Assembly: GCA_012728875.1 (NCBI GenBank) | Contig: JAAYEF010000010.1 | Span: 1-64,000, forward strand | From: Candidatus Cloacimonadota bacterium | Lineage (GTDB): Bacteria; Cloacimonadota; Cloacimonadia; Cloacimonadales; Cloacimonadaceae | Length of the DNA: 64,000 nucleotides | Reading direction: 5' to 3' | Part shown: one piece after another, positions 1-64,000 of the stretch | How the letters are laid out: each line of letters starts with the position of its first letter | Position numbering within the stretch: position 1 is the stretch's first letter | Notes under the pieces: model-generated | Database searches by the model: none | What the model was told of the DNA's origin: nothing | What the model saw: the letters and a program-made list of their open reading frames with translations, nothing else | Program-made: the position numbers and the translations under genes

Positions 1-66
1 ACAAGATGAAAACAATGCAATTGGTCGTTTGGCCTGACATAGATTGTGAGTAACGAGGGATAGCAG

Positions 67-192
67 ATGCCCTCAAACAACCAGAGAAACAATGAGTTGG
101 ATTTTACACCAACATTTGGGACTCAACAACTGGAACAAGGGTCGATTCAGATCAATATCGATGATCAGCATGGAGTATTCATATTATCTTGA
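67..192 (+). pseudogene. 5' fragment of a decayed gene, probably a transposase
   Basis: An ATG at 67 preceded by a GAGGGA-like ribosome binding site opens a 41-codon frame containing ELDFTPTFGTQQLEQG. It stops two bases before the left inverted repeat of the IS1634-type element. The right flank of that element carries a second, startless protein-like fragment (2291-2452), so the two may be halves of one interrupted gene; the reading phases no longer match and no target duplication is visible. A related decayed stretch lies near 35421. The family of this first half is not recognised; transposase is inferred from the second half and from its dispersed occurrence. Confidence 0.35.
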
Positions 193-193
193 G

Positions 194-211
194 TTAACCG
201 AACTTTACCAT
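194..211. repeat. Left terminal inverted repeat of the IS1634-type element
   Basis: Eighteen bases, TTAACCGAACTTTACCAT, perfectly complementary to 2272-2289. Matching stops at the next base on both sides, which fixes the element ends. Confidence 0.85.
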
Positions 212-261
212 ATCCAATATGGACATACCTGTAAAATAAGGAGTTAGCTGTTTTATGGTCA

Positions 262-2088
262 CTACACCAGTTGACGTTTGGTGATTTTTCTTTTAATTGG
301 ATTAGGATTTAATTTGAGGGCAGAGTAGATTTCTTGGTGGCATTCTTCCGGAGTGCTTGTATCCAGGATGGTGATGGTTTTTTTGTCTTTGGTTTGCATG
401 CTTGTGAGAATGAGCTGATGTGAGCGCATCATTTGCCGTAACCGACTCCAAGACAGATTGATTCCTTTGTGTTTCAGTTTGTATCTTACGGCATGAACTA
501 TGTGGTAAGCAAGGACGCTGATAAAAAGATGTGCTTCGGCACGGCTTTCCTTTTGATGATGCACTGGTCGGAAGTTCAAGTCGCTTTTGAGGGTTCGGAA
601 AGTTTGCTCTACATTGTTTAGTAGCATATACAAGGACCAAATCTTAGCATTATCCAAGTCTGTATGGCTGGTGCGCAGGCAGTAGGACCCTGAATATTTG
701 GCAGTCATTTCTTCTTGCTTATCTCGCGTATAAGTCAATGACACAGCCTTCCCGCTTTCCTCATCATGCTCGACCTGAACCTCATAGAAAGAGCTGATTG
801 CGCTATATCGCTCTTTGAGCCTAAATACCCTCTCCAGGATGTATTCATACTTTCTTTTCCCTCTGCCGGAAGCCAGGGAGGCACCGATTTTATCAAGGTC
901 TGCTTCATAGCGCGAACAGAATCTATCCATAATGGCGCTTTCCTTTAGACCCATCTTCTCGCTGACGCAATACAGCAAGCACTCATTTTCTTTCCTGAAT
1001 AACTGAGTGTGAATAATAGAATTGTCTTTGCTCCTGATTGGCGTAGCCAGTTCATAGTCGAACCGGTCATGAGTAATGGCTTTGTTGCGAGCCACACAAA
1101 TATAGTGATAACCTTGCTCTCTGAGATACTGGAGATTGGCTTCTGAACTGATACCGGCATCCATAATTACCGTTGCAGGCTTGTCGCTGTCGGAGGCTGA
1201 AAGACAAGCCAACATCTCTTGCAGAGTGGAAGGTTCGCTTACTGAACCTTCCATAACCCGACTTCTTTTGGGAAAGCCCTGATCGTCTATCACCAACCCC
1301 AAAGTCAAAAGCCTGCAATCATGACGCTTTTCTTTGGAATGTCCAAAACGCGCTTTGGGATTATCCTTTGCCAGGCCCTCAAAATAGGTATTGGTCAAAT
1401 CATACAAAAAGATGCTTTCATCAAGATTGAAAAGCTCACATTCGACTTGCCTTAGTTCATGTTCCAGATCTTCTTTGTGCTTGTATATCTGATCCGTTAT
1501 CCGATACAAAGAGTTGTTGGATAGCCTGCTAAAATCTGCATTCATCAAGCTCCCCAGACCGGTAAGGTTCTTTGCCCACCAGTTGGTCGCCAGCTCGCTG
1601 GATGGCTCCAAAACCCGCCCTAATATCGATAAGGCAGCATCATTCATTTGTTTCTGATTGAAGCCAAGCTCACGGAAAATCTTGGGAAATCCCAGTTCCT
1701 TATACATACTATATGCAATATGCTCAGCACCAATGCTGCGAAGCTGATGATTCCTGATACTGCTGACGCTGATGCTTTCGTAGTCATCAGATGGCTTGTC
1801 TTTGATCACAATAGGCTCCAGGGACTTCTTTTCTAAATAAGCCTGAAACCAGCGCTGAGCCTCAGTCTGAATCTGTTTATCCGAAAACAACACCTCTTGC
1901 CCTTGTAGCAAAGCTTCAATGCCATCAGCCAAAGCTTTCCATTTGTTCTTGCTTACACGAATATCCTGCATCACCATTACCGTAAGCTGAGACACCTTGT
2001 CTCCCATGCGTACGCTTCTTACCAAGCGGTATTCGTGATACTGCTTGTCCGATCCTTTGTTCTGTTTGGTCAATTTTCTGATAAACAT
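262..2088 (-). CDS. IS1634-family DDE transposase
   Basis: A 608-residue transposase that would cut and rejoin the ends of the surrounding element. The DDE catalytic acidic residues are visible: the first Asp in LYDLTNTYFEG, the second in TVIMDAGISSE, and the Glu in VEQTFRTLKSDL, followed by the RPVHHQKESRAEAHLF segment typical of this group. Length is full for the family and no frameshift is seen, so it may still be active. A possible promoter (TTGACA, 16-base spacer, TATCTT) lies just upstream inside the element. The stop codon overlaps one copy of the 15-bp direct repeat at 252-266. It fills almost the whole element and has no partner gene. Confidence 0.9.
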   Translation of the reverse strand: MFIRKLTKQNKGSDKQYHEYRLVRSVRMGDKVSQLTVMVMQDIRVSKNKWKALADGIEALLQGQEVLFSDKQIQTEAQRWFQAYLEKKSLEPIVIKDKPSDDYESISVSSIRNHQLRSIGAEHIAYSMYKELGFPKIFRELGFNQKQMNDAALSILGRVLEPSSELATNWWAKNLTGLGSLMNADFSRLSNNSLYRITDQIYKHKEDLEHELRQVECELFNLDESIFLYDLTNTYFEGLAKDNPKARFGHSKEKRHDCRLLTLGLVIDDQGFPKRSRVMEGSVSEPSTLQEMLACLSASDSDKPATVIMDAGISSEANLQYLREQGYHYICVARNKAITHDRFDYELATPIRSKDNSIIHTQLFRKENECLLYCVSEKMGLKESAIMDRFCSRYEADLDKIGASLASGRGKRKYEYILERVFRLKERYSAISSFYEVQVEHDEESGKAVSLTYTRDKQEEMTAKYSGSYCLRTSHTDLDNAKIWSLYMLLNNVEQTFRTLKSDLNFRPVHHQKESRAEAHLFISVLAYHIVHAVRYKLKHKGINLSWSRLRQMMRSHQLILTSMQTKDKKTITILDTSTPEECHQEIYSALKLNPNPIKRKITKRQLV

Positions 2089-2136
2089 GAGACCAAGATA
2101 TTTAGCGCCAAATTTATGTCAAGAACAACATCTTTG

Positions 2137-2151
2137 TTTATGGTCACTACA
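2137..2151. repeat. Subterminal 15-bp direct repeat (second copy at 252-266)
   Basis: TTTATGGTCACTACA occurs at 252-266 and 2137-2151 in the same orientation, just inside each end of the IS element. One copy covers the transposase stop codon; the other lies about 50 bp before the start codon. It might be a subterminal transposase-binding site; this is only a suggestion. Confidence 0.6.
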
Positions 2152-2271
2152 TTTATGGTTTCCAGGCAAGTCGTTAATCGTGTAATACAATGATAATGTA
2201 TATGTTACCTAATCTTGGCCTGGGCTATGAATGCCAAATATAGCCCTTTTTTTACCCCAAAAAAAAGGCAA

Positions 2272-2289
2272 ATGGTAAAGTTCGGTTAA
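2272..2289. repeat. Right terminal inverted repeat of the IS1634-type element
   Basis: ATGGTAAAGTTCGGTTAA, the exact complement of 194-211. Confidence 0.85.
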
Positions 2290-2290
2290 G

Positions 2291-2452
2291 GGGCACAAAA
2301 AAAGTCAAGTCAAAATTGAATTCAGCCGGAAATTAATCACATCTTGGGGTGGTACGGCAGCCATATTTTCGAGGTTTTTCGATAAGATTGGATTGGAAGA
2401 ATTGGTTGAGAAAGTATTTCCGGATAAATCACAAAATTCAGTCCGATTATGC
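2291..2452 (+). pseudogene. Remnant of a transposase N-terminal region
   Basis: Directly outside the right end of the IS1634-type element, an open frame without a start codon encodes a protein-like stretch including KIEFSRKLITSWGG and FFDKIGLEELVEKVFPDKSQ. The ITSWGG followed by a helical FxxKIG segment resembles the N-terminus of IS4/IS1380-type transposases. Nothing corresponding to the catalytic domain follows; the sequence runs into the terminator at 2485. I read it as the remains of an older transposase gene. The family assignment is tentative. Confidence 0.45.
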
Positions 2453-2484
2453 AGACTAGGTAAACCCTACTTCATTATTTGGGA

Positions 2485-2522
2485 TAAAAAAGCCCCGCAC
2501 ATTATTTTTGTAGCGCGGGGCT
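2485..2522 (-). terminator. Rho-independent terminator of the subtilisin-like protease gene
   Basis: On the minus strand an 8-bp stem, AGCCCCGC with GCGGGGCT (2491-2498 and 2515-2522), is followed by a run of T. It lies 25 bp past the stop codon of the gene ending at 2547. Confidence 0.85.
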
Positions 2523-2546
2523 CGTTTGATAGGTGTCTGGACTTTG

Positions 2547-5500
2547 TTATTCTGCAGTTATTGCCATGACCCTGTAAAAGGCTCTGGGCAAAGGTTCACT
2601 ATCTTCGAAATACAGGTTGGTGGTGGTGTCCATCAGGATAAAATCGCCATAAGGCTCGACGGCGCGATAGATTTGGTAAAAATCCGCGTTTTCAACATTG
2701 TCCCAGGATAATGTGACACCGTTAACAGATTTCACCACATTCAGTTCCGGGGTGTCAAGCCCCATGAAGGCACCTATTCCGCTGAGGGCGATGATAACCG
2801 GGGATTGATCCGCATTGCTGACAATTACAAGGTCTCCCGTGTAGGAACAGGATTCCTGGGGTGAGAAGCTGAGGTCATAATCCCGCGAATCTCCAGCATT
2901 GAGACTATAATATAGATTGTTGCGAATCTCAAACGAATCGGAGGAAACATGTTCAGATGCTGTGAAGGGATCCGGGGCGACAATGGAGCCAGACAGAACG
3001 TCGTTGCCGATATTTTGGATGGTAAATTGAAGAACTTTTTCCATGCCTGGAACCACTGTTCCAAAATCAAGAGACAATGGTGTGATCAGAATTTGCGGAG
3101 CTTGTGGCTCTGGAGCCAACATGGCAAGCCTCAGGTTTGGACGGTAATTCGAGGTGCTACCACCAGCGAAAACGTTAGTCTGGTCGCTGCCCTCGGCCAC
3201 AACGAAACGATAGCCACTGGTCACGGATGTGTATTGTGTGGTTCCACTTGGATTCCAGGAGCCGATGGGCGAAAAGGCGGTGTCCACCACAATGTTGTCT
3301 TCTCCATTCCAGACGAATGGGCTGCTGAGAGGCAGCATATTCCATCCGGTGTGAGTGGGTCTGTAAGAAGAGGAATTCCATACTTCGTTTAAACTTGAAG
3401 CTGGCGTCCAAGTGCTTGTGTTGATTGCGGTTGTGTGTCCCATTCTCACCACATAGTTTGGCATCGCCAAAGCTGGGATTCCAGTGACGTTGAAGCCGAT
3501 TTCCTCAATGGTTATCGGCCCGAAAACCCCCGCATTGTTCAGTTCTGTCTTGGTGTAAACAGATTGCCCGTGCAGGCTGGGATAGAATACATTTATGGGG
3601 CATGATACTGACACTCCACTGCTGGTTGTGCCACTGCCAAGTTCAACAAAACTGTATTCATCCGGAGCGACTTGGACGGTGAATGTTGGCATCGCATCGC
3701 CCTGGGGATAAGATGCTACCACGTAATAGGAATAACTGGTGCCATTTTCCACATTGAAATCTGTATAGGCAAGACCTGAAATGGAATTTAACAGTGTACC
3801 ATCACGGTAGATTTTATAGGCGCCGGGCACACCTGAAAGGGCAGGATGCCAAGACAGCTCCACTTTATGATTACCAGCGAAGGCTTTGAGATTTTGCGCA
3901 GGTTGCAACAAATCCGCGGGCAAGACTGCCAATATTTTCAGATTTGGCAGATTAGTGGAAGCTGCAAGTGACGCGGGCAGGGAAGAATCGCTGCTGTTTT
4001 GGCGTGCCTGGGTTCCTGACGTGACGGTGTAGGTCCATAAAGGCGGATTGTCGCTCCAGTTTTGACTTCCCTTCAGTGTCAGGATGCTCAGATTTGAGGC
4101 TCCATCATATTCAAAGGGAGTATCAAGCTGGGCTTCCATCCATCCGGAAAGCCCATTGTTCAAGAAGTTTCCATCATAAACTAGGTCATAGCCTTCCAGG
4201 CTGTAAGCACCTGTTGCGAGGCTGGATAGTGAAGTATGTTTCATGTAAATCTGGACGTTTTGAATCGGATCGACATCTGCTCCACTGGACTTCTGGAAAG
4301 CTATGGAGCCGATGGTGCAGGGAGTGCCAATCTGTGACGCCAAATAGATGGCTTCATGAGATGAATACAGAAAGTTCCGGTTCAAAGGGAAGTTTTGGGT
4401 GCGTGTGCCATCGCCAATGATGATGGCAACGGTGGGGGTTGAAGTGGGGTATCCCGTAACTACGTTTGAAGCTTCGGATTCGTTTGGCCCGTAAAGAGCT
4501 GTCACAACGTAATCGTAGGTGTTTTCATTTTCCACGCTGCGGTCTTGGAATTCAAGACTGAATTGAGTGGCGATAGCTTCTCCATCACGATAGATTCTGT
4601 ATCCGGTGGGACCACCCTCCAAAGGTTCCTGCCATGCAAGGCTGACCACAGCATTTCCAGAAGTTTGCGTCAGGTTTCTGGGCGGGAAGAGGTATGTTCC
4701 TCCAGGGGGTAATTTGATGTAGTCTATCCATGCGCAGTCGTCACCCGAGGCACCTGAAAGGTTTTTTTGATAGACCCAGGAAAATGTGTGAAGGCCTGAA
4801 CTGACCGGGAATTCAGCGTATTCCCACCTGGTGGGACCAGACCATTGATCCACAGGTTCGCCATCGATGTGAAAACGCAGCCAGTCGCTGTCTTGCTCGG
4901 ATGAAACCCTGTAAAAGAAACTGATGTTTCCGGCCTGGCTAACTGTCATTTGCAGACTGAGGATCGAACTGGAGCCGTTGCCAATGGCACCAGACTTTGC
5001 TGCGTAACTTCCGAAAGGTGTATCCGTCCATGGCACAGTCCAGGGTATGGGGCTGGTGTTTTGCCAGGGATGTTGAGAAAAATCTTGGGTTTCAAAATCC
5101 TCATCGGGTGGCATAAACAAAATGATGGAAATCGTGTGTGACGAGGAATTGGAGTTTCCATCTGTGGCTTTAACAGTCAGAATATGTTTTCCCCCCGGTT
5201 CAGAAGATGTGTCCCACAGCCAAGTGAAAGGCGATGTTGTCACAGTGGCTTTCAGAACTCCGTTCAGGTGGAATTCCACATTTGTGATGTTTCCGCCTGC
5301 GCTTGAAGCATTGGCCTCAACGTTCACAAGGCTGCCGTGATTGATGAACTGACCATCCGCTGGATTTGTGATAAAACACTGCGGCTGGTTGTAGTTTATC
5401 GCCAGCAAGGCTGAATGGGCGTTAATTCTGCCGGATCCAAGTTTCCCTACATAGCTTGGATTCAGATGATAAATGTCGTCCGCTGTGTCGGTCAAAATCT

Positions 5501-6926
5501 GGAGCAATTCATCGTTACGGAGAGTCCTGCCGTTGCGGTGGGCGTTTGAGACTACCAATGCAGCAACGCCGCTTACGTGAGGACAAGCCATGGAGGTTCC
5601 CTGATTGAAGGCGTAAGCTCCATTTCTATTACAACTCAGGATTCCTTCTTCCAAGGATGTGACAAATTCTCCGCCCGGCGCGGAAATATCCACCCAGGTG
5701 CCATAATTTGAATAGACTGGTCTTTTATCTTTGTTGTTTGTGGCGGCTACTGAAAACACATTTTCGTAACAACCGGGATACCAGTACCCCTCAAGGTTGT
5801 TGTTGCCTGCAGAAAATATGGAGACGCCTCCATTCATCACATTTCCGCCGCCATTGGCGTTAAAATAGTCGATGGCATCCAACACATAGTGTTCATACAC
5901 GTTTACCGCATTGTAGCTCCAGCTGTTCTGCGAGATTGCCGCACCGTTGTCAGCGGCATAAACCGGGGCAATGTGGTGTCCTCCACTACTGGAACCGCCA
6001 GCATACACTTGGCAGCTCATGAGCCGTACACCGTCTCCAGAGCCTGAACCGCCGGCAACACCAGCCACGCCAATGCCGTTGCTGTTTACTGCAGCAACTG
6101 TTCCCGCAGTATGGCAGCCGTGGTCACCGGGGACAATCTCGTGCCAGTTATGGGCAAAATTGTAGCCATGCACATCATCGATGTAACCGTTTCCGTCATC
6201 GTCGATTCCGTTTCCGGGAATTTCACCTGGGTTCACCCACATGTTTGCTGCCAAATCGGGGTGATCGGTTTGAACTCCTTGGTCAATAATGGCCACAATC
6301 ACATCGGGATGACCTGTTTCGATTTCCCAAGCCTCAGGCAAATCGATGTCGCAATCCGGGCTTCCGCCCACCTGACCGGTGTTGTGGTAGTGCCATTGTT
6401 CGTCAAAACGCGGGTCGTTTGGGGTCCAGCGTTCCAGGGTTCCCTTGATGGAGGCAATTACTTCCTCAGACATTGCGTGAAGAATCTTTTTGTATCCGGG
6501 TTCAGCCCATTCCACATCTTTTTCCAAAGCGCAATAGGCCGTCACCATGTCGCGGATGTCTGTTTCGCTCTTGAATTCCAGTTGGAACCAAAGGTGAAAG
6601 CCCCACTCCACATGGCGCCATCCCCATTTTTTGTTTTGTTTGATGTCGCCAAATAGCGGCGTGATACGGCTTACACCGAACTGTTGATTTAGTGCATCTA
6701 GGGATTCGATGCCAAATTGACGCAGTTGGCCATCTTCGAAGCTATAGTTTTGCGCTAATTTGCCATGCAATTCACCAAGTTTTATGTGGATTCGTCCTTC
6801 TTCGATGGCAGAATCCGGGACTTTATATAAATCAATGTCGGGACGTTCCCCAAAATTGGGGGCAGCAAACATGAAAGCCACGCTGAACAGTGTCAGCACA
6901 GCCATAAGGATTTTTTGCCAAGTCAT
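2547..6926 (-). CDS. Secreted subtilisin-like (S8) serine protease with C-terminal Ig/Fn3 modules
   Basis: A 1459-residue exported protease. Start chosen at the ATG before MTWQKILMAVL because it gives a clean signal peptide and follows AGGAG; an ATG 30 bases upstream is possible. A pro-region of about 150 residues precedes the S8 domain (about 180-500). The triad is present: Asp in AIIDQGVQTDHPDL (about 215), His in GDHGCHTAGTV (about 269) and Ser in NQGTSMACPHVSG (about 445). After it come a bacterial Ig-like domain (CFITNPADG), a jelly-roll-like segment, Fn3 modules and a choice-of-anchor D-like domain. It ends in a short Fn3-like terminal module shared with the products at 7075 and 18109, not in a classical T9SS tail. 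Probable role: extracellular protein degradation. The exact substrate is unknown. Confidence 0.9.
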   Translation of the reverse strand: MTWQKILMAVLTLFSVAFMFAAPNFGERPDIDLYKVPDSAIEEGRIHIKLGELHGKLAQNYSFEDGQLRQFGIESLDALNQQFGVSRITPLFGDIKQNKKWGWRHVEWGFHLWFQLEFKSETDIRDMVTAYCALEKDVEWAEPGYKKILHAMSEEVIASIKGTLERWTPNDPRFDEQWHYHNTGQVGGSPDCDIDLPEAWEIETGHPDVIVAIIDQGVQTDHPDLAANMWVNPGEIPGNGIDDDGNGYIDDVHGYNFAHNWHEIVPGDHGCHTAGTVAAVNSNGIGVAGVAGGSGSGDGVRLMSCQVYAGGSSSGGHHIAPVYAADNGAAISQNSWSYNAVNVYEHYVLDAIDYFNANGGGNVMNGGVSIFSAGNNNLEGYWYPGCYENVFSVAATNNKDKRPVYSNYGTWVDISAPGGEFVTSLEEGILSCNRNGAYAFNQGTSMACPHVSGVAALVVSNAHRNGRTLRNDELLQILTDTADDIYHLNPSYVGKLGSGRINAHSALLAINYNQPQCFITNPADGQFINHGSLVNVEANASSAGGNITNVEFHLNGVLKATVTTSPFTWLWDTSSEPGGKHILTVKATDGNSNSSSHTISIILFMPPDEDFETQDFSQHPWQNTSPIPWTVPWTDTPFGSYAAKSGAIGNGSSSILSLQMTVSQAGNISFFYRVSSEQDSDWLRFHIDGEPVDQWSGPTRWEYAEFPVSSGLHTFSWVYQKNLSGASGDDCAWIDYIKLPPGGTYLFPPRNLTQTSGNAVVSLAWQEPLEGGPTGYRIYRDGEAIATQFSLEFQDRSVENENTYDYVVTALYGPNESEASNVVTGYPTSTPTVAIIIGDGTRTQNFPLNRNFLYSSHEAIYLASQIGTPCTIGSIAFQKSSGADVDPIQNVQIYMKHTSLSSLATGAYSLEGYDLVYDGNFLNNGLSGWMEAQLDTPFEYDGASNLSILTLKGSQNWSDNPPLWTYTVTSGTQARQNSSDSSLPASLAASTNLPNLKILAVLPADLLQPAQNLKAFAGNHKVELSWHPALSGVPGAYKIYRDGTLLNSISGLAYTDFNVENGTSYSYYVVASYPQGDAMPTFTVQVAPDEYSFVELGSGTTSSGVSVSCPINVFYPSLHGQSVYTKTELNNAGVFGPITIEEIGFNVTGIPALAMPNYVVRMGHTTAINTSTWTPASSLNEVWNSSSYRPTHTGWNMLPLSSPFVWNGEDNIVVDTAFSPIGSWNPSGTTQYTSVTSGYRFVVAEGSDQTNVFAGGSTSNYRPNLRLAMLAPEPQAPQILITPLSLDFGTVVPGMEKVLQFTIQNIGNDVLSGSIVAPDPFTASEHVSSDSFEIRNNLYYSLNAGDSRDYDLSFSPQESCSYTGDLVIVSNADQSPVIIALSGIGAFMGLDTPELNVVKSVNGVTLSWDNVENADFYQIYRAVEPYGDFILMDTTTNLYFEDSEPLPRAFYRVMAITAE

Positions 6927-7020
6927 GGTATCATTATCTCCTAATCTGGTTGGCATGTTTATTGTTAATTAGGTTTTAGAACCAGCTGCAGAATAACCGC
7001 TTGTTCTTCATCAAGTTATA

Positions 7021-7057
7021 AAATTAGCCCCGCCACCCTGAGAAAGGTGGTGGGGCC
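7021..7057 (-). terminator. Rho-independent terminator of the 1697-residue surface protein gene
   Basis: An 11-bp stem with one G-T pair (7027-7037 with 7046-7056) on the minus strand is followed by TAATTTTAT. It lies 18 bp downstream of the stop at 7075. Confidence 0.8.
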
Positions 7058-7074
7058 TATTTGCTATTTATGGT

Positions 7075-10000
7075 TCATTTTGAGGGTAGCGGTTGTTCTT
7101 GAACTGCTTTCACATGATAGAAAGCTTTGCTCTGGATTTCGTTGTCCTCAAAACCGAGGTTTGTTGTGGAATCCAAGAAGTCGAACGTTCCAAAGGGATC
7201 TGTGGAACGATAAATATGATATACCGTTGCTCCTGCCACTTCATTCCAGGAAAGAGCAAATCCGGTTGCTATTTTAACAACGCTAAGCTCTGGCGCTTCA
7301 AGCCCAACAGAGGTTTCCCTGAACAGGGTGTTCGAGAATGCGGGTTGAGAGAGATTATCGCCGGTATAAACGGATTTCACCGCCCATCTGTATTCTCCGG
7401 AGGGGAGGCTGTTCCACTGGTTCTCTTGCCAGCCCAAGCCGGTGACGTTGTTGGGGGTGATTTGAATCCAGGCCGTTTCGTTGTTTTCCTCTCCCGCGAG
7501 CAAGCGCCAAATCTTGTATCCGGTGTGGGCACGGTAACCGGACGCAGTTCCCTCCATGGTGGACAATCTGAAGGTATCTTTGCGCGAATTTGTCTCAGGA
7601 TTTTGAGCAAAATCTCTATGCATGGCGAAGATGCCCTCGTTGCTGGGCTGACCATGTTCCAAGACAATTGCGGAAGTAATGGCTGGAGCGTCGGTTGGGG
7701 GGAAGTGTCCCACAAAACCTTGAAGACACCAGTTTACGTCATAGGTTGGTGCCACAGACATGAGGCTAACCCAGCCATCGCCAGGGTTGATCAAATTGCC
7801 AAAACCGTCAATCACAGGACCGTTGTCGGTACCGGCAGGATAGCGGTCGGGACCGTGTGTCACACTATAACCAAACCAGAGTTCCTCATTGCCGTTAATT
7901 ACCACAGGGTGGTCCAAAACGACTGTGTTATAGGTTTTTAAGGTTTCAGGTGTGAAAGCTTGCTCTGTTCTTAGAAACGCGGGTGCAGTTGCATTTCCAC
8001 CGCTCCAAACCTGGATGGTGAAGTTGGCTGTATCTGCTGGCCAAAATCTTACGGCTCGCAAGCTTTGGCCTTCGTAATCCCGCATCACAGAGGCGGGAAA
8101 ACGGGCGGCAACGCTAAATGTCCCGCCCCCATTTATGCCCAGGCTACCATTGCTGGCTTGGGTGGTATATTGCAACCACTCTCCACCCTCGGAAGGAGGA
8201 GCACTCCAAGTGAGGTTTACCGCGTTTCCGGTATTCTCGGCAGTTACGAATCTGGGGGGAAGGGTTCCTTCCGTGAGCGCGATATTGAGAGTTGTGGATT
8301 GATTTCCCACAACCAGCATGTTTTGTATGTTCCAAAGCGAATAACCCGCCTTTACACAGGATATTTCATAGGTACCACGGTAAACGAAGAATTCGTAACG
8401 TCCCTGGGAGTTGGTTATTCCGCTGTATTCTCCGGCTGTCACTCTTGCCCCGGCGATGGGCAGGTTTGTGGCAATATCGGTCACAATGCCAGTGAGGACG
8501 CCGTTCATTCCCTTGGGAATCTCGTTCGAAAAAGACGGACCGGAGCTAATGAAATTTGTATAATGAGCCTTCACTGCATATTTGTATTTGCCAGTGGGCA
8601 GAGATGACCATTCATGATCCACAAAACTTCGGGTGCTGATATTTTCATCTGTGAGCTGTTCCCAACTGCTTTCGTCGTAGGCATCTTCAGAAAGAAACCT
8701 GAAAACCTGGTATCCTTCCAAAGCGCGATCGGGGTCGCTTTCATCGTCAAATGACGCCAGTGTGATCTGTGGGGCGCGACTTGGCACGGAATGCCCCACA
8801 TAGCCTTGAATGTTCCAGTTGTAATTCAGATCTGGTGCCATATCCAGCAGGGTTGCCCATGACCCCTGAATGTGCATCATGTTTCCAAAACCATCCGCCG
8901 CGGGGCCAGTATCACAGCCCACGGGGTAACCACCAGTCACCACACTGCGGAGTCCAAACCACAGTTCTTCAGTTCCGGTGATGAGCACAGGCTCGTTCAG
9001 GGTGACGGTATTATATGTGTTGAGTGGATCGGGCGTAAAGGGTTGTTCAAGAATCAAGTTTTCCGGAGCAGCAGCTGTTCCACCAGTCCATACACGGATC
9101 GAAAACTCTCCCGGGTCTGCAGGCCATACTTTTACAGCCTGAAGGCGCATGCCGGCGAAGCTGGTGAGGGCGGATGCGGGATAGCGGATTACAGCGTCGA
9201 AATCTACCGCGCTTCCCGTGCCGATCTTGTTTCCTACGTTGTTACCGCTATCATAGTGAATCCATTGGCCAACGTCGTTCGTAGCCGGCGAAAGCCAGGT
9301 AACAGACACCTTTGAAAAGTCGAAGGCTTCTGTGGCTACAACACTGCGCGGAGGGTTGGAGAGTTCACGCAGGATGATGTCGCCCATATCCACGTTCGAA
9401 CTTTCAACTGTCAAGTTTCCTGTATGTTCGCGATATCCGCTGCGCTTGATGCTTATGCTGTATGTTTTATCCGAATATACGTTTGGAATGGTGAAGAAGC
9501 CCTGGGCATTCGTGGTGGTTTGATAGTTTTCATATCCGTTCAATTTGATTGTGGCGTTGTTCAGACCGGCTTCAAAATTATCGCTACCCACCACGCGTCC
9601 GGTCACGGTGACCAGCGGGATTGGAACGAGGTTAAAATCCAAGCTGACATTTTCGCCTTCCACAACATTCACGTCAAGCGTCAGATCCTGATATCCATAC
9701 TTGGTAGTAGTAATTTGACGCAAGCCCTGCTCAACGAAGGGAAACTCATAGTTCCCATCTGCAGCGGTTGTATAACGCAACAGAGTGTTGTTAACTGCAA
9801 CTGTTGCTCCGATCATCGGCGCGCCCAGAGTGTGGACTGTACCTGAAACCGAACCCAGTCCCTCAGTCGAAAACACGAATGAGGTTTTTGGGAAGGTTCG
9901 TTGGGGAACCGTGTTTGTGGGAGGGGATGCGGGATTGTATCTCACGGCGTCACTTTCCGCAAAACGTGTTCGGTAAATAATAACTCCATCGTGTTGCACG

Positions 10001-12168
10001 AAGTGGTTGACCATCCAGTAAAATTGGTTTTCCCAAGGACGTTGCACCATCATGACCAGGTTTCCACCCTCATAAGGATAGGGAGTGGTCAAGGGTATCA
10101 AAATGTCGTTTTGCCCACTGGGAATATCCAAGGTTCCATCAAAAACCTGCGTAAGCTGTGTGGAGGGTATCCAGCCGTAGGTAAGATCAGTTTGGTTTGT
10201 TTCGCCCATCCAGATGTTCACGGGCATATCATAAAAATCCTCGTCGTACTTGTTGTACAGCTGTATGGCTTCCAGTAAACCACGCTCCACGTCCAATTCG
10301 TCCCTTAAATAAATTGTTTCGAACAGTGAGTTTTGATAGAAGAAAGCTATCGGCATCCTTCCAAAAGAGCCTCCATTGCCAACTGTTATCAAGGATGTCC
10401 CCTCGGGTTTCACATCCACGTTATAGTTAGCGGTCACATTATTGTGAGGCATGGTGTCTCCATCCAAAAACACCTTGGCGTAGAGATAGGTGGAACCTTC
10501 AGAGGTCGGAGTCCAAGAAAAAGGAATCTGCAAGGTTTCAGTGTGCCCGATTTCCGGACCGGTCACAGTTCCGATTTCGATGTCTCCTTCCTGGTAAAGC
10601 TTCACCTGATAATTGCTTTGGGATTCAACGCCGTTATTGCGGATATGAATCAAATAGTTGCAGGCTTTGCCAACGCTGGGGGTTGTGTTTCCAATGATGT
10701 GATACGCCTCCAAATCCATATTGATGGATTCCCCGGTATAGAAGAAGCTGGTTTTGGGAAATATTGATTTTGTAGTGCCGGGAGGCGGACTGGCTGGGTT
10801 TATGTTGGCAACACCGCCGCCAAGGGTCACAATCCGAGCTCTTGTCTGTGGACCACTTTGACAATAAAAGCCGTCCTCGCTGTCCAAAGTAAGCGTGTTT
10901 CGCGGGCGGTAAACCATCATCACCAAATTGCCGCCTTCATGTTCATAAGGCGTATCAAACAGAATGTGGATCATATTCGAGCCGAGGGGAAAATCGACGT
11001 TTCCGTCAAAAACCATTTGGAGTTGTGTGGACGGAATCATACCTCCAGTCTGCAGGTCTGCTCTCTCGGTCGATCCCAGCCAAATTTGTATGTTTTGATC
11101 CAGTGCTTGCCTGATGAAGAGGTTGTAAAATGCCAAGGATGTAATTGTCCCGCTTGAAAAACCGAATTCGTCAGGATAATAGATACATTCGAATAGAGAA
11201 GCTGTGTATTTAAATTCGATCGGCAGCCGGGAAAACTCGTTTCCATAACCAATTGTAACATATTGATTGGCTGTGGTAAAATTCCAAACGGGACAGTTTT
11301 CAGCTTCACCAATGATGTTGGTGGGAATGACGCGCCAATAATAGACGGTTTCAGGCTCGATGTCTGAAGGCAGGGGATAGCTTGTAGCGGTGGTTTCCCC
11401 AACAAATGGGGGCGGGTTGTCGGTCCCCAGATACACTTTGTATCCAGAAGGGACTCCGCCGCCGCTTTTCCATTCCAGGTTTCCCGTGGGAATAACATCG
11501 AAGGTGCCATCTCTGGGAAGCACAAGCAAAGCCGGATTGGGCTGACTGGTGGGCACCAAAGCCTGCATGTTAAACTTCATGTTTGCCCTTAACTCGCGCA
11601 GCGTGCCGGAGGTTCCGGTTAAGCCATCATCCTCCAAGCTTTGAAAACGCAGACTGCTGGCATAGTCCGTGTTGGTACAATAAACATACGAATTAAAGCC
11701 CACCCATTCATCCCGGAATCTTGAGGATACTTCAACTATTATGTTTGACTCTCCGTCCCAGTTGAAGGGATTGGAAAAATTATGGACTATCCATCCCGTC
11801 GTGGTGGGAGCGAAATTGTGATATTCATATACGGTTTGATATTCGCCAAGTTCAAATTCTGGAACCAGTTCTGTTTGGTTCGTGTGTTTCATCCTGATCA
11901 TAAAACCAGGCATCGGCGACACATTCAAGACCTGTTGAACGTTGAAGGCAACTGAATTGATGTTACCCGGACCTCCTCCAGCTGCAAAAATCTCAGCGGC
12001 ATGAATCAGGTATTGTTGTCGGAAGCTATTCCACCAACTCGCGTAAGGTGTCGCATAGTTTGTCGATTCCGCCCCTTCTCCAATTGTGATATCGGTTTGG
12101 GCATGAATCGTGGAGCAAATGCCAAGTGCCAGGATCAGCACCAGCAGTTTTAAGAGTCTGTTTTTCAC
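7075..12168 (-). CDS. Giant secreted multidomain surface protein (Fn3 and carboxypeptidase-regulatory-like domains)
   Basis: A 1697-residue exported protein. The start is GTG at 12168, 8 bases after AAGGAG, followed by a signal peptide ending near STIHAQ. Visible modules: three copies of a beta-sandwich domain opening like TIGEGAE/TIGYGNE/TVGNGGS; one GYKVYLGTDNPP Fn3-like module; three carboxypeptidase regulatory-like domains (SGTVHTLGAPMIGATV, TGRVVGSDNF, TGIVTDIATNLPIAGARV); and a duplicated jelly-roll domain with AVKVWPADPGEFSIRVWTGG and AVRFWPADTANFTIQVWSGG. The C-terminus is the same Fn3-like module as in the protease ending at 2547. No catalytic motif is seen. It is probably a surface adhesin or matrix protein; specific function unknown. 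Confidence 0.8.
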   Translation of the reverse strand: MKNRLLKLLVLILALGICSTIHAQTDITIGEGAESTNYATPYASWWNSFRQQYLIHAAEIFAAGGGPGNINSVAFNVQQVLNVSPMPGFMIRMKHTNQTELVPEFELGEYQTVYEYHNFAPTTTGWIVHNFSNPFNWDGESNIIVEVSSRFRDEWVGFNSYVYCTNTDYASSLRFQSLEDDGLTGTSGTLRELRANMKFNMQALVPTSQPNPALLVLPRDGTFDVIPTGNLEWKSGGGVPSGYKVYLGTDNPPPFVGETTATSYPLPSDIEPETVYYWRVIPTNIIGEAENCPVWNFTTANQYVTIGYGNEFSRLPIEFKYTASLFECIYYPDEFGFSSGTITSLAFYNLFIRQALDQNIQIWLGSTERADLQTGGMIPSTQLQMVFDGNVDFPLGSNMIHILFDTPYEHEGGNLVMMVYRPRNTLTLDSEDGFYCQSGPQTRARIVTLGGGVANINPASPPPGTTKSIFPKTSFFYTGESINMDLEAYHIIGNTTPSVGKACNYLIHIRNNGVESQSNYQVKLYQEGDIEIGTVTGPEIGHTETLQIPFSWTPTSEGSTYLYAKVFLDGDTMPHNNVTANYNVDVKPEGTSLITVGNGGSFGRMPIAFFYQNSLFETIYLRDELDVERGLLEAIQLYNKYDEDFYDMPVNIWMGETNQTDLTYGWIPSTQLTQVFDGTLDIPSGQNDILIPLTTPYPYEGGNLVMMVQRPWENQFYWMVNHFVQHDGVIIYRTRFAESDAVRYNPASPPTNTVPQRTFPKTSFVFSTEGLGSVSGTVHTLGAPMIGATVAVNNTLLRYTTAADGNYEFPFVEQGLRQITTTKYGYQDLTLDVNVVEGENVSLDFNLVPIPLVTVTGRVVGSDNFEAGLNNATIKLNGYENYQTTTNAQGFFTIPNVYSDKTYSISIKRSGYREHTGNLTVESSNVDMGDIILRELSNPPRSVVATEAFDFSKVSVTWLSPATNDVGQWIHYDSGNNVGNKIGTGSAVDFDAVIRYPASALTSFAGMRLQAVKVWPADPGEFSIRVWTGGTAAAPENLILEQPFTPDPLNTYNTVTLNEPVLITGTEELWFGLRSVVTGGYPVGCDTGPAADGFGNMMHIQGSWATLLDMAPDLNYNWNIQGYVGHSVPSRAPQITLASFDDESDPDRALEGYQVFRFLSEDAYDESSWEQLTDENISTRSFVDHEWSSLPTGKYKYAVKAHYTNFISSGPSFSNEIPKGMNGVLTGIVTDIATNLPIAGARVTAGEYSGITNSQGRYEFFVYRGTYEISCVKAGYSLWNIQNMLVVGNQSTTLNIALTEGTLPPRFVTAENTGNAVNLTWSAPPSEGGEWLQYTTQASNGSLGINGGGTFSVAARFPASVMRDYEGQSLRAVRFWPADTANFTIQVWSGGNATAPAFLRTEQAFTPETLKTYNTVVLDHPVVINGNEELWFGYSVTHGPDRYPAGTDNGPVIDGFGNLINPGDGWVSLMSVAPTYDVNWCLQGFVGHFPPTDAPAITSAIVLEHGQPSNEGIFAMHRDFAQNPETNSRKDTFRLSTMEGTASGYRAHTGYKIWRLLAGEENNETAWIQITPNNVTGLGWQENQWNSLPSGEYRWAVKSVYTGDNLSQPAFSNTLFRETSVGLEAPELSVVKIATGFALSWNEVAGATVYHIYRSTDPFGTFDFLDSTTNLGFEDNEIQSKAFYHVKAVQEQPLPSK

Positions 12169-12379
12169 AAGGGTCTCCTTTTATGGCTCTATTTTATTTA
12201 TAAAGTCTCATTTGCAGCCATACATACCCTACATATCCAAAGACCGGGCAATTTGTCCTCCCAAGGGCAGGGACTCTGTGTCCGCATTTTTTCTTTACGC
12301 GTGTCTAAATATAGTGTGTAATGTAGTGGTTAAAAACCGCGTAATTGACCCTTGTCTTGATAACTTGGGCTTCCCAAAA

Positions 12380-12412
12380 AACACAAAAGGGCACGATCCA
12401 TCGACCGCGCCC
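12380..12412 (-). terminator. Rho-independent terminator of the T9SS-tail protein gene
   Basis: On the minus strand GGGCGCG (12406-12412) pairs with CGTGCCC (12389-12395) around a 10-base loop, followed by TTTTGTGTTTTTT. It begins 30 bp after the stop codon at 12442. Confidence 0.75.
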
Positions 12413-12441
12413 AATTGATTAACATTTGTATTGATGATTTC

Positions 12442-13518
12442 TTACTTTATGATAACCATCTTGTTTGTTTGGTTAAGGCTGTGCGTGCTTAGCTTGTAGA
12501 AATAGATTCCACTACCGCAGGCTTTGCCGCTGCTATCTGTACCATTCCAGGTAACGTTGTGGCTGCCTTCGCCGAGCTTCACGGTTTTAACAGTCTGGCC
12601 GCTAATGTTGTAAATCGTAAGAGTGCCATTCTCCCCAGCTTTGATTTCAACTTCGATATTTGCTACGCCACCCATCTTGAAAGGATTGGGATAGGCGTTT
12701 TTCAGTATGGTTAGCTCCGGAAGGGCGGGTGGGATGTCCATCGTCACGTTAACGCTGACGGGGCCGTGGTAACTGTTGCTGGCAGGCTCGACACTTTCCA
12801 GCCAATAGTGGTAGGTGTGGTCGTTTTCGACTTCCGTGTCGATGAACCTGTAAGTCTGGGTTTGGCTAGTGTTGGTTGCAGGGATCAAAATGGGAGTCAC
12901 CAACTGCGCGTCGCTCTGTTGAGGGCTTTCGTTGCGATACACACGATATCCCAGCATGTTTGTCTCAGATTGGCTCACCCAGTCCAACTGTACAGTATTG
13001 TGACTTGTCGCGACGGCAGTAAAGCTGCTCAGCTCAACCGGTACATGGGCTTCGTCGCCCAAGATTACGCTGTCGGGAATAATGACCGCGAGATCATTCA
13101 TACGCCATTTATTCCCGGCACTCTCATGGACATATTGCCAAGAAAATGTGTTTGTTTCAGGGTCAGGATTGCCCAGATATGTCAAATAATAGGTAAAAGT
13201 GAGGCCGACCATCGATCCGGATGTGGAAAAAAGATCACCTCTGAAAACTGCAAATCCCGCGCCGTTTCCTGGGCTGTTTGTTTGGCGGCAAACTCTCAGA
13301 TATGTCACGTGAGCCCAGTCTGTGGAAACTGTTTCATTTCCGTCGGTAACTTCAAGTTTCCAGTCTGCTGAGTGAGTGTTAGGCGGGGCTGTGTTGGTCA
13401 CGTAGTCGCGGATATCAAGGTTTTCAAGCCTGATTTCCTGATAGACATAATTCATACTGTATCCCATGATACAAACCGCAAAGGACAGAAGACTGACTAG
13501 TACAAGTAGTTTTTTCAT
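12442..13518 (-). CDS. Exported protein with type IX secretion C-terminal sorting domain
   Basis: A 358-residue protein with an N-terminal signal peptide (MKKLLVLVSLLSFAVCIMG) and a good AAGGAG site before the ATG. The middle contains VPVELSSFTAVATSHNTVQLDW, a Fn3-like segment commonly found just before T9SS tails. The last 85 residues form the FlgD/Por-type sorting domain: AYPNPFKMGG, YNISGQTVKTVKLGEG, WNGTDSSGKACGSGIYFYKL, ending in KMVIIK. Known biology: such tails direct secretion through the T9SS and are usually cleaved at the cell surface. The N-terminal part (about 30-160) is not recognised. Confidence 0.85.
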   Translation of the reverse strand: MKKLLVLVSLLSFAVCIMGYSMNYVYQEIRLENLDIRDYVTNTAPPNTHSADWKLEVTDGNETVSTDWAHVTYLRVCRQTNSPGNGAGFAVFRGDLFSTSGSMVGLTFTYYLTYLGNPDPETNTFSWQYVHESAGNKWRMNDLAVIIPDSVILGDEAHVPVELSSFTAVATSHNTVQLDWVSQSETNMLGYRVYRNESPQQSDAQLVTPILIPATNTSQTQTYRFIDTEVENDHTYHYWLESVEPASNSYHGPVSVNVTMDIPPALPELTILKNAYPNPFKMGGVANIEVEIKAGENGTLTIYNISGQTVKTVKLGEGSHNVTWNGTDSSGKACGSGIYFYKLSTHSLNQTNKMVIIK

Positions 13519-14146
13519 ACTTTGTTTCTCCTTGTTGTTATGGTTGTTTTACAAAATTTATTATCACTGGGACAATAAACGACAAATACTAAAGGATTTC
13601 ACAGAGAACTCATAACAAGAATTTATAGTTCTTAATCTTGAAGCTTGAGCACACTATGAAGTCTTCACATACGTTGCATAATAATTTCTGGACACAGGGA
13701 TTCTGTCAAGTATTTTTTTGCAGTATTTAAGATTTACCGGAAACGAGGATGTTCAAAACTATATACTTCATTACGTTGCTTGGCCAGCATTCTCGGGGAA
13801 AGCATATCTGCTTTACTTGATAGATTTGGTAAATCCAGCAGGCACAGTGCCATGAGGCAGTTCTAACATTGCACCATATCTCATAGGGTAGTATCGTTGG
13901 TTGCTGGGAAAAATCGCAGTTGCCTGAGTTGCAGCCAAATAATAAAGGAGATTTGGCAAAAAAGTTTTTGTCAACTGATCGGACTGAAGGAGCCCAATCC
14001 GCCCGAAATGTTTCCTAAGATTTTGAATACCGGTTTACGGTCTGATAAGTTTCTCAAATTGAAACAAAATGACAGGAACCAAAGTAAATAATCTGGATTT
14101 ATAGGTTTTGAGTTCAAGTGTTCAGATTTTCAGACTTCGGAGCAGA
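13519..14146. other. Intergenic region without recognised genes
   Basis: About 630 bp, AT-rich. It holds the upstream region of the T9SS-tail gene at its left end. A 64-codon open frame at 13897-14091 shows no family features and no ribosome binding site. Nothing else is recognised. Confidence 0.5.
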
Positions 14147-15700
14147 TTAATTCTGAGTCAATTCTTTTAGGAACTTTAAAACCGTTGGGTAGCTTATATT
14201 CAGTTGTCTGCTCAGCTTCATTTTATTGAATTTATGATGCTTGAACAGATAATTTAAAATATCTGTTTGAAAATGGCGGTTTGCATTTTTCCAGTCAAGG
14301 TCCCCCACTTCGTGGCAATAGCGAACCAAATCGGGGTTCAGTTCGAGCTTGCGTACGCGAGCATAGCTGTAGCGTAGGTCAGGTATATCATAGCCCGCTT
14401 CGATGAGTTTTTCTCTTATTGCATAAGTGGTGCGCAATTTTAGGCCAAGCTGTTTGGAAAGGATGTTTGCATCTTCGGTTTGATATCTGTGGTACATTAA
14501 TAAAGTATATTCAAACATGTTTTTTATCTGATTCCAGTCTTTACCCAAACAGAGTTCGAATACTCCCTTTTCAGTTTTCGATTTTGAGCCGCTGGCATCA
14601 TATTTTTCTAAAATCAGGGGGTATTCCCTCACTATCCTTGCGGCTCTGGAAAAAAGATAAATTCCGTGAACTTGCATCAAAGTGGCGGCTTCGAAGCCTT
14701 TGTTATAGAAATACAAGCCTTTGTCCCAGTCCTGAAGTTCTTCAAATTGATGCTGCGCCAAATAGAGGCAGGCAACCGGAATTTTTTGGACGATTTGGTG
14801 TTTTTCACAGTAGTCCAGCAGGGTGAGCAGCGTTTCTATGCGCTTCTTGTGGTTTTGGCCATATCGCTCGTAAAGGGAAGCTGTGTTTTCCAAGCATAGT
14901 GCGCGTCGATAGTGGTTTTTGCTGATGTCATAAGCTTCACGGTAGCAGTTCAACGCATTTTGCCATTCCTTGTGATTGGCATACCAGATGCCCAAAGCCA
15001 GTTGAAATGCTGCATGGAAACTGTCCAACCCCATTTTTTTGCATATCCGGCTGCCCTCAAAATAGTTGTCGAAAGCTTTGTCCATCAAATCCAGTTTTAC
15101 GTTTATCCCCAAACGGTAGTACAAACCCAGCACCAAAGCATAGTGTATCTTGTGTTTGCGAAGATAGTCCAAGCAATTGTCATATTCGTTCAAGTCTCCT
15201 TCCACCACGTCCATATAAAAGCGGTTGTGCCAAACCGCGCGGTTCAGGGTGCGAATAATAACCTTCAACGTTTCCGACACCGAAAAGGAATAGGCTTGAT
15301 CCAAGTATTCATTTGTGTTTTTCATGTCGGACAGGAGATAGTGGAGGCTGGCAATTTCAAATAAAGAATAGGAATATAAATCATTTGGAGGCAGATAACC
15401 GCTCGGTTGGCGAATCTCTTTTCGGAGCAAATCGTTTGCTTCCATCAAGTATTGCCGACCTCGCAGCATATTGCCATCCAGATAGAAAAAAACACCCCAA
15501 ATCAACAAATGACAAGCCTTGGTTTTCGCAATTGGCGAATCCATCCTGTCAGGAAGCTCCAGTCCGTGAAGAATTTTGTCGTCAATCAGAGACAGCGTTC
15601 GCCAATAGTCTTTTATCAACTCCAAATGTTTTGCAACGTATTGGGCGCTGTGCCCAAGTGTGTAAGCTTCATTCGTTTTGGGTTGCGATTTTTTTTTCAT
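14147..15700 (-). CDS. TPR-like repeat protein with C-terminal helix-turn-helix
   Basis: A 517-residue cytoplasmic protein, starting at the ATG before MKKKSQPKTNEAY (GGAA ribosome site); a longer frame opening at 15757 would add 19 unlikely residues. Residues about 20-370 are helical repeats of TPR type, for example ALGIWYANHKEWQNALNCYREAY. The C-terminal part includes LRTTYAIREKLIEAGYDIPD and ends with NKMKLSRQLNISYPTVLKFL, which fits a helix-turn-helix. There is no signal peptide. It is divergent from the T9SS-tail gene starting at 15988 with about 290 bp between. It may be a transcription regulator with a TPR sensor part; target unknown. Confidence 0.65.
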   Translation of the reverse strand: MKKKSQPKTNEAYTLGHSAQYVAKHLELIKDYWRTLSLIDDKILHGLELPDRMDSPIAKTKACHLLIWGVFFYLDGNMLRGRQYLMEANDLLRKEIRQPSGYLPPNDLYSYSLFEIASLHYLLSDMKNTNEYLDQAYSFSVSETLKVIIRTLNRAVWHNRFYMDVVEGDLNEYDNCLDYLRKHKIHYALVLGLYYRLGINVKLDLMDKAFDNYFEGSRICKKMGLDSFHAAFQLALGIWYANHKEWQNALNCYREAYDISKNHYRRALCLENTASLYERYGQNHKKRIETLLTLLDYCEKHQIVQKIPVACLYLAQHQFEELQDWDKGLYFYNKGFEAATLMQVHGIYLFSRAARIVREYPLILEKYDASGSKSKTEKGVFELCLGKDWNQIKNMFEYTLLMYHRYQTEDANILSKQLGLKLRTTYAIREKLIEAGYDIPDLRYSYARVRKLELNPDLVRYCHEVGDLDWKNANRHFQTDILNYLFKHHKFNKMKLSRQLNISYPTVLKFLKELTQN

Positions 15701-15837
15701 ATCATTTCCAATTCTTGAGAACGTTTGTTTTGTCAAGTGGATACCCCACATAGCCATTATAAACGCGATGAAATTTGGTCAAGCTTGTCTTCAAGTGGGT
15801 TGGAGTTTGTTTTATCTCTATTTATATTTTATTTGGC

Positions 15838-15867
15838 TTGACAATTTTTGAAAACCATGTCTATTTT
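15838..15867 (+). promoter_or_regulatory. Candidate sigma70-type promoter for the T9SS-tail gene at 15988
   Basis: TTGACA at 15838-15843, 18-base spacer, TATTTT at 15862-15867. It lies about 120 bp upstream of the start codon. It matches by eye only. Confidence 0.5.
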
Positions 15868-15987
15868 GAGTTAAGATCGAAATCATTGTAAAAAATTATG
15901 CAATCGTGTGCTGTTATTGCGATTGATAGAGCACGAACCCTCGGATTTAGAGGTGAGCACACACCAAATAATAAGAAGGAGAAGATC

Positions 15988-17958
15988 ATGAAAGAAAGGA
16001 CACTTTTTGTATTAGCCTTAATTCTAATGCTATGCTTGCTTTCTGGGTTAAGCGGACGTACGGTCATACTCACGGAAAATTTTGACACCGGGAGTTTTGT
16101 TCCCACAGGCTGGAAGCTTCAAAAAACCGGCTCCAGTAACGACTGGACACGGAACACAACCGCGACATATTCCTATTCCCCAAATAATTGTTTGGGGCAT
16201 CGGGGACTAAGTTATGTTGCATCAAATGCCTGGATTTTTACGAAGGCAGTTAACCTGACTGCCGGCAAAGCCTATGTGCTTGAATTCTATCAGCGTACCA
16301 GATCAGCAGCTCAAAATATGAAAGTGACGGTGGGAAGCAGCCAGACCAGTGCCGGTCAGACCAATGTTCTTCTCACTTTGGAAGATGTAAGCAGCGACAC
16401 TTATGAAAAGAGGGTTACAGAAGAGTTCGTTCCCGATACTTCAGGCACATATTACTTTGCAATGCATTGCTATACACCTGCAAATTCGGGGTATTTGTAC
16501 GTTGACGATATTGCCGTGTACGAATATGATTCTGTCAATCCAAAACCCTTTGTTGTTAGCCCATCCAGCCATGTGAGAATCGATTTGAACTGGAGTTTGA
16601 ATGCGAATTCCGACAATGTGCTTTTGGCCTGGAACGATTCGGACAACTTTGGCACGCCTTCCGGTTCATATTCGGTGGGTAACACAATCACCGGAGGAGG
16701 CACTGTCCTGCTGGCAAACAGCTCGATAACCGGCTTCACACACGAAGACAGAGACCCAAAAGACACATACTATTACAGGATTTGGTCACAACGTGACGAC
16801 GGTGTGGGTTCCACCGATTATTCTCCCGGTGTAACAGGTAATGCGACAACTTTTGCCCCACCAATAAACAGTTTCCCGTGGATGGAAGATTTTACCGGTA
16901 TTGCCCAAGATAATATACCCGAGGATTGGGATAGAAATGACGTTCACTGGAGAGTTGTACCCTATAATTTTGCCGGCGGAGAGAGTGCTCCCGAACTGTC
17001 GATTAGTGCTTTTATACCCTGGGAAACTAAGCAACATAGGGTTGTTACGCCCCATTTTGTGGGCAATGCCGCGGGCTTCACTTTAAGTTTCAAACATTGG
17101 GTCCAAGTTACCACAAGAACCGCCACCTACGCGGTGGAATATTCAACCGATAATGGAAGCACTTGGCAAACTCTTTGGTCTTTGGTGGACCCTATGGAGG
17201 ATGTGGGCCCCGGTACAACCGAAACTATTGATATAGCTGGAATTAACGGAACATTTCAGATATCCTGGCTTTTCGATGGATATATAAGAGACACTTATGG
17301 TTGGTATATTGATGACATTGAGTTGCATGAAAAAGAAGGTGGACACGTGCCTGTGGAACTATCCAGTTTCACCGCCACCATTTCCGTGGACAATTTTGTG
17401 AATCTGAAATGGATCACTCAATCCGAAACTGGGGTAGCGGGTTTTTACGTGTTACGCAATGATGAAGATGATCTTGCCAGTGCAGCAGCCATCAGTAGTA
17501 TGATTCTCGCCACAAATGGTTCGCAGCAACAGGTTTATTTGTATACGGATAGCGAACTTTATGATGACGGCATCTATTATTATTGGCTGCAAAGTTCAGA
17601 TATTGACGGCACAGTGCATTTCTTTGGCCCCATAAGCATAGAATATGTGGCTTCCAACGGTGAAGTGCCAGCTCCTCCATTGGTCACCGAGTTTAGCTCG
17701 ATCTTTCCCAATCCCTTCAATCCCACTGCTTTCTTCAACTATAGCTTGAAAGAAAGCGTTTCAGTCCAGTTTGAGATCTATAACGTCAAGGGAGAGCTGG
17801 TGCGTTTGATTCCCCCCAAAAAAAAATCCATCGGGCACCACCGCAGCGAATGGGACGGCCGCGACGACCAAGGACGCCTTTGCGGTACCGGCGTATACTA
17901 CATCCGCATGAAAGCCGGCAAAGACAACTTTGTACGAAAAGCGGTGTTGATGAAATAA
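15988..17958 (+). CDS. Exported protein with choice-of-anchor J-like domains and T9SS sorting domain
   Basis: A 656-residue protein. The start is the ATG before MKERTLFVLALILMLCLLSG, behind AAGGAG; the frame runs open 90 bases further upstream but lacks a signal sequence there. Two jelly-roll domains follow (ENFDTGSFVPTGWKL at about 23 and FPWMEDFTGIAQDNIPEDW at about 295), with a Fn3-like domain between them. Then comes VPVELSSFTATISVDNFVNLKW and the C-terminal sorting domain (IFPNPFNPTAFFNY, YNVKGELVRLI, WDGRDDQGRLCGTGVYYIRM, ending RKAVLMK). This is the second T9SS-tail protein here and shares its pre-tail module with the product at 12442. Function beyond surface attachment or secretion is unknown. 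Confidence 0.85.
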   Translation: MKERTLFVLALILMLCLLSGLSGRTVILTENFDTGSFVPTGWKLQKTGSSNDWTRNTTATYSYSPNNCLGHRGLSYVASNAWIFTKAVNLTAGKAYVLEFYQRTRSAAQNMKVTVGSSQTSAGQTNVLLTLEDVSSDTYEKRVTEEFVPDTSGTYYFAMHCYTPANSGYLYVDDIAVYEYDSVNPKPFVVSPSSHVRIDLNWSLNANSDNVLLAWNDSDNFGTPSGSYSVGNTITGGGTVLLANSSITGFTHEDRDPKDTYYYRIWSQRDDGVGSTDYSPGVTGNATTFAPPINSFPWMEDFTGIAQDNIPEDWDRNDVHWRVVPYNFAGGESAPELSISAFIPWETKQHRVVTPHFVGNAAGFTLSFKHWVQVTTRTATYAVEYSTDNGSTWQTLWSLVDPMEDVGPGTTETIDIAGINGTFQISWLFDGYIRDTYGWYIDDIELHEKEGGHVPVELSSFTATISVDNFVNLKWITQSETGVAGFYVLRNDEDDLASAAAISSMILATNGSQQQVYLYTDSELYDDGIYYYWLQSSDIDGTVHFFGPISIEYVASNGEVPAPPLVTEFSSIFPNPFNPTAFFNYSLKESVSVQFEIYNVKGELVRLIPPKKKSIGHHRSEWDGRDDQGRLCGTGVYYIRMKAGKDNFVRKAVLMK

Positions 17959-17982
17959 TAAAGACCATGTATCCAAAATATT

Positions 17983-18016
17983 TAAGCCCGGTTCTGATAT
18001 GCCGGGCTTAAATATT
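17983..18016 (+). terminator. Rho-independent terminator of the T9SS-tail gene at 15988
   Basis: A 9-bp perfect stem, TAAGCCCGG with CCGGGCTTA (17983-17991 and 18002-18010), followed by AATATTTG. The T run is weak. Confidence 0.7.
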
Positions 18017-18034
18017 TGCTCTCTGCATTGGCAG

Positions 18035-18063
18035 AAAAAAGACCCCCGCAAAATGCGAGGGTC
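18035..18063 (-). terminator. Rho-independent terminator of the surface protein gene at 18109
   Basis: On the minus strand GACCCTCGC pairs with GCGGGGGTC (18041-18063, one mismatch), followed directly by TTTTTT. It faces the plus-strand terminator at 17983. Confidence 0.8.
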
Positions 18064-18108
18064 CATTTTTAGCTTGGTTATGACTGTTGGTTAATGTGAT
18101 TTTTCAGC

Positions 18109-20592
18109 TCATTCTGGTTCGCTGCTAGCTATAACTTTATAGAAGTACATTTTTTCGGTGCCTTCGTAAACAAAGTTGGTGTCTGAAACGGTAGCCAATT
18201 CACTCCAGGGGCCGGCAGCATAGGGATCGGGGGAACCCAGGATGATGTAAGATTGGGCTCCGTCCACCTCGTTCCAATTCAAGACGGGCTGCCCCAAGGC
18301 GTTTAAATTGACTTCAACAAAAGGGACGTTCAGTTGTTGGGGGACGTGGACTTCCATCAAGAAGCGTGTGTTGGGGCGCCATCTCCTGGATTCTCCTGTA
18401 AGAATTGATGCACCTTCATCAAAATCCGAACCTCCGCCCCAAGTCATGTTTTCCAGGAACGTTGCGGCGATGGCGCTTTCAGGGAAGGCTCGAGCCGGGT
18501 TCGTGAATGAAACATCAATGAGCAGATTGCTTGTTCCATCCCAGACAAAAGGCTGATCGAACCAGAAGTAGTTCCATCCGAGAGAAGCCAGGGGTTGGGA
18601 GGCAAGAAAACAAGTTTGGAAGCTTTCGACATCATTGTCGTAACCCGTCAGGGTGGTTGCCGACGTATGTTTTATGCGGAACATGAGGTTATCCAGAGGG
18701 TTTAAATGCCAGGTTATCACATTGAAAGCTATGCCTTCAATTTGTTTGTTGGCCCGAACACCCTTGGCATTCAGTTCATCTGCCGAAAACAGCATCTGGG
18801 TACGGGCGGCTTTATATCTGGTGAAAAAAGGAAGAAAACTTTGGCTCTCTCCTTCACCAACGGTGATTATTGAGGAAAGGGTTGTTTTGAATTTCCATAC
18901 GGGACAGTTGATTGCATCACCAATGATATTATAAGGTACCACTTGCCAACCATATTCCGTGCTATGGGAAAGGGTGGGTGGCGTCCAAGACAGGGTGTTG
19001 CCCAAATCTCCTATATACTCGAGATTGGGAAACTTTCCAAAATATAGTTTGTAGCCGGTTGGACCACCTCCACCGCTGGCCCAGCTCAAAGTCACATCAA
19101 TTGGAACCAGAATGGCATTGTTTTCAGGATACATCAGGGTTGCGGGGGCGGGAAATTGTCCCGGATTTTCAATGGAAGTTTGAATCACCAGATTTGGGCG
19201 GATGTCCGACACTATTCCATGTCCGGTTGGCATGGTGTTTTGCGACCAAGTGAGGTGTTTTCCTTCTGCCCGGGTTGAGCGTAACAATCCTCCGGATGAA
19301 TATTGACCTGGATTTCCAAGATTTCTTTCCACAAGAACCAGCAGGTTGGAATTTTGCCCCAGAAGGTAGCTATTGTCCAGAGCTATTGTATTCCAAGCGT
19401 TGGCCGTTATTCCGGTATGAGTATTATTATAGACAAGGGTGGCTCCTGCAACCATAATTTCCCAGGAAGTGTTTACCAAGTTTTCCCCCGCATAAGCTTT
19501 TAGGAAGATTTTTGTGGGAACGGAGGCATTTCTATTTACGGTTGCATACCAACTGAGGGATGAAATTCGATAGTTATTCGGCCCTAATTCGTCTGCCAAA
19601 TAGAGAGCAGCACTACGCTCATAGGCATGGTATGAACCCAGAGGGAAGCGTTGCGTAAATGTATCGGTTCCCAATACAATAGCCCCGTCTGGCGCAACCG
19701 TAAAACTGCTTATGGTGTTTCCAGTAGCGTTGCCGTAGACGTTGGATGGAACAACGCTCCAATAATAGTGAACGCCGGCTTCATAGCCATGCGGATGGTC
19801 ATAGGTCAAATCATCGCCCAAGTTGATACCGTTTGCAATGTCGGTTGGTGGATTATCTGTGCCAAGATATAGTTTATATCCGGTTGCTCCGATGGAATAT
19901 TTCCATTTGAGCTGAGAGCTTGCGGGGACGTTTGTTGCGTTATTTGCCGGATATAGTGGAGTTACAGGCGGAGGTATTGTGGTTGCGGGCGTTACCAACT
20001 GTATGTTTGGACGTACTTCATAGAGACCTCCATCCATATCATTTGGGAAGGAATTCATCTGATAAGCAAAGACTGCACAGCTTCTTTCAGTGCTGGAACC
20101 TTTGAAGGTTGGATATCCTTGCAAATCCGTTCCATCCCAGTTTTCAAAAAGAAATTCGACGTTTTGTGTTCCGTTCCAAGTAAAAGGTGAGGAAAATTCA
20201 AAATAATACCAACCTCCACCTTCGTAAGTTATGCTTCCTTGATATACCAGCTGGAAATTTGCGTAACCGGGGTAATAGGGGTCTGGTTCATGGTCTTCCA
20301 TTTCATAGGATGTTGCAAGCGTGTGTCTCACGTAGATGCGTTGATCATGTTTCGTATAATAGCGGGGATTGCCATATACTTCGAAACACACACCCAGGAT
20401 GTTGTTTGCCGTGAACAATGCGGAAGCGTTGATTTCGTCTTTTGTGTAAATTACTTTGCTCCAACCATAGTCATAGTTGCCGTAAAAAGGTATGCCAGAA
20501 ATTGATTGGCCTGTGCCGATAGTGTGGATATCGGCGTACAAAAAGCTTATGACTATGAAGGCCAATGCCATTAAGATGATTTTTCTCATCAT
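18109..20592 (-). CDS. Secreted surface protein with repeated beta-sandwich and Fn3-like modules
   Basis: An 827-residue exported protein with signal peptide MMRKIILMALAFIVISFLYA and a GGAGAC ribosome site. It has three copies of a domain opening TIGTGQSISGIPFYG, VLGTDTFTQRFPLGS and TVGEGESQSFLPFFT, separated by two Fn3-like modules (TGYKLYLGTDNPPTD and TGYKLYFGKFPNLEY). The same modules occur in the product at 7075 and, partly, in the GLUG protein at 26382. The end (PVLNWNEVDGAQSYIILGS to FYKVIASSEPE) resembles the last 65 residues of the products ending at 2547 and 7075. No enzyme motif is visible. Probably a cell-surface or matrix protein. Confidence 0.8.
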   Translation of the reverse strand: MMRKIILMALAFIVISFLYADIHTIGTGQSISGIPFYGNYDYGWSKVIYTKDEINASALFTANNILGVCFEVYGNPRYYTKHDQRIYVRHTLATSYEMEDHEPDPYYPGYANFQLVYQGSITYEGGGWYYFEFSSPFTWNGTQNVEFLFENWDGTDLQGYPTFKGSSTERSCAVFAYQMNSFPNDMDGGLYEVRPNIQLVTPATTIPPPVTPLYPANNATNVPASSQLKWKYSIGATGYKLYLGTDNPPTDIANGINLGDDLTYDHPHGYEAGVHYYWSVVPSNVYGNATGNTISSFTVAPDGAIVLGTDTFTQRFPLGSYHAYERSAALYLADELGPNNYRISSLSWYATVNRNASVPTKIFLKAYAGENLVNTSWEIMVAGATLVYNNTHTGITANAWNTIALDNSYLLGQNSNLLVLVERNLGNPGQYSSGGLLRSTRAEGKHLTWSQNTMPTGHGIVSDIRPNLVIQTSIENPGQFPAPATLMYPENNAILVPIDVTLSWASGGGGPTGYKLYFGKFPNLEYIGDLGNTLSWTPPTLSHSTEYGWQVVPYNIIGDAINCPVWKFKTTLSSIITVGEGESQSFLPFFTRYKAARTQMLFSADELNAKGVRANKQIEGIAFNVITWHLNPLDNLMFRIKHTSATTLTGYDNDVESFQTCFLASQPLASLGWNYFWFDQPFVWDGTSNLLIDVSFTNPARAFPESAIAATFLENMTWGGGSDFDEGASILTGESRRWRPNTRFLMEVHVPQQLNVPFVEVNLNALGQPVLNWNEVDGAQSYIILGSPDPYAAGPWSELATVSDTNFVYEGTEKMYFYKVIASSEPE

Positions 20593-21082
20593 TTTGTCTC
20601 CTTGAAAGTGTCTTTTTGAAATAGCTGGTCTGTAAGGGATGATGGGCCTGATTCTATCCGGGTTTGCCGACTACGCTTAGAAACAGGCCCGGTTTGATTG
20701 TGAAATGAACTAGGATGTCGAAAGATAAACCGATAAGACTACGGGCGTGATTATGCGTAATTGTGCGATGATTACGGTGGTTTTTTCCGCCCGAGCGTGC
20801 AAGTTTATTTTTCATTTTCGAAATTGAAAGGATAGAGGTGTGTATAATGGTCTGTGCTTGGAGACCGACTACGATCTGTGGACACATATTTCCCGCCAGG
20901 TATTTCACCATTATACTTTTGCCGTTTGGGAAATATGGTTTGTAAATCATTGTCATTCATCTCCTGTTTGGCACTTGTTTCGACAATTGCAGCTTTTTTA
21001 ATAGTATCCTGAACTGCGAATATATTTTGGATATCATGAGAAAAATTGTCAAGAATAAAAGCATTTGGCATTCCCCCATTTT
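20593..21082. other. Spacer between the surface protein gene and the IS4-type transposase
   Basis: About 490 bp. It contains the upstream region of the gene starting at 20592 and presumably the left end of the IS4-type element, whose inverted repeat I could not identify. A minus-strand open frame (20805-21110, 101 codons) begins inside the transposase 3' end in another frame; it has no recognised motif and I do not call it a gene. Confidence 0.45.
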
Positions 21083-22381
21083 TTAAACCAGTCTTATTTT
21101 CATTTGCCAAGGATCGGTCAAATCAGGTCTATATGGAGATGTATTATAGTGTGTAGTTCGCTGCAGGCAGATTTTCAGTACCTGGCAAAGCCTGTAGTAA
21201 ACGAACTGGCGTAGTTTAGCCCAGTCCTTTTTTCTAAAACAGATGATCTTTGGGAAGGCCTCCGCAATCTTTTCGATCACATCTTTACAGGAGTAGATGA
21301 AGTACAGCGAAATGATCATCAACATATTGAGATTCTTCAGTTTGACGTAGCTGGCCACACGCATTTTCTCCCATTGCAGGTCCTGTTTCATTTGCCGGTG
21401 CATTTCTTCAATCTTCCAACGTTTGCGGTATGCGCTGATTGCCCGCTGGATGATTTCCAAGTCCGACAGTTCCGGATCGCCAAAGTCGCAAATCAGATAG
21501 AAGTCCTTTCCCTTTTGCTTGCCTCTGGCAAATTTGCGACAAATAACCAGGCTGGCCTCTACACTGTTGGCTTTGGCGGAGGGATGATCGTCTGTCCGGA
21601 CCCCGATGCGCCGCGTGGCACAGCGAAAGGTCTCGTTGGGTTTGAAGCCCGGGAGTTCGAAAGCAAGGTCAATACTGCTTATTACCTGCTTGAAATTCAC
21701 TTCCGTTGTGTCTTCCAGGATGTTTCTTTTCCCAACGCCACGGACGATGAAAGACATGCCATTTTCAACCAGAAAGCCAATCGTCTTGCGGTCATCATAA
21801 CCCCGGTCAAAGACAAACAAGCCCCGACCATTGCTCTTGATGTTGATATCAATCAAGCGGTCATGCATAAGCTGTTTGATTGAATCAAGCTCCAAATCGG
21901 TGGAGATGAGATCACTGCTCACTGGCAACAACTGATAACCTTGGTCATCATCCAGACAGACCAAGATATTCAGAAGGTTATAACCTTTGGTTTGTATTGC
22001 TTTGCTGCCATTGTGTACCAGTTTGCAGCCTTCCATTTTCTTCGCGTAAGGTTTTTCAATATCGCTCTCGTCAACTATGATCAGGGAATCCTGTTCAAGC
22101 TTGGGACATACAATATCCATCAGGGCTTCACGTAATTGTTCATCCAGACCTTCCCGACCCAGATTCCTGTATAGGCGCTCACTGGTCTTCTTGGTGCTGG
22201 TCCCATCAATGGTATTCTGGGCGATTTTGTGAACCGATGCCGTGCCATTTCCACATATGCCAAACAGCATGTCCCGGATGAATTTGCTCACTGGTCTGCT
22301 CATGCCCCGGCTAATCCTGTTGACCAGGTTCGATAATTTTGCTTGCATAAAACTGCTGGTTTCTTTTTCTGTCTTCGTCAT
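21083..22381 (-). CDS. IS4-family DDE transposase
   Basis: A 432-residue transposase. The catalytic Asp residues are in LIIVDESDIEKPYAKKMEG and GLFVFDRGYDD. The family signature Y-x2-R-x3-E-x6-K is exact in YRKRWKIEEMHRQMK. Full length and uninterrupted, so possibly active. Its ribosome binding site (GGAG, 7 bases before ATG) lies in one arm of a 9-bp inverted repeat (see 22384-22431), a layout known from other IS elements where it prevents translation from outside transcripts. Confidence 0.9.
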   Translation of the reverse strand: MTKTEKETSSFMQAKLSNLVNRISRGMSRPVSKFIRDMLFGICGNGTASVHKIAQNTIDGTSTKKTSERLYRNLGREGLDEQLREALMDIVCPKLEQDSLIIVDESDIEKPYAKKMEGCKLVHNGSKAIQTKGYNLLNILVCLDDDQGYQLLPVSSDLISTDLELDSIKQLMHDRLIDINIKSNGRGLFVFDRGYDDRKTIGFLVENGMSFIVRGVGKRNILEDTTEVNFKQVISSIDLAFELPGFKPNETFRCATRRIGVRTDDHPSAKANSVEASLVICRKFARGKQKGKDFYLICDFGDPELSDLEIIQRAISAYRKRWKIEEMHRQMKQDLQWEKMRVASYVKLKNLNMLMIISLYFIYSCKDVIEKIAEAFPKIICFRKKDWAKLRQFVYYRLCQVLKICLQRTTHYNTSPYRPDLTDPWQMKIRLV

Positions 22382-22383
22382 AT

Positions 22384-22431
22384 CGACGCTCCTATTGGTT
22401 GAATTTCAAGACCAAGATAACGGGAGCGTCG
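22384..22431 (-). promoter_or_regulatory. Inverted repeat that would sequester the transposase ribosome binding site
   Basis: CGACGCTCC and GGAGCGTCG form a perfect 9-bp inverted repeat (arms 22384-22392 and 22423-22431) with a 30-base loop. In minus-strand transcripts starting outside the element, the arm nearest the ATG contains the GGAG ribosome site and would be paired. A transcript starting inside the loop would escape. This is inferred from known IS10/IS50-type regulation. Confidence 0.6.
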
Positions 22432-23030
22432 TTTTTGTAAAGATATTTATTGCAATTTCTTAAGATATATTTCTGTCCAAGATTTTGCAGGTTTTTGGCC
22501 TCCAGATATCCTCTTTATGAAGCTAATTTGCAAATCTTGACTCAAAGCTTCAAAAACAAATCCAAGCAAGAAATAACAGCTTTTTCCGATATTGACCTTC
22601 TATTTAACAGGTATGCTATATTTTTCAACGCCAAGAATCTTTGCCGGTGTGGATAACTTTGTTTTCCGGAGCTTGTTTTGTGGATAACTTCAAGAATTTT
22701 CTTCACAATTGTGCATAGACAACCCGATTTGCATCCGAAAACACAAATTAATGGACAGAAATATAAGCTATCTATCTGATAAACATGTTACTACAACTAC
22801 AGTTCCTCACTTTTTTGGGGGAATGCCTTTAAAAGCATGGCGCGGGATAGTAAAAGCAATAAATATCTCCCTTGATATATTTATTTCATATAACCAAATG
22901 AAACATAATGGGATTTACTGAAATTTTAACATGAAGATATCGATACTATGATTTATTATTCCATAATATGTGTTAAGTATATTATGGCATTAAGTTAAGT
23001 AGTCTACACAGATTTAAATGAAGAGGATGA
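22432..23030. other. AT-rich intergenic region with two DnaA-box-like sites
   Basis: About 600 bp of AT-rich sequence. Apart from the two TGTGGATAA sites near 22650-22690 nothing is recognised. A 70-codon open frame at 22709-22921 has no convincing ribosome site or motif. Confidence 0.4.
22648..22687 (+). promoter_or_regulatory. Pair of DnaA-box-like sequences
   Basis: TGTGGATAA (complement of TTATCCACA) occurs at 22648-22656 and 22679-22687, same orientation, 31 bp apart, each followed by CTT. A third 8-of-9 match (CGTGGATAA) is at 23174-23182. Whether they bind DnaA is unknown. Confidence 0.35.
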
Positions 23031-23186
23031 AAGTCAAAGCAGTTCATATCATTTTCAGAAGAGGTGATAGTAAGGGATAACAAGGCCCATTTTTACCACC
23101 TATCCAACTATGCTGGCTTCAGCCATCAAAAAGCAAATCTTACTGATATTCCTAATGGTATCCTTATTCCAACCGTGGATAAGTAG
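23031..23186 (+). pseudogene. Short protein-like open frame, probably a gene remnant
   Basis: Between an in-frame stop at 23028 and the stop at 23184 the frame encodes about 51 residues including VIVRDNKAHFYHLSNYAGF and DIPNGILIPTVDK. The composition looks like real protein rather than a shadow frame, but there is no ATG. It may be the 3' end of a lost gene or a small gene with a non-ATG start. The family is not recognised. Confidence 0.3.
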
Positions 23187-23215
23187 AAAAAAATAAATAA
23201 ACGGTACCCCTCAGC

Positions 23216-23413
23216 TCAAAATACACATGGTCCGGTTTTTTTGCTTGCGTCATATATGTCATGGTTAACCAAAAAAGACACTCTCACTCTCACCGAAGGA
23301 TGATCCATTTCTTTTGCTTCCAACTGTCCAGCTTTGATCCTTTTCATCACCGCTTGCCAGGATATTCCAACCAATTCCGTATATTCCCCAACACTTATCC
23401 ACTTGTCTGTCAT
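23216..23413 (-). CDS. Small helix-turn-helix (excisionase/MerR-like) protein
   Basis: A 65-residue protein. Start at ATG 23413, 8 bases after AAGGGAG. The stretch WISVGEYTELVGISWQAVMKRIKAG has the pattern of a winged-helix DNA-binding module of the Xis/MerR type, followed by a VRVRVSFLV wing-like strand. The last codons run into a dispersed intergenic repeat (23217-23256), so the C-terminus has probably been replaced. Possible roles are excisionase of a lost mobile element or a small regulator. Confidence 0.5.
   Translation of the reverse strand: MTDKWISVGEYTELVGISWQAVMKRIKAGQLEAKEMDHPSVRVRVSFLVNHDIYDASKKTGPCVF
23217..23256 (+). repeat. Dispersed intergenic repeat, copy 1
   Basis: Begins CAAAATACACATGGTCCG and continues through a T run to GCGTCATAT. 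The same start occurs at 26142 and 29743. This copy overlaps the end of the helix-turn-helix gene. Confidence 0.75.
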
Positions 23414-23647
23414 AAACTTTGCTCCCTTATTCCATTGCCCCAAAATTTGGGCGGAAGGTGTCGACGTCGCTCCGCCCCACAGCTACGGATCTCTCAAGTT
23501 TCAAAGTAGTCCGCCTCTAGACGGCTTTCAATCCTCCGCCTGGCTTCCTCGAGCCGCTTTTCTCTTGACATAATTAGACACGCCCCCAAACTAACCATTA
23601 TGGGTTTTTCATCCTTTCCATAAGAAAATATACTTAAAGGAGACATC

Positions 23648-24094
23648 ATGAAACAGGCTGTAAGTATTGCCCTAATTTCGCTTCTTTGCTTCGTCCCGTT
23701 CATGCTTTATGCGCAGAACCACTACATTAACCTCCATGGAACACGGGATTCCATAAAATGTGAATTGCTGGGTGTCGTGGATGGTCAGATTTATTATCGT
23801 ACCGATACACAAACATTGGTGGTCGTCCCTGTCGAGTCGGTAAAATCCGTAAAATATGGCAACAAGGATATCACAAAAACCATCTCTGCCGAAAACGGCA
23901 TCCCCTTAAGTCCTTACGCCCTAACTCTTTTCTCAAACGTGTCAGATTCAATTGCAACCCAAAACAGAGCCATAATGATCCAGCAAAATCAAGTTGATGA
24001 ACTGCGGGGCATCAAGTCGGGAGTTTATTTAATTGGTGGACTCTCCCTGGCTGGGATAATTGCGTCTCTTATAGGCATGTTCTCTGTAAAATAA
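23648..24094 (+). CDS. Small exported or membrane protein of unknown function
   Basis: A 148-residue protein after a strong AAAGGAG site. It has an N-terminal signal sequence (ISLLCFVPFMLYAQ), then about 85 residues with alternating beta strands (IKCELLGVVDGQIYYR, VVVPVESVKSVKYG), and a hydrophobic C-terminal segment (GVYLIGGLSLAGIIASLIGMF) that would anchor it in a membrane. The beta-rich part resembles small domains of Bacteroidetes-type hypothetical proteins that sense or bind at the envelope, but no family is certain. Confidence 0.6.
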   Translation: MKQAVSIALISLLCFVPFMLYAQNHYINLHGTRDSIKCELLGVVDGQIYYRTDTQTLVVVPVESVKSVKYGNKDITKTISAENGIPLSPYALTLFSNVSDSIATQNRAIMIQQNQVDELRGIKSGVYLIGGLSLAGIIASLIGMFSVK

Positions 24095-24232
24095 GTAACT
24101 ACTGATTGCTCTTGCTGTCTCCTGTATGGTCCTGCGACAGTATTTTAACTATTTTTGCTTCAAGTCGCTTAGGAATATCCCAATTTGCAAATTTGGGTGG
24201 CTTTTTACAATAGGGCTGGCCTCATGGAGCAG

Positions 24233-24289
24233 TCAGCTCGGGATAAAACGTTGACAGAGAATGATGTAGTTGGAGATTTGCCTAAGGAA
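24233..24289 (+). repeat. Dispersed intergenic repeat, partial copy upstream of the OLD-family gene
   Basis: Matches 26203-26260 closely, including a long identical stretch containing GATGTAGTTGGAGATTTGCC. This copy and the one at 26142 flank the OLD-family gene as direct repeats. Confidence 0.8.
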
Positions 24290-24421
24290 CAACAATAAAT
24301 GTCAGAAATCGTTTTGATTACTACACTGGTTGCTGACAAAACAATTGCATACGATTTTAAATAAAGAGACTGACATTATAATAAGTTGCCTATAAAGTGA
24401 ATAATTTCTAAGGAGAGGATC

Positions 24422-26137
24422 ATGAAAATTAAAAAGATTGTCATACACAATTATCGTTCGATCACTGACGCAACAATCGAGGCTGATCAGTTTTTAATGC
24501 TTGTGGGACCAAACAATTCAGGAAAAAGCAATGTCATCAATGCCCTTAGGACTTTTTATGAAGACAAGTTAAAGTGGTCTAATGAGGATTTCCCCAAAAT
24601 TAGCACCTTAGATAATGATTCTTGGATTGAAATCTCATTTGCATTAACAGACGATGAATGGAATAACTTAGCCGATAAATATAAGAGTAAACAGTTGACT
24701 AACACCCTTACAGTAAAACGATATTTTAAGGGTACAAAGGTACGGGCGTCTCAAAGCAATATTTATGCTATCGTCGACGGCGTTGAAGTAAATGAATTGT
24801 TTTATGGGGCTAAAAATGTCAGCACAGCAAAGGTGGGTAATGTAATTTATATCCCTGCACTTACAACACCCAATGAACAAATGAAAACCTCAGGACCATC
24901 GCCTCTTCGAGATATGTTGAACTTTATGCTAAAAAAAATAGTGAAGAAAAGTAATGCTTATACTCAAATCGAATCGGCTTTCAAGGAGCTTGACAAGGAA
25001 GCTAACAAACAAAATGGATTCCTATCCGAAATTTCTACACCAATCAACGAAGCCCTTAATGAATGGAATATTAAGCTAAATTTAACCGTGAATCCTGTTG
25101 GCACGGATGATATCTCTAAAAATTTAGTGAAACCATCCTTTGTAGACACAGTGTTAGGGGCTGATGGACTCGAATTAGAGAGATATGGACACGGCTTTCA
25201 AAGATCAGTGATATATGAATTAATCAAATTGTCTTCCACGTTCAAGGATGAAAAGGAGTCAGATAAAAAGGAATTTAACCCTGATTTTAATCTGATATTA
25301 TTTGAAGAACCCGAGTCGTTCCTTCACCCTGCACAACAGGAGATAATGGCATTTCATTTAAGAAGGTTAAGCTCTGTTGAAAATCAACAGATTTTAATTA
25401 CAACTCATTCACCGATTTTCGTGAGCAAAAACAGCGATGCAATTCCACAGATAGTGCGACTTAAAAAAGAAAACGGAGTTTCGAAGTTTTATCAAATGAA
25501 AGAGTTCGAACTAGATAAAGTATTCTCCAGCGTATTTGATTTTCAAAGTGCCCTCCAGAGCTATATAGATGACTCATCGATAGAGGAAGGACAAAAAAAT
25601 GAAGCAAAAAAACTTATAGCTTCGGCTCCCCCAGAATCTATCGCACTTCAACACGAAAAATTCAGATATCAGTTGTGGCTGGATTCTGATAAGGCATCAA
25701 TGTTTTTTGCTGATAAAGTACTACTGGTCGAAGGTGCTACTGAAAAAGCTCTATTTAATTATCTTTTAGCAAATCAATGGAATGATCTGTCTCAACATAG
25801 AATTTTTGTAGTAGATGCCTTGGGTAAATTTAATCTACACAGGTTCATGTTGTTGTTTGAAAGTTTTGGAATAGATCATGGGCTCATGTTTGATGATGAC
25901 AATTCAAAAAAGCATCATGATGTGATAAATAAATACATTTTAAGCAAAAAGAACCTTTTTACACTTTCCGATCCTGTTTGTTTTTCCGGTTGTTTAGAAA
26001 AACATTTTGAGTTAGATTTGTATAAAAGAGGTGATCAAAAACCATTGGAAATAATACGAGCTTTAGAAGAAAGAATGATTTCTCCAGAACAATTGGATCA
26101 ATTAAAAGAACTGTTTTGCAAAGCACTAGGAATCTAA
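24422..26137 (+). CDS. OLD-family ATPase/TOPRIM nuclease (probable phage defence)
   Basis: A 571-residue protein. The N-terminal ABC-type ATPase has Walker A GPNNSGKS (29-36) and a signature/Walker B region, LILFEEPESFLHPAQQEI, followed by the switch His in ITTHSPIF. The C-terminal TOPRIM domain is shown by LLVEGATEKALF and GLMFDDDNSK. This order is typical of OLD proteins; many are anti-phage nucleases. No UvrD-like helicase follows, so it is not a complete Gabija pair and fits a class 1 OLD. The gene is visibly AT-richer than the host genes around it and is flanked by direct copies of an intergenic repeat, both signs of acquisition. Good AAGGAGAGG ribosome site. Confidence 0.85.
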   Translation: MKIKKIVIHNYRSITDATIEADQFLMLVGPNNSGKSNVINALRTFYEDKLKWSNEDFPKISTLDNDSWIEISFALTDDEWNNLADKYKSKQLTNTLTVKRYFKGTKVRASQSNIYAIVDGVEVNELFYGAKNVSTAKVGNVIYIPALTTPNEQMKTSGPSPLRDMLNFMLKKIVKKSNAYTQIESAFKELDKEANKQNGFLSEISTPINEALNEWNIKLNLTVNPVGTDDISKNLVKPSFVDTVLGADGLELERYGHGFQRSVIYELIKLSSTFKDEKESDKKEFNPDFNLILFEEPESFLHPAQQEIMAFHLRRLSSVENQQILITTHSPIFVSKNSDAIPQIVRLKKENGVSKFYQMKEFELDKVFSSVFDFQSALQSYIDDSSIEEGQKNEAKKLIASAPPESIALQHEKFRYQLWLDSDKASMFFADKVLLVEGATEKALFNYLLANQWNDLSQHRIFVVDALGKFNLHRFMLLFESFGIDHGLMFDDDNSKKHHDVINKYILSKKNLFTLSDPVCFSGCLEKHFELDLYKRGDQKPLEIIRALEERMISPEQLDQLKELFCKALGI

Positions 26138-26141
26138 TCAT

Positions 26142-26260
26142 CAAAATACACATGGTCCGTTTTTTATTCTTGGGTCATATCGGGGTGTGGTACCATAGAG
26201 AAATCAGCTTGGAATATAACATTGACAGAAAATGATGTAGTTGGAGATTTGCCTAAGGAA
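26142..26260 (+). repeat. Dispersed intergenic repeat, longest copy, downstream of the OLD-family gene
   Basis: Starts 5 bp after the OLD gene stop. The first part (CAAAATACACATGGTCCG to CATATCGGGG) matches 29743; the second part (ATCAGCTTGG to CTAAGGAA) matches 24233. This copy therefore links the partial copies into one element of about 120 bp. Confidence 0.8.
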
Positions 26261-26381
26261 TAAAAATATGTTTGGCATCGTTTTATTGACAGAGGCAAGC
26301 CGCTCCCAACGGAAGTGGGATTTGTATATTGGCAAACCTTAGAATCGATGGATGGCAAAATCGCCAGAAGATGGAGGAATC

Positions 26382-29300
26382 ATGAAGTCATGGATATTGG
26401 TTTTCAGTTTTTGCATTTTGCTAAGTTCAGGCTTTGCTCAGTTTGCAGGTGGCTCGGGCACCAGATCCAATCCCTGGCAGGTGGCAACAGCGAAACAGCT
26501 GGACAACGTGCGGAATTATTTAGGCGAAGCACACAAAAATAAGTATTTCATCCAAACTGCGGACATAGATCTGGGTGTGACTCCGTGGAACCAGGGAGAA
26601 GGTTGGATGCCGATTGGATATTATTATGATTATGAAAGCAGCACTCGCACAGGATTTTACGGTAACTACAATGGTAACGGGAAGGTCATTTCCAACCTGT
26701 ATATAAATAGACCGGACGGTGATTATCAGGGTTTATTTGGATTTTCCTCAGGTGAAATCAAGAATCTGGGACTCGTTGATGTCAACGTGAGAGGAAAATC
26801 GTTTGTAGGCAACTTGGCTGGAAGCAATGGCGGTACCATCAGCAATTGCTACAGTTCCGGCAGTGTGACTGGAGACCAAGATATCGGAGGCTTGGCAGGA
26901 TATAATGAAGGCAGCATCAACAATTCTTACAGCGTGTGCAGTGTTAAAGGGAGTGGTCGTATCGGTGGATTGGCGGGATATAATCAGGGTACCTTTAGTA
27001 ACTGTTATTGTAAAGGCAATGTGAACGGGGACGCTTTTGTCGGCGGCTTGGTGGGGTTAAGTTATGGCACGTTTAGCAACTGTTACAGTGCTTGTTACAA
27101 TGGCGGCAATGGGTGCGCAGGCGTCTTGATCGGGAACGGTAATGGCATTTTCAGTAACTGCTATTGGGATATGCAGGTTTCAGGCTGCAACTTTAAATTA
27201 TATGGAGAAGGCAGATCCACAAGCGAGATGGTTTTTCCTCATGCGTCAAATACCTATGTTAATTGGGACTGGAGTGTCTGGAAACCTGATGTGGACCACA
27301 GTGTCAATGATGGGTATCCTTATTTCAGGCCAGCGGATGATTTTGCCACACAGTTGCCTGAGGCTGCAGCATATCCCATACCTGCTGACCACAGTAAGAT
27401 GGTCCCTGTAGATTACAAATTACAATGGCGTGTGGTTTTCACCCCGACAAATATTGATCCGCTCTGTGGGTTCAAGCTCTGGCTGGGTACGGATAATCCA
27501 CCTACTAATATCATCAATGGGCTGGATATTGGTCATGAAAACGAGTTTGACCCGAGCTCTTTTCTTACATTGAACAGCACCTACTACTGGCGCGTTGTTC
27601 CCTACAATGAGCTGGGAGAAACGGTTAATGTCCCAGTTTGGTCTTTTCGCACCTATTCAACAACCGGGTTTGATGGGGGCTCGGGAACGGAAAAAGACCC
27701 TTGGCGAATTGCCAATGCCGGGCACCTTTACAATGTAAGACACTACATAGGTAAGGCTCACAAAAACAAATATTTCATTCAAACTGCTGACATCGATCTG
27801 GGTGTTGCTCCGTGGAACCAAGGGGAAGGCTGGGTGCCAATAGGATATGGGGATATCGATAATAATTGGAATTGGGAGTGGATAGGAGTTTATGATGAGG
27901 ATAAATACGATTTGGATTTTTATGGAAATTACAATGGAAACGGTAAAATCATTAGGAATCTGTTTATTAACCGGCCAGACAGTAATCTTCAAGGATTGTT
28001 TGGCCGGTTTTTAGGTCAAATCCATAAATTGGGACTTGAAAATATGAACGTGAACGGGTGTTCCTTAATCGGTGGCTTGGCGGGAAGTAATGGAGGCAGC
28101 ATCAGCAACTGTTACAGCAAGGGCGTTGTTAATGGGAATTCTTGTGCAGGTAGTTTGGTGGGATATAATGATTGGGGTTCCATCAACAATTGCTACAGCA
28201 CTGGCAGTGTGAGTGGAGAATCTTCTAGCGATGGCATGGTGGGCTGTAATTTTGATAGTCATCTCATCAACTGTTATAGTGATGTGCAGACATCAGGCCA
28301 GAGCCTCAACTTATATTCAGAAAACAGAACCAAGAAAGAGATGGTTTTTCCTTATGCATCAAACACTTATGTTAATTGGGACTGGCGAGTCTGGAAACCT
28401 GATGTGGACCACAGTGTCAATAACGGATATCCATATTTTAGACCAACGAATGAGATAGCCACACAGTTACCCGAAGTTGCCATTAATCCGATACCTGCAG
28501 ACCAAAGTACATCAATTCCACTTGATTACATGTTGCAATGGCAGGTAATATTTAGCACGACAAACACGGATGTGCCCCGAGGTTTTAAGCTTTGGTTGGG
28601 CACGAATAATCCTCCTTCAAATATCATCGACGGGTTGGACCTCGGCTATGTTAATGGTTATGATCCGAGTCACTTTCTTTCATTGAACAGCACCTACCAT
28701 TGGCGAGTAGTTCCTTACAATGAGCTGGGGGAAGCGGTTAATATACCTGTTTGGTCTTTTCACACCTATGCAACAACTGGATTCGGTGGCGGTTCCGGAA
28801 CAGAACGAGACCCTTGGCGAGTTAGCAATGCCGGGCACCTTTATAATTTAAGATACTTTCTGGGGGAGACCCATGCAGATAAATTTTTTATCCAAACTGC
28901 GGACATCGATTTAGGTGTAACACCTTGGAGCCAAGGAGAAGGCTGGATCCCGATTGGATGCATTGATGACAATGAAAATGATACAGAGTTTTCTGGACAT
29001 TACAACGGGAATGGAAAAGTTATTTCTAACCTGTACATATATAGGCCGAGCAGTGATTATCAGGGGTTATTTGGATGTTCATCCGGACGAATATTGAATA
29101 TTGGACTTGAGGATGTAAGTGTGATTGGTAAAGACTTTACTGGTTGCTTACTAGGGAGAAATAGCGGCATCATCCGCAACTGTTACAGCATGGGTAGCTT
29201 GAACGGGGACAGTGAAACGGGTGGTCTAGTGGGATACAATGACGGCACTATCAGCAGCTGTTACAGCACAGTCAACGTAAACGGGAACATAAATACTGGT

Positions 29301-29678
29301 TGTCTGATTGGGAGTAACTATGGTACCATAACTGATTGTTACAGCACTGGTAACGTGACCGGAGGGATAGCCGGTGGTCTGGTAGGGCCGAATAGAGGCG
29401 CCATCAATAATTGCTATAGCACAGGCAAAGTGAACGGTAAGCTTGATGGTGGCTTGGTAGGTTATAATTCTGACACTATCAATAACTCCTACTGGAAGAA
29501 GCATACATCAGATCTAACCGGCGACTACGACGATGGAGGCAGAACAACAAAGGAGATGGTGTATCCTTATTCCGCGAACACATATAAGGGATGGAATTTC
29601 TGGGATGTTTGGGCAGCAGATTCGACAGGAAAGATAAATGGAGGTTATCCATATTTAAGGTTCCAGAAGAGCCAATAA
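26382..29678 (+). CDS. Secreted GLUG-repeat surface protein with threefold internal duplication
   Basis: A 1098-residue exported protein. The start is the ATG before MKSWILVFSFCILLSSGFAQ, behind GGAGG; the frame is open 30 bases further up. Three large repeats of about 370-400 residues each contain a conserved block (NKYFIQTADIDLGVTPW, GNYNGNGKVISNLYI), a run of GLUG motifs (GGLAGYNEGSINNSYS and similar), and, in the first two, a Fn3-like linker with GFKLWLGTDNPP. GLUG motifs occur in secreted adhesins and IgA-peptidase-like proteins; no protease motif is seen. The linker is shared with the products at 7075 and 18109. There is no T9SS tail or shared terminal Fn3 module; the end is GGYPYLRFQKSQ. 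Confidence 0.8.
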   Translation: MKSWILVFSFCILLSSGFAQFAGGSGTRSNPWQVATAKQLDNVRNYLGEAHKNKYFIQTADIDLGVTPWNQGEGWMPIGYYYDYESSTRTGFYGNYNGNGKVISNLYINRPDGDYQGLFGFSSGEIKNLGLVDVNVRGKSFVGNLAGSNGGTISNCYSSGSVTGDQDIGGLAGYNEGSINNSYSVCSVKGSGRIGGLAGYNQGTFSNCYCKGNVNGDAFVGGLVGLSYGTFSNCYSACYNGGNGCAGVLIGNGNGIFSNCYWDMQVSGCNFKLYGEGRSTSEMVFPHASNTYVNWDWSVWKPDVDHSVNDGYPYFRPADDFATQLPEAAAYPIPADHSKMVPVDYKLQWRVVFTPTNIDPLCGFKLWLGTDNPPTNIINGLDIGHENEFDPSSFLTLNSTYYWRVVPYNELGETVNVPVWSFRTYSTTGFDGGSGTEKDPWRIANAGHLYNVRHYIGKAHKNKYFIQTADIDLGVAPWNQGEGWVPIGYGDIDNNWNWEWIGVYDEDKYDLDFYGNYNGNGKIIRNLFINRPDSNLQGLFGRFLGQIHKLGLENMNVNGCSLIGGLAGSNGGSISNCYSKGVVNGNSCAGSLVGYNDWGSINNCYSTGSVSGESSSDGMVGCNFDSHLINCYSDVQTSGQSLNLYSENRTKKEMVFPYASNTYVNWDWRVWKPDVDHSVNNGYPYFRPTNEIATQLPEVAINPIPADQSTSIPLDYMLQWQVIFSTTNTDVPRGFKLWLGTNNPPSNIIDGLDLGYVNGYDPSHFLSLNSTYHWRVVPYNELGEAVNIPVWSFHTYATTGFGGGSGTERDPWRVSNAGHLYNLRYFLGETHADKFFIQTADIDLGVTPWSQGEGWIPIGCIDDNENDTEFSGHYNGNGKVISNLYIYRPSSDYQGLFGCSSGRILNIGLEDVSVIGKDFTGCLLGRNSGIIRNCYSMGSLNGDSETGGLVGYNDGTISSCYSTVNVNGNINTGCLIGSNYGTITDCYSTGNVTGGIAGGLVGPNRGAINNCYSTGKVNGKLDGGLVGYNSDTINNSYWKKHTSDLTGDYDDGGRTTKEMVYPYSANTYKGWNFWDVWAADSTGKINGGYPYLRFQKSQ

Positions 29679-29742
29679 CCGTATCAAGCACCTATACTGT
29701 CTCAACTGGACCCAGCATAGAGTTTTCCCGCGCTGGAGACAC

Positions 29743-29811
29743 CAAAATACACATGGTTCGTTTTTTTTGCGTCATATCGGGGAGTGGCAGCATAAAGGCA
29801 TCAGCCAAGAA
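29743..29811 (+). repeat. Dispersed intergenic repeat, copy downstream of the GLUG gene
   Basis: CAAAATACACATGGTTCG followed by a T run and GTCATATCGGGG, 64 bp after the stop codon. It aligns with 26142-26199 with a few changes. Confidence 0.75.
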
Positions 29812-30391
29812 TAATGGTTAGTAAAAGGAATAAATACCCCTCCCCCTAGTTTTTCTCTATGATGAGACCAATTGTTGCTTTTCTTCCCATTTTCCAATAG
29901 GAGGCTTGAATTTGTATCAGACTCCGTAACGTTATTCCATTTGGATTTGGACGGATAGTAAATGTAGTTATATACATCCCCTACCCCATTTTTGGATGGT
30001 ATATCTTCTCTATGAAAATAGAATTCAAACTAATCTGTCAAATGTATGGGGATGAACCCAGAGTCAATGAAGGCAGGAGCCTACACCTTAAGTGTGCCCA
30101 CACTGGCTTGGCTCTTCTACTTGACAAAAGAACAGTGAGTTATAATTTGATTCAACCTGTTCCTGCGAAGATGTAATACATGGCAACAAGAAAAACAACA
30201 AAGTTCGCCAAGGCAATGAATGGAATACGGTTTTACCCTGTTGATTGCGTGTCAGTTGCTGTAGATTATTTTGTTTTTCGATTGGGTTATATTTAACCGG
30301 AACCGCATGATGGAAGGAAAAAATATCGGCATTTGTGTTACGTGCTTTTTGCAAAGTTAATGTTTTCAGTTGGTTGTTGAGATAGCAGTAT
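29812..30391. other. Intergenic region upstream of the McrB-like gene
   Basis: About 580 bp, AT-rich, no recognised gene. It should hold the promoter of the downstream pair; no clear -35/-10 pair was found. It could also hide the decayed 5' end of the McrB-like gene, which lacks an ATG. Confidence 0.4.
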
Positions 30392-31855
30392 TTGTATTAT
30401 AAACGAGTTAACCTCCTGATCTTGGCGTATGGCGTAAGTGCTACAAATCCGCCGAATAGAAACTGGCATTTTCCTGAAGAAAGACCTCCCACCACGAAAG
30501 AATATTTCAGACGTAATGGATTGGGTGAGCCAGAGAGATACCCGGAGTCCTTTATTTATAAGGCTTATGAAATATTGGATACCACAAACAGAGGATTGGA
30601 TGAAGCCACGATCGTTGGAGATCTGGATGCTCTGCTTGACGAATATAAGGGTATCTTTGAAAATCCAATTCCTGAAGAGCCTGAAACCCCCATCCAGCCT
30701 CCTCCAACCATTGTGGAATCAAATCCCGCAAAAACTCAGGAACATTCGCTTGTATCAAAATTTTTGGACGCCGCAAAGTCCGCTCATTATCGGGTTTCAG
30801 AGGATCTTGCCACCCGTTACATTGCTTCCCTGCTCACCAAACCGTTTGTGATCCTCACCGGGCTTTCCGGCTCGGGCAAGACCAAGCTGGCGCAGGTGTT
30901 TGCAGAATGGATTTGCGAGAGTGAAGAGCAATACAGAATTGTGCCCGTGGGAGCGGATTGGACAAACAGGGAACCCCTGCTGGGCTTTCCCAACGCCTTG
31001 GACCGGGGCAGATATGTGAGCCCGGACAGCCGTGTGTTGGAACTGATGATTGACGCAGAAAGAAACCCGGACAAGCCTTATTTCTTGATCCTGGACGAGA
31101 TGAACATGAGCCATGTGGAGCGCTATTTTGCAGACTTTTTGAGCGCGATGGAATCCGGAGAGAAAATCTTTTTGCACCCCGAAAGCCATGATCTGGAAGG
31201 GATTCCATCCAGTGTGACCCTGCCTGCGAACCTCTTTATGGTTGGCACGGTGAATATCGACGAAACCACCTATATGTTCAGTCCAAAGGTTTTGGACCGC
31301 GCCAATGTGATCGAATTTCGTGTGAGCGACACCGAAATGGATGTATTTCTGCGGGGCGACACTCACTCCGCCATCGAAATGAAGCGAGGTTCGGGCTCTG
31401 AACTTGGAAATCTTTTCATAAGCTTGAGAAACGGAGAAAAACAGAGCCATGATTTTGCGCGGGAAAAGCTGATGGAGTTTTTTAGGGAATTGCGACCCAT
31501 CGGAGCCGAATTCGGCTATCGCACCGCTTCGGAGATCAGCCGCTTTTTCAGTTTTATGAAAAAGCTGAGCCCGGATGCGGAAAACGACGCCATTTTGGAC
31601 GGCGCCATTTTTCAAAAGCTTTTGCCCAAGGTGCACGGTTCGCGCAGCAAGCTGGATCCCGTTTTGAAAAAGCTGATTGGCCTGTGCCTGTCACCCAGCG
31701 AAGCCCAAAAAGAGCTTGTGGATGTTTTGATCAAGGGAAGCAAGGTTCCCAACGAGCCCGATCTGCTAGTGAGATATCCGCTTTCCCTGGAAAAACTTCT
31801 TCGCATGTATCGAAACATGACCGACAATGGCTTCACCAGCTTTGCGGAAGCTTGA
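30392..31855 (+). CDS. McrB-like AAA+ GTPase/ATPase of a type IV restriction-like system
   Basis: A 487-residue protein. An N-terminal part of about 110 residues (NWHFPEERPPTTKEYF) precedes the McrB-type AAA+ domain: Walker A GLSGSGKT (157-164), Walker B FLILDEMNMSHVERYF, and the McrB nucleotide motif in MVGTVNIDETTYMF. Known family role: McrB forms the motor that brings the McrC nuclease to modified or foreign DNA. The next gene, 21 bp on, encodes the McrC-like partner. There is no ATG in the first 200 codons; TTG 30392 is the earliest possible start after an in-frame TAG, without a good ribosome site. The 5' end may be truncated. Confidence 0.8.
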   Translation: MYYKRVNLLILAYGVSATNPPNRNWHFPEERPPTTKEYFRRNGLGEPERYPESFIYKAYEILDTTNRGLDEATIVGDLDALLDEYKGIFENPIPEEPETPIQPPPTIVESNPAKTQEHSLVSKFLDAAKSAHYRVSEDLATRYIASLLTKPFVILTGLSGSGKTKLAQVFAEWICESEEQYRIVPVGADWTNREPLLGFPNALDRGRYVSPDSRVLELMIDAERNPDKPYFLILDEMNMSHVERYFADFLSAMESGEKIFLHPESHDLEGIPSSVTLPANLFMVGTVNIDETTYMFSPKVLDRANVIEFRVSDTEMDVFLRGDTHSAIEMKRGSGSELGNLFISLRNGEKQSHDFAREKLMEFFRELRPIGAEFGYRTASEISRFFSFMKKLSPDAENDAILDGAIFQKLLPKVHGSRSKLDPVLKKLIGLCLSPSEAQKELVDVLIKGSKVPNEPDLLVRYPLSLEKLLRMYRNMTDNGFTSFAEA

Positions 31856-31876
31856 TTTTTCCTCAGATGAAATTCC

Positions 31877-34147
31877 ATGGAATACGAATTAACGCTTTTT
31901 GACGGCTCAAAAGCAACGATTTCACTTAAAGCCGAAAAAGAAAAGAGCCTGGAAATAATCAACCCGGAAGAAGCGTGGAGGAAGTGCGAAGCCCAAATCC
32001 AGGTGTATGAGGGATGCAACTATGAATACGAAATTGAAGGTTTTCACCTGTCGGAAGAGTTCGGTGTTGTAAAAAACTCAGCATTCCACAGTTCCTCTGG
32101 CAGAATTATTCCCGGAAACCTGGTGGGCACGCTCAGCATCGACATTCTCTCCGATTCAGAAAATGAAAAAGCCGGCGTTTTGAAGCTGGAAGTACGTTCC
32201 AGGAAAATAGAATACCGGGAAGACTATCAGGAAATGCTGAGATTCATTGCAGACCGTTGCAACGAACTCATTTTGAAATCCAACAGCCCGGTCGAGCAGT
32301 TGGTTGGGCCGGTGTTCATCGATGTTTCCCGGGGGCTGTATCAAAGATTCGCCTTTCTGCGCTCCATCCTGGATTCGCAGGAGTTCAAAGATGCGGTGAA
32401 CCGGGTGCTGTCTGCCCCGGTGAGCACCTGGAGCGACGTGGAATCCGCGCGCGACATCCGCAACGTGAGACGCTTTGACCGGGCGATGGTCCGCCAAATT
32501 GCCTCAGGAGGGAAAAGAGAAGCGCTTCCCTCCAGCCATCCCCTGGCCCAAAAAATGAATTCCGTTCCCAGCATGATCACCGGCAGGCAAAAAGTCACCA
32601 CGGTTGACACACCGGAAAACAGGTTTGTAAAACACGCCTTGAACAGTTTTTTGAATTTGTGTTCCGTGGTGAGGGAACGAGCCGGGGAGGACCACAGACT
32701 GTTCGACGAATCATCCGTGCTCATAAACACGCTGGATCAATGGTTGAGCAACTCCCTTTTCCGGGAACTTGGCATGCCGGAATCCATTCCGCTGAACAGT
32801 CCGGTTCTGCAAAGGAAAGAGGGTTATCGGGAAATTCTGAAGGTTTGGCTGATGCACGACCTGGCTTCCCGGGTTTGCTGGGAAGGTGGAGAAAACGTTT
32901 ATGGCGGCGGCAAAAAAAATATCGCCGTTCTCTATGAATATTGGGTGTTTTTCAAGCTTTTGGATATCGTTCAGGAAGTTTTCAGCGTGGAACCCAAGGA
33001 CATTTCTTCGCTCATCTCCCTGGATGACAGTGGCTTGAACCTGAACCTGATACAGGGCAGGCATGTTGCCATCAAGGGTGTTTACCAGGCAAAAAACAGG
33101 ATCATGAACATCGAGCTCAACTATAACCGGACTTTCAGCATGGTTGATAAATATCCCGATGCGGGCAGCTGGACCAAAGGCTTGAGGCCGGACTATACGC
33201 TGAGCATCTGGCCTTTCGGTTTGGATGGGGAAAAAGGCAAACAACAAGCCGAAGAGGAAGAGAATATCGTCCACATCCACTTCGATGCGAAATACAGGGT
33301 GAAAGAGATCAAAGATCTGCTTGGCGAAGAACCCGAAGAGGGAAAACCTTTGCCGGCGGATACCAAAGATGCGGATTTGATGAAAATGCACGCCTATCGG
33401 GATGCGATTCGCAGATCCGGGGGTTCCTACGTGATTTTCCCAGGGGTTAAGACCTCCGAGGGCAACACCCGGATTTACAGAGGTTTTCGCGAAATTATTC
33501 CCGGTTTGGGAGCGTTTCCGCTCAATCCCTCCGAAGCGGATGAAAACTCGCAGGACCTTGCCAAGTTTCTATCCCAGGTGGCTCAACACATGATGAATCG
33601 CGTCACTCAGCGTGAAAAAATGGCACAGAAGGCATATCAAACCTACAGTGAAGAAGAGCGAGACCCGCTTTTTGCCGAACTGCCCAGGGCGGAAGACGGT
33701 TCGCACGACGTGATCCCGGATGAAACCTGGGTTTTGGTTTGTTACTATAAAAACTCCCAGCAGTTGGCCTGGATTGAAGAAAAACTGCTGTACAACGCCA
33801 GGGCGCAGGGCGAAAATGCCTTGGAGGAATTGAGCCCAGAAGCGATGAGCGCCAAGTATATTTTGCTGTATGGAGGGAGGGGTTCAGCCCAAAAAATCTA
33901 TCCCTTGGAAAAGGGAGGACCTGTGCTTTTCAGCGCGGAAAAACTGAAGGAAAAGGGGTATCCCGGCACTCCAAGTGTTTCCCACTATTTGGTTTATCAC
34001 ATCAGGGATAAGGACCCCGTTCCGGAATTCAAGAGCCTGGATTTCAAAATTGAACAGCTCGGACTGCGCACAGGTTTCAGAGGCGACTATAAACCCTATC
34101 CCGTGCGTTTGGATGTGCTTTTGCGCAACACAGAGCCCTTGGGCTGA
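31877..34147 (+). CDS. McrC-like protein, DUF2357 plus PD-(D/E)xK nuclease
   Basis: A 756-residue protein starting at ATG 31877. The N-terminal half, with VDTPENRFVKHALNSFLNLC near 240, fits the DUF2357 domain of McrC-type proteins. The C-terminal half contains the nuclease core: a possible Glu in a helix near 335 (AVLYEYWVFFKLLD), IHFDAKYRVKEI (Asp-x-Lys) and the following helix DLMKMHAYRDAIR. A further domain of about 150 residues ends the protein (DETWVLVCYYKN onward). With the McrB-like motor encoded directly upstream, it should act as the DNA-cleaving subunit of a type IV restriction-like system. Convergent with hisC, 14 bp apart. Confidence 0.8.
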   Translation: MEYELTLFDGSKATISLKAEKEKSLEIINPEEAWRKCEAQIQVYEGCNYEYEIEGFHLSEEFGVVKNSAFHSSSGRIIPGNLVGTLSIDILSDSENEKAGVLKLEVRSRKIEYREDYQEMLRFIADRCNELILKSNSPVEQLVGPVFIDVSRGLYQRFAFLRSILDSQEFKDAVNRVLSAPVSTWSDVESARDIRNVRRFDRAMVRQIASGGKREALPSSHPLAQKMNSVPSMITGRQKVTTVDTPENRFVKHALNSFLNLCSVVRERAGEDHRLFDESSVLINTLDQWLSNSLFRELGMPESIPLNSPVLQRKEGYREILKVWLMHDLASRVCWEGGENVYGGGKKNIAVLYEYWVFFKLLDIVQEVFSVEPKDISSLISLDDSGLNLNLIQGRHVAIKGVYQAKNRIMNIELNYNRTFSMVDKYPDAGSWTKGLRPDYTLSIWPFGLDGEKGKQQAEEEENIVHIHFDAKYRVKEIKDLLGEEPEEGKPLPADTKDADLMKMHAYRDAIRRSGGSYVIFPGVKTSEGNTRIYRGFREIIPGLGAFPLNPSEADENSQDLAKFLSQVAQHMMNRVTQREKMAQKAYQTYSEEERDPLFAELPRAEDGSHDVIPDETWVLVCYYKNSQQLAWIEEKLLYNARAQGENALEELSPEAMSAKYILLYGGRGSAQKIYPLEKGGPVLFSAEKLKEKGYPGTPSVSHYLVYHIRDKDPVPEFKSLDFKIEQLGLRTGFRGDYKPYPVRLDVLLRNTEPLG

Positions 34148-34161
34148 GAGGCTGGTTTGGC

Positions 34162-35229
34162 TTAGCGCTGCGCCCAGGCGCCAACGGCTTCCAAAAAGGC
34201 TTCGTTATCATCCGTGCAGGACACGGTGGCGCGCAGATGGTCTTTCAGCTTGGGCAGTCCGCTCACGTCTCTGACGGCGATCTCGTTATCCAGCAGGTGT
34301 TGATAGAGTTCGGGGGTTTTTTCTCCGGCGCTGAACGCCAAAAAGTTTGTGTGGGAGGGCTGCACTTTGAGCTTGGGCAGTTCATTCAAGCCTTCAAAGA
34401 TTTTATCGCGTTCCAGGATGATGCGTTGCACCTGATCCAGAAAGAGCTCTTTGTTTTCCAGGATACTGAGAGCGAAAGCCTGGCTGAGCAGGCTGCTGTG
34501 GAAGGTGATGAAGACCTTGCTGAGTTCGTGGATGTTTTCGGCTGAAGAAAGCGCATAGCCAAAGCGAAGCCCGGAGCCTGAAAAGGCTTTGGAAAAGGAA
34601 CGTACCAAAAGGAGGTTCGGATGTTTGTGCAATTCACTGGCGAAGCTGGCTTGGGAAAACTCGAAATAGGTTTCGTCGATGAGCACCAGCTTGTTGGGCA
34701 AGTTTTCCACGATGTGGCGCAACTGGCTGTGGGGAAAGAGGTTGCCGGTGGGATTGTTCGGGTTGCAGAGCACCGCCACCTTGCAGTCGGGATGGGAGGC
34801 TTTTTCCAGATATTCGTCCGCATCAAAGCTGAAGTCGCTATTCAGATGTTGAAAACGGATGCCCATGCCCACCATGTCACAAAAGGTTTCAAAGTCGAAA
34901 TATGAGGGTGCCAGGCTGAGGGCAAAGGAATTTTCGTTTTCGCGTGCCGCCAGAAAGCTGTGGAAAAGGATGTCGTCCGCACCGTTTGCCCAGATCAGGT
35001 TTTGGGGCTCAACCTGGGCATATTCCGCCAGCTTGGCGCGCAGTTCCGCGGTCACGGGGCTGTGATAGCGGTTCAGGCTCACGCTTTCCAAGCGCTGCAA
35101 AAAGCTTTCCTTGATGGCTTGGTGGGGGTCAAGGCAATTTTCGTTCAGACACATCATTCTGCGCTTGTGTTCAATCTTAACAACCGATGGGCTTTTGCTT
35201 TGCAGGTCACTGCGAAAATATCCGTTCAT
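34162..35229 (-). CDS. hisC: Histidinol-phosphate aminotransferase-like PLP enzyme
   Basis: A 355-residue class I/II aminotransferase. The start is the ATG before MNGYFRSDLQSK, behind AAAGGAG. Visible features: the RMMCLNENCLDPH N-terminus, CNPNNPTGN, LIDETYFEF, and the PLP lysine in VRSFSKAFSGSGLRFGYA. HisC transfers an amino group between histidinol phosphate and 2-oxoglutarate in histidine synthesis. No other his gene is in the window, so a role in another amino acid transamination cannot be excluded. It sits alone between two accessory cassettes and has its own probable promoter. Confidence 0.8.
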   Translation of the reverse strand: MNGYFRSDLQSKSPSVVKIEHKRRMMCLNENCLDPHQAIKESFLQRLESVSLNRYHSPVTAELRAKLAEYAQVEPQNLIWANGADDILFHSFLAARENENSFALSLAPSYFDFETFCDMVGMGIRFQHLNSDFSFDADEYLEKASHPDCKVAVLCNPNNPTGNLFPHSQLRHIVENLPNKLVLIDETYFEFSQASFASELHKHPNLLLVRSFSKAFSGSGLRFGYALSSAENIHELSKVFITFHSSLLSQAFALSILENKELFLDQVQRIILERDKIFEGLNELPKLKVQPSHTNFLAFSAGEKTPELYQHLLDNEIAVRDVSGLPKLKDHLRATVSCTDDNEAFLEAVGAWAQR

Positions 35230-35253
35230 GGTAATTTCTCCTTTGGCAAGCAT

Positions 35254-35282
35254 AGTATAGCTTGAAAATCAACTTGAGGCAA
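35254..35282 (-). promoter_or_regulatory. Candidate promoter of hisC
   Basis: On the minus strand TTGCCT (35277-35282), a 17-base spacer and TATACT (35254-35259), about 25 bp before the start codon. The short leader leaves room only for the ribosome site. Confidence 0.55.
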
Positions 35283-35420
35283 AAGAATTGAGCTCGACGG
35301 GCAAAAAAAGCTTGACACGGATATCATAGCATAAATAATGCGATTATTAAATTTGGCTTGCATAGGCAGTGAATAATGAGGGCTTTCGGGCACCTCCGTG
35401 ATCTTGAGAAACACTGATTG

Positions 35421-35452
35421 GGAAATTACCCCAACATTTGGGACTTAACAAC
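35421..35452 (+). repeat. Dispersed fragment related to 99-131
   Basis: CCAACATTTGGGACTTAACAA at 35431 differs by one base from CCAACATTTGGGACTCAACAA at 110, and the surrounding bases are also similar. In the corresponding frame this copy carries a stop. It is probably a decayed piece of the same element whose remains flank the IS1634-type insertion. Confidence 0.6.
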
Positions 35453-35527
35453 CTGTAGATATCAGATTTATATATAACTGACTAACAAAAAATGTATTTA
35501 ACTATTAACCAAAGATGTGAGGTCGTA

Positions 35528-36379
35528 ATGAATATAATTGAAACAATGTTCCCATATATAAGCTTGATTAGATGGATTATTAAGTACCTTTCGCGGAAAA
35601 GGATATGCATCCTGGGAGAGAGTGCGGTAGGGAAAACAATGATGTTTAACTATTTGTCTACGGGAATCATTCACCAGAACTATCATCCTACTACCCATTC
35701 TATCACGGTTAAGGGAAGATCAATCCGTTTAAAAGATTTAAATCTTTTTATAGCTGATTCGATGGATGTTACCGGTACAGGTCACGGATGGGACGAGTGG
35801 GAAAAAAGTTACAGGAATTCTGATTATGTTATTTACATGTTTAGAGCAGATTTGGTTTTTCCATCCAGTTTAGAAGATGTCGTCGGAAACTTTAGAACAA
35901 ACCCCAAAGTAGACGGTAAAAAATTCTCTCAGTTCATTGAATTGTTTAACGGGTATATTGACTCAATACAAACGCAATCTAAGAGGTTAACAAAAGACTC
36001 TTCAGCGGACATTATTCAAGAGCTATCAGCTTGCTATGAAGAATACAGAAATGAGCATATTGGAAGACTTAATGTTGATATACAGCAAATTAAAGAATGG
36101 TATAATGCACAAGCTAAGCCCATTGTTTTTGTTGGCACCCATGGAGATTTCATTCCCAAGTTTGACTATCTTAACTCGAAAAAAAAAGGTTATCTCTACG
36201 ATACCCTTAGAGACGAGCTTTATGAGAGAGTACCAAAGTTATCTATGGAAGATAGAACGTATATGATAGTTGGCTCTTTCACAAATGAAGTAGAGGTTGG
36301 ATATTATGTATATGAGCTTTTTAAAATGCTCAAGGATAGAGCAATGGCTGCAAAAAAAGAAACAGGGCGCAGAACATGA
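35528..36379 (+). CDS. Arf/Ras-like small GTPase, first gene of an unrecognised cassette
   Basis: A 283-residue protein. The start is the ATG before MNIIETMFPYISL, 6 bases after GAGG; the frame is open for 12 more codons upstream. The P-loop GESAVGKT (30-37), a G3-like segment, LFIADSMDVTG, and a G4-like THGD in VFVGTHGDFIPK mark a small GTPase domain. HGWDEWEKSYRNSDYVIYMF resembles the switch II and following strand of Arf-type proteins. An insert of about 60 residues, probably helical (IQTQSKRLTKDSSADIIQELS), lies between G3 and G4. A hydrophobic N-terminal helix may attach it to the membrane. It is AT-rich like the next two genes and unlike hisC. I do not recognise the three-gene set. Confidence 0.7.
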   Translation: MNIIETMFPYISLIRWIIKYLSRKRICILGESAVGKTMMFNYLSTGIIHQNYHPTTHSITVKGRSIRLKDLNLFIADSMDVTGTGHGWDEWEKSYRNSDYVIYMFRADLVFPSSLEDVVGNFRTNPKVDGKKFSQFIELFNGYIDSIQTQSKRLTKDSSADIIQELSACYEEYRNEHIGRLNVDIQQIKEWYNAQAKPIVFVGTHGDFIPKFDYLNSKKKGYLYDTLRDELYERVPKLSMEDRTYMIVGSFTNEVEVGYYVYELFKMLKDRAMAAKKETGRRT

Positions 36380-36418
36380 ATAAAAGAGTTTTCTCTCGAA
36401 CACTTTATGGAGTTGAAT

Positions 36419-36931
36419 ATGACTACTAAAACTTACCTATGGTCTCAACATTTAAATAATGTTTCCCCGGACATAATAGCAAATGTTACTAATGTATATG
36501 TGTCCGTGACAGAACCTCAAGTTCGGAATAAAATTATCTCAATGATCTCCGAAGTTACAAGTTCAAAAAAGGTTCTGATAGCAAAAGGCCTATTTTCTAC
36601 GACGTATCTGCTTGGGAAAGTGATGGTATTTGATATAGAATCAAACGACATAGATTCTGGAGGAAGAAAGTCAATCATAACAGGATACTATGAAGGTTTT
36701 AATCTATCTGCAAATGATCCTTGGCAAGATTTATTGAGTAAGATAAAAAACTTTGCTCAAAAAAATGAACGATCTATATTAGACAGTGCATTGGCAGACC
36801 TGACTAAGTCTTTTAGTTCAGTTTTAAGAAAAAAGTCAATGAAGACCAGAAAATCAGTAATATTAGCTGCCATAGTTATGCTGCTATCCCTCTTATTAGT
36901 AATAATTTTATTCAAGCGTTACAAGGGATAA
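36419..36931 (+). CDS. Unrecognised tail-anchored membrane protein, second gene of the cassette
   Basis: A 170-residue protein starting at ATG 36419 after TGGAG (an earlier start at 36407 is possible). Residues 1-135 are soluble and partly beta-rich (KVLIAKGLFSTTYLLGKVMVFDIES) followed by a helical stretch. One transmembrane helix near the C-terminus (SVILAAIVMLLSLLLVIILF) is flanked by Lys/Arg on both sides, so most of the protein should face the cytoplasm. It lies 39 bp after the GTPase and 16 bp before the third gene. It could be the membrane partner or effector of the GTPase; this is inference from position only. Confidence 0.55.
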   Translation: MTTKTYLWSQHLNNVSPDIIANVTNVYVSVTEPQVRNKIISMISEVTSSKKVLIAKGLFSTTYLLGKVMVFDIESNDIDSGGRKSIITGYYEGFNLSANDPWQDLLSKIKNFAQKNERSILDSALADLTKSFSSVLRKKSMKTRKSVILAAIVMLLSLLLVIILFKRYKG

Positions 36932-36947
36932 TTACAAAAGAAATTAG

Positions 36948-37718
36948 ATGGAGAAAAAATTGAACAATCCGAGCCTTATACCGAGTAACCCAGATAGAAG
37001 AAAAGTCATTATAGTGTTATCGAGTGATAATGCTAATATTTTTAAATATAAAGATGACGAAGGATTACGGGCACATCCAAATATATGTATAGTAGAATAT
37101 GATAAAATCGTTTCAGATCATGGTCTACTTGATAGAATCAAACCTATGATATTGCCCAATGTTATCCTAATACAGAGCCCTTACGACCTTGATGTTTATG
37201 AGATAGGAGAAGACGCTGTGTATAAATTCTCAGTCTCAAAACATGTCATTGCTTCACAAATATTCCGTTTACTTGGATGCAAAAGCCTTGAAGTAATGCA
37301 ATTAGATATAGAAGGAGAAAAGGAAACACGCCAATTTCGATTTGCTGGCGAACATCCGGAGTTAACAGCTGAGTTCAAAAAACTCGACATCAACGAAAGA
37401 AGCCTGATTTCGGAGGTTAAGCTTAAAGAAATTTATCAAGGAAGTAAACCAAGGATTAAGCAAGCCTATGATTACCTAGCAAAACACTATCTGACCAATG
37501 ACAGTAACTTAATGGGCTTAATTGAGAAAAGAAGCGATGAGAGTAATAAAATGAACGAGTATAGCTTGCAGGTTACTCTTACACAAGAAACAAAACACAC
37601 TGTTGATTTTCTTGGAACGATTGGAATACCTCATTTTCTTGCAAAAATCGAAGGTAGTGTGAATACACTCAAACAGAATAAAACAGAATTCAAAGTCACA
37701 TACAAAGCTACGTTTTAG
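36948..37718 (+). CDS. Unrecognised cytoplasmic protein, third gene of the cassette
   Basis: A 256-residue protein without signal or membrane segments. The N-terminal half has alternating strands and helices (RKVIIVLSSDNANIF, NICIVEYDKIVS, MILPNVILIQSPYDLDVYEIG), as in a Rossmann-like fold. The C-terminal 65 residues are beta-rich (EYSLQVTLTQETKHTVDFLG, FLAKIEGSVNTLKQ, EFKVTYKATF). No catalytic motif is recognised. Start at ATG 36948 with only a weak ribosome site. It is the last gene of the AT-rich cassette; no clear terminator follows. Confidence 0.5.
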   Translation: MEKKLNNPSLIPSNPDRRKVIIVLSSDNANIFKYKDDEGLRAHPNICIVEYDKIVSDHGLLDRIKPMILPNVILIQSPYDLDVYEIGEDAVYKFSVSKHVIASQIFRLLGCKSLEVMQLDIEGEKETRQFRFAGEHPELTAEFKKLDINERSLISEVKLKEIYQGSKPRIKQAYDYLAKHYLTNDSNLMGLIEKRSDESNKMNEYSLQVTLTQETKHTVDFLGTIGIPHFLAKIEGSVNTLKQNKTEFKVTYKATF

Positions 37719-38050
37719 CTCCGTTTGGTTTAATTACCAATAGAAGGGAATGCCGCCCAGTGTTTCTTACAATTTTTATGTATAAGCAAGACCCATATTA
37801 AGTTTCTGTAATTAAGTTTTAAGAAATTGTGAGAAAAAGGCAGAAACTAATAGCCTGCTTTTACCTCAATTCATCCGATTTGAAGTTTTCAGTAAAGGTC
37901 TATAGTCACGTTGCAGCAAAAAGCCCGCCTTTAGCGAATTGAGCAAATTTTGCTTGACAAAAATCTGCGGTGGGCCTTGGATATGAATCAGCGTGGGTTG
38001 GCAGCCCGAGGGTTTCCGCCATGCGCAGAAGCATTTGAAGGAGAAAAACC
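37719..38050. other. Spacer between the GTPase cassette and the beta-helix gene
   Basis: About 330 bp. A TTGACA near 37952 could be a -35 element of the next gene, but no well-spaced -10 was found. Base composition changes here from AT-rich to the host average. Confidence 0.4.
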
Positions 38051-38947
38051 ATGCGCAGATCGATTATATGCTGTTTAATTCTGGTGGCAGTGCTGGCAGC
38101 GATTGCCCCCCTGGCAGCGGCAAAGCCGGGCAAGATGAAGATCGTGGAAGTGACAAACGAAAGGGAATTTTTGAAGGCCATCGGCTCAAACACCGTCATC
38201 AACGTGGAAAACCTGGAAAGCGGTTATTTTGTGCTCTCGGGAAAAAAGACGCTCGGGATGTCCAAAAACGCACGCTTTGAAGAGGTTTTTGACGGAAATC
38301 AACTGGTGATCAGCAACGTGAACGACCTCATCATCACCGGCGACGCCCGGGCCCTGAGCGTGATCATGGCAGAGCCGCGCTATGCCAATGTGATCAAGTT
38401 TGAAAACTGCCAAAACATCCGCTTGGAAAACCTGAGCCTGGGTCACACCGAAGGCGGCTATTGCACAGGCGGGGTGGTGGAACTGGATCACTGCCAGGAC
38501 TTTTCCACTTGGAATTGCGAACTGTGGGGCTGCGGCATCGAAGGGATCACCGCCTGGGACAGCAGCGGACTGATGTGTGAACTGACGTCCATCAACAACT
38601 GCACCTACGACGCCCTGAGCCTGGTGAGGGTGACCGATGCGAATTTTGTGAACTGCGTGATTCGAAACAACATCGAATTCGACACCCTGAACTTCACGGA
38701 TTGCCGGGATGTGAACTTTATCGGCTGCGCCATTTTCGACAACGCCTCCTTTGGAGGCTGGGGCACCAGCTATCTCATCCGTTCGGAAAATTCCTGGGTG
38801 AACTTCAAGGAATGCGCCATCTTTAAAAACAACGTGCATGAACTGACCACCGACCCCAGACTGGTGCGCTTTGAAAACTGCGCCATCTTCCAAAACGAAC
38901 ACACGAGCATTGAGGGCGACGAGCTTGACGAGCCGGTGGATTGGTGA
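38051..38947 (+). CDS. Exported right-handed beta-helix protein
   Basis: A 298-residue protein with signal peptide MRRSIICCLILVAVLAAIAPLAAA after a strong GAAGGAG site. Residues 60-290 consist of short repeated strands with regularly placed Asn and Cys (VIKFENCQNIRLENLSLG, VVELDHCQDFSTWNCELWG, LNFTDCRDVNFIGCAIF), typical of a parallel beta-helix as in pectate-lyase-like and NosD-like proteins. No lyase active site is evident. It is likely periplasmic or on the surface, with unknown ligand. It is a single gene with its own terminator. Confidence 0.7.
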   Translation: MRRSIICCLILVAVLAAIAPLAAAKPGKMKIVEVTNEREFLKAIGSNTVINVENLESGYFVLSGKKTLGMSKNARFEEVFDGNQLVISNVNDLIITGDARALSVIMAEPRYANVIKFENCQNIRLENLSLGHTEGGYCTGGVVELDHCQDFSTWNCELWGCGIEGITAWDSSGLMCELTSINNCTYDALSLVRVTDANFVNCVIRNNIEFDTLNFTDCRDVNFIGCAIFDNASFGGWGTSYLIRSENSWVNFKECAIFKNNVHELTTDPRLVRFENCAIFQNEHTSIEGDELDEPVDW

Positions 38948-38978
38948 ACACCTTTTAATCGCAACGACTTGCATGAAT

Positions 38979-39008
38979 GGGGATGGATGATTTTCGTCCC
39001 CGTTTTTG
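38979..39008 (+). terminator. Rho-independent terminator of the beta-helix gene
   Basis: A short GC-rich stem, GGGGA with TCCCC (38979-38983 and 38997-39001), followed by GTTTTTG. Confidence 0.55.
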
Positions 39009-39180
39009 TTTTTTGGCTTCTTGGGCAGGAAACCGGACTTGGGGCGGCGCCGGGCTGAAAGCGGCTTTTTTTGGCAAAATTTGGGCGGGAATCGTCTGTT
39101 TGGGCATAATTTCCTTGACACTTACGGGGCTTTAATTGCAAAGTATCTTTTCCATAGTAAAAATACAGGCGGTTTTAAGC

Positions 39181-39951
39181 ATGCGAAATATCTTCATTGC
39201 CGGAAACTGGAAAATGAACAAGGACGCTTCCCAGACACAGCAATTTTGCACGCAGTTGGAAAGCCATCTGCAAGAGCGGGATTTTGGCAGGGTGAAAGCC
39301 ATTGTGGCGCCCGTGCATCCCTTTTTGGCAGCGGCGGAGGGGATTTTGCGTTCGGCAGGGGTGGCGGCGCAGGACGTGAGCGCCCATCCCCAGGGAGCCT
39401 TCACCGGAGAGGTCTCTGCATCCCAATTGGCTTCGCTGGGCATCAGCCATTGCATCATCGGCCATTCCGAACGCCGTCAATATCACGGTGAAAGCGATGA
39501 GCTGGTGCGCGAAAAGCTGTTGCGCCTGCGGGAAAACCGCATCATTCCCATCGTTTGCATCGGCGAAACGCTTCTTCAGCGCGAGGATGGCCAAACCCGC
39601 GAGGTGGTGCTTGCCCAGCTGGAAGGCTGCTTCGAAGGGGTTGAACTGGCCAGCGGCGAGGAAGTTTTGATAGCATACGAGCCCGTGTGGGCGATCGGCA
39701 CAGGGAAAACCGCCACTTCCGCCCAGGCGCAGGAGGTTCACGCCGAGATTCGCGCCTGGCTGAAAGAGCGCTATGGCGAAGAGCTTGCCCAAAAGATGCA
39801 CATCCTTTACGGCGGCAGCGCCAAGCCGGAAAACATCGGTGAACTTCTGGAGCAGCCGGATATCGACGGAGGCTTGATCGGCGGTGCCTCCCTGCAGATC
39901 GAATCCTTTTGCGCCATGCTGGATATCGCGCTTCAAAACGGAGGAAATTGA
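39181..39951 (+). CDS. tpiA: Triosephosphate isomerase
   Basis: Interconverts dihydroxyacetone phosphate and glyceraldehyde 3-phosphate. The 256-residue length is normal. Catalytic residues: Lys11 in AGNWKMN, His95 in IIGHSERR and Glu167 in AYEPVWAIGTGK, followed by the flexible loop and phosphate-binding YGGSAKPEN and GGLIGGASL. The start is the ATG before MRNIFIAGNWKMN; the frame is open 45 bases upstream. First gene of a dense operon; the serS start follows two bases after its stop. Confidence 0.96.
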   Translation: MRNIFIAGNWKMNKDASQTQQFCTQLESHLQERDFGRVKAIVAPVHPFLAAAEGILRSAGVAAQDVSAHPQGAFTGEVSASQLASLGISHCIIGHSERRQYHGESDELVREKLLRLRENRIIPIVCIGETLLQREDGQTREVVLAQLEGCFEGVELASGEEVLIAYEPVWAIGTGKTATSAQAQEVHAEIRAWLKERYGEELAQKMHILYGGSAKPENIGELLEQPDIDGGLIGGASLQIESFCAMLDIALQNGGN

Positions 39952-39953
39952 AC

Positions 39954-41225
39954 TTGCTGGATTTGAAATTCATTCGAGCCAATATCGACTTGGTTCGCCA
40001 AGCCATCACAAACAAGAACGAAAAGGCGGATCTGGACGCGCTTTTGGAAGCCGACGAAGCCCGACGCAGCCTTCAGCACGATTTTGACACCCTGAAAGCC
40101 CGGCAAAACAAGGTTTCCCAAGAGATTGCCAAAGCCAAGAAAGCCGGCGAGGATGCCGGGGAAATGTTGGCGGAAATGGCGGAAGTTGCCGAACAGATCA
40201 AGGAAATCAACGCAAACCTGAGCCAGGCGAACGCCCGCTTGGAAGAGCAGCAGCTTCGGGTTCCGAACGTGCCGCATCCCTCTGTGCCGGTTGGTTTTAA
40301 CGAAGAGGCAAACCGGGTTGTGCGCGAATGGGGCGCAAAGCGGGAATTTTCCTTTGAGCCGCTGGACCATCTGGAGCTGGCGGAAAAGAACGGACTTTTG
40401 GATCTGCCCCGTGGTGCCAAGCTCTCCGGTTCGGGCTTTCCCGTTTACACCGGAGCGGGAGCCGCCCTGGAACGTGGGCTGATCAACTTTATGCTGGACA
40501 TGCACATCCGAGACCACGGCTACACCGAGGTGGCGGTTCCGATTTTGGTGAACCGAAAGTCCATGACCGGCACCGGGCAGCTTCCCAAGCTGGAAGAGGA
40601 TATGTATCACATCGATCAGGACGACCTGTTCCTGATTCCCACCGCCGAGGTCCCGGTTACAAATCTGCACGCCGAGGAAATCCTCAAGCCCGACCAACTG
40701 CCTCTGAAATATGTGGCTTACACGCCCTGCTTCCGCCGTGAGGCCGGCTCCTATGGCAAAGACACCCGCGGCCTGCAGCGCCTGCATCAGTTCAACAAGG
40801 TGGAGATGGTGCGCTTTGTGGAGCCGGAAGCCTCCTACACTGCGCTGGATGAAATGCTGGGCGAAGCCGAAGCCATTTTGCGCGCCTTGGGACTGCACTA
40901 CCGCGTGCTGGAACTCTGCACGGGAGACTTGAGCTTCGCTTCTGCAAAGACTTATGACATAGAGGTTTGGGCGCCCGGAACGGGAAAATATCTGGAGGTT
41001 TCCTCCGTGAGCAACTTTGAGGACTTTCAGGCTCGCCGCGCGGGAATCCGCAAAAAGGACCCGCAGGGAAAGCCCTATTTCGTCCACACTTTGAACGGCT
41101 CGGGGCTTGCCACGCCGCGTCTTTTCATCGCACTTTTGGAAAGCTGTCAAACCCCTTCCGGTGGATTTGAACTTCCAGACGCCCTGAAGGGGCATCTGCC
41201 TCCCGGGATGGGCTTGACACCATGA
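39954..41225 (+). CDS. serS: Seryl-tRNA synthetase
   Basis: Charges tRNA-Ser (and tRNA-Sec where present). 423 residues from a TTG start at 39954, placed 9 bases after GGAGG inside the end of tpiA; the resulting N-terminus (LLDLKFIRANIDLVRQAI) matches the family. An N-terminal coiled-coil arm (about 30-100) is followed by the class II catalytic core: motif 2 in FRREAGSYGKDTRGLQRLHQFNKVE and motif 3 in NGSGLATPRLFIALLE. The TTG start and close coupling to tpiA suggest translational coupling. Confidence 0.95.
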   Translation: MLDLKFIRANIDLVRQAITNKNEKADLDALLEADEARRSLQHDFDTLKARQNKVSQEIAKAKKAGEDAGEMLAEMAEVAEQIKEINANLSQANARLEEQQLRVPNVPHPSVPVGFNEEANRVVREWGAKREFSFEPLDHLELAEKNGLLDLPRGAKLSGSGFPVYTGAGAALERGLINFMLDMHIRDHGYTEVAVPILVNRKSMTGTGQLPKLEEDMYHIDQDDLFLIPTAEVPVTNLHAEEILKPDQLPLKYVAYTPCFRREAGSYGKDTRGLQRLHQFNKVEMVRFVEPEASYTALDEMLGEAEAILRALGLHYRVLELCTGDLSFASAKTYDIEVWAPGTGKYLEVSSVSNFEDFQARRAGIRKKDPQGKPYFVHTLNGSGLATPRLFIALLESCQTPSGGFELPDALKGHLPPGMGLTP

Positions 41226-41255
41226 TCACAAAAGCCAAAAACAGGATGTAAACCA

Positions 41256-42419
41256 ATGGAAAAGAGAGAGTTCGACTTCTTTGAGCTGATCAGGATTCTG
41301 CTCAAAAACCGTAAATTCATCATCATTTTTGTGGCGGTGGTCAGCGTGGCTGCGATTGTTTACAGTTTGCTAACTCCGCAGATCTGGTCATCCGGCGCCA
41401 GCTTCTATGTGGTTGGCGATCAAAGCACCGGCCTGCCTTTCGACATCAAAGGCCTGGGCGGGCTCACCTCCTCGCTTTTGAGTGCAGACAACTCTCAAAG
41501 CGCCATAAACTCCGTTTCCGCAATGAAATCCAGAGAGTTTTCGGAAGGCGTGATCCGCCGGTTCGACCTGATCAAATACTATAAAATCACGGAAAATGAC
41601 AGCCTGAAGGCGATGGATCTGGCTTTGAAAAAGCTGCGCAAAAAAACCATGAGTATCGGCTATAACACCAGCACCAGTTTGGTGACGGTGAGCGCCGAAA
41701 CCAAGGATAGAAGGCTATCGAAAGACATAGTGGACTACTATCTGGCGCAGTTGGACGTCTATAACCGCGAGCAAAAGGTCACCAAAGGCCGAATGAACCG
41801 TGAATTTTTGGAACACAGGGTTCAAGACACCCGCGCGGAGGTGGATTCACTGCTTTTGGCGGTGAAGGATTTTCAAACCAAACACAACGCCATCGACATC
41901 GAGACCCAGACCGCTTCCCTGATCGGATCCTATGCGGATGTGATTTCCGCGAAAATGCAGGCGGATATCGAACTGGATCTGGCCCGGAAAAACTATGCCG
42001 CAGATTCCCCCATCGTTGCCGACCTCAAAGCCCGCAGCGAGGCCCTGGGACGTCAGATCAGAGAACTGGAAGCCGGCAGCACAGCGGTGAAGCCGCGCTA
42101 TTTGATCGACATCGCCAGCCTGCCAAACCTGGGAAACCAATATGCCCAGCTCAAGCTGAACCTCGCCATCAAGGAAAAGGTGTTTGAATTTTTATATCCG
42201 CAATATGAGGCAGCCCGCCTGGAAGAACTGCGGGATATGCCCACTCTGGAGATCCTGGACAGCCCCCGCGAATCCGGGATGAGGGTGCGTCCCAAGCGTG
42301 CTCTGCTCTGCGTGATCGCCTTTGGCTTGGCTTTTGTGGTGGCTGTGCTGCTCACTTTGGTGAAAAACGCGTTCGAACAAAACAAAGATCGGCTTTTGGA
42401 GAAGAGGGAAGAGCCCTGA
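41256..42419 (+). CDS. Wzz-type polysaccharide chain-length determinant
   Basis: A 387-residue inner-membrane protein. TM1 (FIIIFVAVVSVAAIVYSLL, about 24-42) and TM2 near the C-terminus (ALLCVIAFGLAFVVAVLLTL, about 350) enclose a periplasmic coiled-coil region, as in Wzz/PCP proteins. A Pro-rich RPKRA segment comes just before TM2. No kinase domain is attached. Next to an O-antigen ligase/polymerase gene, it probably sets surface polysaccharide length. Confidence 0.8.
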   Translation: MEKREFDFFELIRILLKNRKFIIIFVAVVSVAAIVYSLLTPQIWSSGASFYVVGDQSTGLPFDIKGLGGLTSSLLSADNSQSAINSVSAMKSREFSEGVIRRFDLIKYYKITENDSLKAMDLALKKLRKKTMSIGYNTSTSLVTVSAETKDRRLSKDIVDYYLAQLDVYNREQKVTKGRMNREFLEHRVQDTRAEVDSLLLAVKDFQTKHNAIDIETQTASLIGSYADVISAKMQADIELDLARKNYAADSPIVADLKARSEALGRQIRELEAGSTAVKPRYLIDIASLPNLGNQYAQLKLNLAIKEKVFEFLYPQYEAARLEELRDMPTLEILDSPRESGMRVRPKRALLCVIAFGLAFVVAVLLTLVKNAFEQNKDRLLEKREEP

Positions 42420-42432
42420 TTGGGGTTTGAAA

Positions 42433-43716
42433 ATGCTCCTTAAACGGCTTGGACCCAGCCTTTTATATGTGGCGTTCGCCGCGTTGATCGTGTTTTCCGC
42501 GGCGGCTTTGCAGGAGAAGGAAATCCTGCAAGTGGGCTTTGTGGGCGCGGTGCTCTCCGCCTGGCTGGGCATGATGTTGGTCTTTGGTCACAGCATGCGA
42601 AACAGCCTGCTTTTCGCCTCTCTGCTTTTCATAAAACCGCTTCCCACAGGCTTTTATTGCATGCTTGGCATTCTGTTTGCCAGCCTGTTGATGGAGTGGC
42701 AAAAAGAGGGCATCAAAAGCCTTAAAATTCCGTATCCCATAGCGTTGACAATCCTGCTTGCCACATCCACCTATGGCATCATCCGCAGCAACGGCAACCC
42801 CTATGCCCACCTCTACTTTCAAAGCACGGCGGTGGTTCCCGCCCTGCTGTTGATGATTGCCGCAAACAGCCGCTTTTCCCGGGATGACTTTTTGAATTGG
42901 GTGAAGGCGCTGGCGATCATCGGCACCTTTTTGGCGGTGATTGGCGTGATCATGGCTCTGATGAACCCCGAGGAACGCTATGGCTCGTTGTGGATCACAG
43001 CCATGACCATCAACGGATTCTATGTGCTTGCCTTCTTTTTCGCCATCGCTCTAGGCATCCGGGAGGGGCGCAATTTCAAGGGTTATCTCTGGTTTTTTTG
43101 CGCTATTATAGTGCTGATGGGAATGCTTTACACCTACACGCGCATCTCTTTGGTGGCGGTGTTTGCCGGCATCTTTCTCCTCATGCTGAGGATGAAGCGG
43201 ATGCGGCTTTGGGGGATGGGAATCCTGCTTTTGGTACCGCTTGCCATTCCTTCGTCCATGGCCAGCAGGATCGAGACGGGCTTTGGCTTCGACTATTCCA
43301 TTTTCATCCGCTTTGTGGCTTGGTATTACAGCCTCCGCGAAATCTGGCGCCATCCGTGGTTTGGAATTGGCATCGACGTCTGGAAAGATTGGTATGCCGG
43401 CGTGGCACCCATGAAAATCCTCTATGCCGAGCATTCCCACAACCTGTTTCTGAAAATCTGGGTGGAACTGGGGACATTCGGGTTTTTGAGCTATTTCTAC
43501 GTGATCGCAGCGGTTTTGAGGCGCTATTGGCTGAAGGTGGTGAAGCACGAACAGGGGCAGTTCCATTTCGCCCTTTTTGTGGGCATGGTGGCGCTTTTGA
43601 TCGCCTGCCTCACCGACGTTTTCATCCAGCAATACCCGGTGGGGTTTGCGTTTTGGATCGCCATCGCCTTCATGTATCTGCAGTCGAAGCTGCCACTGCC
43701 TGAGGAGCAAAAATGA
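42433..43716 (+). CDS. O-antigen ligase/polymerase family membrane protein
   Basis: A 427-residue protein with about 10-12 hydrophobic segments. The large loop and preceding helix (GFGFDYSIFIRFVAWYYSLREIWRHPWFGIGIDVW, then AEHSHNLFLKIWVELG) carry the R-x-x-x-W and His-Asn pattern of Wzy_C/WaaL proteins. It should polymerise or attach lipid-linked polysaccharide at the inner membrane. Start taken at ATG 42433; GTG/TTG codons upstream are possible. The end overlaps mazG by 4 bases (ATGA). Confidence 0.8.
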   Translation: MLLKRLGPSLLYVAFAALIVFSAAALQEKEILQVGFVGAVLSAWLGMMLVFGHSMRNSLLFASLLFIKPLPTGFYCMLGILFASLLMEWQKEGIKSLKIPYPIALTILLATSTYGIIRSNGNPYAHLYFQSTAVVPALLLMIAANSRFSRDDFLNWVKALAIIGTFLAVIGVIMALMNPEERYGSLWITAMTINGFYVLAFFFAIALGIREGRNFKGYLWFFCAIIVLMGMLYTYTRISLVAVFAGIFLLMLRMKRMRLWGMGILLLVPLAIPSSMASRIETGFGFDYSIFIRFVAWYYSLREIWRHPWFGIGIDVWKDWYAGVAPMKILYAEHSHNLFLKIWVELGTFGFLSYFYVIAAVLRRYWLKVVKHEQGQFHFALFVGMVALLIACLTDVFIQQYPVGFAFWIAIAFMYLQSKLPLPEEQK

Positions 43717-44483
43717 AAGAATTTCAAAAGCTGGTGGACATCGTGGCAGGTCTGCGCCACCCCGAAAAGGGCTGTCCCTGGGATATCAAACAAAGCGCCG
43801 AAAGCTTGGTTCCAAACTTCATTGAAGAACTGCACGAAGCAGTGGAAGCCATTGAGGATAAAGACGATGCAGCCCTGAAGGAGGAGCTGGGCGACCTGAT
43901 GCTGCACATCGTTTTCCAAGCCCGCATCGCCGAGGAGGAAGGCAGCTTCGACATGAACGCCGTGCTGAACTCCATCAACGAAAAGCTGGTTCGACGCCAT
44001 CCGCATGTGTTTGGAGACAGCGAGGTTGACGACGCCGAAAGCGTCAAAATGAACTGGGAACGCATCAAAAAGCGGGAAAAGACCGAGCGCATCAGCGTTT
44101 TGGAAGGCATCCCCCGTTCCCTGCCCGCTTTGATCTATGCCCAGCGCAGCCAGGAAAAAGCCGCCTCCGTGGGCTTCGACTGGCCGGATACAGCGCCCAT
44201 CCTGGAAAAACTGGATGAAGAGCGCCAGGAGCTTGAAAACGCCTTGCAAAGCGCTGATCCGCAAGGGATTCGCGATGAACTGGGCGATATGATTTTCACC
44301 CTGGTGAACCTGGCTCGAAAGCTGAATATCGACTCTGAAGCGGCGCTGAAGGAAAGCTCGAAAAAGTTCCACCGCCGCTTCCAATACATCGAAGAACACT
44401 ACCGCAAAAATGGGGAAGACATCCATGAAGCAAGCCTCGCCGAACTCGACGGGATCTGGGATCTCGCCAAAAAAGAGCGATAA
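43713..44483 (+). CDS. mazG: Nucleoside triphosphate pyrophosphohydrolase MazG
   Basis: A 256-residue protein with two MazG domains. Opening motif LRHPEKGCPWDIKQS, then EELHEAVEAIEDKD and KEELGDLMLHIVFQA with the metal-binding EExxE and ExxD pattern. The second domain repeats it (LDEERQELENAL, RDELGDMIFTLVNLAR). RRHPHVFGD and NWERIKKREK are typical of full-length MazG. It cleaves NTPs to NMP and PPi, removing aberrant nucleotides or affecting stringent signalling. Overlaps both neighbours. Confidence 0.95.
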   Translation: MKEFQKLVDIVAGLRHPEKGCPWDIKQSAESLVPNFIEELHEAVEAIEDKDDAALKEELGDLMLHIVFQARIAEEEGSFDMNAVLNSINEKLVRRHPHVFGDSEVDDAESVKMNWERIKKREKTERISVLEGIPRSLPALIYAQRSQEKAASVGFDWPDTAPILEKLDEERQELENALQSADPQGIRDELGDMIFTLVNLARKLNIDSEAALKESSKKFHRRFQYIEEHYRKNGEDIHEASLAELDGIWDLAKKER

Positions 44484-45978
44484 TTTTCAAGCCCTGCGCC
44501 TCTACCTCATTTTGGGCAGTTTGCTCATCTTTGGCATCTTTGCGGTTTATGCACAGATCCTGATCCGCAATGCCAAGCGCGAACAGGAATATGTGCCCCG
44601 CATCTTTGCGCAGTATATCGCCTATACAGACAAATATTTACGCCGCTCCGAGCAAACCTCGCGCATGATGGCGGAAATCACCTCCAAACGCTTTGAATCC
44701 CTGCAGGAGCGTGACTTTGAGAAAGCGATCAGCAACTATCTGCTGTTCGAATTTCCAGACCGCAATCCCGTGCCGGTCATCATCGCGGATGCGGATTCCA
44801 TTCCCCAATATTGGAACCGGGTGAATGTGTCTTCCCAGGGGAGCTACGACGAGCTTTCCGCCGCAGACCAGCAGACCCTCAAACGGGAAATGGAAACCAT
44901 GGATTGCACCGAACTGCGTGAGGGCGACAGCGTGGTCAACCTCGTTTTCATCGCCAAACCCGTATCCCTGCAGGATTTTATCCGGGATATCGACTATTCC
45001 GTGGTGGTGACCGACCCTGCCAAAAAGCCGCTTTATTGGCGAAACGTGGAGATCTCCGAAGAGGAGACTTGGGAAAGCACCGCAGCAGAGGACCGGACCC
45101 TGCTTTTGGAAAAGATGGCGGGCATGGTGGAACTGCCGCTCACCGGCGCTTCCGAACAGCTTGGCTACATCTATTTCACCGCACCCAAGACCCTTTCCCG
45201 CATCAGCTCTCTGTTCATCCTGGAACTTCTGTTTTTCATTCTCATCATCGCTTTTGGCGCCTACGGGCTCATCCTGCTGCATCGCACGGAAAAGGATACG
45301 CTTTGGGTGGGTTTGGCAAAGGAAACCTCACACCAGTTTGCCACGCCCATCACCTCGCTTTTGGGCTGGCTGGACTATCTGCGTGAAACGCCGCCGGAAG
45401 CGATGTCCACTGAGGCTTATCACAACATTTTGAACCAGATGACCACAGATCTGGACCGCCTAAGCTACAACGCCTCCCGCTTCGGCAAAGTGGGCTCCCA
45501 AACCAAGCTCAGCCCCGTGGATTTGGACGGTCTGCTGCAGGAGATCGTGGCTTACCACCAGGCACGCATGCCCCACCTCGGTTCCAAAATCGAACTCCAC
45601 TACATTTCCAAGGTCGATGGCGTTAAGGTGCTGTTGGACAAGGATCTGTTCAAGTGGGCAATGGAAAATCTGATCAAAAACTGCGTGGATGCCATGACCC
45701 AAAAGGGCGGAAACATCTTTGTGACCGCCACCCACAACAATAAATATGTCTATATCCACGTGCGCGACGAAGGCAAGGGCATTCCCCGTGGTCATTGGAA
45801 AGCCATTTTCGAGCCCGGCGTCACCAGCAAACAGCGTGGCTGGGGACTGGGACTCAGCCTTGCCCGGCGCATCATCACGGAATATCACCGGGGCCAGATC
45901 CGCGTGCTGGAAAGCACTTTGGACGAAGGCAGCACCTTCGAAATCAGGCTGAACAAACAGCCGTTTAAAGGAGCTTGA
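44425..45978 (+). CDS. porY: PorY-like sensor histidine kinase
   Basis: A 517-residue membrane kinase. TM1 about 26-46 and TM2 about 260-287 flank a periplasmic or extracytoplasmic sensor region. The phosphorylated His is in KETSHQFATPITSLLGWLDYL (about 303), which resembles the dimerisation motif of PorY-type kinases. N box NLIKNCVDAM, G1 DEGKGIP and G2 WGLGLSLARRII are intact. Known from Porphyromonas: PorY signals to PorX to control T9SS genes. A PorX-like gene lies at 53251, so pairing is likely but inferred. The start at ATG 44425 follows GGGGA and overlaps the mazG end by 59 bp. Confidence 0.75.
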   Translation: MKQASPNSTGSGISPKKSDNFQALRLYLILGSLLIFGIFAVYAQILIRNAKREQEYVPRIFAQYIAYTDKYLRRSEQTSRMMAEITSKRFESLQERDFEKAISNYLLFEFPDRNPVPVIIADADSIPQYWNRVNVSSQGSYDELSAADQQTLKREMETMDCTELREGDSVVNLVFIAKPVSLQDFIRDIDYSVVVTDPAKKPLYWRNVEISEEETWESTAAEDRTLLLEKMAGMVELPLTGASEQLGYIYFTAPKTLSRISSLFILELLFFILIIAFGAYGLILLHRTEKDTLWVGLAKETSHQFATPITSLLGWLDYLRETPPEAMSTEAYHNILNQMTTDLDRLSYNASRFGKVGSQTKLSPVDLDGLLQEIVAYHQARMPHLGSKIELHYISKVDGVKVLLDKDLFKWAMENLIKNCVDAMTQKGGNIFVTATHNNKYVYIHVRDEGKGIPRGHWKAIFEPGVTSKQRGWGLGLSLARRIITEYHRGQIRVLESTLDEGSTFEIRLNKQPFKGA

Positions 45979-45979
45979 A

Positions 45980-47515
45980 ATGCTTAACGTTTTGACAGCC
46001 AATCAGATGAGAGAACTGGATCAGCGCGCCATCAACGAATTTGGGCTTCCCTCGCGCCTTTTGATGGAAAACGCCGGAAGGGAATGTGCCCGCATCATTT
46101 ACGATGAATATCCCGACCGCTTGTATCCGCTGGTCACCGTTGTGTGTGGCAGCGGAAACAACGGCGGCGACGGAGCCGTGATCGCCCGCTGGCTGCACAT
46201 CTGGGGTCACGAAGTGGTCATCATCAGGGTTGGCAACACAAAATCCAGCCCGGAGACCGCGGAAAACTTTAAGCTCTGCGAAAAGCTCGGCATCTCCAGT
46301 TTCAAGATCTCCAGCGAAAAAGAGCTCGGGGAAAAGCTGCTGCCCATGCTCAGAAATTCCGGCTTGGTGGTGGATGCCATCTTTGGCGTGGGCTTCCGCG
46401 GTGAACCCAAACCATTGATGGCAAAGGTTTTCCAGCTTATTAATAACTTTTCAGAATTCATCGTGTCCGTGGATATCGCCTCCGGCAAAAATGCCGACAC
46501 CGGCGAAGCTGTAAATGCCATCGAGCCTGACGCCACGCTTATCATCGACAGTTATAAATTCGGCCACATCCTGGGCGATGGACTTCATTCCTGCGGCAAA
46601 GCTCACCACGTGGATATCGGCATTCCGCCCTCTTATCACCATGAAATATCACCCGCCCTGCTCTTTGGAGCCCAAGATTTCCAGACGCCTTCCCGCAGCA
46701 GGCAAAGCCACAAGGGAAGCTATGGAAGAGTCTTTATCTTTGGCGGCATTCCGGGCTACACCGGGGCTTCGGTGATGGCAGCCCACGCCGCCCTGCGAGC
46801 CGGATGCGGTTATACCTATGTGCTTCACCGCATTGAACTTGTGGCGGTTTATGCCCTCAAGCTCACCGAGGCGCTTTCGTTGGCGATTCCCGAGACGCCA
46901 AAAACAGGAATGCCCGACCAGAGAACCCTGCTCCACCTGCTTTCCCAGGCAGATGCTGTCCTCATCGGGCCTGGATTGGGACGGGACGACTATTCCCTGC
47001 GCCTGCTGGAGATCGCACTCAAAAACCTGAAAATCCCCCTCGTGGTGGACGCCGATGGGCTCAACCTGATCAGCGAAAACCCCGGACTGCTCAAATATCT
47101 GAAGCGTCCAAACATTCTGCTCACCCCGCATTGGGGCGAATTCTCCCGCCTCAGCGGCGCATCCATGGACGATTTGCGTTCGGACTGCCTGACTCCGCTC
47201 CAGGATTTTGTGGCAAAATACGGTGCCCAAGTGTTCCTCAAAAGTCATTTCAGCATCTTTCACGATGGCACCCAAACCCTGATCAACGCCAATGGTAACG
47301 ACGGCCTTGCCACCGGCGGCAGCGGAGACGTCCTTGCCGGCATCATCACCTCGTTTTTGGCGCAGGGACAAAATATCCCCCTGGCGGCAATGAACGCCTC
47401 CTTCCTGATGGGCAAAACCGCCGAAGACCTTGCCCAGCATCGATCCACGGCGTCCATTTTGCCCACGGATATCATCGAAAACCTCTTTGTGGAGCCGCAG
47501 CTTGAAAGCTGGTGA
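45980..47515 (+). CDS. nnr: Bifunctional NAD(P)HX epimerase/dehydratase
   Basis: A 511-residue repair enzyme for hydrated NAD(P)H. The N-terminal YjeF_N epimerase domain (about 1-220) has VVCGSGNNGGDGAVIARWL and VSVDIASGKNADTGE. The C-terminal ADP-dependent dehydratase (about 235-505) has GRVFIFGGIPGYTGASVMAA, VVDADGLNL, LTPHWGEFSRL and the catalytic/nucleotide motif NDGLATGGSGDVLAGII. Fusion of both activities is the usual bacterial form. Start follows AAAGGAG, one base after the kinase stop. Confidence 0.93.
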   Translation: MLNVLTANQMRELDQRAINEFGLPSRLLMENAGRECARIIYDEYPDRLYPLVTVVCGSGNNGGDGAVIARWLHIWGHEVVIIRVGNTKSSPETAENFKLCEKLGISSFKISSEKELGEKLLPMLRNSGLVVDAIFGVGFRGEPKPLMAKVFQLINNFSEFIVSVDIASGKNADTGEAVNAIEPDATLIIDSYKFGHILGDGLHSCGKAHHVDIGIPPSYHHEISPALLFGAQDFQTPSRSRQSHKGSYGRVFIFGGIPGYTGASVMAAHAALRAGCGYTYVLHRIELVAVYALKLTEALSLAIPETPKTGMPDQRTLLHLLSQADAVLIGPGLGRDDYSLRLLEIALKNLKIPLVVDADGLNLISENPGLLKYLKRPNILLTPHWGEFSRLSGASMDDLRSDCLTPLQDFVAKYGAQVFLKSHFSIFHDGTQTLINANGNDGLATGGSGDVLAGIITSFLAQGQNIPLAAMNASFLMGKTAEDLAQHRSTASILPTDIIENLFVEPQLESW

Positions 47516-47539
47516 CCACCCCGATAAACGGAGAAAAAC

Positions 47540-48136
47540 ATGAAAACACTCGCCGAAATGCACACCCCAATCTTTTGGGCGGAGGGTCATCCCGGTGCGC
47601 TGGACCGCGAAAACTGGGAGATTAAAATCACCGGCGCTTGTGAAAGACCGCAAACTCTTTCCTGGAGCCAGTTGCTCGCCTTGCCCCAAACCGAGGTGGA
47701 AAGCCGCCTCACCAGCGTGACCCGCTGGTCGGTGAACGGACTGTGGAAAGGCGTGACCCTCAAAGACTTGCTGCAAAGCGTGGGCGTGCTCCCCAGTTGC
47801 CGCTTCGTGCGTTTTTGGAGCGTTGGGCTCATCTACGACACTTCCATCCCCATCGAGATCGCCCTCAAGGAAAAATCGCTCCTGGCGCACAGCTTCAACG
47901 GCGAATTTCTCACCGAGGACTACGGCGGTCCCGTGCGCGGCTTCATCCCTTATCTTTGGGGCTACAAATCAGCCAAATCCGTTGTCCGTATTGAACTTAT
48001 GGAATACTACGTTTCCGGATTCTGGGAACTGCGCGGCTATACGGACAGCGCAAAAATCGAAGCCGGACCCTGCCTGGATCTCAACGACGACGGTGCCATC
48101 AAAGAAATCGAAGGTCCGGGCGAAGTATTTTTCTAA
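47540..48136 (+). CDS. Sulfite-oxidase-fold protein lacking the Mo-ligand cysteine
   Basis: A 198-residue protein of the oxidoreductase molybdopterin-binding (SUOX/YedY/YuiH) fold: WEIKITGACERPQTLSW, TSVTRWSVNGLWKGVTLKDLL, DYGGPVRGFIPYLWGYKSAKSV and GFWELRGYTD are all in family order. In most members the residue before VTRWS is the cysteine that binds molybdenum; here it is Ser59. There is no Tat or Sec signal. It may no longer be a molybdoenzyme, or it may bind the cofactor differently. It lies 24 bp after nnr. Confidence 0.75.
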   Translation: MKTLAEMHTPIFWAEGHPGALDRENWEIKITGACERPQTLSWSQLLALPQTEVESRLTSVTRWSVNGLWKGVTLKDLLQSVGVLPSCRFVRFWSVGLIYDTSIPIEIALKEKSLLAHSFNGEFLTEDYGGPVRGFIPYLWGYKSAKSVVRIELMEYYVSGFWELRGYTDSAKIEAGPCLDLNDDGAIKEIEGPGEVFF

Positions 48137-48233
48137 AACCCTTCCGGCAAGCGGATTCGCTTTGCAAACGGACTGGAAACTGCATGAATATCACAAGAGA
48201 AAATATTATTTAACAAGCCCCAGGGAGAACCTC

Positions 48234-48731
48234 ATGAAAAACACCTTTTTATCCCGCATTCTGCCGCTGCTGACACTGCTTTTGCTGCTTTTGCCGGCTC
48301 TGAACGCCCAAAGCAACAGGGAGGAATATGAGCTTTTGAAAAGCTTTGCCCTGCCCAAGGCGGCTATTCCCGCTTCCGATATCACCCAGCTCGACGGTGT
48401 CTGGCTCAAAGACGGCAAAGCCTTCACCGGCATTGCTTTCAACCGTTTTGAAAACGGCCAACTTTCCCGCGTTTTCAGCCTGTTGCGCGGCTTGCAAAAC
48501 GGCCCCATGTATCTTTGGTATCCGGATGGCGCTCCGCAGATGAGTGCGAACTATCGTCAGGGCAGGCTGGATGGACGCTTCCTGGGCTGGTATCACCACG
48601 GCGCCATCATCTACGACATGGTGATCAATGCCAGCGGATATGCTGGTGACTACATCGAACGCGATGGCGGCGGTGATGCCGATGATATCTTTGAACGAGA
48701 GGGAGACACCGCGGATTCGCGTGGGGACTGA
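48234..48731 (+). CDS. Exported MORN/YwqK-like repeat protein
   Basis: A 165-residue protein. The start is the ATG before MKNTFLSRILPLLTLLLLLLP, after GGGAG, although the frame is open far upstream through the preceding gene. A signal peptide ends near NAQS. The middle has MORN-like repeats: GKAFTGIAFNRFENGQLSRV, LQNGPMYLWYPDGAPQMSANYRQGRLDGRFLGWYHHG. Such repeats occur in YwqK-type and envelope proteins; function unknown. Last gene of the run that begins at tpiA. Confidence 0.65.
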   Translation: MKNTFLSRILPLLTLLLLLLPALNAQSNREEYELLKSFALPKAAIPASDITQLDGVWLKDGKAFTGIAFNRFENGQLSRVFSLLRGLQNGPMYLWYPDGAPQMSANYRQGRLDGRFLGWYHHGAIIYDMVINASGYAGDYIERDGGGDADDIFEREGDTADSRGD

Positions 48732-48825
48732 CAAACACGGAGAGAAACCCAGTTCCTTGCTGTAACGCAAAGCTCTGCCACAATCTCCAGCCTTGCCTTT
48801 TAGTGGTAAAACCCCGGCTAAATGT

Positions 48826-48852
48826 GTCATTCCGGAGCTTGTGACGGAATCC
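48826..48852. repeat. REP-like palindromic element
   Basis: GTCATTCCGGAGCTTGTGAC followed by GGAATCC; ATTCCG and CGGAAT form the arms. The sequence type is common as a dispersed intergenic element in bacterial genomes. Confidence 0.5.
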
Positions 48853-49195
48853 AAATCGTGGAGTCAAAACAACCTTTATTGCAACCCCTGTTGCGTTCTT
48901 TAGCCTGAAACCCACTATACAATAGATCAAATAAGCTTATTGTCGTGGACGTCAGTAATACCATGGTTCGATGGTAATCTTTTGCTCGGGGAAATGAGTT
49001 TATATTCTTGTAGAACCATGCTTTAGATCACTCCAGCACACCCAATAAACCTCAAAACAAACCTTTAGGATGTGTTTGGGTTGACTTTGGCTTGTCTTTA
49101 CGTTGGGATAAGCATTCCCCTTCATATAGTGGGTAGCATTTTTGGGAGTTCTCGTAGATAGGCAAGGAAAAAAACGTAGATTAGCACTGAATTTT

Positions 49196-49302
49196 AATAG
49201 ACTGGGGATGCACAGGATAATGTGGATAAAAAGGGGATTTTAGTTCACGCCGATTACCCCGATTATTTTGATATGTAACAAAGTGACAGAGAGACAAGGT
49301 GT
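49196..49302 (-). repeat. Intergenic repeat, inverted relative to 51325-51435
   Basis: The complement of this stretch aligns with 51325-51435: shared TTTGTTACATAT, GTAATCGGCG, AAAATCCCCTTTTTAT, ATCCTGTG and ATCCCCAGTCTATT, in the same order. The two copies flank the nucleotide-sugar dehydrogenase gene. Confidence 0.8.
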
Positions 49303-49388
49303 CGCTTTATTACTTTTCAAAAAATCTGCGTGAACCCTGAAACCTTCCCATCCGTATAAGTTTTGCCCTACATCTCCGTAATTCAAGG

Positions 49389-49421
49389 CAAAAAAAGAGG
49401 CGGGATCGATTCCCACCTCTT
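49389..49421 (-). terminator. Rho-independent terminator of the nucleotide-sugar dehydrogenase gene
   Basis: On the minus strand AAGAGGTGGGA pairs with TCCCGCCTCTT (49395-49405 with 49411-49421, one G-T pair), followed by TTTTTG. Confidence 0.85.
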
Positions 49422-49446
49422 GTATAAGAGTATATCTAACGGATGG

Positions 49447-50979
49447 TTACACAATGTGTCCCTTTCCCACGCCGCGCACCACGCAGCCCAGGCGTTTGTA
49501 TTCGGCGATGCGTTCGTCGCTCAGGAAATCCGAGCAGTCCACGATCAGGGGTTTGGTTCCGCAGATATCCAAAACTTCCTGCGGCTGCAGGTTCTTGTAT
49601 TGGTCATGTCCCACGGCAAAGACCACCACCTCGGCTCCGGGCAGCACCGCGCGGATGTCGCTTTCCACGTGTGAATCTTCCAGTTCGGGCCAGGCTTCCA
49701 CATAGGGGTCGTGGGTGAGCACTTTGGCGAAGTCTTTACGCAGAAATTCCACCAAGGTTTTGGAGGGGGAATGTCTGGTGTCGCCAACGTTTTCCAGGTA
49801 GGAAACACCCAGAATGGCGATCTTGACGTCCTTCAGTTCGGGAATCACGGTTTTGATGAGGTTGATGGTGTGCAGGGGCATGGTGTCGTTGATATTTACG
49901 CCGCGAATTGCCATGTCCAAGCAGCCGTCCAGTTCAAAGAGGGTTTGCATTGCCCAGTTTGCCAGCACGGGATCCTTGGTAAGGCAATAGCCGCCCACAC
50001 CCAGGCTGGGACGCAAGAGGTTGTCGTGCGTGCCCTTGCGCTTGCGGATGGCATCGCGAACCTTGAAGAGATCCACGCCGATCTGTTCGGCAAAACGCGC
50101 CCATTCCAAAGTGAGGGCGATATTTACGGCACGATAGGTGTTTTCCATGGTTTTTGCCAGTTCGGAAGCGTTGGTGCTGTCGAGCTGGGTGAGGGGAAAT
50201 TCCTTCACGTTCAGCACGTTGTTCAAAAATTCACGGCAGAGTTCGGTGCTTTTTTCGTCGACTCCGGCAAAAACGCGCCAGAAATCGCGGATGGAACTCA
50301 CATATTTGGCTCCGGGCATCACGCGTTCATAGGAGTGAGCCACCAAAGGCGGGGTTTCCTTGATGTCGATGCCGCGCTTGGTGAATTCCTCTTCCAGAAT
50401 GGGTTTCACCACTTTTTCGCAGGTTCCGGGGGGAACGGTGGTTTCCACCAGCACCAGGCAGTCGGGACGGATCTGCTGACCCAGCATGCGGATTCCTTCG
50501 CGGAACGCCAACAGGTCGCAATAGCCCTTTTCAGCTTCGCCGAAGGAGGGTTTGGTGGCGTCGAGCTGGATGTCCACCACCACCACATCCACCAGACCGT
50601 AAACGAAGTCTTCGCTGGTGGCGCGGAAATTCTTTTTTTCCACCACAGTGCTATGGAAAATCTGGGGAACTTCGGGGTCGGAGGAAGCCACGGGCGGAAC
50701 GCCGGTGTTGATGACCGGAACCTTCCAATATGAACGCTTGGAAGGACGTTGGTGCCCATGAACAAAGTAGATGGGCTCGCCTTTTTCATTTTCGGCATCG
50801 GCAACCACCGCCGCCATCACGCAGCCCACAAAGCCCAGGCCTTGCACCGCCACAATTTTGCGGCCCAGGGCGCGCTGTTCTTTGGTTATTTTAATCAATT
50901 CCTCACGTTCTAAGGCGTTTTCCTCTTCGGTGGGAATATTATACTTTTTTCCGTCTGGAGCTTGTGAAACATTCAGCAT
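49447..50979 (-). CDS. UDP-glucose/GDP-mannose dehydrogenase family nucleotide-sugar dehydrogenase
   Basis: A 510-residue enzyme that oxidises a nucleotide sugar to the uronic acid with two NAD. An N-terminal extension of about 40 residues precedes the NAD-binding motif VAVQGLGFVG. Further features: LVLVETTVPPGTCEKV, the central helix with TNASELAKTMENTYRAVNIAL, and the catalytic Cys in PSLGVGGYCLTKDP. The C-terminal domain starts near VKIAILGVSYLENVGDTRHSPS. Substrate (UDP-glucose, UDP-ManNAc or other) cannot be told. It fits surface polysaccharide synthesis with the wzz-like and ligase genes at 41-44 kb. AAGGAGAC ribosome site. Confidence 0.88.
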   Translation of the reverse strand: MLNVSQAPDGKKYNIPTEEENALEREELIKITKEQRALGRKIVAVQGLGFVGCVMAAVVADAENEKGEPIYFVHGHQRPSKRSYWKVPVINTGVPPVASSDPEVPQIFHSTVVEKKNFRATSEDFVYGLVDVVVVDIQLDATKPSFGEAEKGYCDLLAFREGIRMLGQQIRPDCLVLVETTVPPGTCEKVVKPILEEEFTKRGIDIKETPPLVAHSYERVMPGAKYVSSIRDFWRVFAGVDEKSTELCREFLNNVLNVKEFPLTQLDSTNASELAKTMENTYRAVNIALTLEWARFAEQIGVDLFKVRDAIRKRKGTHDNLLRPSLGVGGYCLTKDPVLANWAMQTLFELDGCLDMAIRGVNINDTMPLHTINLIKTVIPELKDVKIAILGVSYLENVGDTRHSPSKTLVEFLRKDFAKVLTHDPYVEAWPELEDSHVESDIRAVLPGAEVVVFAVGHDQYKNLQPQEVLDICGTKPLIVDCSDFLSDERIAEYKRLGCVVRGVGKGHIV

Positions 50980-51786
50980 CGATTTGTCTCCTTGGTTATT
51001 ATCATTCTTTGGCGTTACAAATTTTTAATAGGACTTCCTTGTCAAGGCTTATTTGCCATCCGGATGGGGGAATAGGTCGGGTTGAAGGGGTTTTAGCGTT
51101 TTGACGTTTTAGCGTTTTAACGTGGGCTGTGTTTTTGGGTTTTCATACTGAAGATGCGAGGTTTGCGGATGGTGACAATTCTTTTTTTATGACCACGGAT
51201 TGGATTTCTCCCTCCGCTCGAAATGACGGTGTGGTGCGGGTTTGGGAGTGTGTGCAACAGACTTTCGTGCAACACAAAGGTTTAACGTTTTAGCGATTTA
51301 GCGTATCTCGCACAAGCGAAACGTTGTTTCTTTGTTACTTTTGTTACATATTAAAAAAATCTGCGTAATCGGCGCTATCTGCGTGAACCAAAATCCCCTT
51401 TTTATCGTCCCCATCCTGTGTATCCCCAGTCTATTCAATAATCTGCGCACTCTGCGTTTCTTTCTGCGCCAATCCGCGGGAACCCTAAAACGCTACAATG
51501 CCACGACGCTAAAACCCCAACGGTGGCCAGATATTTGCCTCAAAGAAAAAGATTGACGCGAATTTTGGGGAAAATAACTTGGCTTCAGGGCTTGATGCCA
51601 AATCCGGCCATGCGCGGGGTATGCCTTGCCACTTGGCGGGGAGGCGGGTCTCATGCGCCTTCTGTTTTTGTTTTTATTCCGGTTCGAAGCTCCGTTTTGC
51701 CGAGGCGAATCCGCAGCGGTGAGCTTGTGGTGAGTTCAAAAAAATCAAAGGAAGTGTCCGGCGGTGAAAATCCGGATGAGGAAGCG
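50980..51786. other. Intergenic region with simple and dispersed repeats
   Basis: About 800 bp. It holds the upstream region of the dehydrogenase gene, short tandem copies of a TTTTAGCG-like unit around 51092-51123 and again near 51282-51304, a CGCTCGAAATGACG element near 51218, and the repeat at 51325. From 51523 a frame is open into panB, but codon use and composition do not suggest a gene there. Confidence 0.5.
51325..51435 (+). repeat. Intergenic repeat, inverted relative to 49196-49302
   Basis: See the copy at 49196. This copy has an extra TATCTGCGTGAACC-type insertion and continues into related ATCTGCG-rich sequence to about 51480. Confidence 0.8.
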
Positions 51787-52611
51787 ATGATGACAAACAA
51801 GAGTTCCTTGAATGTGCACTCTTTTTTGAAGATGAAAGAGGCAGGCACCAAGATAACGATGGTGACGGCTTATGATGCGTCCATGGCGCGCTGCGTTGAA
51901 GCCAGCGAGGTGGACATGATCTTGGTTGGCGACAGTCTGGGCATGGTGGTTTTGGGATATCCGAACACCCTGAAGGTGACGGTGGACGACATCGTTTACC
52001 ACAGCGCCGCCGTTCGCCGCGGGGCGCCAAACACCTTTGTGGTGAGCGATTTGCCCTATATGAGCTACCATCTGAGCCTGGAGGAAGCCCAAGCCAACGC
52101 CGCGGAATTGGTGATTCAGGGAAATTGCGATGCCGTGAAGCTGGAAGGCGGTTCCCACCGTCGCATCGAGGCTGTGCGCGCCATTTTGGACTGTGAAATC
52201 CCCGTGTGCGGACACATCGGTCTCACCCCTCAGAGCGTGAACAAATTCGGCGGCTTCAAGATTCAGGGCAAAACCAAGGAAGCACACGCAGAGCTGATTC
52301 GCCAGGCTTTGGCGCTGGAGGAAGCCGGGGTTTTCATGCTGGTTTTGGAAGGGATTCCCGAGGGTTTGGGCAGGGAAATTTCGCAGGAATTGAAGATTCC
52401 CACCATCGGCATCGGCGCAGGCAGGTTCACAGACGGTCAGGTGCTTGTGTATCACGACCTTTTGGGGCATTCCACCCTGATGCCAAAGTTTGTGAAAAGC
52501 TATGCCACGCTGGACGAGGAAATCACCGGCGCGCTGAAACACTATCACCACGAGGTTCGCCAGGGGCTTTTCCCCGGGGTGGAGCACGTATATTTCCCCG
52601 TTGAAGAATAG
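51787..52611 (+). CDS. panB: 3-methyl-2-oxobutanoate hydroxymethyltransferase
   Basis: First committed step of pantothenate synthesis: adds a hydroxymethyl group from methylene-tetrahydrofolate to ketoisovalerate. The start is one of two adjacent ATGs at 51787/51790, after GAGGAAG; the frame opens 264 bases upstream without a plausible start. About 274 residues, normal length. Motifs: VTAYDASMARCVEASEVDMILVGDSLG (metal-binding Asp), VKLEGG, PVCGHIGLTPQSVN, and MLVLEGIPEGLG with the conserved Glu. panC and panD are not nearby. Confidence 0.95.
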   Translation: MMTNKSSLNVHSFLKMKEAGTKITMVTAYDASMARCVEASEVDMILVGDSLGMVVLGYPNTLKVTVDDIVYHSAAVRRGAPNTFVVSDLPYMSYHLSLEEAQANAAELVIQGNCDAVKLEGGSHRRIEAVRAILDCEIPVCGHIGLTPQSVNKFGGFKIQGKTKEAHAELIRQALALEEAGVFMLVLEGIPEGLGREISQELKIPTIGIGAGRFTDGQVLVYHDLLGHSTLMPKFVKSYATLDEEITGALKHYHHEVRQGLFPGVEHVYFPVEE

Positions 52612-52630
52612 ATATATTTAAGGAAGAAAG

Positions 52631-53245
52631 ATGACAGCAAAATATGAACAAATGGAAAAAATGAGCCCGGAAGAGAAGTTTTCCGCGGTGGCAAATTTGA
52701 AGGAAAAGCTGGAGGAAAACTTTGTGACCCTGGGGCAGCTGCTTTCAGAAATCAAACGCAGCCGGCTTTTCCGGGTGAAAGGCTATGAGAATTTTCGTGA
52801 ATTTGTGGAAGCCGAATACAGCCTGAGCGGCAGCCTGGCAGGCAAGCTGGTGGCTGTGTTCGACGTTTTCATCGAAGAAATGGACGTGGATGAAGCCACG
52901 ATCATGGATATCGGCTTCGACCGCCTGCAGATGATCCAACCCTTGGTGCGCAAAGCGGATTGGGCCCAGCGCGACGATTGGGTTCAAAAGGCGGAGGAAA
53001 TGCCGACCCGCGAACTGCGCGACCACATCAAAGAGCTAAAAAAGGAAGAAAAAGAGAAAAACCTTGACCCGAAGAAAGTATTTATCGACCAATTTGTGGA
53101 GCGGATGACCGCCATTTTGAACTGTTCCCGCACGGAACTGAACTTCAAGCTTGCGCTGTATTTTCAGGATTCGGATACCGAAAGCATCCGCGACGTGGTT
53201 CGCCAGCGCCAGCGTGAGTTTGAAGGGGACCTGAACAAGGAGTAA
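52631..53245 (+). CDS. Helical cytoplasmic protein of unknown function upstream of the PorX-like gene
   Basis: A 204-residue, highly charged, mostly helical protein with no signal or membrane segment. Residues 15-60 include LKEKLEENFVTLGQLLSEIKRSRLF and GYENFREFVEAEYSLSGSLAGKL, reminiscent of small DNA-associated or Spo0J-like helical domains, but no family is certain. The stop is only 5 bp before the PorX-like start, so the two are almost surely co-transcribed. Confidence 0.6.
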   Translation: MTAKYEQMEKMSPEEKFSAVANLKEKLEENFVTLGQLLSEIKRSRLFRVKGYENFREFVEAEYSLSGSLAGKLVAVFDVFIEEMDVDEATIMDIGFDRLQMIQPLVRKADWAQRDDWVQKAEEMPTRELRDHIKELKKEEKEKNLDPKKVFIDQFVERMTAILNCSRTELNFKLALYFQDSDTESIRDVVRQRQREFEGDLNKE

Positions 53246-53250
53246 GAACC

Positions 53251-54822
53251 ATGAGACGCCCCAAGCAAATGAAAATCCTTTGGGTTGACGACGAAATTGA
53301 CCTGCTGCAGCCTTTTGTGCTGTTTTTGGAAGAACGCAACTATGTGGTTGACACCTGCAACAACGGCAGCGACGCCATCGAAAAGGTTTTGGAACACAAA
53401 TATGACCTGGTGATCCTGGACGAGATGATGCCCGGATTGGACGGACTGACCACCCTGCAGGAGATCAAGCGCATCAACCCCGCCATGCCGATCGTGATGG
53501 TGACCAAAAGCGAAGAGGAAGGCTTGATGGAAAAGGCAATCGCCTCGCAGATAACAGACTATCTGATCAAGCCCATCAACCCCAACCAAATCATCATGGC
53601 CATCAAAAAGATCTTTCAAGCCGATGAGATTCGCTCAAACCGCATCGGCGAACAGTATTCCCAATATATCAGCAAGCTGAACCAGCGCCTGTTCGACAAC
53701 CCAGACTGGGATGACTGGACCGAAATCTATCGCGAAATGTCATATTGGGATATCCAGATCGACGAAGTGAACGACGAAGGCCTGCGCCAGACCCACTTTT
53801 TGGAAAAGCGCAACTGCAACACCGAATTTACGAACTTTGTGGAACGGAACTACAGGGATTGGCTGCGTTCGGACGAGCGCCCAAACCTTTCCTTCGACCT
53901 GGTTTCACAGTATATCGCACCCCACTTTGACGAGGGGGTACCCATCTATTTCATCCTGATCGACTGCATGAGACTGGACCAATATCTGGCGATCCAGCCC
54001 TATATCAAGGAACTTTTTGACGAGCAGATGGACCTTTACTATTCCATCCTGCCCACTGCGACGCCCTATAGCCGCAACTCCATATTCAGCGGGCTTTTAC
54101 CACAGGATATCGCCAAGCGGTTCCCGGAATATTGGGTGAACAGCGGAGAACTGGACAGCAGCCGCAATCGCAACGAACACCAGCTTTTGGACGAACATAT
54201 CTCCGAACTGGGCTACAACCTGGATCCAGCTTCCAAATATGTGAAAATCTTTAACATGGAAGAAGGAAACTATGTGCTGCGCAAGATCGAAACCTGGAAC
54301 CGGGAAAACCTGGTGGTGCTGGTTTACAACTTTTTGGACCTTCTGGCGCACCACCGTTCCCGCGATAAGATCCTGCAGGAAACCATCCCCCACGAGGAAG
54401 GCCTGCGCGCTTTCACCAAACACTGGTTCCTGCATTCCGCCCTCTATGAGGCGCTGAAACTGATCGCCAAACAGGACGCCATCTGCATCATCAGCACAGA
54501 CCACGGCTCCATCAAGGTGAACCGGGCTTCGCAGGTAATCGGAGATCGCGACACCTCCATCACGGTGCGCTACAAGGAAGGAAAAAACCTCAGCGCCAAC
54601 GAACGCCACGCCATTTTCGTGAAAAAGCCCTCGGAATATGGCCTGCCGGTGAAAAGCATCGTGGACAACTTCATTTTCGCCAAAGACGACTACTATTTCG
54701 TCTATCCAAACTCATATCATCAATATCAGAGACAATTCAACGGCACCTTCCAGCACGGCGGGGTTTCCATGGAGGAAATGATCCTGCCAGTGGTAACCTG
54801 CCGCTCCAAGCGCCTGAAATAG
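53251..54822 (+). CDS. porX: PorX-like response regulator with PglZ domain
   Basis: A 523-residue protein. The receiver domain (about 7-125) has acidic pocket WVDDE (13-14), phospho-acceptor Asp57 in LVILDEMMPGLDG, and the conserved Lys in LIKPINPNQ. An all-helical linker leads to an alkaline-phosphatase-like PglZ domain: ILIDCMRLDQY, TATPYSRNSIFSG with the nucleophile position, ISTDHGSIKV and FQHGGVSMEEMILP with metal ligands. This is the architecture of PorX, which controls T9SS gene expression with PorY. AAGGAG ribosome site; start could also be the Met six codons later. Confidence 0.87.
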   Translation: MRRPKQMKILWVDDEIDLLQPFVLFLEERNYVVDTCNNGSDAIEKVLEHKYDLVILDEMMPGLDGLTTLQEIKRINPAMPIVMVTKSEEEGLMEKAIASQITDYLIKPINPNQIIMAIKKIFQADEIRSNRIGEQYSQYISKLNQRLFDNPDWDDWTEIYREMSYWDIQIDEVNDEGLRQTHFLEKRNCNTEFTNFVERNYRDWLRSDERPNLSFDLVSQYIAPHFDEGVPIYFILIDCMRLDQYLAIQPYIKELFDEQMDLYYSILPTATPYSRNSIFSGLLPQDIAKRFPEYWVNSGELDSSRNRNEHQLLDEHISELGYNLDPASKYVKIFNMEEGNYVLRKIETWNRENLVVLVYNFLDLLAHHRSRDKILQETIPHEEGLRAFTKHWFLHSALYEALKLIAKQDAICIISTDHGSIKVNRASQVIGDRDTSITVRYKEGKNLSANERHAIFVKKPSEYGLPVKSIVDNFIFAKDDYYFVYPNSYHQYQRQFNGTFQHGGVSMEEMILPVVTCRSKRLK

Positions 54823-54945
54823 GCTGCGGCAAGATGCGAATGCCGTGTATCTCATAGACAGAATTGCCCTTGGCAAAGCGTCCCGGAGGCTGCGGGAGAC
54901 CCGTTCAGGCATCCTTCAGCGTTCGGGACTTTTTTGGTTTGAACC

Positions 54946-55401
54946 ATGGAAAAGCTTAAAAAAACCTACGAACTGACCTCGGAGCAGGACACACGGGATT
55001 TGGCGGCGTCCATCGCACCGCTGGTGAAACCAGGGGATGTGATTTGCCTTTGGGGCGGATTGGGCACGGGAAAAACCTTTTTCAGCGGAGCTTTGATGCA
55101 GAGGCTGGGAGTGAGGGAAACGGTTGACAGTCCGTCGTTTGTGTTGATGAAAGAATACCATGGTGAGCGTTTTCCCATCTTTCATCTGGATCTTTACCGC
55201 CTGAAAAGCAAGGCGGAGTTTTTAGATTTGGGCATCACGGATTTGATTGAGACGGGGCTCACCCTGATCGAGTGGCCGCAGATCGCCGTCGATGTGCTTC
55301 CCAAAAGCTTTTTGGCGCTGTCCCTGCATTTTTGTTTTGAAGCAGGCAAACGCAGCGTGGAACTTGTGGCAGGCGACAGGTTTTTGGATTACTTTGTGTA
55401 A
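54946..55401 (+). CDS. tsaE: tRNA threonylcarbamoyladenosine biosynthesis ATPase TsaE
   Basis: A 151-residue P-loop ATPase needed for t6A formation at tRNA position 37. Walker A GGLGTGKTFFSGAL, switch-like TVDSPSFVLMKEY, Walker B IFHLDLYRL and LIEWPQIA are all present. Length is normal. 123 bp after the PorX-like gene. Confidence 0.95.
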   Translation: MEKLKKTYELTSEQDTRDLAASIAPLVKPGDVICLWGGLGTGKTFFSGALMQRLGVRETVDSPSFVLMKEYHGERFPIFHLDLYRLKSKAEFLDLGITDLIETGLTLIEWPQIAVDVLPKSFLALSLHFCFEAGKRSVELVAGDRFLDYFV

Positions 55402-55425
55402 ACATAATCCCTATGAGGAGGAAAA

Positions 55426-56205
55426 ATGAGTTTTAACCCACTATGGTTGGCCCTGGTGGTCATCATCGCCCTGGCAGTTTGGGAAGCCCTGGGCAAAGAG
55501 CGCTTTTCCCAGCGCAAATGGCTTGCATTGGGCATCTTTTTTGTGCTCGGCATGGCAGTTTTTGGCTGGTATTTCATGCAAACCCGCCAGGATGCCGGAA
55601 AGCTGAGCGTGACAGGCTATGCCAGCAAAACCTTCGACAGCGACATGGTGAAATGGAGCCTTTCACTGCAAAAGACCACCAGTGTTTACGGCTTGATGGA
55701 AGGCATGAATTCGCTGAACAGCGATGTGAACAGCTTCAAAGCCATGCTGATGGAAAAAGGCATCGCCGCCAAGGATATCAGCATCCAACCCCCGACCAGC
55801 CGGGCTGAACATACCTTCGGAGGAGAACTCACCAGCTATACCATCACCCAGATGATCTATGTGATGAGCACGGATCTGGACAAGATGGAGGAGATCGCGC
55901 TGGATACGAAGTTCTTTGCCGAGCACGGGCTGTTGGTGGAGATGTCGAACCTGCAATATCTCTATTCCAAGCTGCCGGAACTGAAAAAGGAAATGATCGG
56001 CATGGCGACCGCCGACGCCATCGAACGCGCCAAGGAGATCGCCGGCGCCAGCAAAACCCGTCTGGGCAAGCTGGACAGCGCCCGCACAGGGGTGTTCCAA
56101 ATCACGGAACCCTATTCCACGGACGTTTCGGACTACGGTTTCTACGACACCAGCACCAGACAAAAAAGCATTTCAGTGACGGTGAGCACCAGCTTCAAGC
56201 TGTGA
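55426..56205 (+). CDS. SIMPL-domain membrane-anchored protein
   Basis: A 259-residue protein after AGGAGG. TM1 (PLWLALVVIIALAVWEAL) and TM2 (WLALGIFFVLGMAVFGWYFM) lie in the first 50 residues. A SIMPL (DUF541) domain follows: LSVTGYASKTFDSDMVKWSLSL, AKDISIQPPT, then AMADAIERAKEIAG-like helix (TADAIERAKEIAGASKTRLG) and the final strand KSISVTVSTSFKL. SIMPL proteins are found in the envelope; their role is poorly defined. Confidence 0.85.
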   Translation: MSFNPLWLALVVIIALAVWEALGKERFSQRKWLALGIFFVLGMAVFGWYFMQTRQDAGKLSVTGYASKTFDSDMVKWSLSLQKTTSVYGLMEGMNSLNSDVNSFKAMLMEKGIAAKDISIQPPTSRAEHTFGGELTSYTITQMIYVMSTDLDKMEEIALDTKFFAEHGLLVEMSNLQYLYSKLPELKKEMIGMATADAIERAKEIAGASKTRLGKLDSARTGVFQITEPYSTDVSDYGFYDTSTRQKSISVTVSTSFKL

Positions 56206-56253
56206 ACCATAAACCCTTTTGATGGCTGTCTTTTCTGAGCCTGCCATCGCTTT

Positions 56254-56286
56254 ACCCCGGGTGAGATCAGCCCCGGGGTTTTTTTT
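56254..56286 (+). terminator. Rho-independent terminator after the SIMPL gene
   Basis: ACCCCGGG (56254-56261) and CCCGGGGT (56272-56279), followed by a run of seven T. Confidence 0.9.
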
Positions 56287-56300
56287 GCCCTGCTTTTTGG

Positions 56301-56365
56301 GGTCAACCCATTTCAGGATGGGTCATTAATCTGGTTTTTTGGTCAACCTATTTTAGGATGGGTCA
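56301..56365. repeat. Two 40-bp-spaced copies of a 25-bp unit
   Basis: GGTCAACCCATTTCAGGATGGGTCA-like unit at 56301 and again at 56341 with two changes; each contains a small ACCCA/TGGGT hairpin. Confidence 0.7.
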
Positions 56366-56378
56366 ACCCTGCCCGAAA

Positions 56379-56461
56379 GCGTTAATCAAGTGCTTATCAA
56401 GCCTTAATCAAGCGTTAATTATTAAGACTTGATTAAGGCTTGATTAAGAAGTGATTGACGC
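56379..56461. repeat. Large imperfect palindrome built from TTAATCAAG units
   Basis: The outer arms GCGTTAATCA and TGATTGACGC and the inner arms CTTATCAAGCCTTAATCAAG and CTTGATTAAGGCTTGATTAAG (one base added) give a hairpin of about 83 bp with a 15-base loop. The TTAATCAAG unit recurs within each arm. Confidence 0.75.
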
Positions 56462-56494
56462 CCCAAAACAGGATTCGGGCTCAAGCCAGGGATG

Positions 56495-56526
56495 AAAAAA
56501 CCGGCGGAGTTTGAAGTCCGCCGGTT
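56495..56526 (-). terminator. Rho-independent terminator of the pyruvate:ferredoxin oxidoreductase gene
   Basis: A 10-bp perfect stem (56499-56508 with 56517-56526) followed on the minus strand by TTTTTTCATC; 22 bp after the stop codon. Confidence 0.9.
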
Positions 56527-56547
56527 CATTTATCTATCTGTGTTCAA

Positions 56548-59500
56548 TCAGTTTTCAGACAGCTTTTTGTATTGCAGATATCTTTCTTTGAAGAAGGTTT
56601 CCGCTTCGGCTTGGAATTTCTCGGAGCGTTCCGGGAAAATGCTTTCCAATCCGGCATAGCGGCGTTCACCCTTCAGGAATTCCTGCACGCTGAGCTTGGG
56701 CTCCTTGCTGTCCAGAGTGAGGGGGTGTTTGCCTTGCAACACGTTCATCGGGTTGTAGCGATAGAGCAGCCAATATCCCGCTTCCACAGCCATTTTCTGG
56801 CGAATCTGGCTGAGGGACATATCGATGCCGTGGTTGATGCACGGTGCGTAGGCAATGATGATGGAGGGACCGGGATAAGCTTCGGCTTCCAGGATGGCGT
56901 TCATGGCCTGCACCTTGTTTGCGCCCATGGCGATGGAGGCAACATAGACGTAGCCATAGCTCATCATCATCATGCCGAGGTCTTTTTTGTTGGTTTCCTT
57001 TCCGGCTTCGGCAAAGCGGGCGATGGAGCCCAGAGGAGTGGATTTGGAGGCCTGACCGCCGGTGTTTGAATACACTTCGGTATCCAGCACAAAGACGTTT
57101 AGGTTTTTGTTTGAAGCCATCACGTGGTCCAAGCCGCCATAGCCGATGTCGTATGCCCAGCCGTCACCGCCGAAAGCCCAGACGGAGCGTTCAACGATGT
57201 AGTCCTGCAGTTCGCGCACGCGATTCAAGAGCTTTTTGCAGCCTTCGCAGGCGTTTTCCAAAGCTTTGGGCAGCAGAGCTTTGATCTTGTCGGCGTTGTC
57301 TTTCGCCGCTTGATCCACATCAGCCCAGTGTTCCAAGGCATAGCCAAGGGCTTCCTTCAGAGCGGGGTCGATGCCTTTTTCCATGAGCTGCTGCATATAG
57401 TTGCGCAAAAGCTTGCGGTGAGAATCCACAGCCAGGCGCATGCCATAGCCATATTCGGCGTTGTCTTCAAAGAGGCTGTTTGCCCAGGCGGGTCCTTTGC
57501 CATCCTTGTTTTTGGTGTAGGGGATGGTGGGGAAGGTTCCGCCCCAGATGGATGAGCAGCCGGTGGCGTTGGCCACGATCATGCGGTCGCCATAAAGCTG
57601 GGTGAGCAGCTTGATATAGGGGGTTTCGCCGCAGCCCGCGCAAGCGCCGGAGAACTCCAACAGGGGCTGTTTGAATTGGGAACCCTTCACGTTTGATTCC
57701 TTGAAGCTGGCCAGCACGTCGGAGGGCAGTTTTTCAAAGAATTCATAGTTCGCCTGTTCGCCTGCTTCGCGTTCTTCTTCGATGGGTTTCATCACGAGGG
57801 CGGATTTTGGACACTCGTTCACGCAAACGCGGCAGCTTTGACAGTCGTCGATATAAACTTGGATTTTATATTGATAGCCTTCGGCGCCGGTGGCTTTCAG
57901 GGTGTTGAAGCTATCGGGCGCGCTGGCAAGGTCTTCTTCCTTGATGAGTTTGGCGCGGATGGCGGCGTGGGGACACACGAAGGAGCACTGGTTGCACTGG
58001 ATACAGCTTTCTGAGATCCAATGGGGCACAGCGGGAGCCACGCGGCGTTTTTCCAGCTTGGCGGTTCCGCTGGGAACATAGCCGTCCAAAGGCATCTGCG
58101 ACACCTTGATGCGGTCGCCCTGTTCGCGCATGGTCACTTCGATCACGTTTTTGGTGAAGGCATCGGAACCATCTGGAACCAGTTGTTTTTCCGGGGTGCA
58201 CAGCGCGGGAATCTGCGCGGGAACGGGAACTTCCACCAAGGCTTCGTTCACGTGGTCCACGGCGTTCAGGTTCATCTGAACGATCTCGTCTCCTTTGCGT
58301 TCATAGGTTTTGCGGATGGATTCCTTGATCAGTTCGATGGCTTCGCCACGCTCCAGGATTCCGGAGATCAGGAAGAAAGCGGTCTGCATCACGGTGTTCA
58401 CACGGCCGCCCAAACCAACTTCCTCGGCGATTTTGAGGCCGTCGATGTTGTAGAATTTGATCTTGCGGTCGATGATGGTCTGCTGCATTTCGCAGGTGAG
58501 GTGGTTGAACGCTTCTTCGCGGCTCCAGTTTGAGTTAAGTAGGAAGACGCCGTTTTCCTTGATGCCGCCCAAGAGGTTGTAGCGGCCGATGAAGGCTTGA
58601 TTGTGGCACGCCACAAAGTCTTCCTTGGTGATCAGATATTGGCTGTGGATGGGTTTTTTGCCAAAGCGAAGGTGGCTGCGGGTGATGCCGCCGCTCTTTT
58701 TGGAGTCGTATTGGAAATAACCCTGCACGCAGAGGTCGGTGTGGTCGCCAATGATGATGATGCTGTTTTTGTTTGCGCCCACGGTGCCGTCGGAGCCCAA
58801 GCCCCAGAATTTGCAGTTGATGGTTCCCTCTGGCACGGTGTCGATCTCTTCATCCAGCGGCAGGCTGAGCTTGGTCACGTCGTCTTCGATGCCGACTGTG
58901 AAGCCGTGGAATCCTTTTGCCATCAGGTGTTTGAAGGTTGCCAAAACCATGGTGGGGGTGAATTCCTTGCTGGAAAGGCCATAGCGTCCGCCGATCACAA
59001 AGGTGTTCGGACGGTCCTTGACTGCGGAAACCACATCCAGATACAGAGGTTCGCCAATGGCGCCGGGTTCCTTGGTGCGGTCGAGCACGGCGATGTTTTT
59101 CACGCTGGCGGGAATGGCTGCCAGGAAGCTTTCCACGCTGAAGGGACGATAGACGCGAACCTTCACCATGCCAAGCTTCATGCCGCGCTTTTCGTTCAGA
59201 TATTCCACAGTTTCCTGGATGGTTTCACAGCCGCTGCCCATGGCAACGATCACGTGTTCCGCCTCGGGATGTCCGTAGTAGTCGAAAAGCTTGTATTGAC
59301 GGCCGATCACGGCGCCAACTTCGTCCATGGTCTTTTGGATGATGCCGGGGGCTTCCAGATAATGTTTGTTACTGGTTTCGCGTCCCTGGAAATATACTTC
59401 AGGACCCTGCTGGCCAACTTTCACCTGAGGATGTTCAGGGTTCAGAGCACGGCGACGGAAGGCTTCCACCAGGCTGGGGTCGTTCAGCTCTGCGATGGTC

Positions 59501-60069
59501 TCATAGTCGATCACTTCAGCCTTTTGCAGCTCGTGGGAGGTGCGGAATCCGTCGAAGAAAACCATGAAGGGAATGGAGCTTTTCATCGTGGCAAGCTGAG
59601 CCACCAAGCCAAGGTCCATGACTTCCTGCACGCTGTTTGCGGCAATCATGGCAAAGCCTGTGTTGCGGGCGCTCATCACGTCGGAATGGTCGCCAAAAAT
59701 TGAAAGGGATTGTGCTGCCAGGGAGCGCGCCGTCACGTAAAAAACGGCGGGGAGCATTTCTCCGGCGATCTTGTGCATGTTTGGCAGCATCAGCATCAGG
59801 CCCTGGGAGGCGGTGAAGGTGGTGGTCACGGCTCCGGCGGAAAGCGCACCGTGCACAGCACCGGCGGCTCCGGCTTCGGATTGCATCTCGATCACGTCCA
59901 CTTCGGTGCCGTTGATGTTCTTACGGCCGTCTGCGGCCCAGGCGTCCGCCAATTCTCCCATGGTGGAGGATGGGGTGATGGGGTAAATGGCAGCCACTTC
60001 GGCAAATGCATAGGCAACGTGTGCCGCTGCGGTATTGCCATCCATGGTGACTTTTTGTTTCTTGGCCAT
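56548..60069 (-). CDS. nifJ: Pyruvate:ferredoxin (flavodoxin) oxidoreductase
   Basis: A 1173-residue single-chain enzyme converting pyruvate and CoA to acetyl-CoA, CO2 and reduced ferredoxin, central to anaerobic metabolism. Start at ATG 60069, 9 bases after AAGGAG; the open frame runs 84 bases upstream. Domain order: domain I (GNTAAAHVAYAFAEVAAIYPITPSSTM), domain III (FWGLGSDGTVGANKNSI), two 4Fe-4S clusters (CIQCNQCSFVCPHAA and CQSCRVCVNECPKSA), and the C-terminal TPP part with ACAGCGETPYIKLL, ATGCSSIWGG and FGGDGWAYDIGYGGLDHV plus a further Cys in NACEGCKKLL. Complete; own terminator and probable promoter. Confidence 0.96.
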   Translation of the reverse strand: MAKKQKVTMDGNTAAAHVAYAFAEVAAIYPITPSSTMGELADAWAADGRKNINGTEVDVIEMQSEAGAAGAVHGALSAGAVTTTFTASQGLMLMLPNMHKIAGEMLPAVFYVTARSLAAQSLSIFGDHSDVMSARNTGFAMIAANSVQEVMDLGLVAQLATMKSSIPFMVFFDGFRTSHELQKAEVIDYETIAELNDPSLVEAFRRRALNPEHPQVKVGQQGPEVYFQGRETSNKHYLEAPGIIQKTMDEVGAVIGRQYKLFDYYGHPEAEHVIVAMGSGCETIQETVEYLNEKRGMKLGMVKVRVYRPFSVESFLAAIPASVKNIAVLDRTKEPGAIGEPLYLDVVSAVKDRPNTFVIGGRYGLSSKEFTPTMVLATFKHLMAKGFHGFTVGIEDDVTKLSLPLDEEIDTVPEGTINCKFWGLGSDGTVGANKNSIIIIGDHTDLCVQGYFQYDSKKSGGITRSHLRFGKKPIHSQYLITKEDFVACHNQAFIGRYNLLGGIKENGVFLLNSNWSREEAFNHLTCEMQQTIIDRKIKFYNIDGLKIAEEVGLGGRVNTVMQTAFFLISGILERGEAIELIKESIRKTYERKGDEIVQMNLNAVDHVNEALVEVPVPAQIPALCTPEKQLVPDGSDAFTKNVIEVTMREQGDRIKVSQMPLDGYVPSGTAKLEKRRVAPAVPHWISESCIQCNQCSFVCPHAAIRAKLIKEEDLASAPDSFNTLKATGAEGYQYKIQVYIDDCQSCRVCVNECPKSALVMKPIEEEREAGEQANYEFFEKLPSDVLASFKESNVKGSQFKQPLLEFSGACAGCGETPYIKLLTQLYGDRMIVANATGCSSIWGGTFPTIPYTKNKDGKGPAWANSLFEDNAEYGYGMRLAVDSHRKLLRNYMQQLMEKGIDPALKEALGYALEHWADVDQAAKDNADKIKALLPKALENACEGCKKLLNRVRELQDYIVERSVWAFGGDGWAYDIGYGGLDHVMASNKNLNVFVLDTEVYSNTGGQASKSTPLGSIARFAEAGKETNKKDLGMMMMSYGYVYVASIAMGANKVQAMNAILEAEAYPGPSIIIAYAPCINHGIDMSLSQIRQKMAVEAGYWLLYRYNPMNVLQGKHPLTLDSKEPKLSVQEFLKGERRYAGLESIFPERSEKFQAEAETFFKERYLQYKKLSEN

Positions 60070-60123
60070 GTGAGGTAACTCCTTATTTATCTGTTTCTTA
60101 TGAAAATCAAGGGTGTAAAAATC

Positions 60124-60153
60124 ACTATGCACAAAAAGGCATTTTTGTGTCAA
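60124..60153 (-). promoter_or_regulatory. Candidate promoter of nifJ with a palindrome in the spacer
   Basis: Minus strand: TTGACA (60148-60153), 18-base spacer, CATAGT (60124-60129). The spacer is covered by the palindrome CACAAAAAGGCATTTTTGTG (60130-60149), with perfect 8-base arms, a possible operator. Matches were made by eye. Confidence 0.45.
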
Positions 60154-60198
60154 TAGGAATTAGTGACAGCAGATGACGGAGGGCTAAAATGTTGCCGT

Positions 60199-63018
60199 TT
60201 AGGGCGCTTCCTCCGTCTTTTCGGGCAGCATGGTCACGCTGAGCTTGTTGGGCTCAAAATCCAGATAGAGCCTGGCTGTGGAGATCATTCTTTCCAGGTT
60301 GATCAGCTCAAAACTCTCGGGACGCTGCAAAAACTCCGTCAAGGGACGGCTCAGCCGGATGTTTTCCTCGATGTTTCTCAGCCAATAGCGGTTGGATTTC
60401 ACGCTTTCCAGATATTGCTGTTTCAGGGTTTCGCGGGCGGTGACGATGTATCTTTCCTCCAAGTGTCCGGTTCGGAGGCTGTCCAGCGTGGCAAATATGG
60501 CTTCGCTGAGTTCGTCCACGCGCTGGGGCGAACACGCCATGAAGGTGCCCAAAAAGTAGCCGGGAACGGGGATTTCCGAGGTTTGGGACATGGCTTGGAT
60601 CATGTAAACCCCGCTGCGTTCCTCGCGGATGTTTTCGCGCAGCTTGTCGTTCAAGATCAGCTCCAACGCCTCCAGATCCACTTCGTTTTGCACGCTGTGA
60701 AGATAGGCGCCGCTCTTGAAGTGAGCGGCAAAAGCGCGGTCGCTGCCCTTGCGGAGCACCACTTCCTTTTGTCCCTTGAAGTTGCGCATGCCAACGTCCA
60801 CCAAGCTTTCCATCCTGCCGCCGGTGGGCAGGTTTCCAAGATAGATCTGGCAAAACTGTTTCAGGCTCGCTTCGTCGTAGTTTCCCACGATCACAAAGCT
60901 GAAATCCGAGAAATCGCTGAAGCGGTCACGGTAGATGCGCTGCACGGTTTCCAGGCTTGCCGTATCCAGATCCACGGAAGCCAGATCCACGGAATAGGGA
61001 TGGTTGTCCTGCACTTCCTTGAAAAGCCTGTTGATAAACACCTGCATGGGTTCCAGCATCAGGTTTTCGTTGGAGTTTTTGGTGCGACGGATGAAGGAGG
61101 CAAAGTCCTGCGCGTCAAATCTGGCGTTTGTGGCATATTGGAACAGCATTTGGAACATCAGTTCCATATCCTTGGGAGAGCAGGAGCCGCTGAGCCCTTC
61201 GCTGTAGGCTCCCAGCTTGATGCCGGCTCTGGCAAGCTTTCCGCTGGTGGCCTTGTTCAGGTTCACGCTGTCAAATTTTCCAAAGCCGGATTCGGAAACA
61301 TATTGCGCCAGGACCATCGCCGAAGGCAGGTCTGTTTCGGGATAGCGGGTGTAGCCGCCGGGGCTGGTGGCGCTCAGTAAAACCTCGTCGTTTTTAAAGT
61401 TCGTCTTTTTGGCATAAACCTTCACGCCGTTTGCCAAAACCCAAGTGTTGATGCCGGTTTCGGCGTCATATTCCTCGCTTTTGATCGCCACTGCTTCGGG
61501 GATGGCTTCCATGATGGGCTCATTCACGGTTTTATCTTCATAAGCCTCGATCTCTTGGGAACTTACATTTCTTGCGATCTCCAAAAGCCGCTCCTGGCTG
61601 GGATAGCTCAAGCCCGCTTTTTCGGGAGCGCCGATGGCTATGAACAGATTTTCATCCTGAATGAGGCTCGCCACAACGGCGTTCACCTCTTCCAGAGAAA
61701 CGGTTGGCAAGAGAAATTCGATTCTACTTTCCTGATCCTCAGCGCTCATAACCACCTTTTGGTTTGCAATGGCGTCGATCAATTCCCAGGCGACGGAGTC
61801 TGATTCCTGCGTATCTTTTTGAGCCACAGCCTGTTCCAGATCACGCATCAGTTCAGCCTTGGCGCGTTCGAACTCCGTGGGCAAAAAGCCAAAGCGCTGA
61901 ACCCTTTCCGCTTCCGTCAAAATGGTTTGCAGAGCGTTTTCCGCTTCCCCGGGACTGAAGAGCGCATAAACCGCGGCGGTGGACATGGTTCGCAGCATCG
62001 AATACTCGAACGCCATGGCAAAGGAATAGGGCGGCTCGGGCTTTTTGCTGTGTTCGCTGAGGCGGGCATTGAACATTGTGTAAAACAGATGGCTCTTCAT
62101 TTCTTCCCGCAGGTCATGGTAGCTTTTATACTCTGTCACCGGCTTTTTCCACATCACCTGGATCACATTTTGGGCATATTCGGGGTCGGTGGCGACCACT
62201 GCCAGGGGTTCAGGATTTGCAGGAACCGAAAAATCCTCGCGCGGACGCGGGTTTTCCCGGGCGGGGATGGAGCCGAAATACTCCTCCACCAGTTCCAGCA
62301 TTTCCTGCGGATCAAAGTCGCCCACGATCACCACACTCTGCAGGTCCGGGCGATACCAGTCATGATAAAAACGCTTGATGGTTTCGTGCTCAAAACTGCT
62401 GATCACATTGTAAGTGCCGATGGGAGAGCGTTCCGCATAGCGCGAACCCGCCAGGAAAACTTCGTTTTGAGCGTCTCGGATGCGGGTTCCGGCATCCTGT
62501 CCCATGCGCCATTCCTCAATGATCACACCGCGTTCGCTTTCGATTTCAGCGCCTTCAAAGCTCACCTGATGTGCCATGTCGGAAAGGATCAGCAGTCCCT
62601 TGTTCAGCTTTTCGGCGTCGTCTGTGGGGATTTTGAAGGTGTAAACCGTAAAATCATAGCTGGTCATGCCGTTCAAACCGTTGTAATAGCCCATGCCGAT
62701 GGAGCTTAGATAGTTCACCACCTCGGTTTTGGCAAAGTTTTTGGTGCCGTTGAACGCCATGTGTTCCGTGAAATGCGCCAGACCACACTGGTCATCGTCT
62801 TCATTCACGGAGCCAACGTCCACATACAGCCGCATCTCGGCGATGTTTTCCGGCTTGGCGTTGCGTTTGATGTAATAGCTGAGCCCGTTTTCCAGGCGTC
62901 CTGCCAGCAATTCCGGGTCCTGGGGCAGGGGAAAATTCCTCAAGTTGGGCACTTGCGCCCAAAGACCGGCAAAAAGCAGTGTAACAAGCAGTGATAGCAG
63001 AATCTTGCGGGATTTCAT
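60199..63018 (-). CDS. Exported M16-family zinc metallopeptidase
   Basis: A 939-residue pitrilysin-like protease with signal peptide MKSRKILLSLLVTLLFAGLWAQ. The zinc-binding inverted HxxEH motif is HFTEH (82-86) in LAHFTEHMAFNGTKNF, with the third ligand in ESERGVIIEEW. Typical M16 repeat domains follow to the C-terminus (second half with VSESGFGKF, VGNYDEASLKQF), arranged as two halves of about 450 residues. Likely degrades peptides in the periplasm or at the surface. 17 bp downstream of the lipoprotein gene, so probably one transcript. Confidence 0.9.
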   Translation of the reverse strand: MKSRKILLSLLVTLLFAGLWAQVPNLRNFPLPQDPELLAGRLENGLSYYIKRNAKPENIAEMRLYVDVGSVNEDDDQCGLAHFTEHMAFNGTKNFAKTEVVNYLSSIGMGYYNGLNGMTSYDFTVYTFKIPTDDAEKLNKGLLILSDMAHQVSFEGAEIESERGVIIEEWRMGQDAGTRIRDAQNEVFLAGSRYAERSPIGTYNVISSFEHETIKRFYHDWYRPDLQSVVIVGDFDPQEMLELVEEYFGSIPARENPRPREDFSVPANPEPLAVVATDPEYAQNVIQVMWKKPVTEYKSYHDLREEMKSHLFYTMFNARLSEHSKKPEPPYSFAMAFEYSMLRTMSTAAVYALFSPGEAENALQTILTEAERVQRFGFLPTEFERAKAELMRDLEQAVAQKDTQESDSVAWELIDAIANQKVVMSAEDQESRIEFLLPTVSLEEVNAVVASLIQDENLFIAIGAPEKAGLSYPSQERLLEIARNVSSQEIEAYEDKTVNEPIMEAIPEAVAIKSEEYDAETGINTWVLANGVKVYAKKTNFKNDEVLLSATSPGGYTRYPETDLPSAMVLAQYVSESGFGKFDSVNLNKATSGKLARAGIKLGAYSEGLSGSCSPKDMELMFQMLFQYATNARFDAQDFASFIRRTKNSNENLMLEPMQVFINRLFKEVQDNHPYSVDLASVDLDTASLETVQRIYRDRFSDFSDFSFVIVGNYDEASLKQFCQIYLGNLPTGGRMESLVDVGMRNFKGQKEVVLRKGSDRAFAAHFKSGAYLHSVQNEVDLEALELILNDKLRENIREERSGVYMIQAMSQTSEIPVPGYFLGTFMACSPQRVDELSEAIFATLDSLRTGHLEERYIVTARETLKQQYLESVKSNRYWLRNIEENIRLSRPLTEFLQRPESFELINLERMISTARLYLDFEPNKLSVTMLPEKTEEAP

Positions 63019-63035
63019 AATTTAATAGGCTTCCT

Positions 63036-63656
63036 TTATTCGGGATCGTTGATTGTGATCAAAAATTGGGTGTCCACTTCCAGGATGTTTTCCGGGTCAC
63101 CATAGGTCAAAATTCTGCCGTCCTCCATTTCCAGCACGGCAAAATAGTAGAAATTGTTGTTGCTGGTGGCATAATCCACCGGAAGATGCTTGAAGCTGCC
63201 GGGAGCCACGGAACCCAGGTTGAAGGCAGCGGTCACGCCCACAAAGTTGTGCCGCATCAGCTCGACCTTTTCAATGGCTTGGCTGCTTTGGTTCACCACC
63301 TTGAAGCTGGCGCGGTTCGGCTTCAAAAAAGCCTTGGTCACTTTGCCCGCCTTCACCGTCGTGGTTGTGGTATCCTGGTAGGCCTGGTTGTCCTCATCGT
63401 AGATTCGATAGGTTTCCCCGATCAAACGCACGGGGACGGACACACTCACGTTGGGGTTGAAAAAATGCTGCTTGTCCGTCTCGATGTCAAATCCGCGTTC
63501 GGATTTTGCGGGAATGACCACCTCATCTCCATCTCCCACAGTGGCATACACCGGAAACGAAGTTTCGTTTATGATACGAAATTCCCCGCCGGATTCGCAG
63601 GCTGTCAAAAGGATCAGCGCCAGCAGGAGGATTAACAAGGGATAAAGGCGTTTCAT
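63036..63656 (-). CDS. Lipoprotein of unknown function
   Basis: A 206-residue protein starting at the ATG before MKRLYPLLILLLALILLTAC, after AAAGGAG; a 105-base upstream extension of the frame is unlikely. Lipobox LLTAC gives a lipid-modified Cys. The mature part is beta-rich (FRIINETSFPVYATVGDGDEVVIPA, SFKVVNQSSQAIEKVELM), with an Ig-like arrangement. It heads a two-gene unit with the M16 peptidase, so it may assist or anchor that enzyme; this is positional inference only. Confidence 0.7.
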   Translation of the reverse strand: MKRLYPLLILLLALILLTACESGGEFRIINETSFPVYATVGDGDEVVIPAKSERGFDIETDKQHFFNPNVSVSVPVRLIGETYRIYDEDNQAYQDTTTTTVKAGKVTKAFLKPNRASFKVVNQSSQAIEKVELMRHNFVGVTAAFNLGSVAPGSFKHLPVDYATSNNNFYYFAVLEMEDGRILTYGDPENILEVDTQFLITINDPE

Positions 63657-63869
63657 GGCATTCACTCCTTTCTGTGGCAGGCTTTTCAGCCAAAAAAGCC
63701 GCAGCCCGCCCACAAGATTTTTCTTTAAAGCAAAACTTTTGACCATCGCCCTTGTTGTCAAGTACTATCTTCTGCGCCTCAGCGACAGCTTTTTTCACTT
63801 TATCCTTGACACCAGTGCCCCTTCCCCCGGATGGTTTTGGCTGCTTAAAATAACGCTCAAGAGGACCTG

Positions 63870-64000
63870 ATGAACGACGGATTCCTTCCCAAAAACGATT
63901 CCAGCTCCATCTTTTTTGCCGACCGCGCAAAGGAATGCAGCGAAGATATAAAGAACCTGTTTTACCGCCATTTGGAATATTCCCTGGTGAAAGACACCAC
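63870..64000 (+). CDS. Partial gene, possibly glycogen phosphorylase N-terminus
   Basis: ATG 63870 follows GAGG and opens a frame that runs off the window. The 43 visible residues include SEDIKNLFYRHLEYSLVKD, which resembles the start of glycogen/starch phosphorylases (helix before a HxEYSLGKD-like segment). Too little is present to be sure. Confidence 0.4.
   Translation, partial: MNDGFLPKNDSSSIFFADRAKECSEDIKNLFYRHLEYSLVKDT

Follow-up and report, generated by a model that had tools for sequence, protein, structure and literature searches.

Elements of the MITE and PATE type are non-autonomous and take the form of short, discrete non-coding repeats with a sharp edge. CALINs are clusters of attC sites without integron-integrases (IntegronFinder 2.0, PMC9024848). 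Among the papers searched, none bore on integrons of Cloacimonadota or on cassettes of this kind in defence islands. The locus described here lies within a 64-kb window, the whole stretch of 64,000 nucleotides that was analysed from a Cloacimonadota genome, and consists of an intergenic repeat that stands beside successive accessory genes. It is interpreted tentatively as a fossil repeat-bounded accessory block, the mechanism of which is unproven.

Sequence and distribution of the repeat

The window was searched with the complete copy of the repeat, copy B, using blastn. Related pieces, all plus-strand, were found at positions 23216-23255, 24223-24297, 26141-26268 and 29742-29813. The first was 90% identical to copy B over 40 nt (E 2e-8), the second 87% identical over 75 nt (E 2e-18) and the last 80% identical over 75 nt (E 3e-13), so the preliminary description was correct in placing related sequence at these sites and always in the plus orientation. 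The 17-mer YCAAAATACACATGGTY occurs three times exactly and once with a single mismatch, compared with an expectation of 0.07 when up to two mismatches are allowed.

The preliminary description listed four sites, which are best read as three copies. Of the full copy, the piece at 23217 covers the left part only and that at 24233 the right part only, and the two most probably represent a single copy (copy A) that an insert has cut in two. When the halves were joined across the sequence TCATGG they aligned to copy B over its full length, with one 9-bp gap and 84% identity over 141 aligned bases. The left half of copy A (23216-23264, plus strand), delimited by blastn and the join test, has a sharp left edge and a 3' end at TCATGG, and the right half (24222-24321, plus strand) matches copy B strongly from 24223, the match weakening past ATCGTTTTGATT. 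Copy B (26141-26290, plus strand) is the sole complete and uninterrupted copy and begins 4 nt after the stop codon of an OLD-family gene. Copy C (29742-29813, plus strand) has lost the right half, and 4 nt are deleted within the left and middle parts that remain. The homology of copies A and B extends to about 24321 and 26290, giving a repeat unit of approximately 150 bp and taking the full copy beyond the end at 26260 that had been assigned to it. Pairwise identities are 84% for A and B, 82% for B and C and 81% for A and C. The three copies share a sharp left boundary, (T/C)CAAAATACACATGGT, and their upstream flanks are unrelated. A very decayed stretch resembling copy C at 22794-22872 (plus strand) is a marginal candidate for a further copy; it gave a local alignment score of 23 against a shuffle maximum of 20.5 (n = 1000), yet scores of up to 21 occur for window tiles unrelated to the repeat. 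The conserved left end of the repeat is also matched, with one mismatch, on the minus strand at 15853-15869. This site lies near a TTGACA sequence, about 30 bp upstream of the gene at 15898, and the match is likely to be a coincidence or a common AT-rich promoter-like motif.

The insert splitting copy A (23265-24221, about 960 bp) contains a minus-strand transposase stub and a plus-strand ORF of 148 aa. The stub is a helix-turn-helix (HTH) sequence of 65 aa (23219-23413, minus strand), residues 4-55 of which match the N-terminus of the 700-900-aa DDE transposases of the family, with matches in seven of 50 family genomes (this one included) and a best E of 7e-8 outside its own genome. It is regarded as putatively of the Mu type by comparison of the layout of the matching large DDE transposases with that of MuA-like proteins. 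Its C-terminal tail, approximately the last 12 codons, is encoded by copy A itself; the HTH gene after whose end the repeat was said to follow directly is thus an incomplete stub on the minus strand that overlaps the repeat. The 148-aa ORF (23648-24094, plus strand) has an N-terminal signal-like segment, gave no Pfam or PADLOC match and is present in two of 125 phylum genomes, this one included. The sequence TCATGG is present at both ends of the insert, at 23259-23264 and 24222-24227. This candidate 6-bp target duplication, read from the sequence, is suggestive only, since the chance that two random 16-bp windows have a 6-mer in common is about 3%.

The genome that was searched comprises 2.17 Mb in 33 contigs and is about 90% complete. 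No further copy was detected in it, either by blastn or with a sequence model built from all copies, and the rest of the contig that carries the window contained none. The repeat was not found in the 124 other genomes of the phylum, in plasmids or in phages, nor in GTDB or IMG/VR, where exact pattern matches were required. As copies were found nowhere else, the repeat is local and private and not, as first described, dispersed. Occurrence mainly beside core genes, which had been named as the result that would speak against a connection with gene gain and loss, was not seen, all copies lying in one accessory block. Several apparent matches were rejected. Three viral contigs have the 17-mer by chance, as the match does not extend; the best of the weak sequence-model matches in relatives, in genome G020, lacks extended similarity to the copies and was attributed to chance, and the remaining ones had E values of at least 0.07; and a 13-nt match downstream of the OLD homolog of G036 (L021) falls at the beginning of an unrelated coding gene and was likewise put down to chance.

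The conservation of the segment could also reflect selection on a regulatory or coding element, such as a UTR, a small RNA or a small protein. Copies A and B have in common a nearly invariant core of about 40 bp and an open frame ending ...TLTENDVVGDLPKE, both of which favour selection. However, the differences between A and B are even over the codon positions (5, 5, 6) and affect 2 synonymous versus 11 non-synonymous codons, indicating that the frame is not under protein selection. The peptide has no homolog in the 124 other genomes or in phages, copy C is frameshifted and truncated, there is no stable fold, and no Rfam match was obtained in the window at gathering scores, all of which make selection quite unlikely. 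A permissive Rfam scan of 22400-30400 returned only microRNA-family matches below the cut-off, inside or beside coding sequence, which were dismissed.

Gene content and composition of the block

Along the plus strand the order is A-OLD-B-GLUG-C, so that copies in the same orientation bound both genes, as A-OLD-B and as B-GLUG-C. The first gene (24422-26137, plus strand) encodes an OLD-family nuclease of 571 aa with AAA_15 and OLD-like TOPRIM domains, assigned as Old/GajA-like by PADLOC. It has a GC content of 35% and a GC3 of 32%, compared with a GC3 of 65-71% for the core genes from 34 kb on when the low-GC genes at 35.5-37.7 kb are left aside, and it is present in five of 125 phylum genomes. 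It is clearly a foreign gene of sporadic occurrence. Within the family its nearest relative, 71% identical and found in genome G040, adjoins an ORF that looks HsdM-type and has no repeat beside it, showing that the repeat does not belong to the OLD gene itself. The second gene (26352-29678, plus strand) encodes a GLUG-motif protein of 1108 aa, contains internal repeats of about 1.1 kb and has another in-frame ATG at 26382. Beyond copy C lies an McrBC-like pair (30392-34147) with homologs in genomes G023 and G040. McrB is present in three of 50 family genomes, and in G040 the McrBC homologs and the OLD gene are on different contigs; from this patchy occurrence OLD and McrBC look to have been gained independently. 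The block as a whole is low in GC, with GC3 values of 32% for OLD, 45% for GLUG and 56-60% for McrBC. No synteny upstream of SerRS was conserved in 11 relatives of the genus.

Other repeats and acquired genes were observed on the same contig. A second, unrelated family of intergenic repeats of about 175 bp, with mixed orientation and about 75% identity, occurs in the window at 49133-49307 and 51281-51496 and at L147:5768-5944. A 120-bp repeat, 72% identical between its copies, occurs at 10-130, just past a DDE transposase gene (262-2088, minus strand) on its 3' side, and at 35333-35452, where a solitary copy is flanked by an aminotransferase gene and low-GC genes; it is possibly a solo insertion-sequence end. 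The low-GC genes are three in number (35492-37718, 33-36% GC), lie between the aminotransferase gene and genes of higher GC and include a first gene with weak nSTAND3/Roc matches. They likely represent another acquired block.

The composition of the block bears on whether the repeat was imported as an ordinary REP- or RUP-like intergenic repeat of an unsampled donor, arriving with a low-GC block of a few kb so that its adjacency to the genes would be incidental. Such an origin would account for copies that occupy spacer positions only and are confined to one low-GC accessory stretch, being absent elsewhere in the genome, and the other families on the contig show that small intergenic repeats are not exceptional here. 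It is opposed by the differing GC3 of OLD, GLUG and McrBC, which argues against one donor block, and by the failure to find the repeat in any of the genomes, plasmids, phages and viral contigs sampled, although GTDB and IMG/VR were scanned for exact matches only. Import from an unsampled donor is a somewhat doubtful reading but nearly as likely as the fossil block, and neither is proven.

Comparison with mobile elements and integron cassettes

A discrete unit of about 150 bp with a sharp left edge common to its copies is also what a small transposable element of the MITE or PATE type would leave after three local hops. Transposase debris is close by, in the form of a DDE_Tnp_1 transposase at 21083-22381 and the Mu-type stub. 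However, the ends of the repeat are not inverted repeats, the scores of the left end against the reverse-complemented right end being reached by 39-75% of random stretches, and the left edges have no common target sequence. Reading of the flanks by eye revealed no target-site duplications around A, B or C. The hairpin was no better than that of shuffled sequence, and no copy occurs elsewhere in the 2.17 Mb, which is unusual for a mobile element. An origin by transposition is therefore considered unlikely.

The preliminary description suggested an attC-like structure for the repeat, and the copies were compared with those of an integron-like array, L101, obtained through a search of GTDB for OLD genes. 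This array (L101:1416-13391, NZ_BMGM01000002.1) is from Psychroflexus planctonicus and contains ten to eleven attC-type sites of about 150-170 bp with non-canonical, GTTRNC-like cores. A recombinase of 411 aa resembling integron integrases is encoded on the same strand as the array and scores 198 bits to TIGR02249, below the cut-off of 265. An OLD-family gene lies within the array at 5932-7734. At L090:5387-8088 (Rhodothermaceae bin80, MPNB01000078.1), two direct repeats of 288 bp and 97% identity enclose an OLD-family gene, which looks like a fresh repeat-flanked insertion.

The occurrence of an OLD gene within the Psychroflexus array, together with the presence in the window of one repeat 3' of each plus-strand gene in the same orientation, would be consistent with a small and decayed cluster of cassettes (CALIN) in which the repeats are attC sites of the integron type. 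The structure of the copies points in the opposite direction. Folding as DNA gave no stable hairpin, with z values of +0.6 (A), +1.2 (B) and +0.4 (C) compared with -1.5, -2.4 and -2.7 for the L101 control sites, so that the copies fold no better than shuffled sequence. The consensus fold was -0.5 kcal/mol for the window copies against -24 kcal/mol for the L101 sites. The ends of the repeat, read directly as TCAAAATACAC on the left and ATCGTTTTGATT / ATCGTTTTATTG on the right, contain no attC core sites of the RYYYAAC/GTTRRRY type. The complementarity of cassette start to cassette end is weak for OLD (A to B, score 8, reached by 3% of random stretches) and absent for GLUG (B to C, score 4, reached by 98%), while in L101 11-12 of 13 positions are complementary in eight of nine consecutive pairs scored, the pair spanning OLD having 5 of 13. 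No integron integrase, which a CALIN does not require, was found in the genome (about 90% complete), no protein scoring over the TIGR02249 cut-off; its three Phage_integrase proteins comprise two that are XerC/XerD-like and one of phage type. The attC-like proposal thus failed on folding, on core sites and on end complementarity, and a cassette cluster of this kind is very improbable. Equally improbable is an undescribed recombination route, distinct from integrons, that used the repeat as its attachment site and added single accessory genes with one spacer of about 150 bp each, the block being its sole sampled and decayed example.

Discussion

The layout of repeat, gene, repeat, gene and repeat and the foreign, sporadic OLD gene fit some form of insertion or recombination at a repeat, in line with the earlier proposal apart from its attC-like structure, which failed the tests. 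For the fossil repeat-bounded block, considered the most parsimonious account, the following sequence of events may be envisaged. A non-coding spacer of about 150 bp would once have been present at the site, and foreign single genes, OLD and either after or before it the GLUG gene, would have been added beside it by recombination in which a spacer copy was used or made anew, with the present order as the outcome. The copies would then have drifted to 81-84% identity, copy A would have been split by the insert with the Mu-type stub, and C would have lost its right half. The copies would thereby have arisen together with gene addition, and the recombination would probably have been homologous or illegitimate and not carried out by a dedicated recombinase. 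There is no recombinase close to the block and no sign of present-day activity. Among the genomes sampled, one per species, no strain was found that has an empty site or that combines a single copy of the repeat with absence of OLD. Three copies do not suffice to show that each gene regularly comes with one repeat, and OLD and GLUG differ in composition and may have been inserted at unrelated times beside copies that already existed.

If the block grew by recombination at a spacer copy, it would document on a small scale how defence genes of sporadic occurrence become established in the islands of Cloacimonadota; if it did not, it would be ordinary genome debris. The OLD-family defence gene in the Psychroflexus integron-like array is a more useful lead than the repeat of the window.

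The closest described systems each resemble the locus in part. As in integron cassettes and CALINs, accessory genes stand singly on one strand with a related repeat after each, and OLD genes can sit in such arrays, as in L101; however, there are three copies only, the attC fold, core sites and end complementarity are absent, and no IntI was found in the genome. Elements of the MITE and PATE type are similarly short, discrete, non-coding and sharp-edged, and the repeat likewise lies near transposase debris, but it has no terminal inverted repeats and no common target, and its copies are confined to a single stretch of 6.6 kb. Direct repeats left by integration through a common sequence, of which L090 is an example, also place an OLD-family gene between repeats of the same orientation, whereas the window copies, at 81-84% identity, are old and unrelated in sequence to those of L090.
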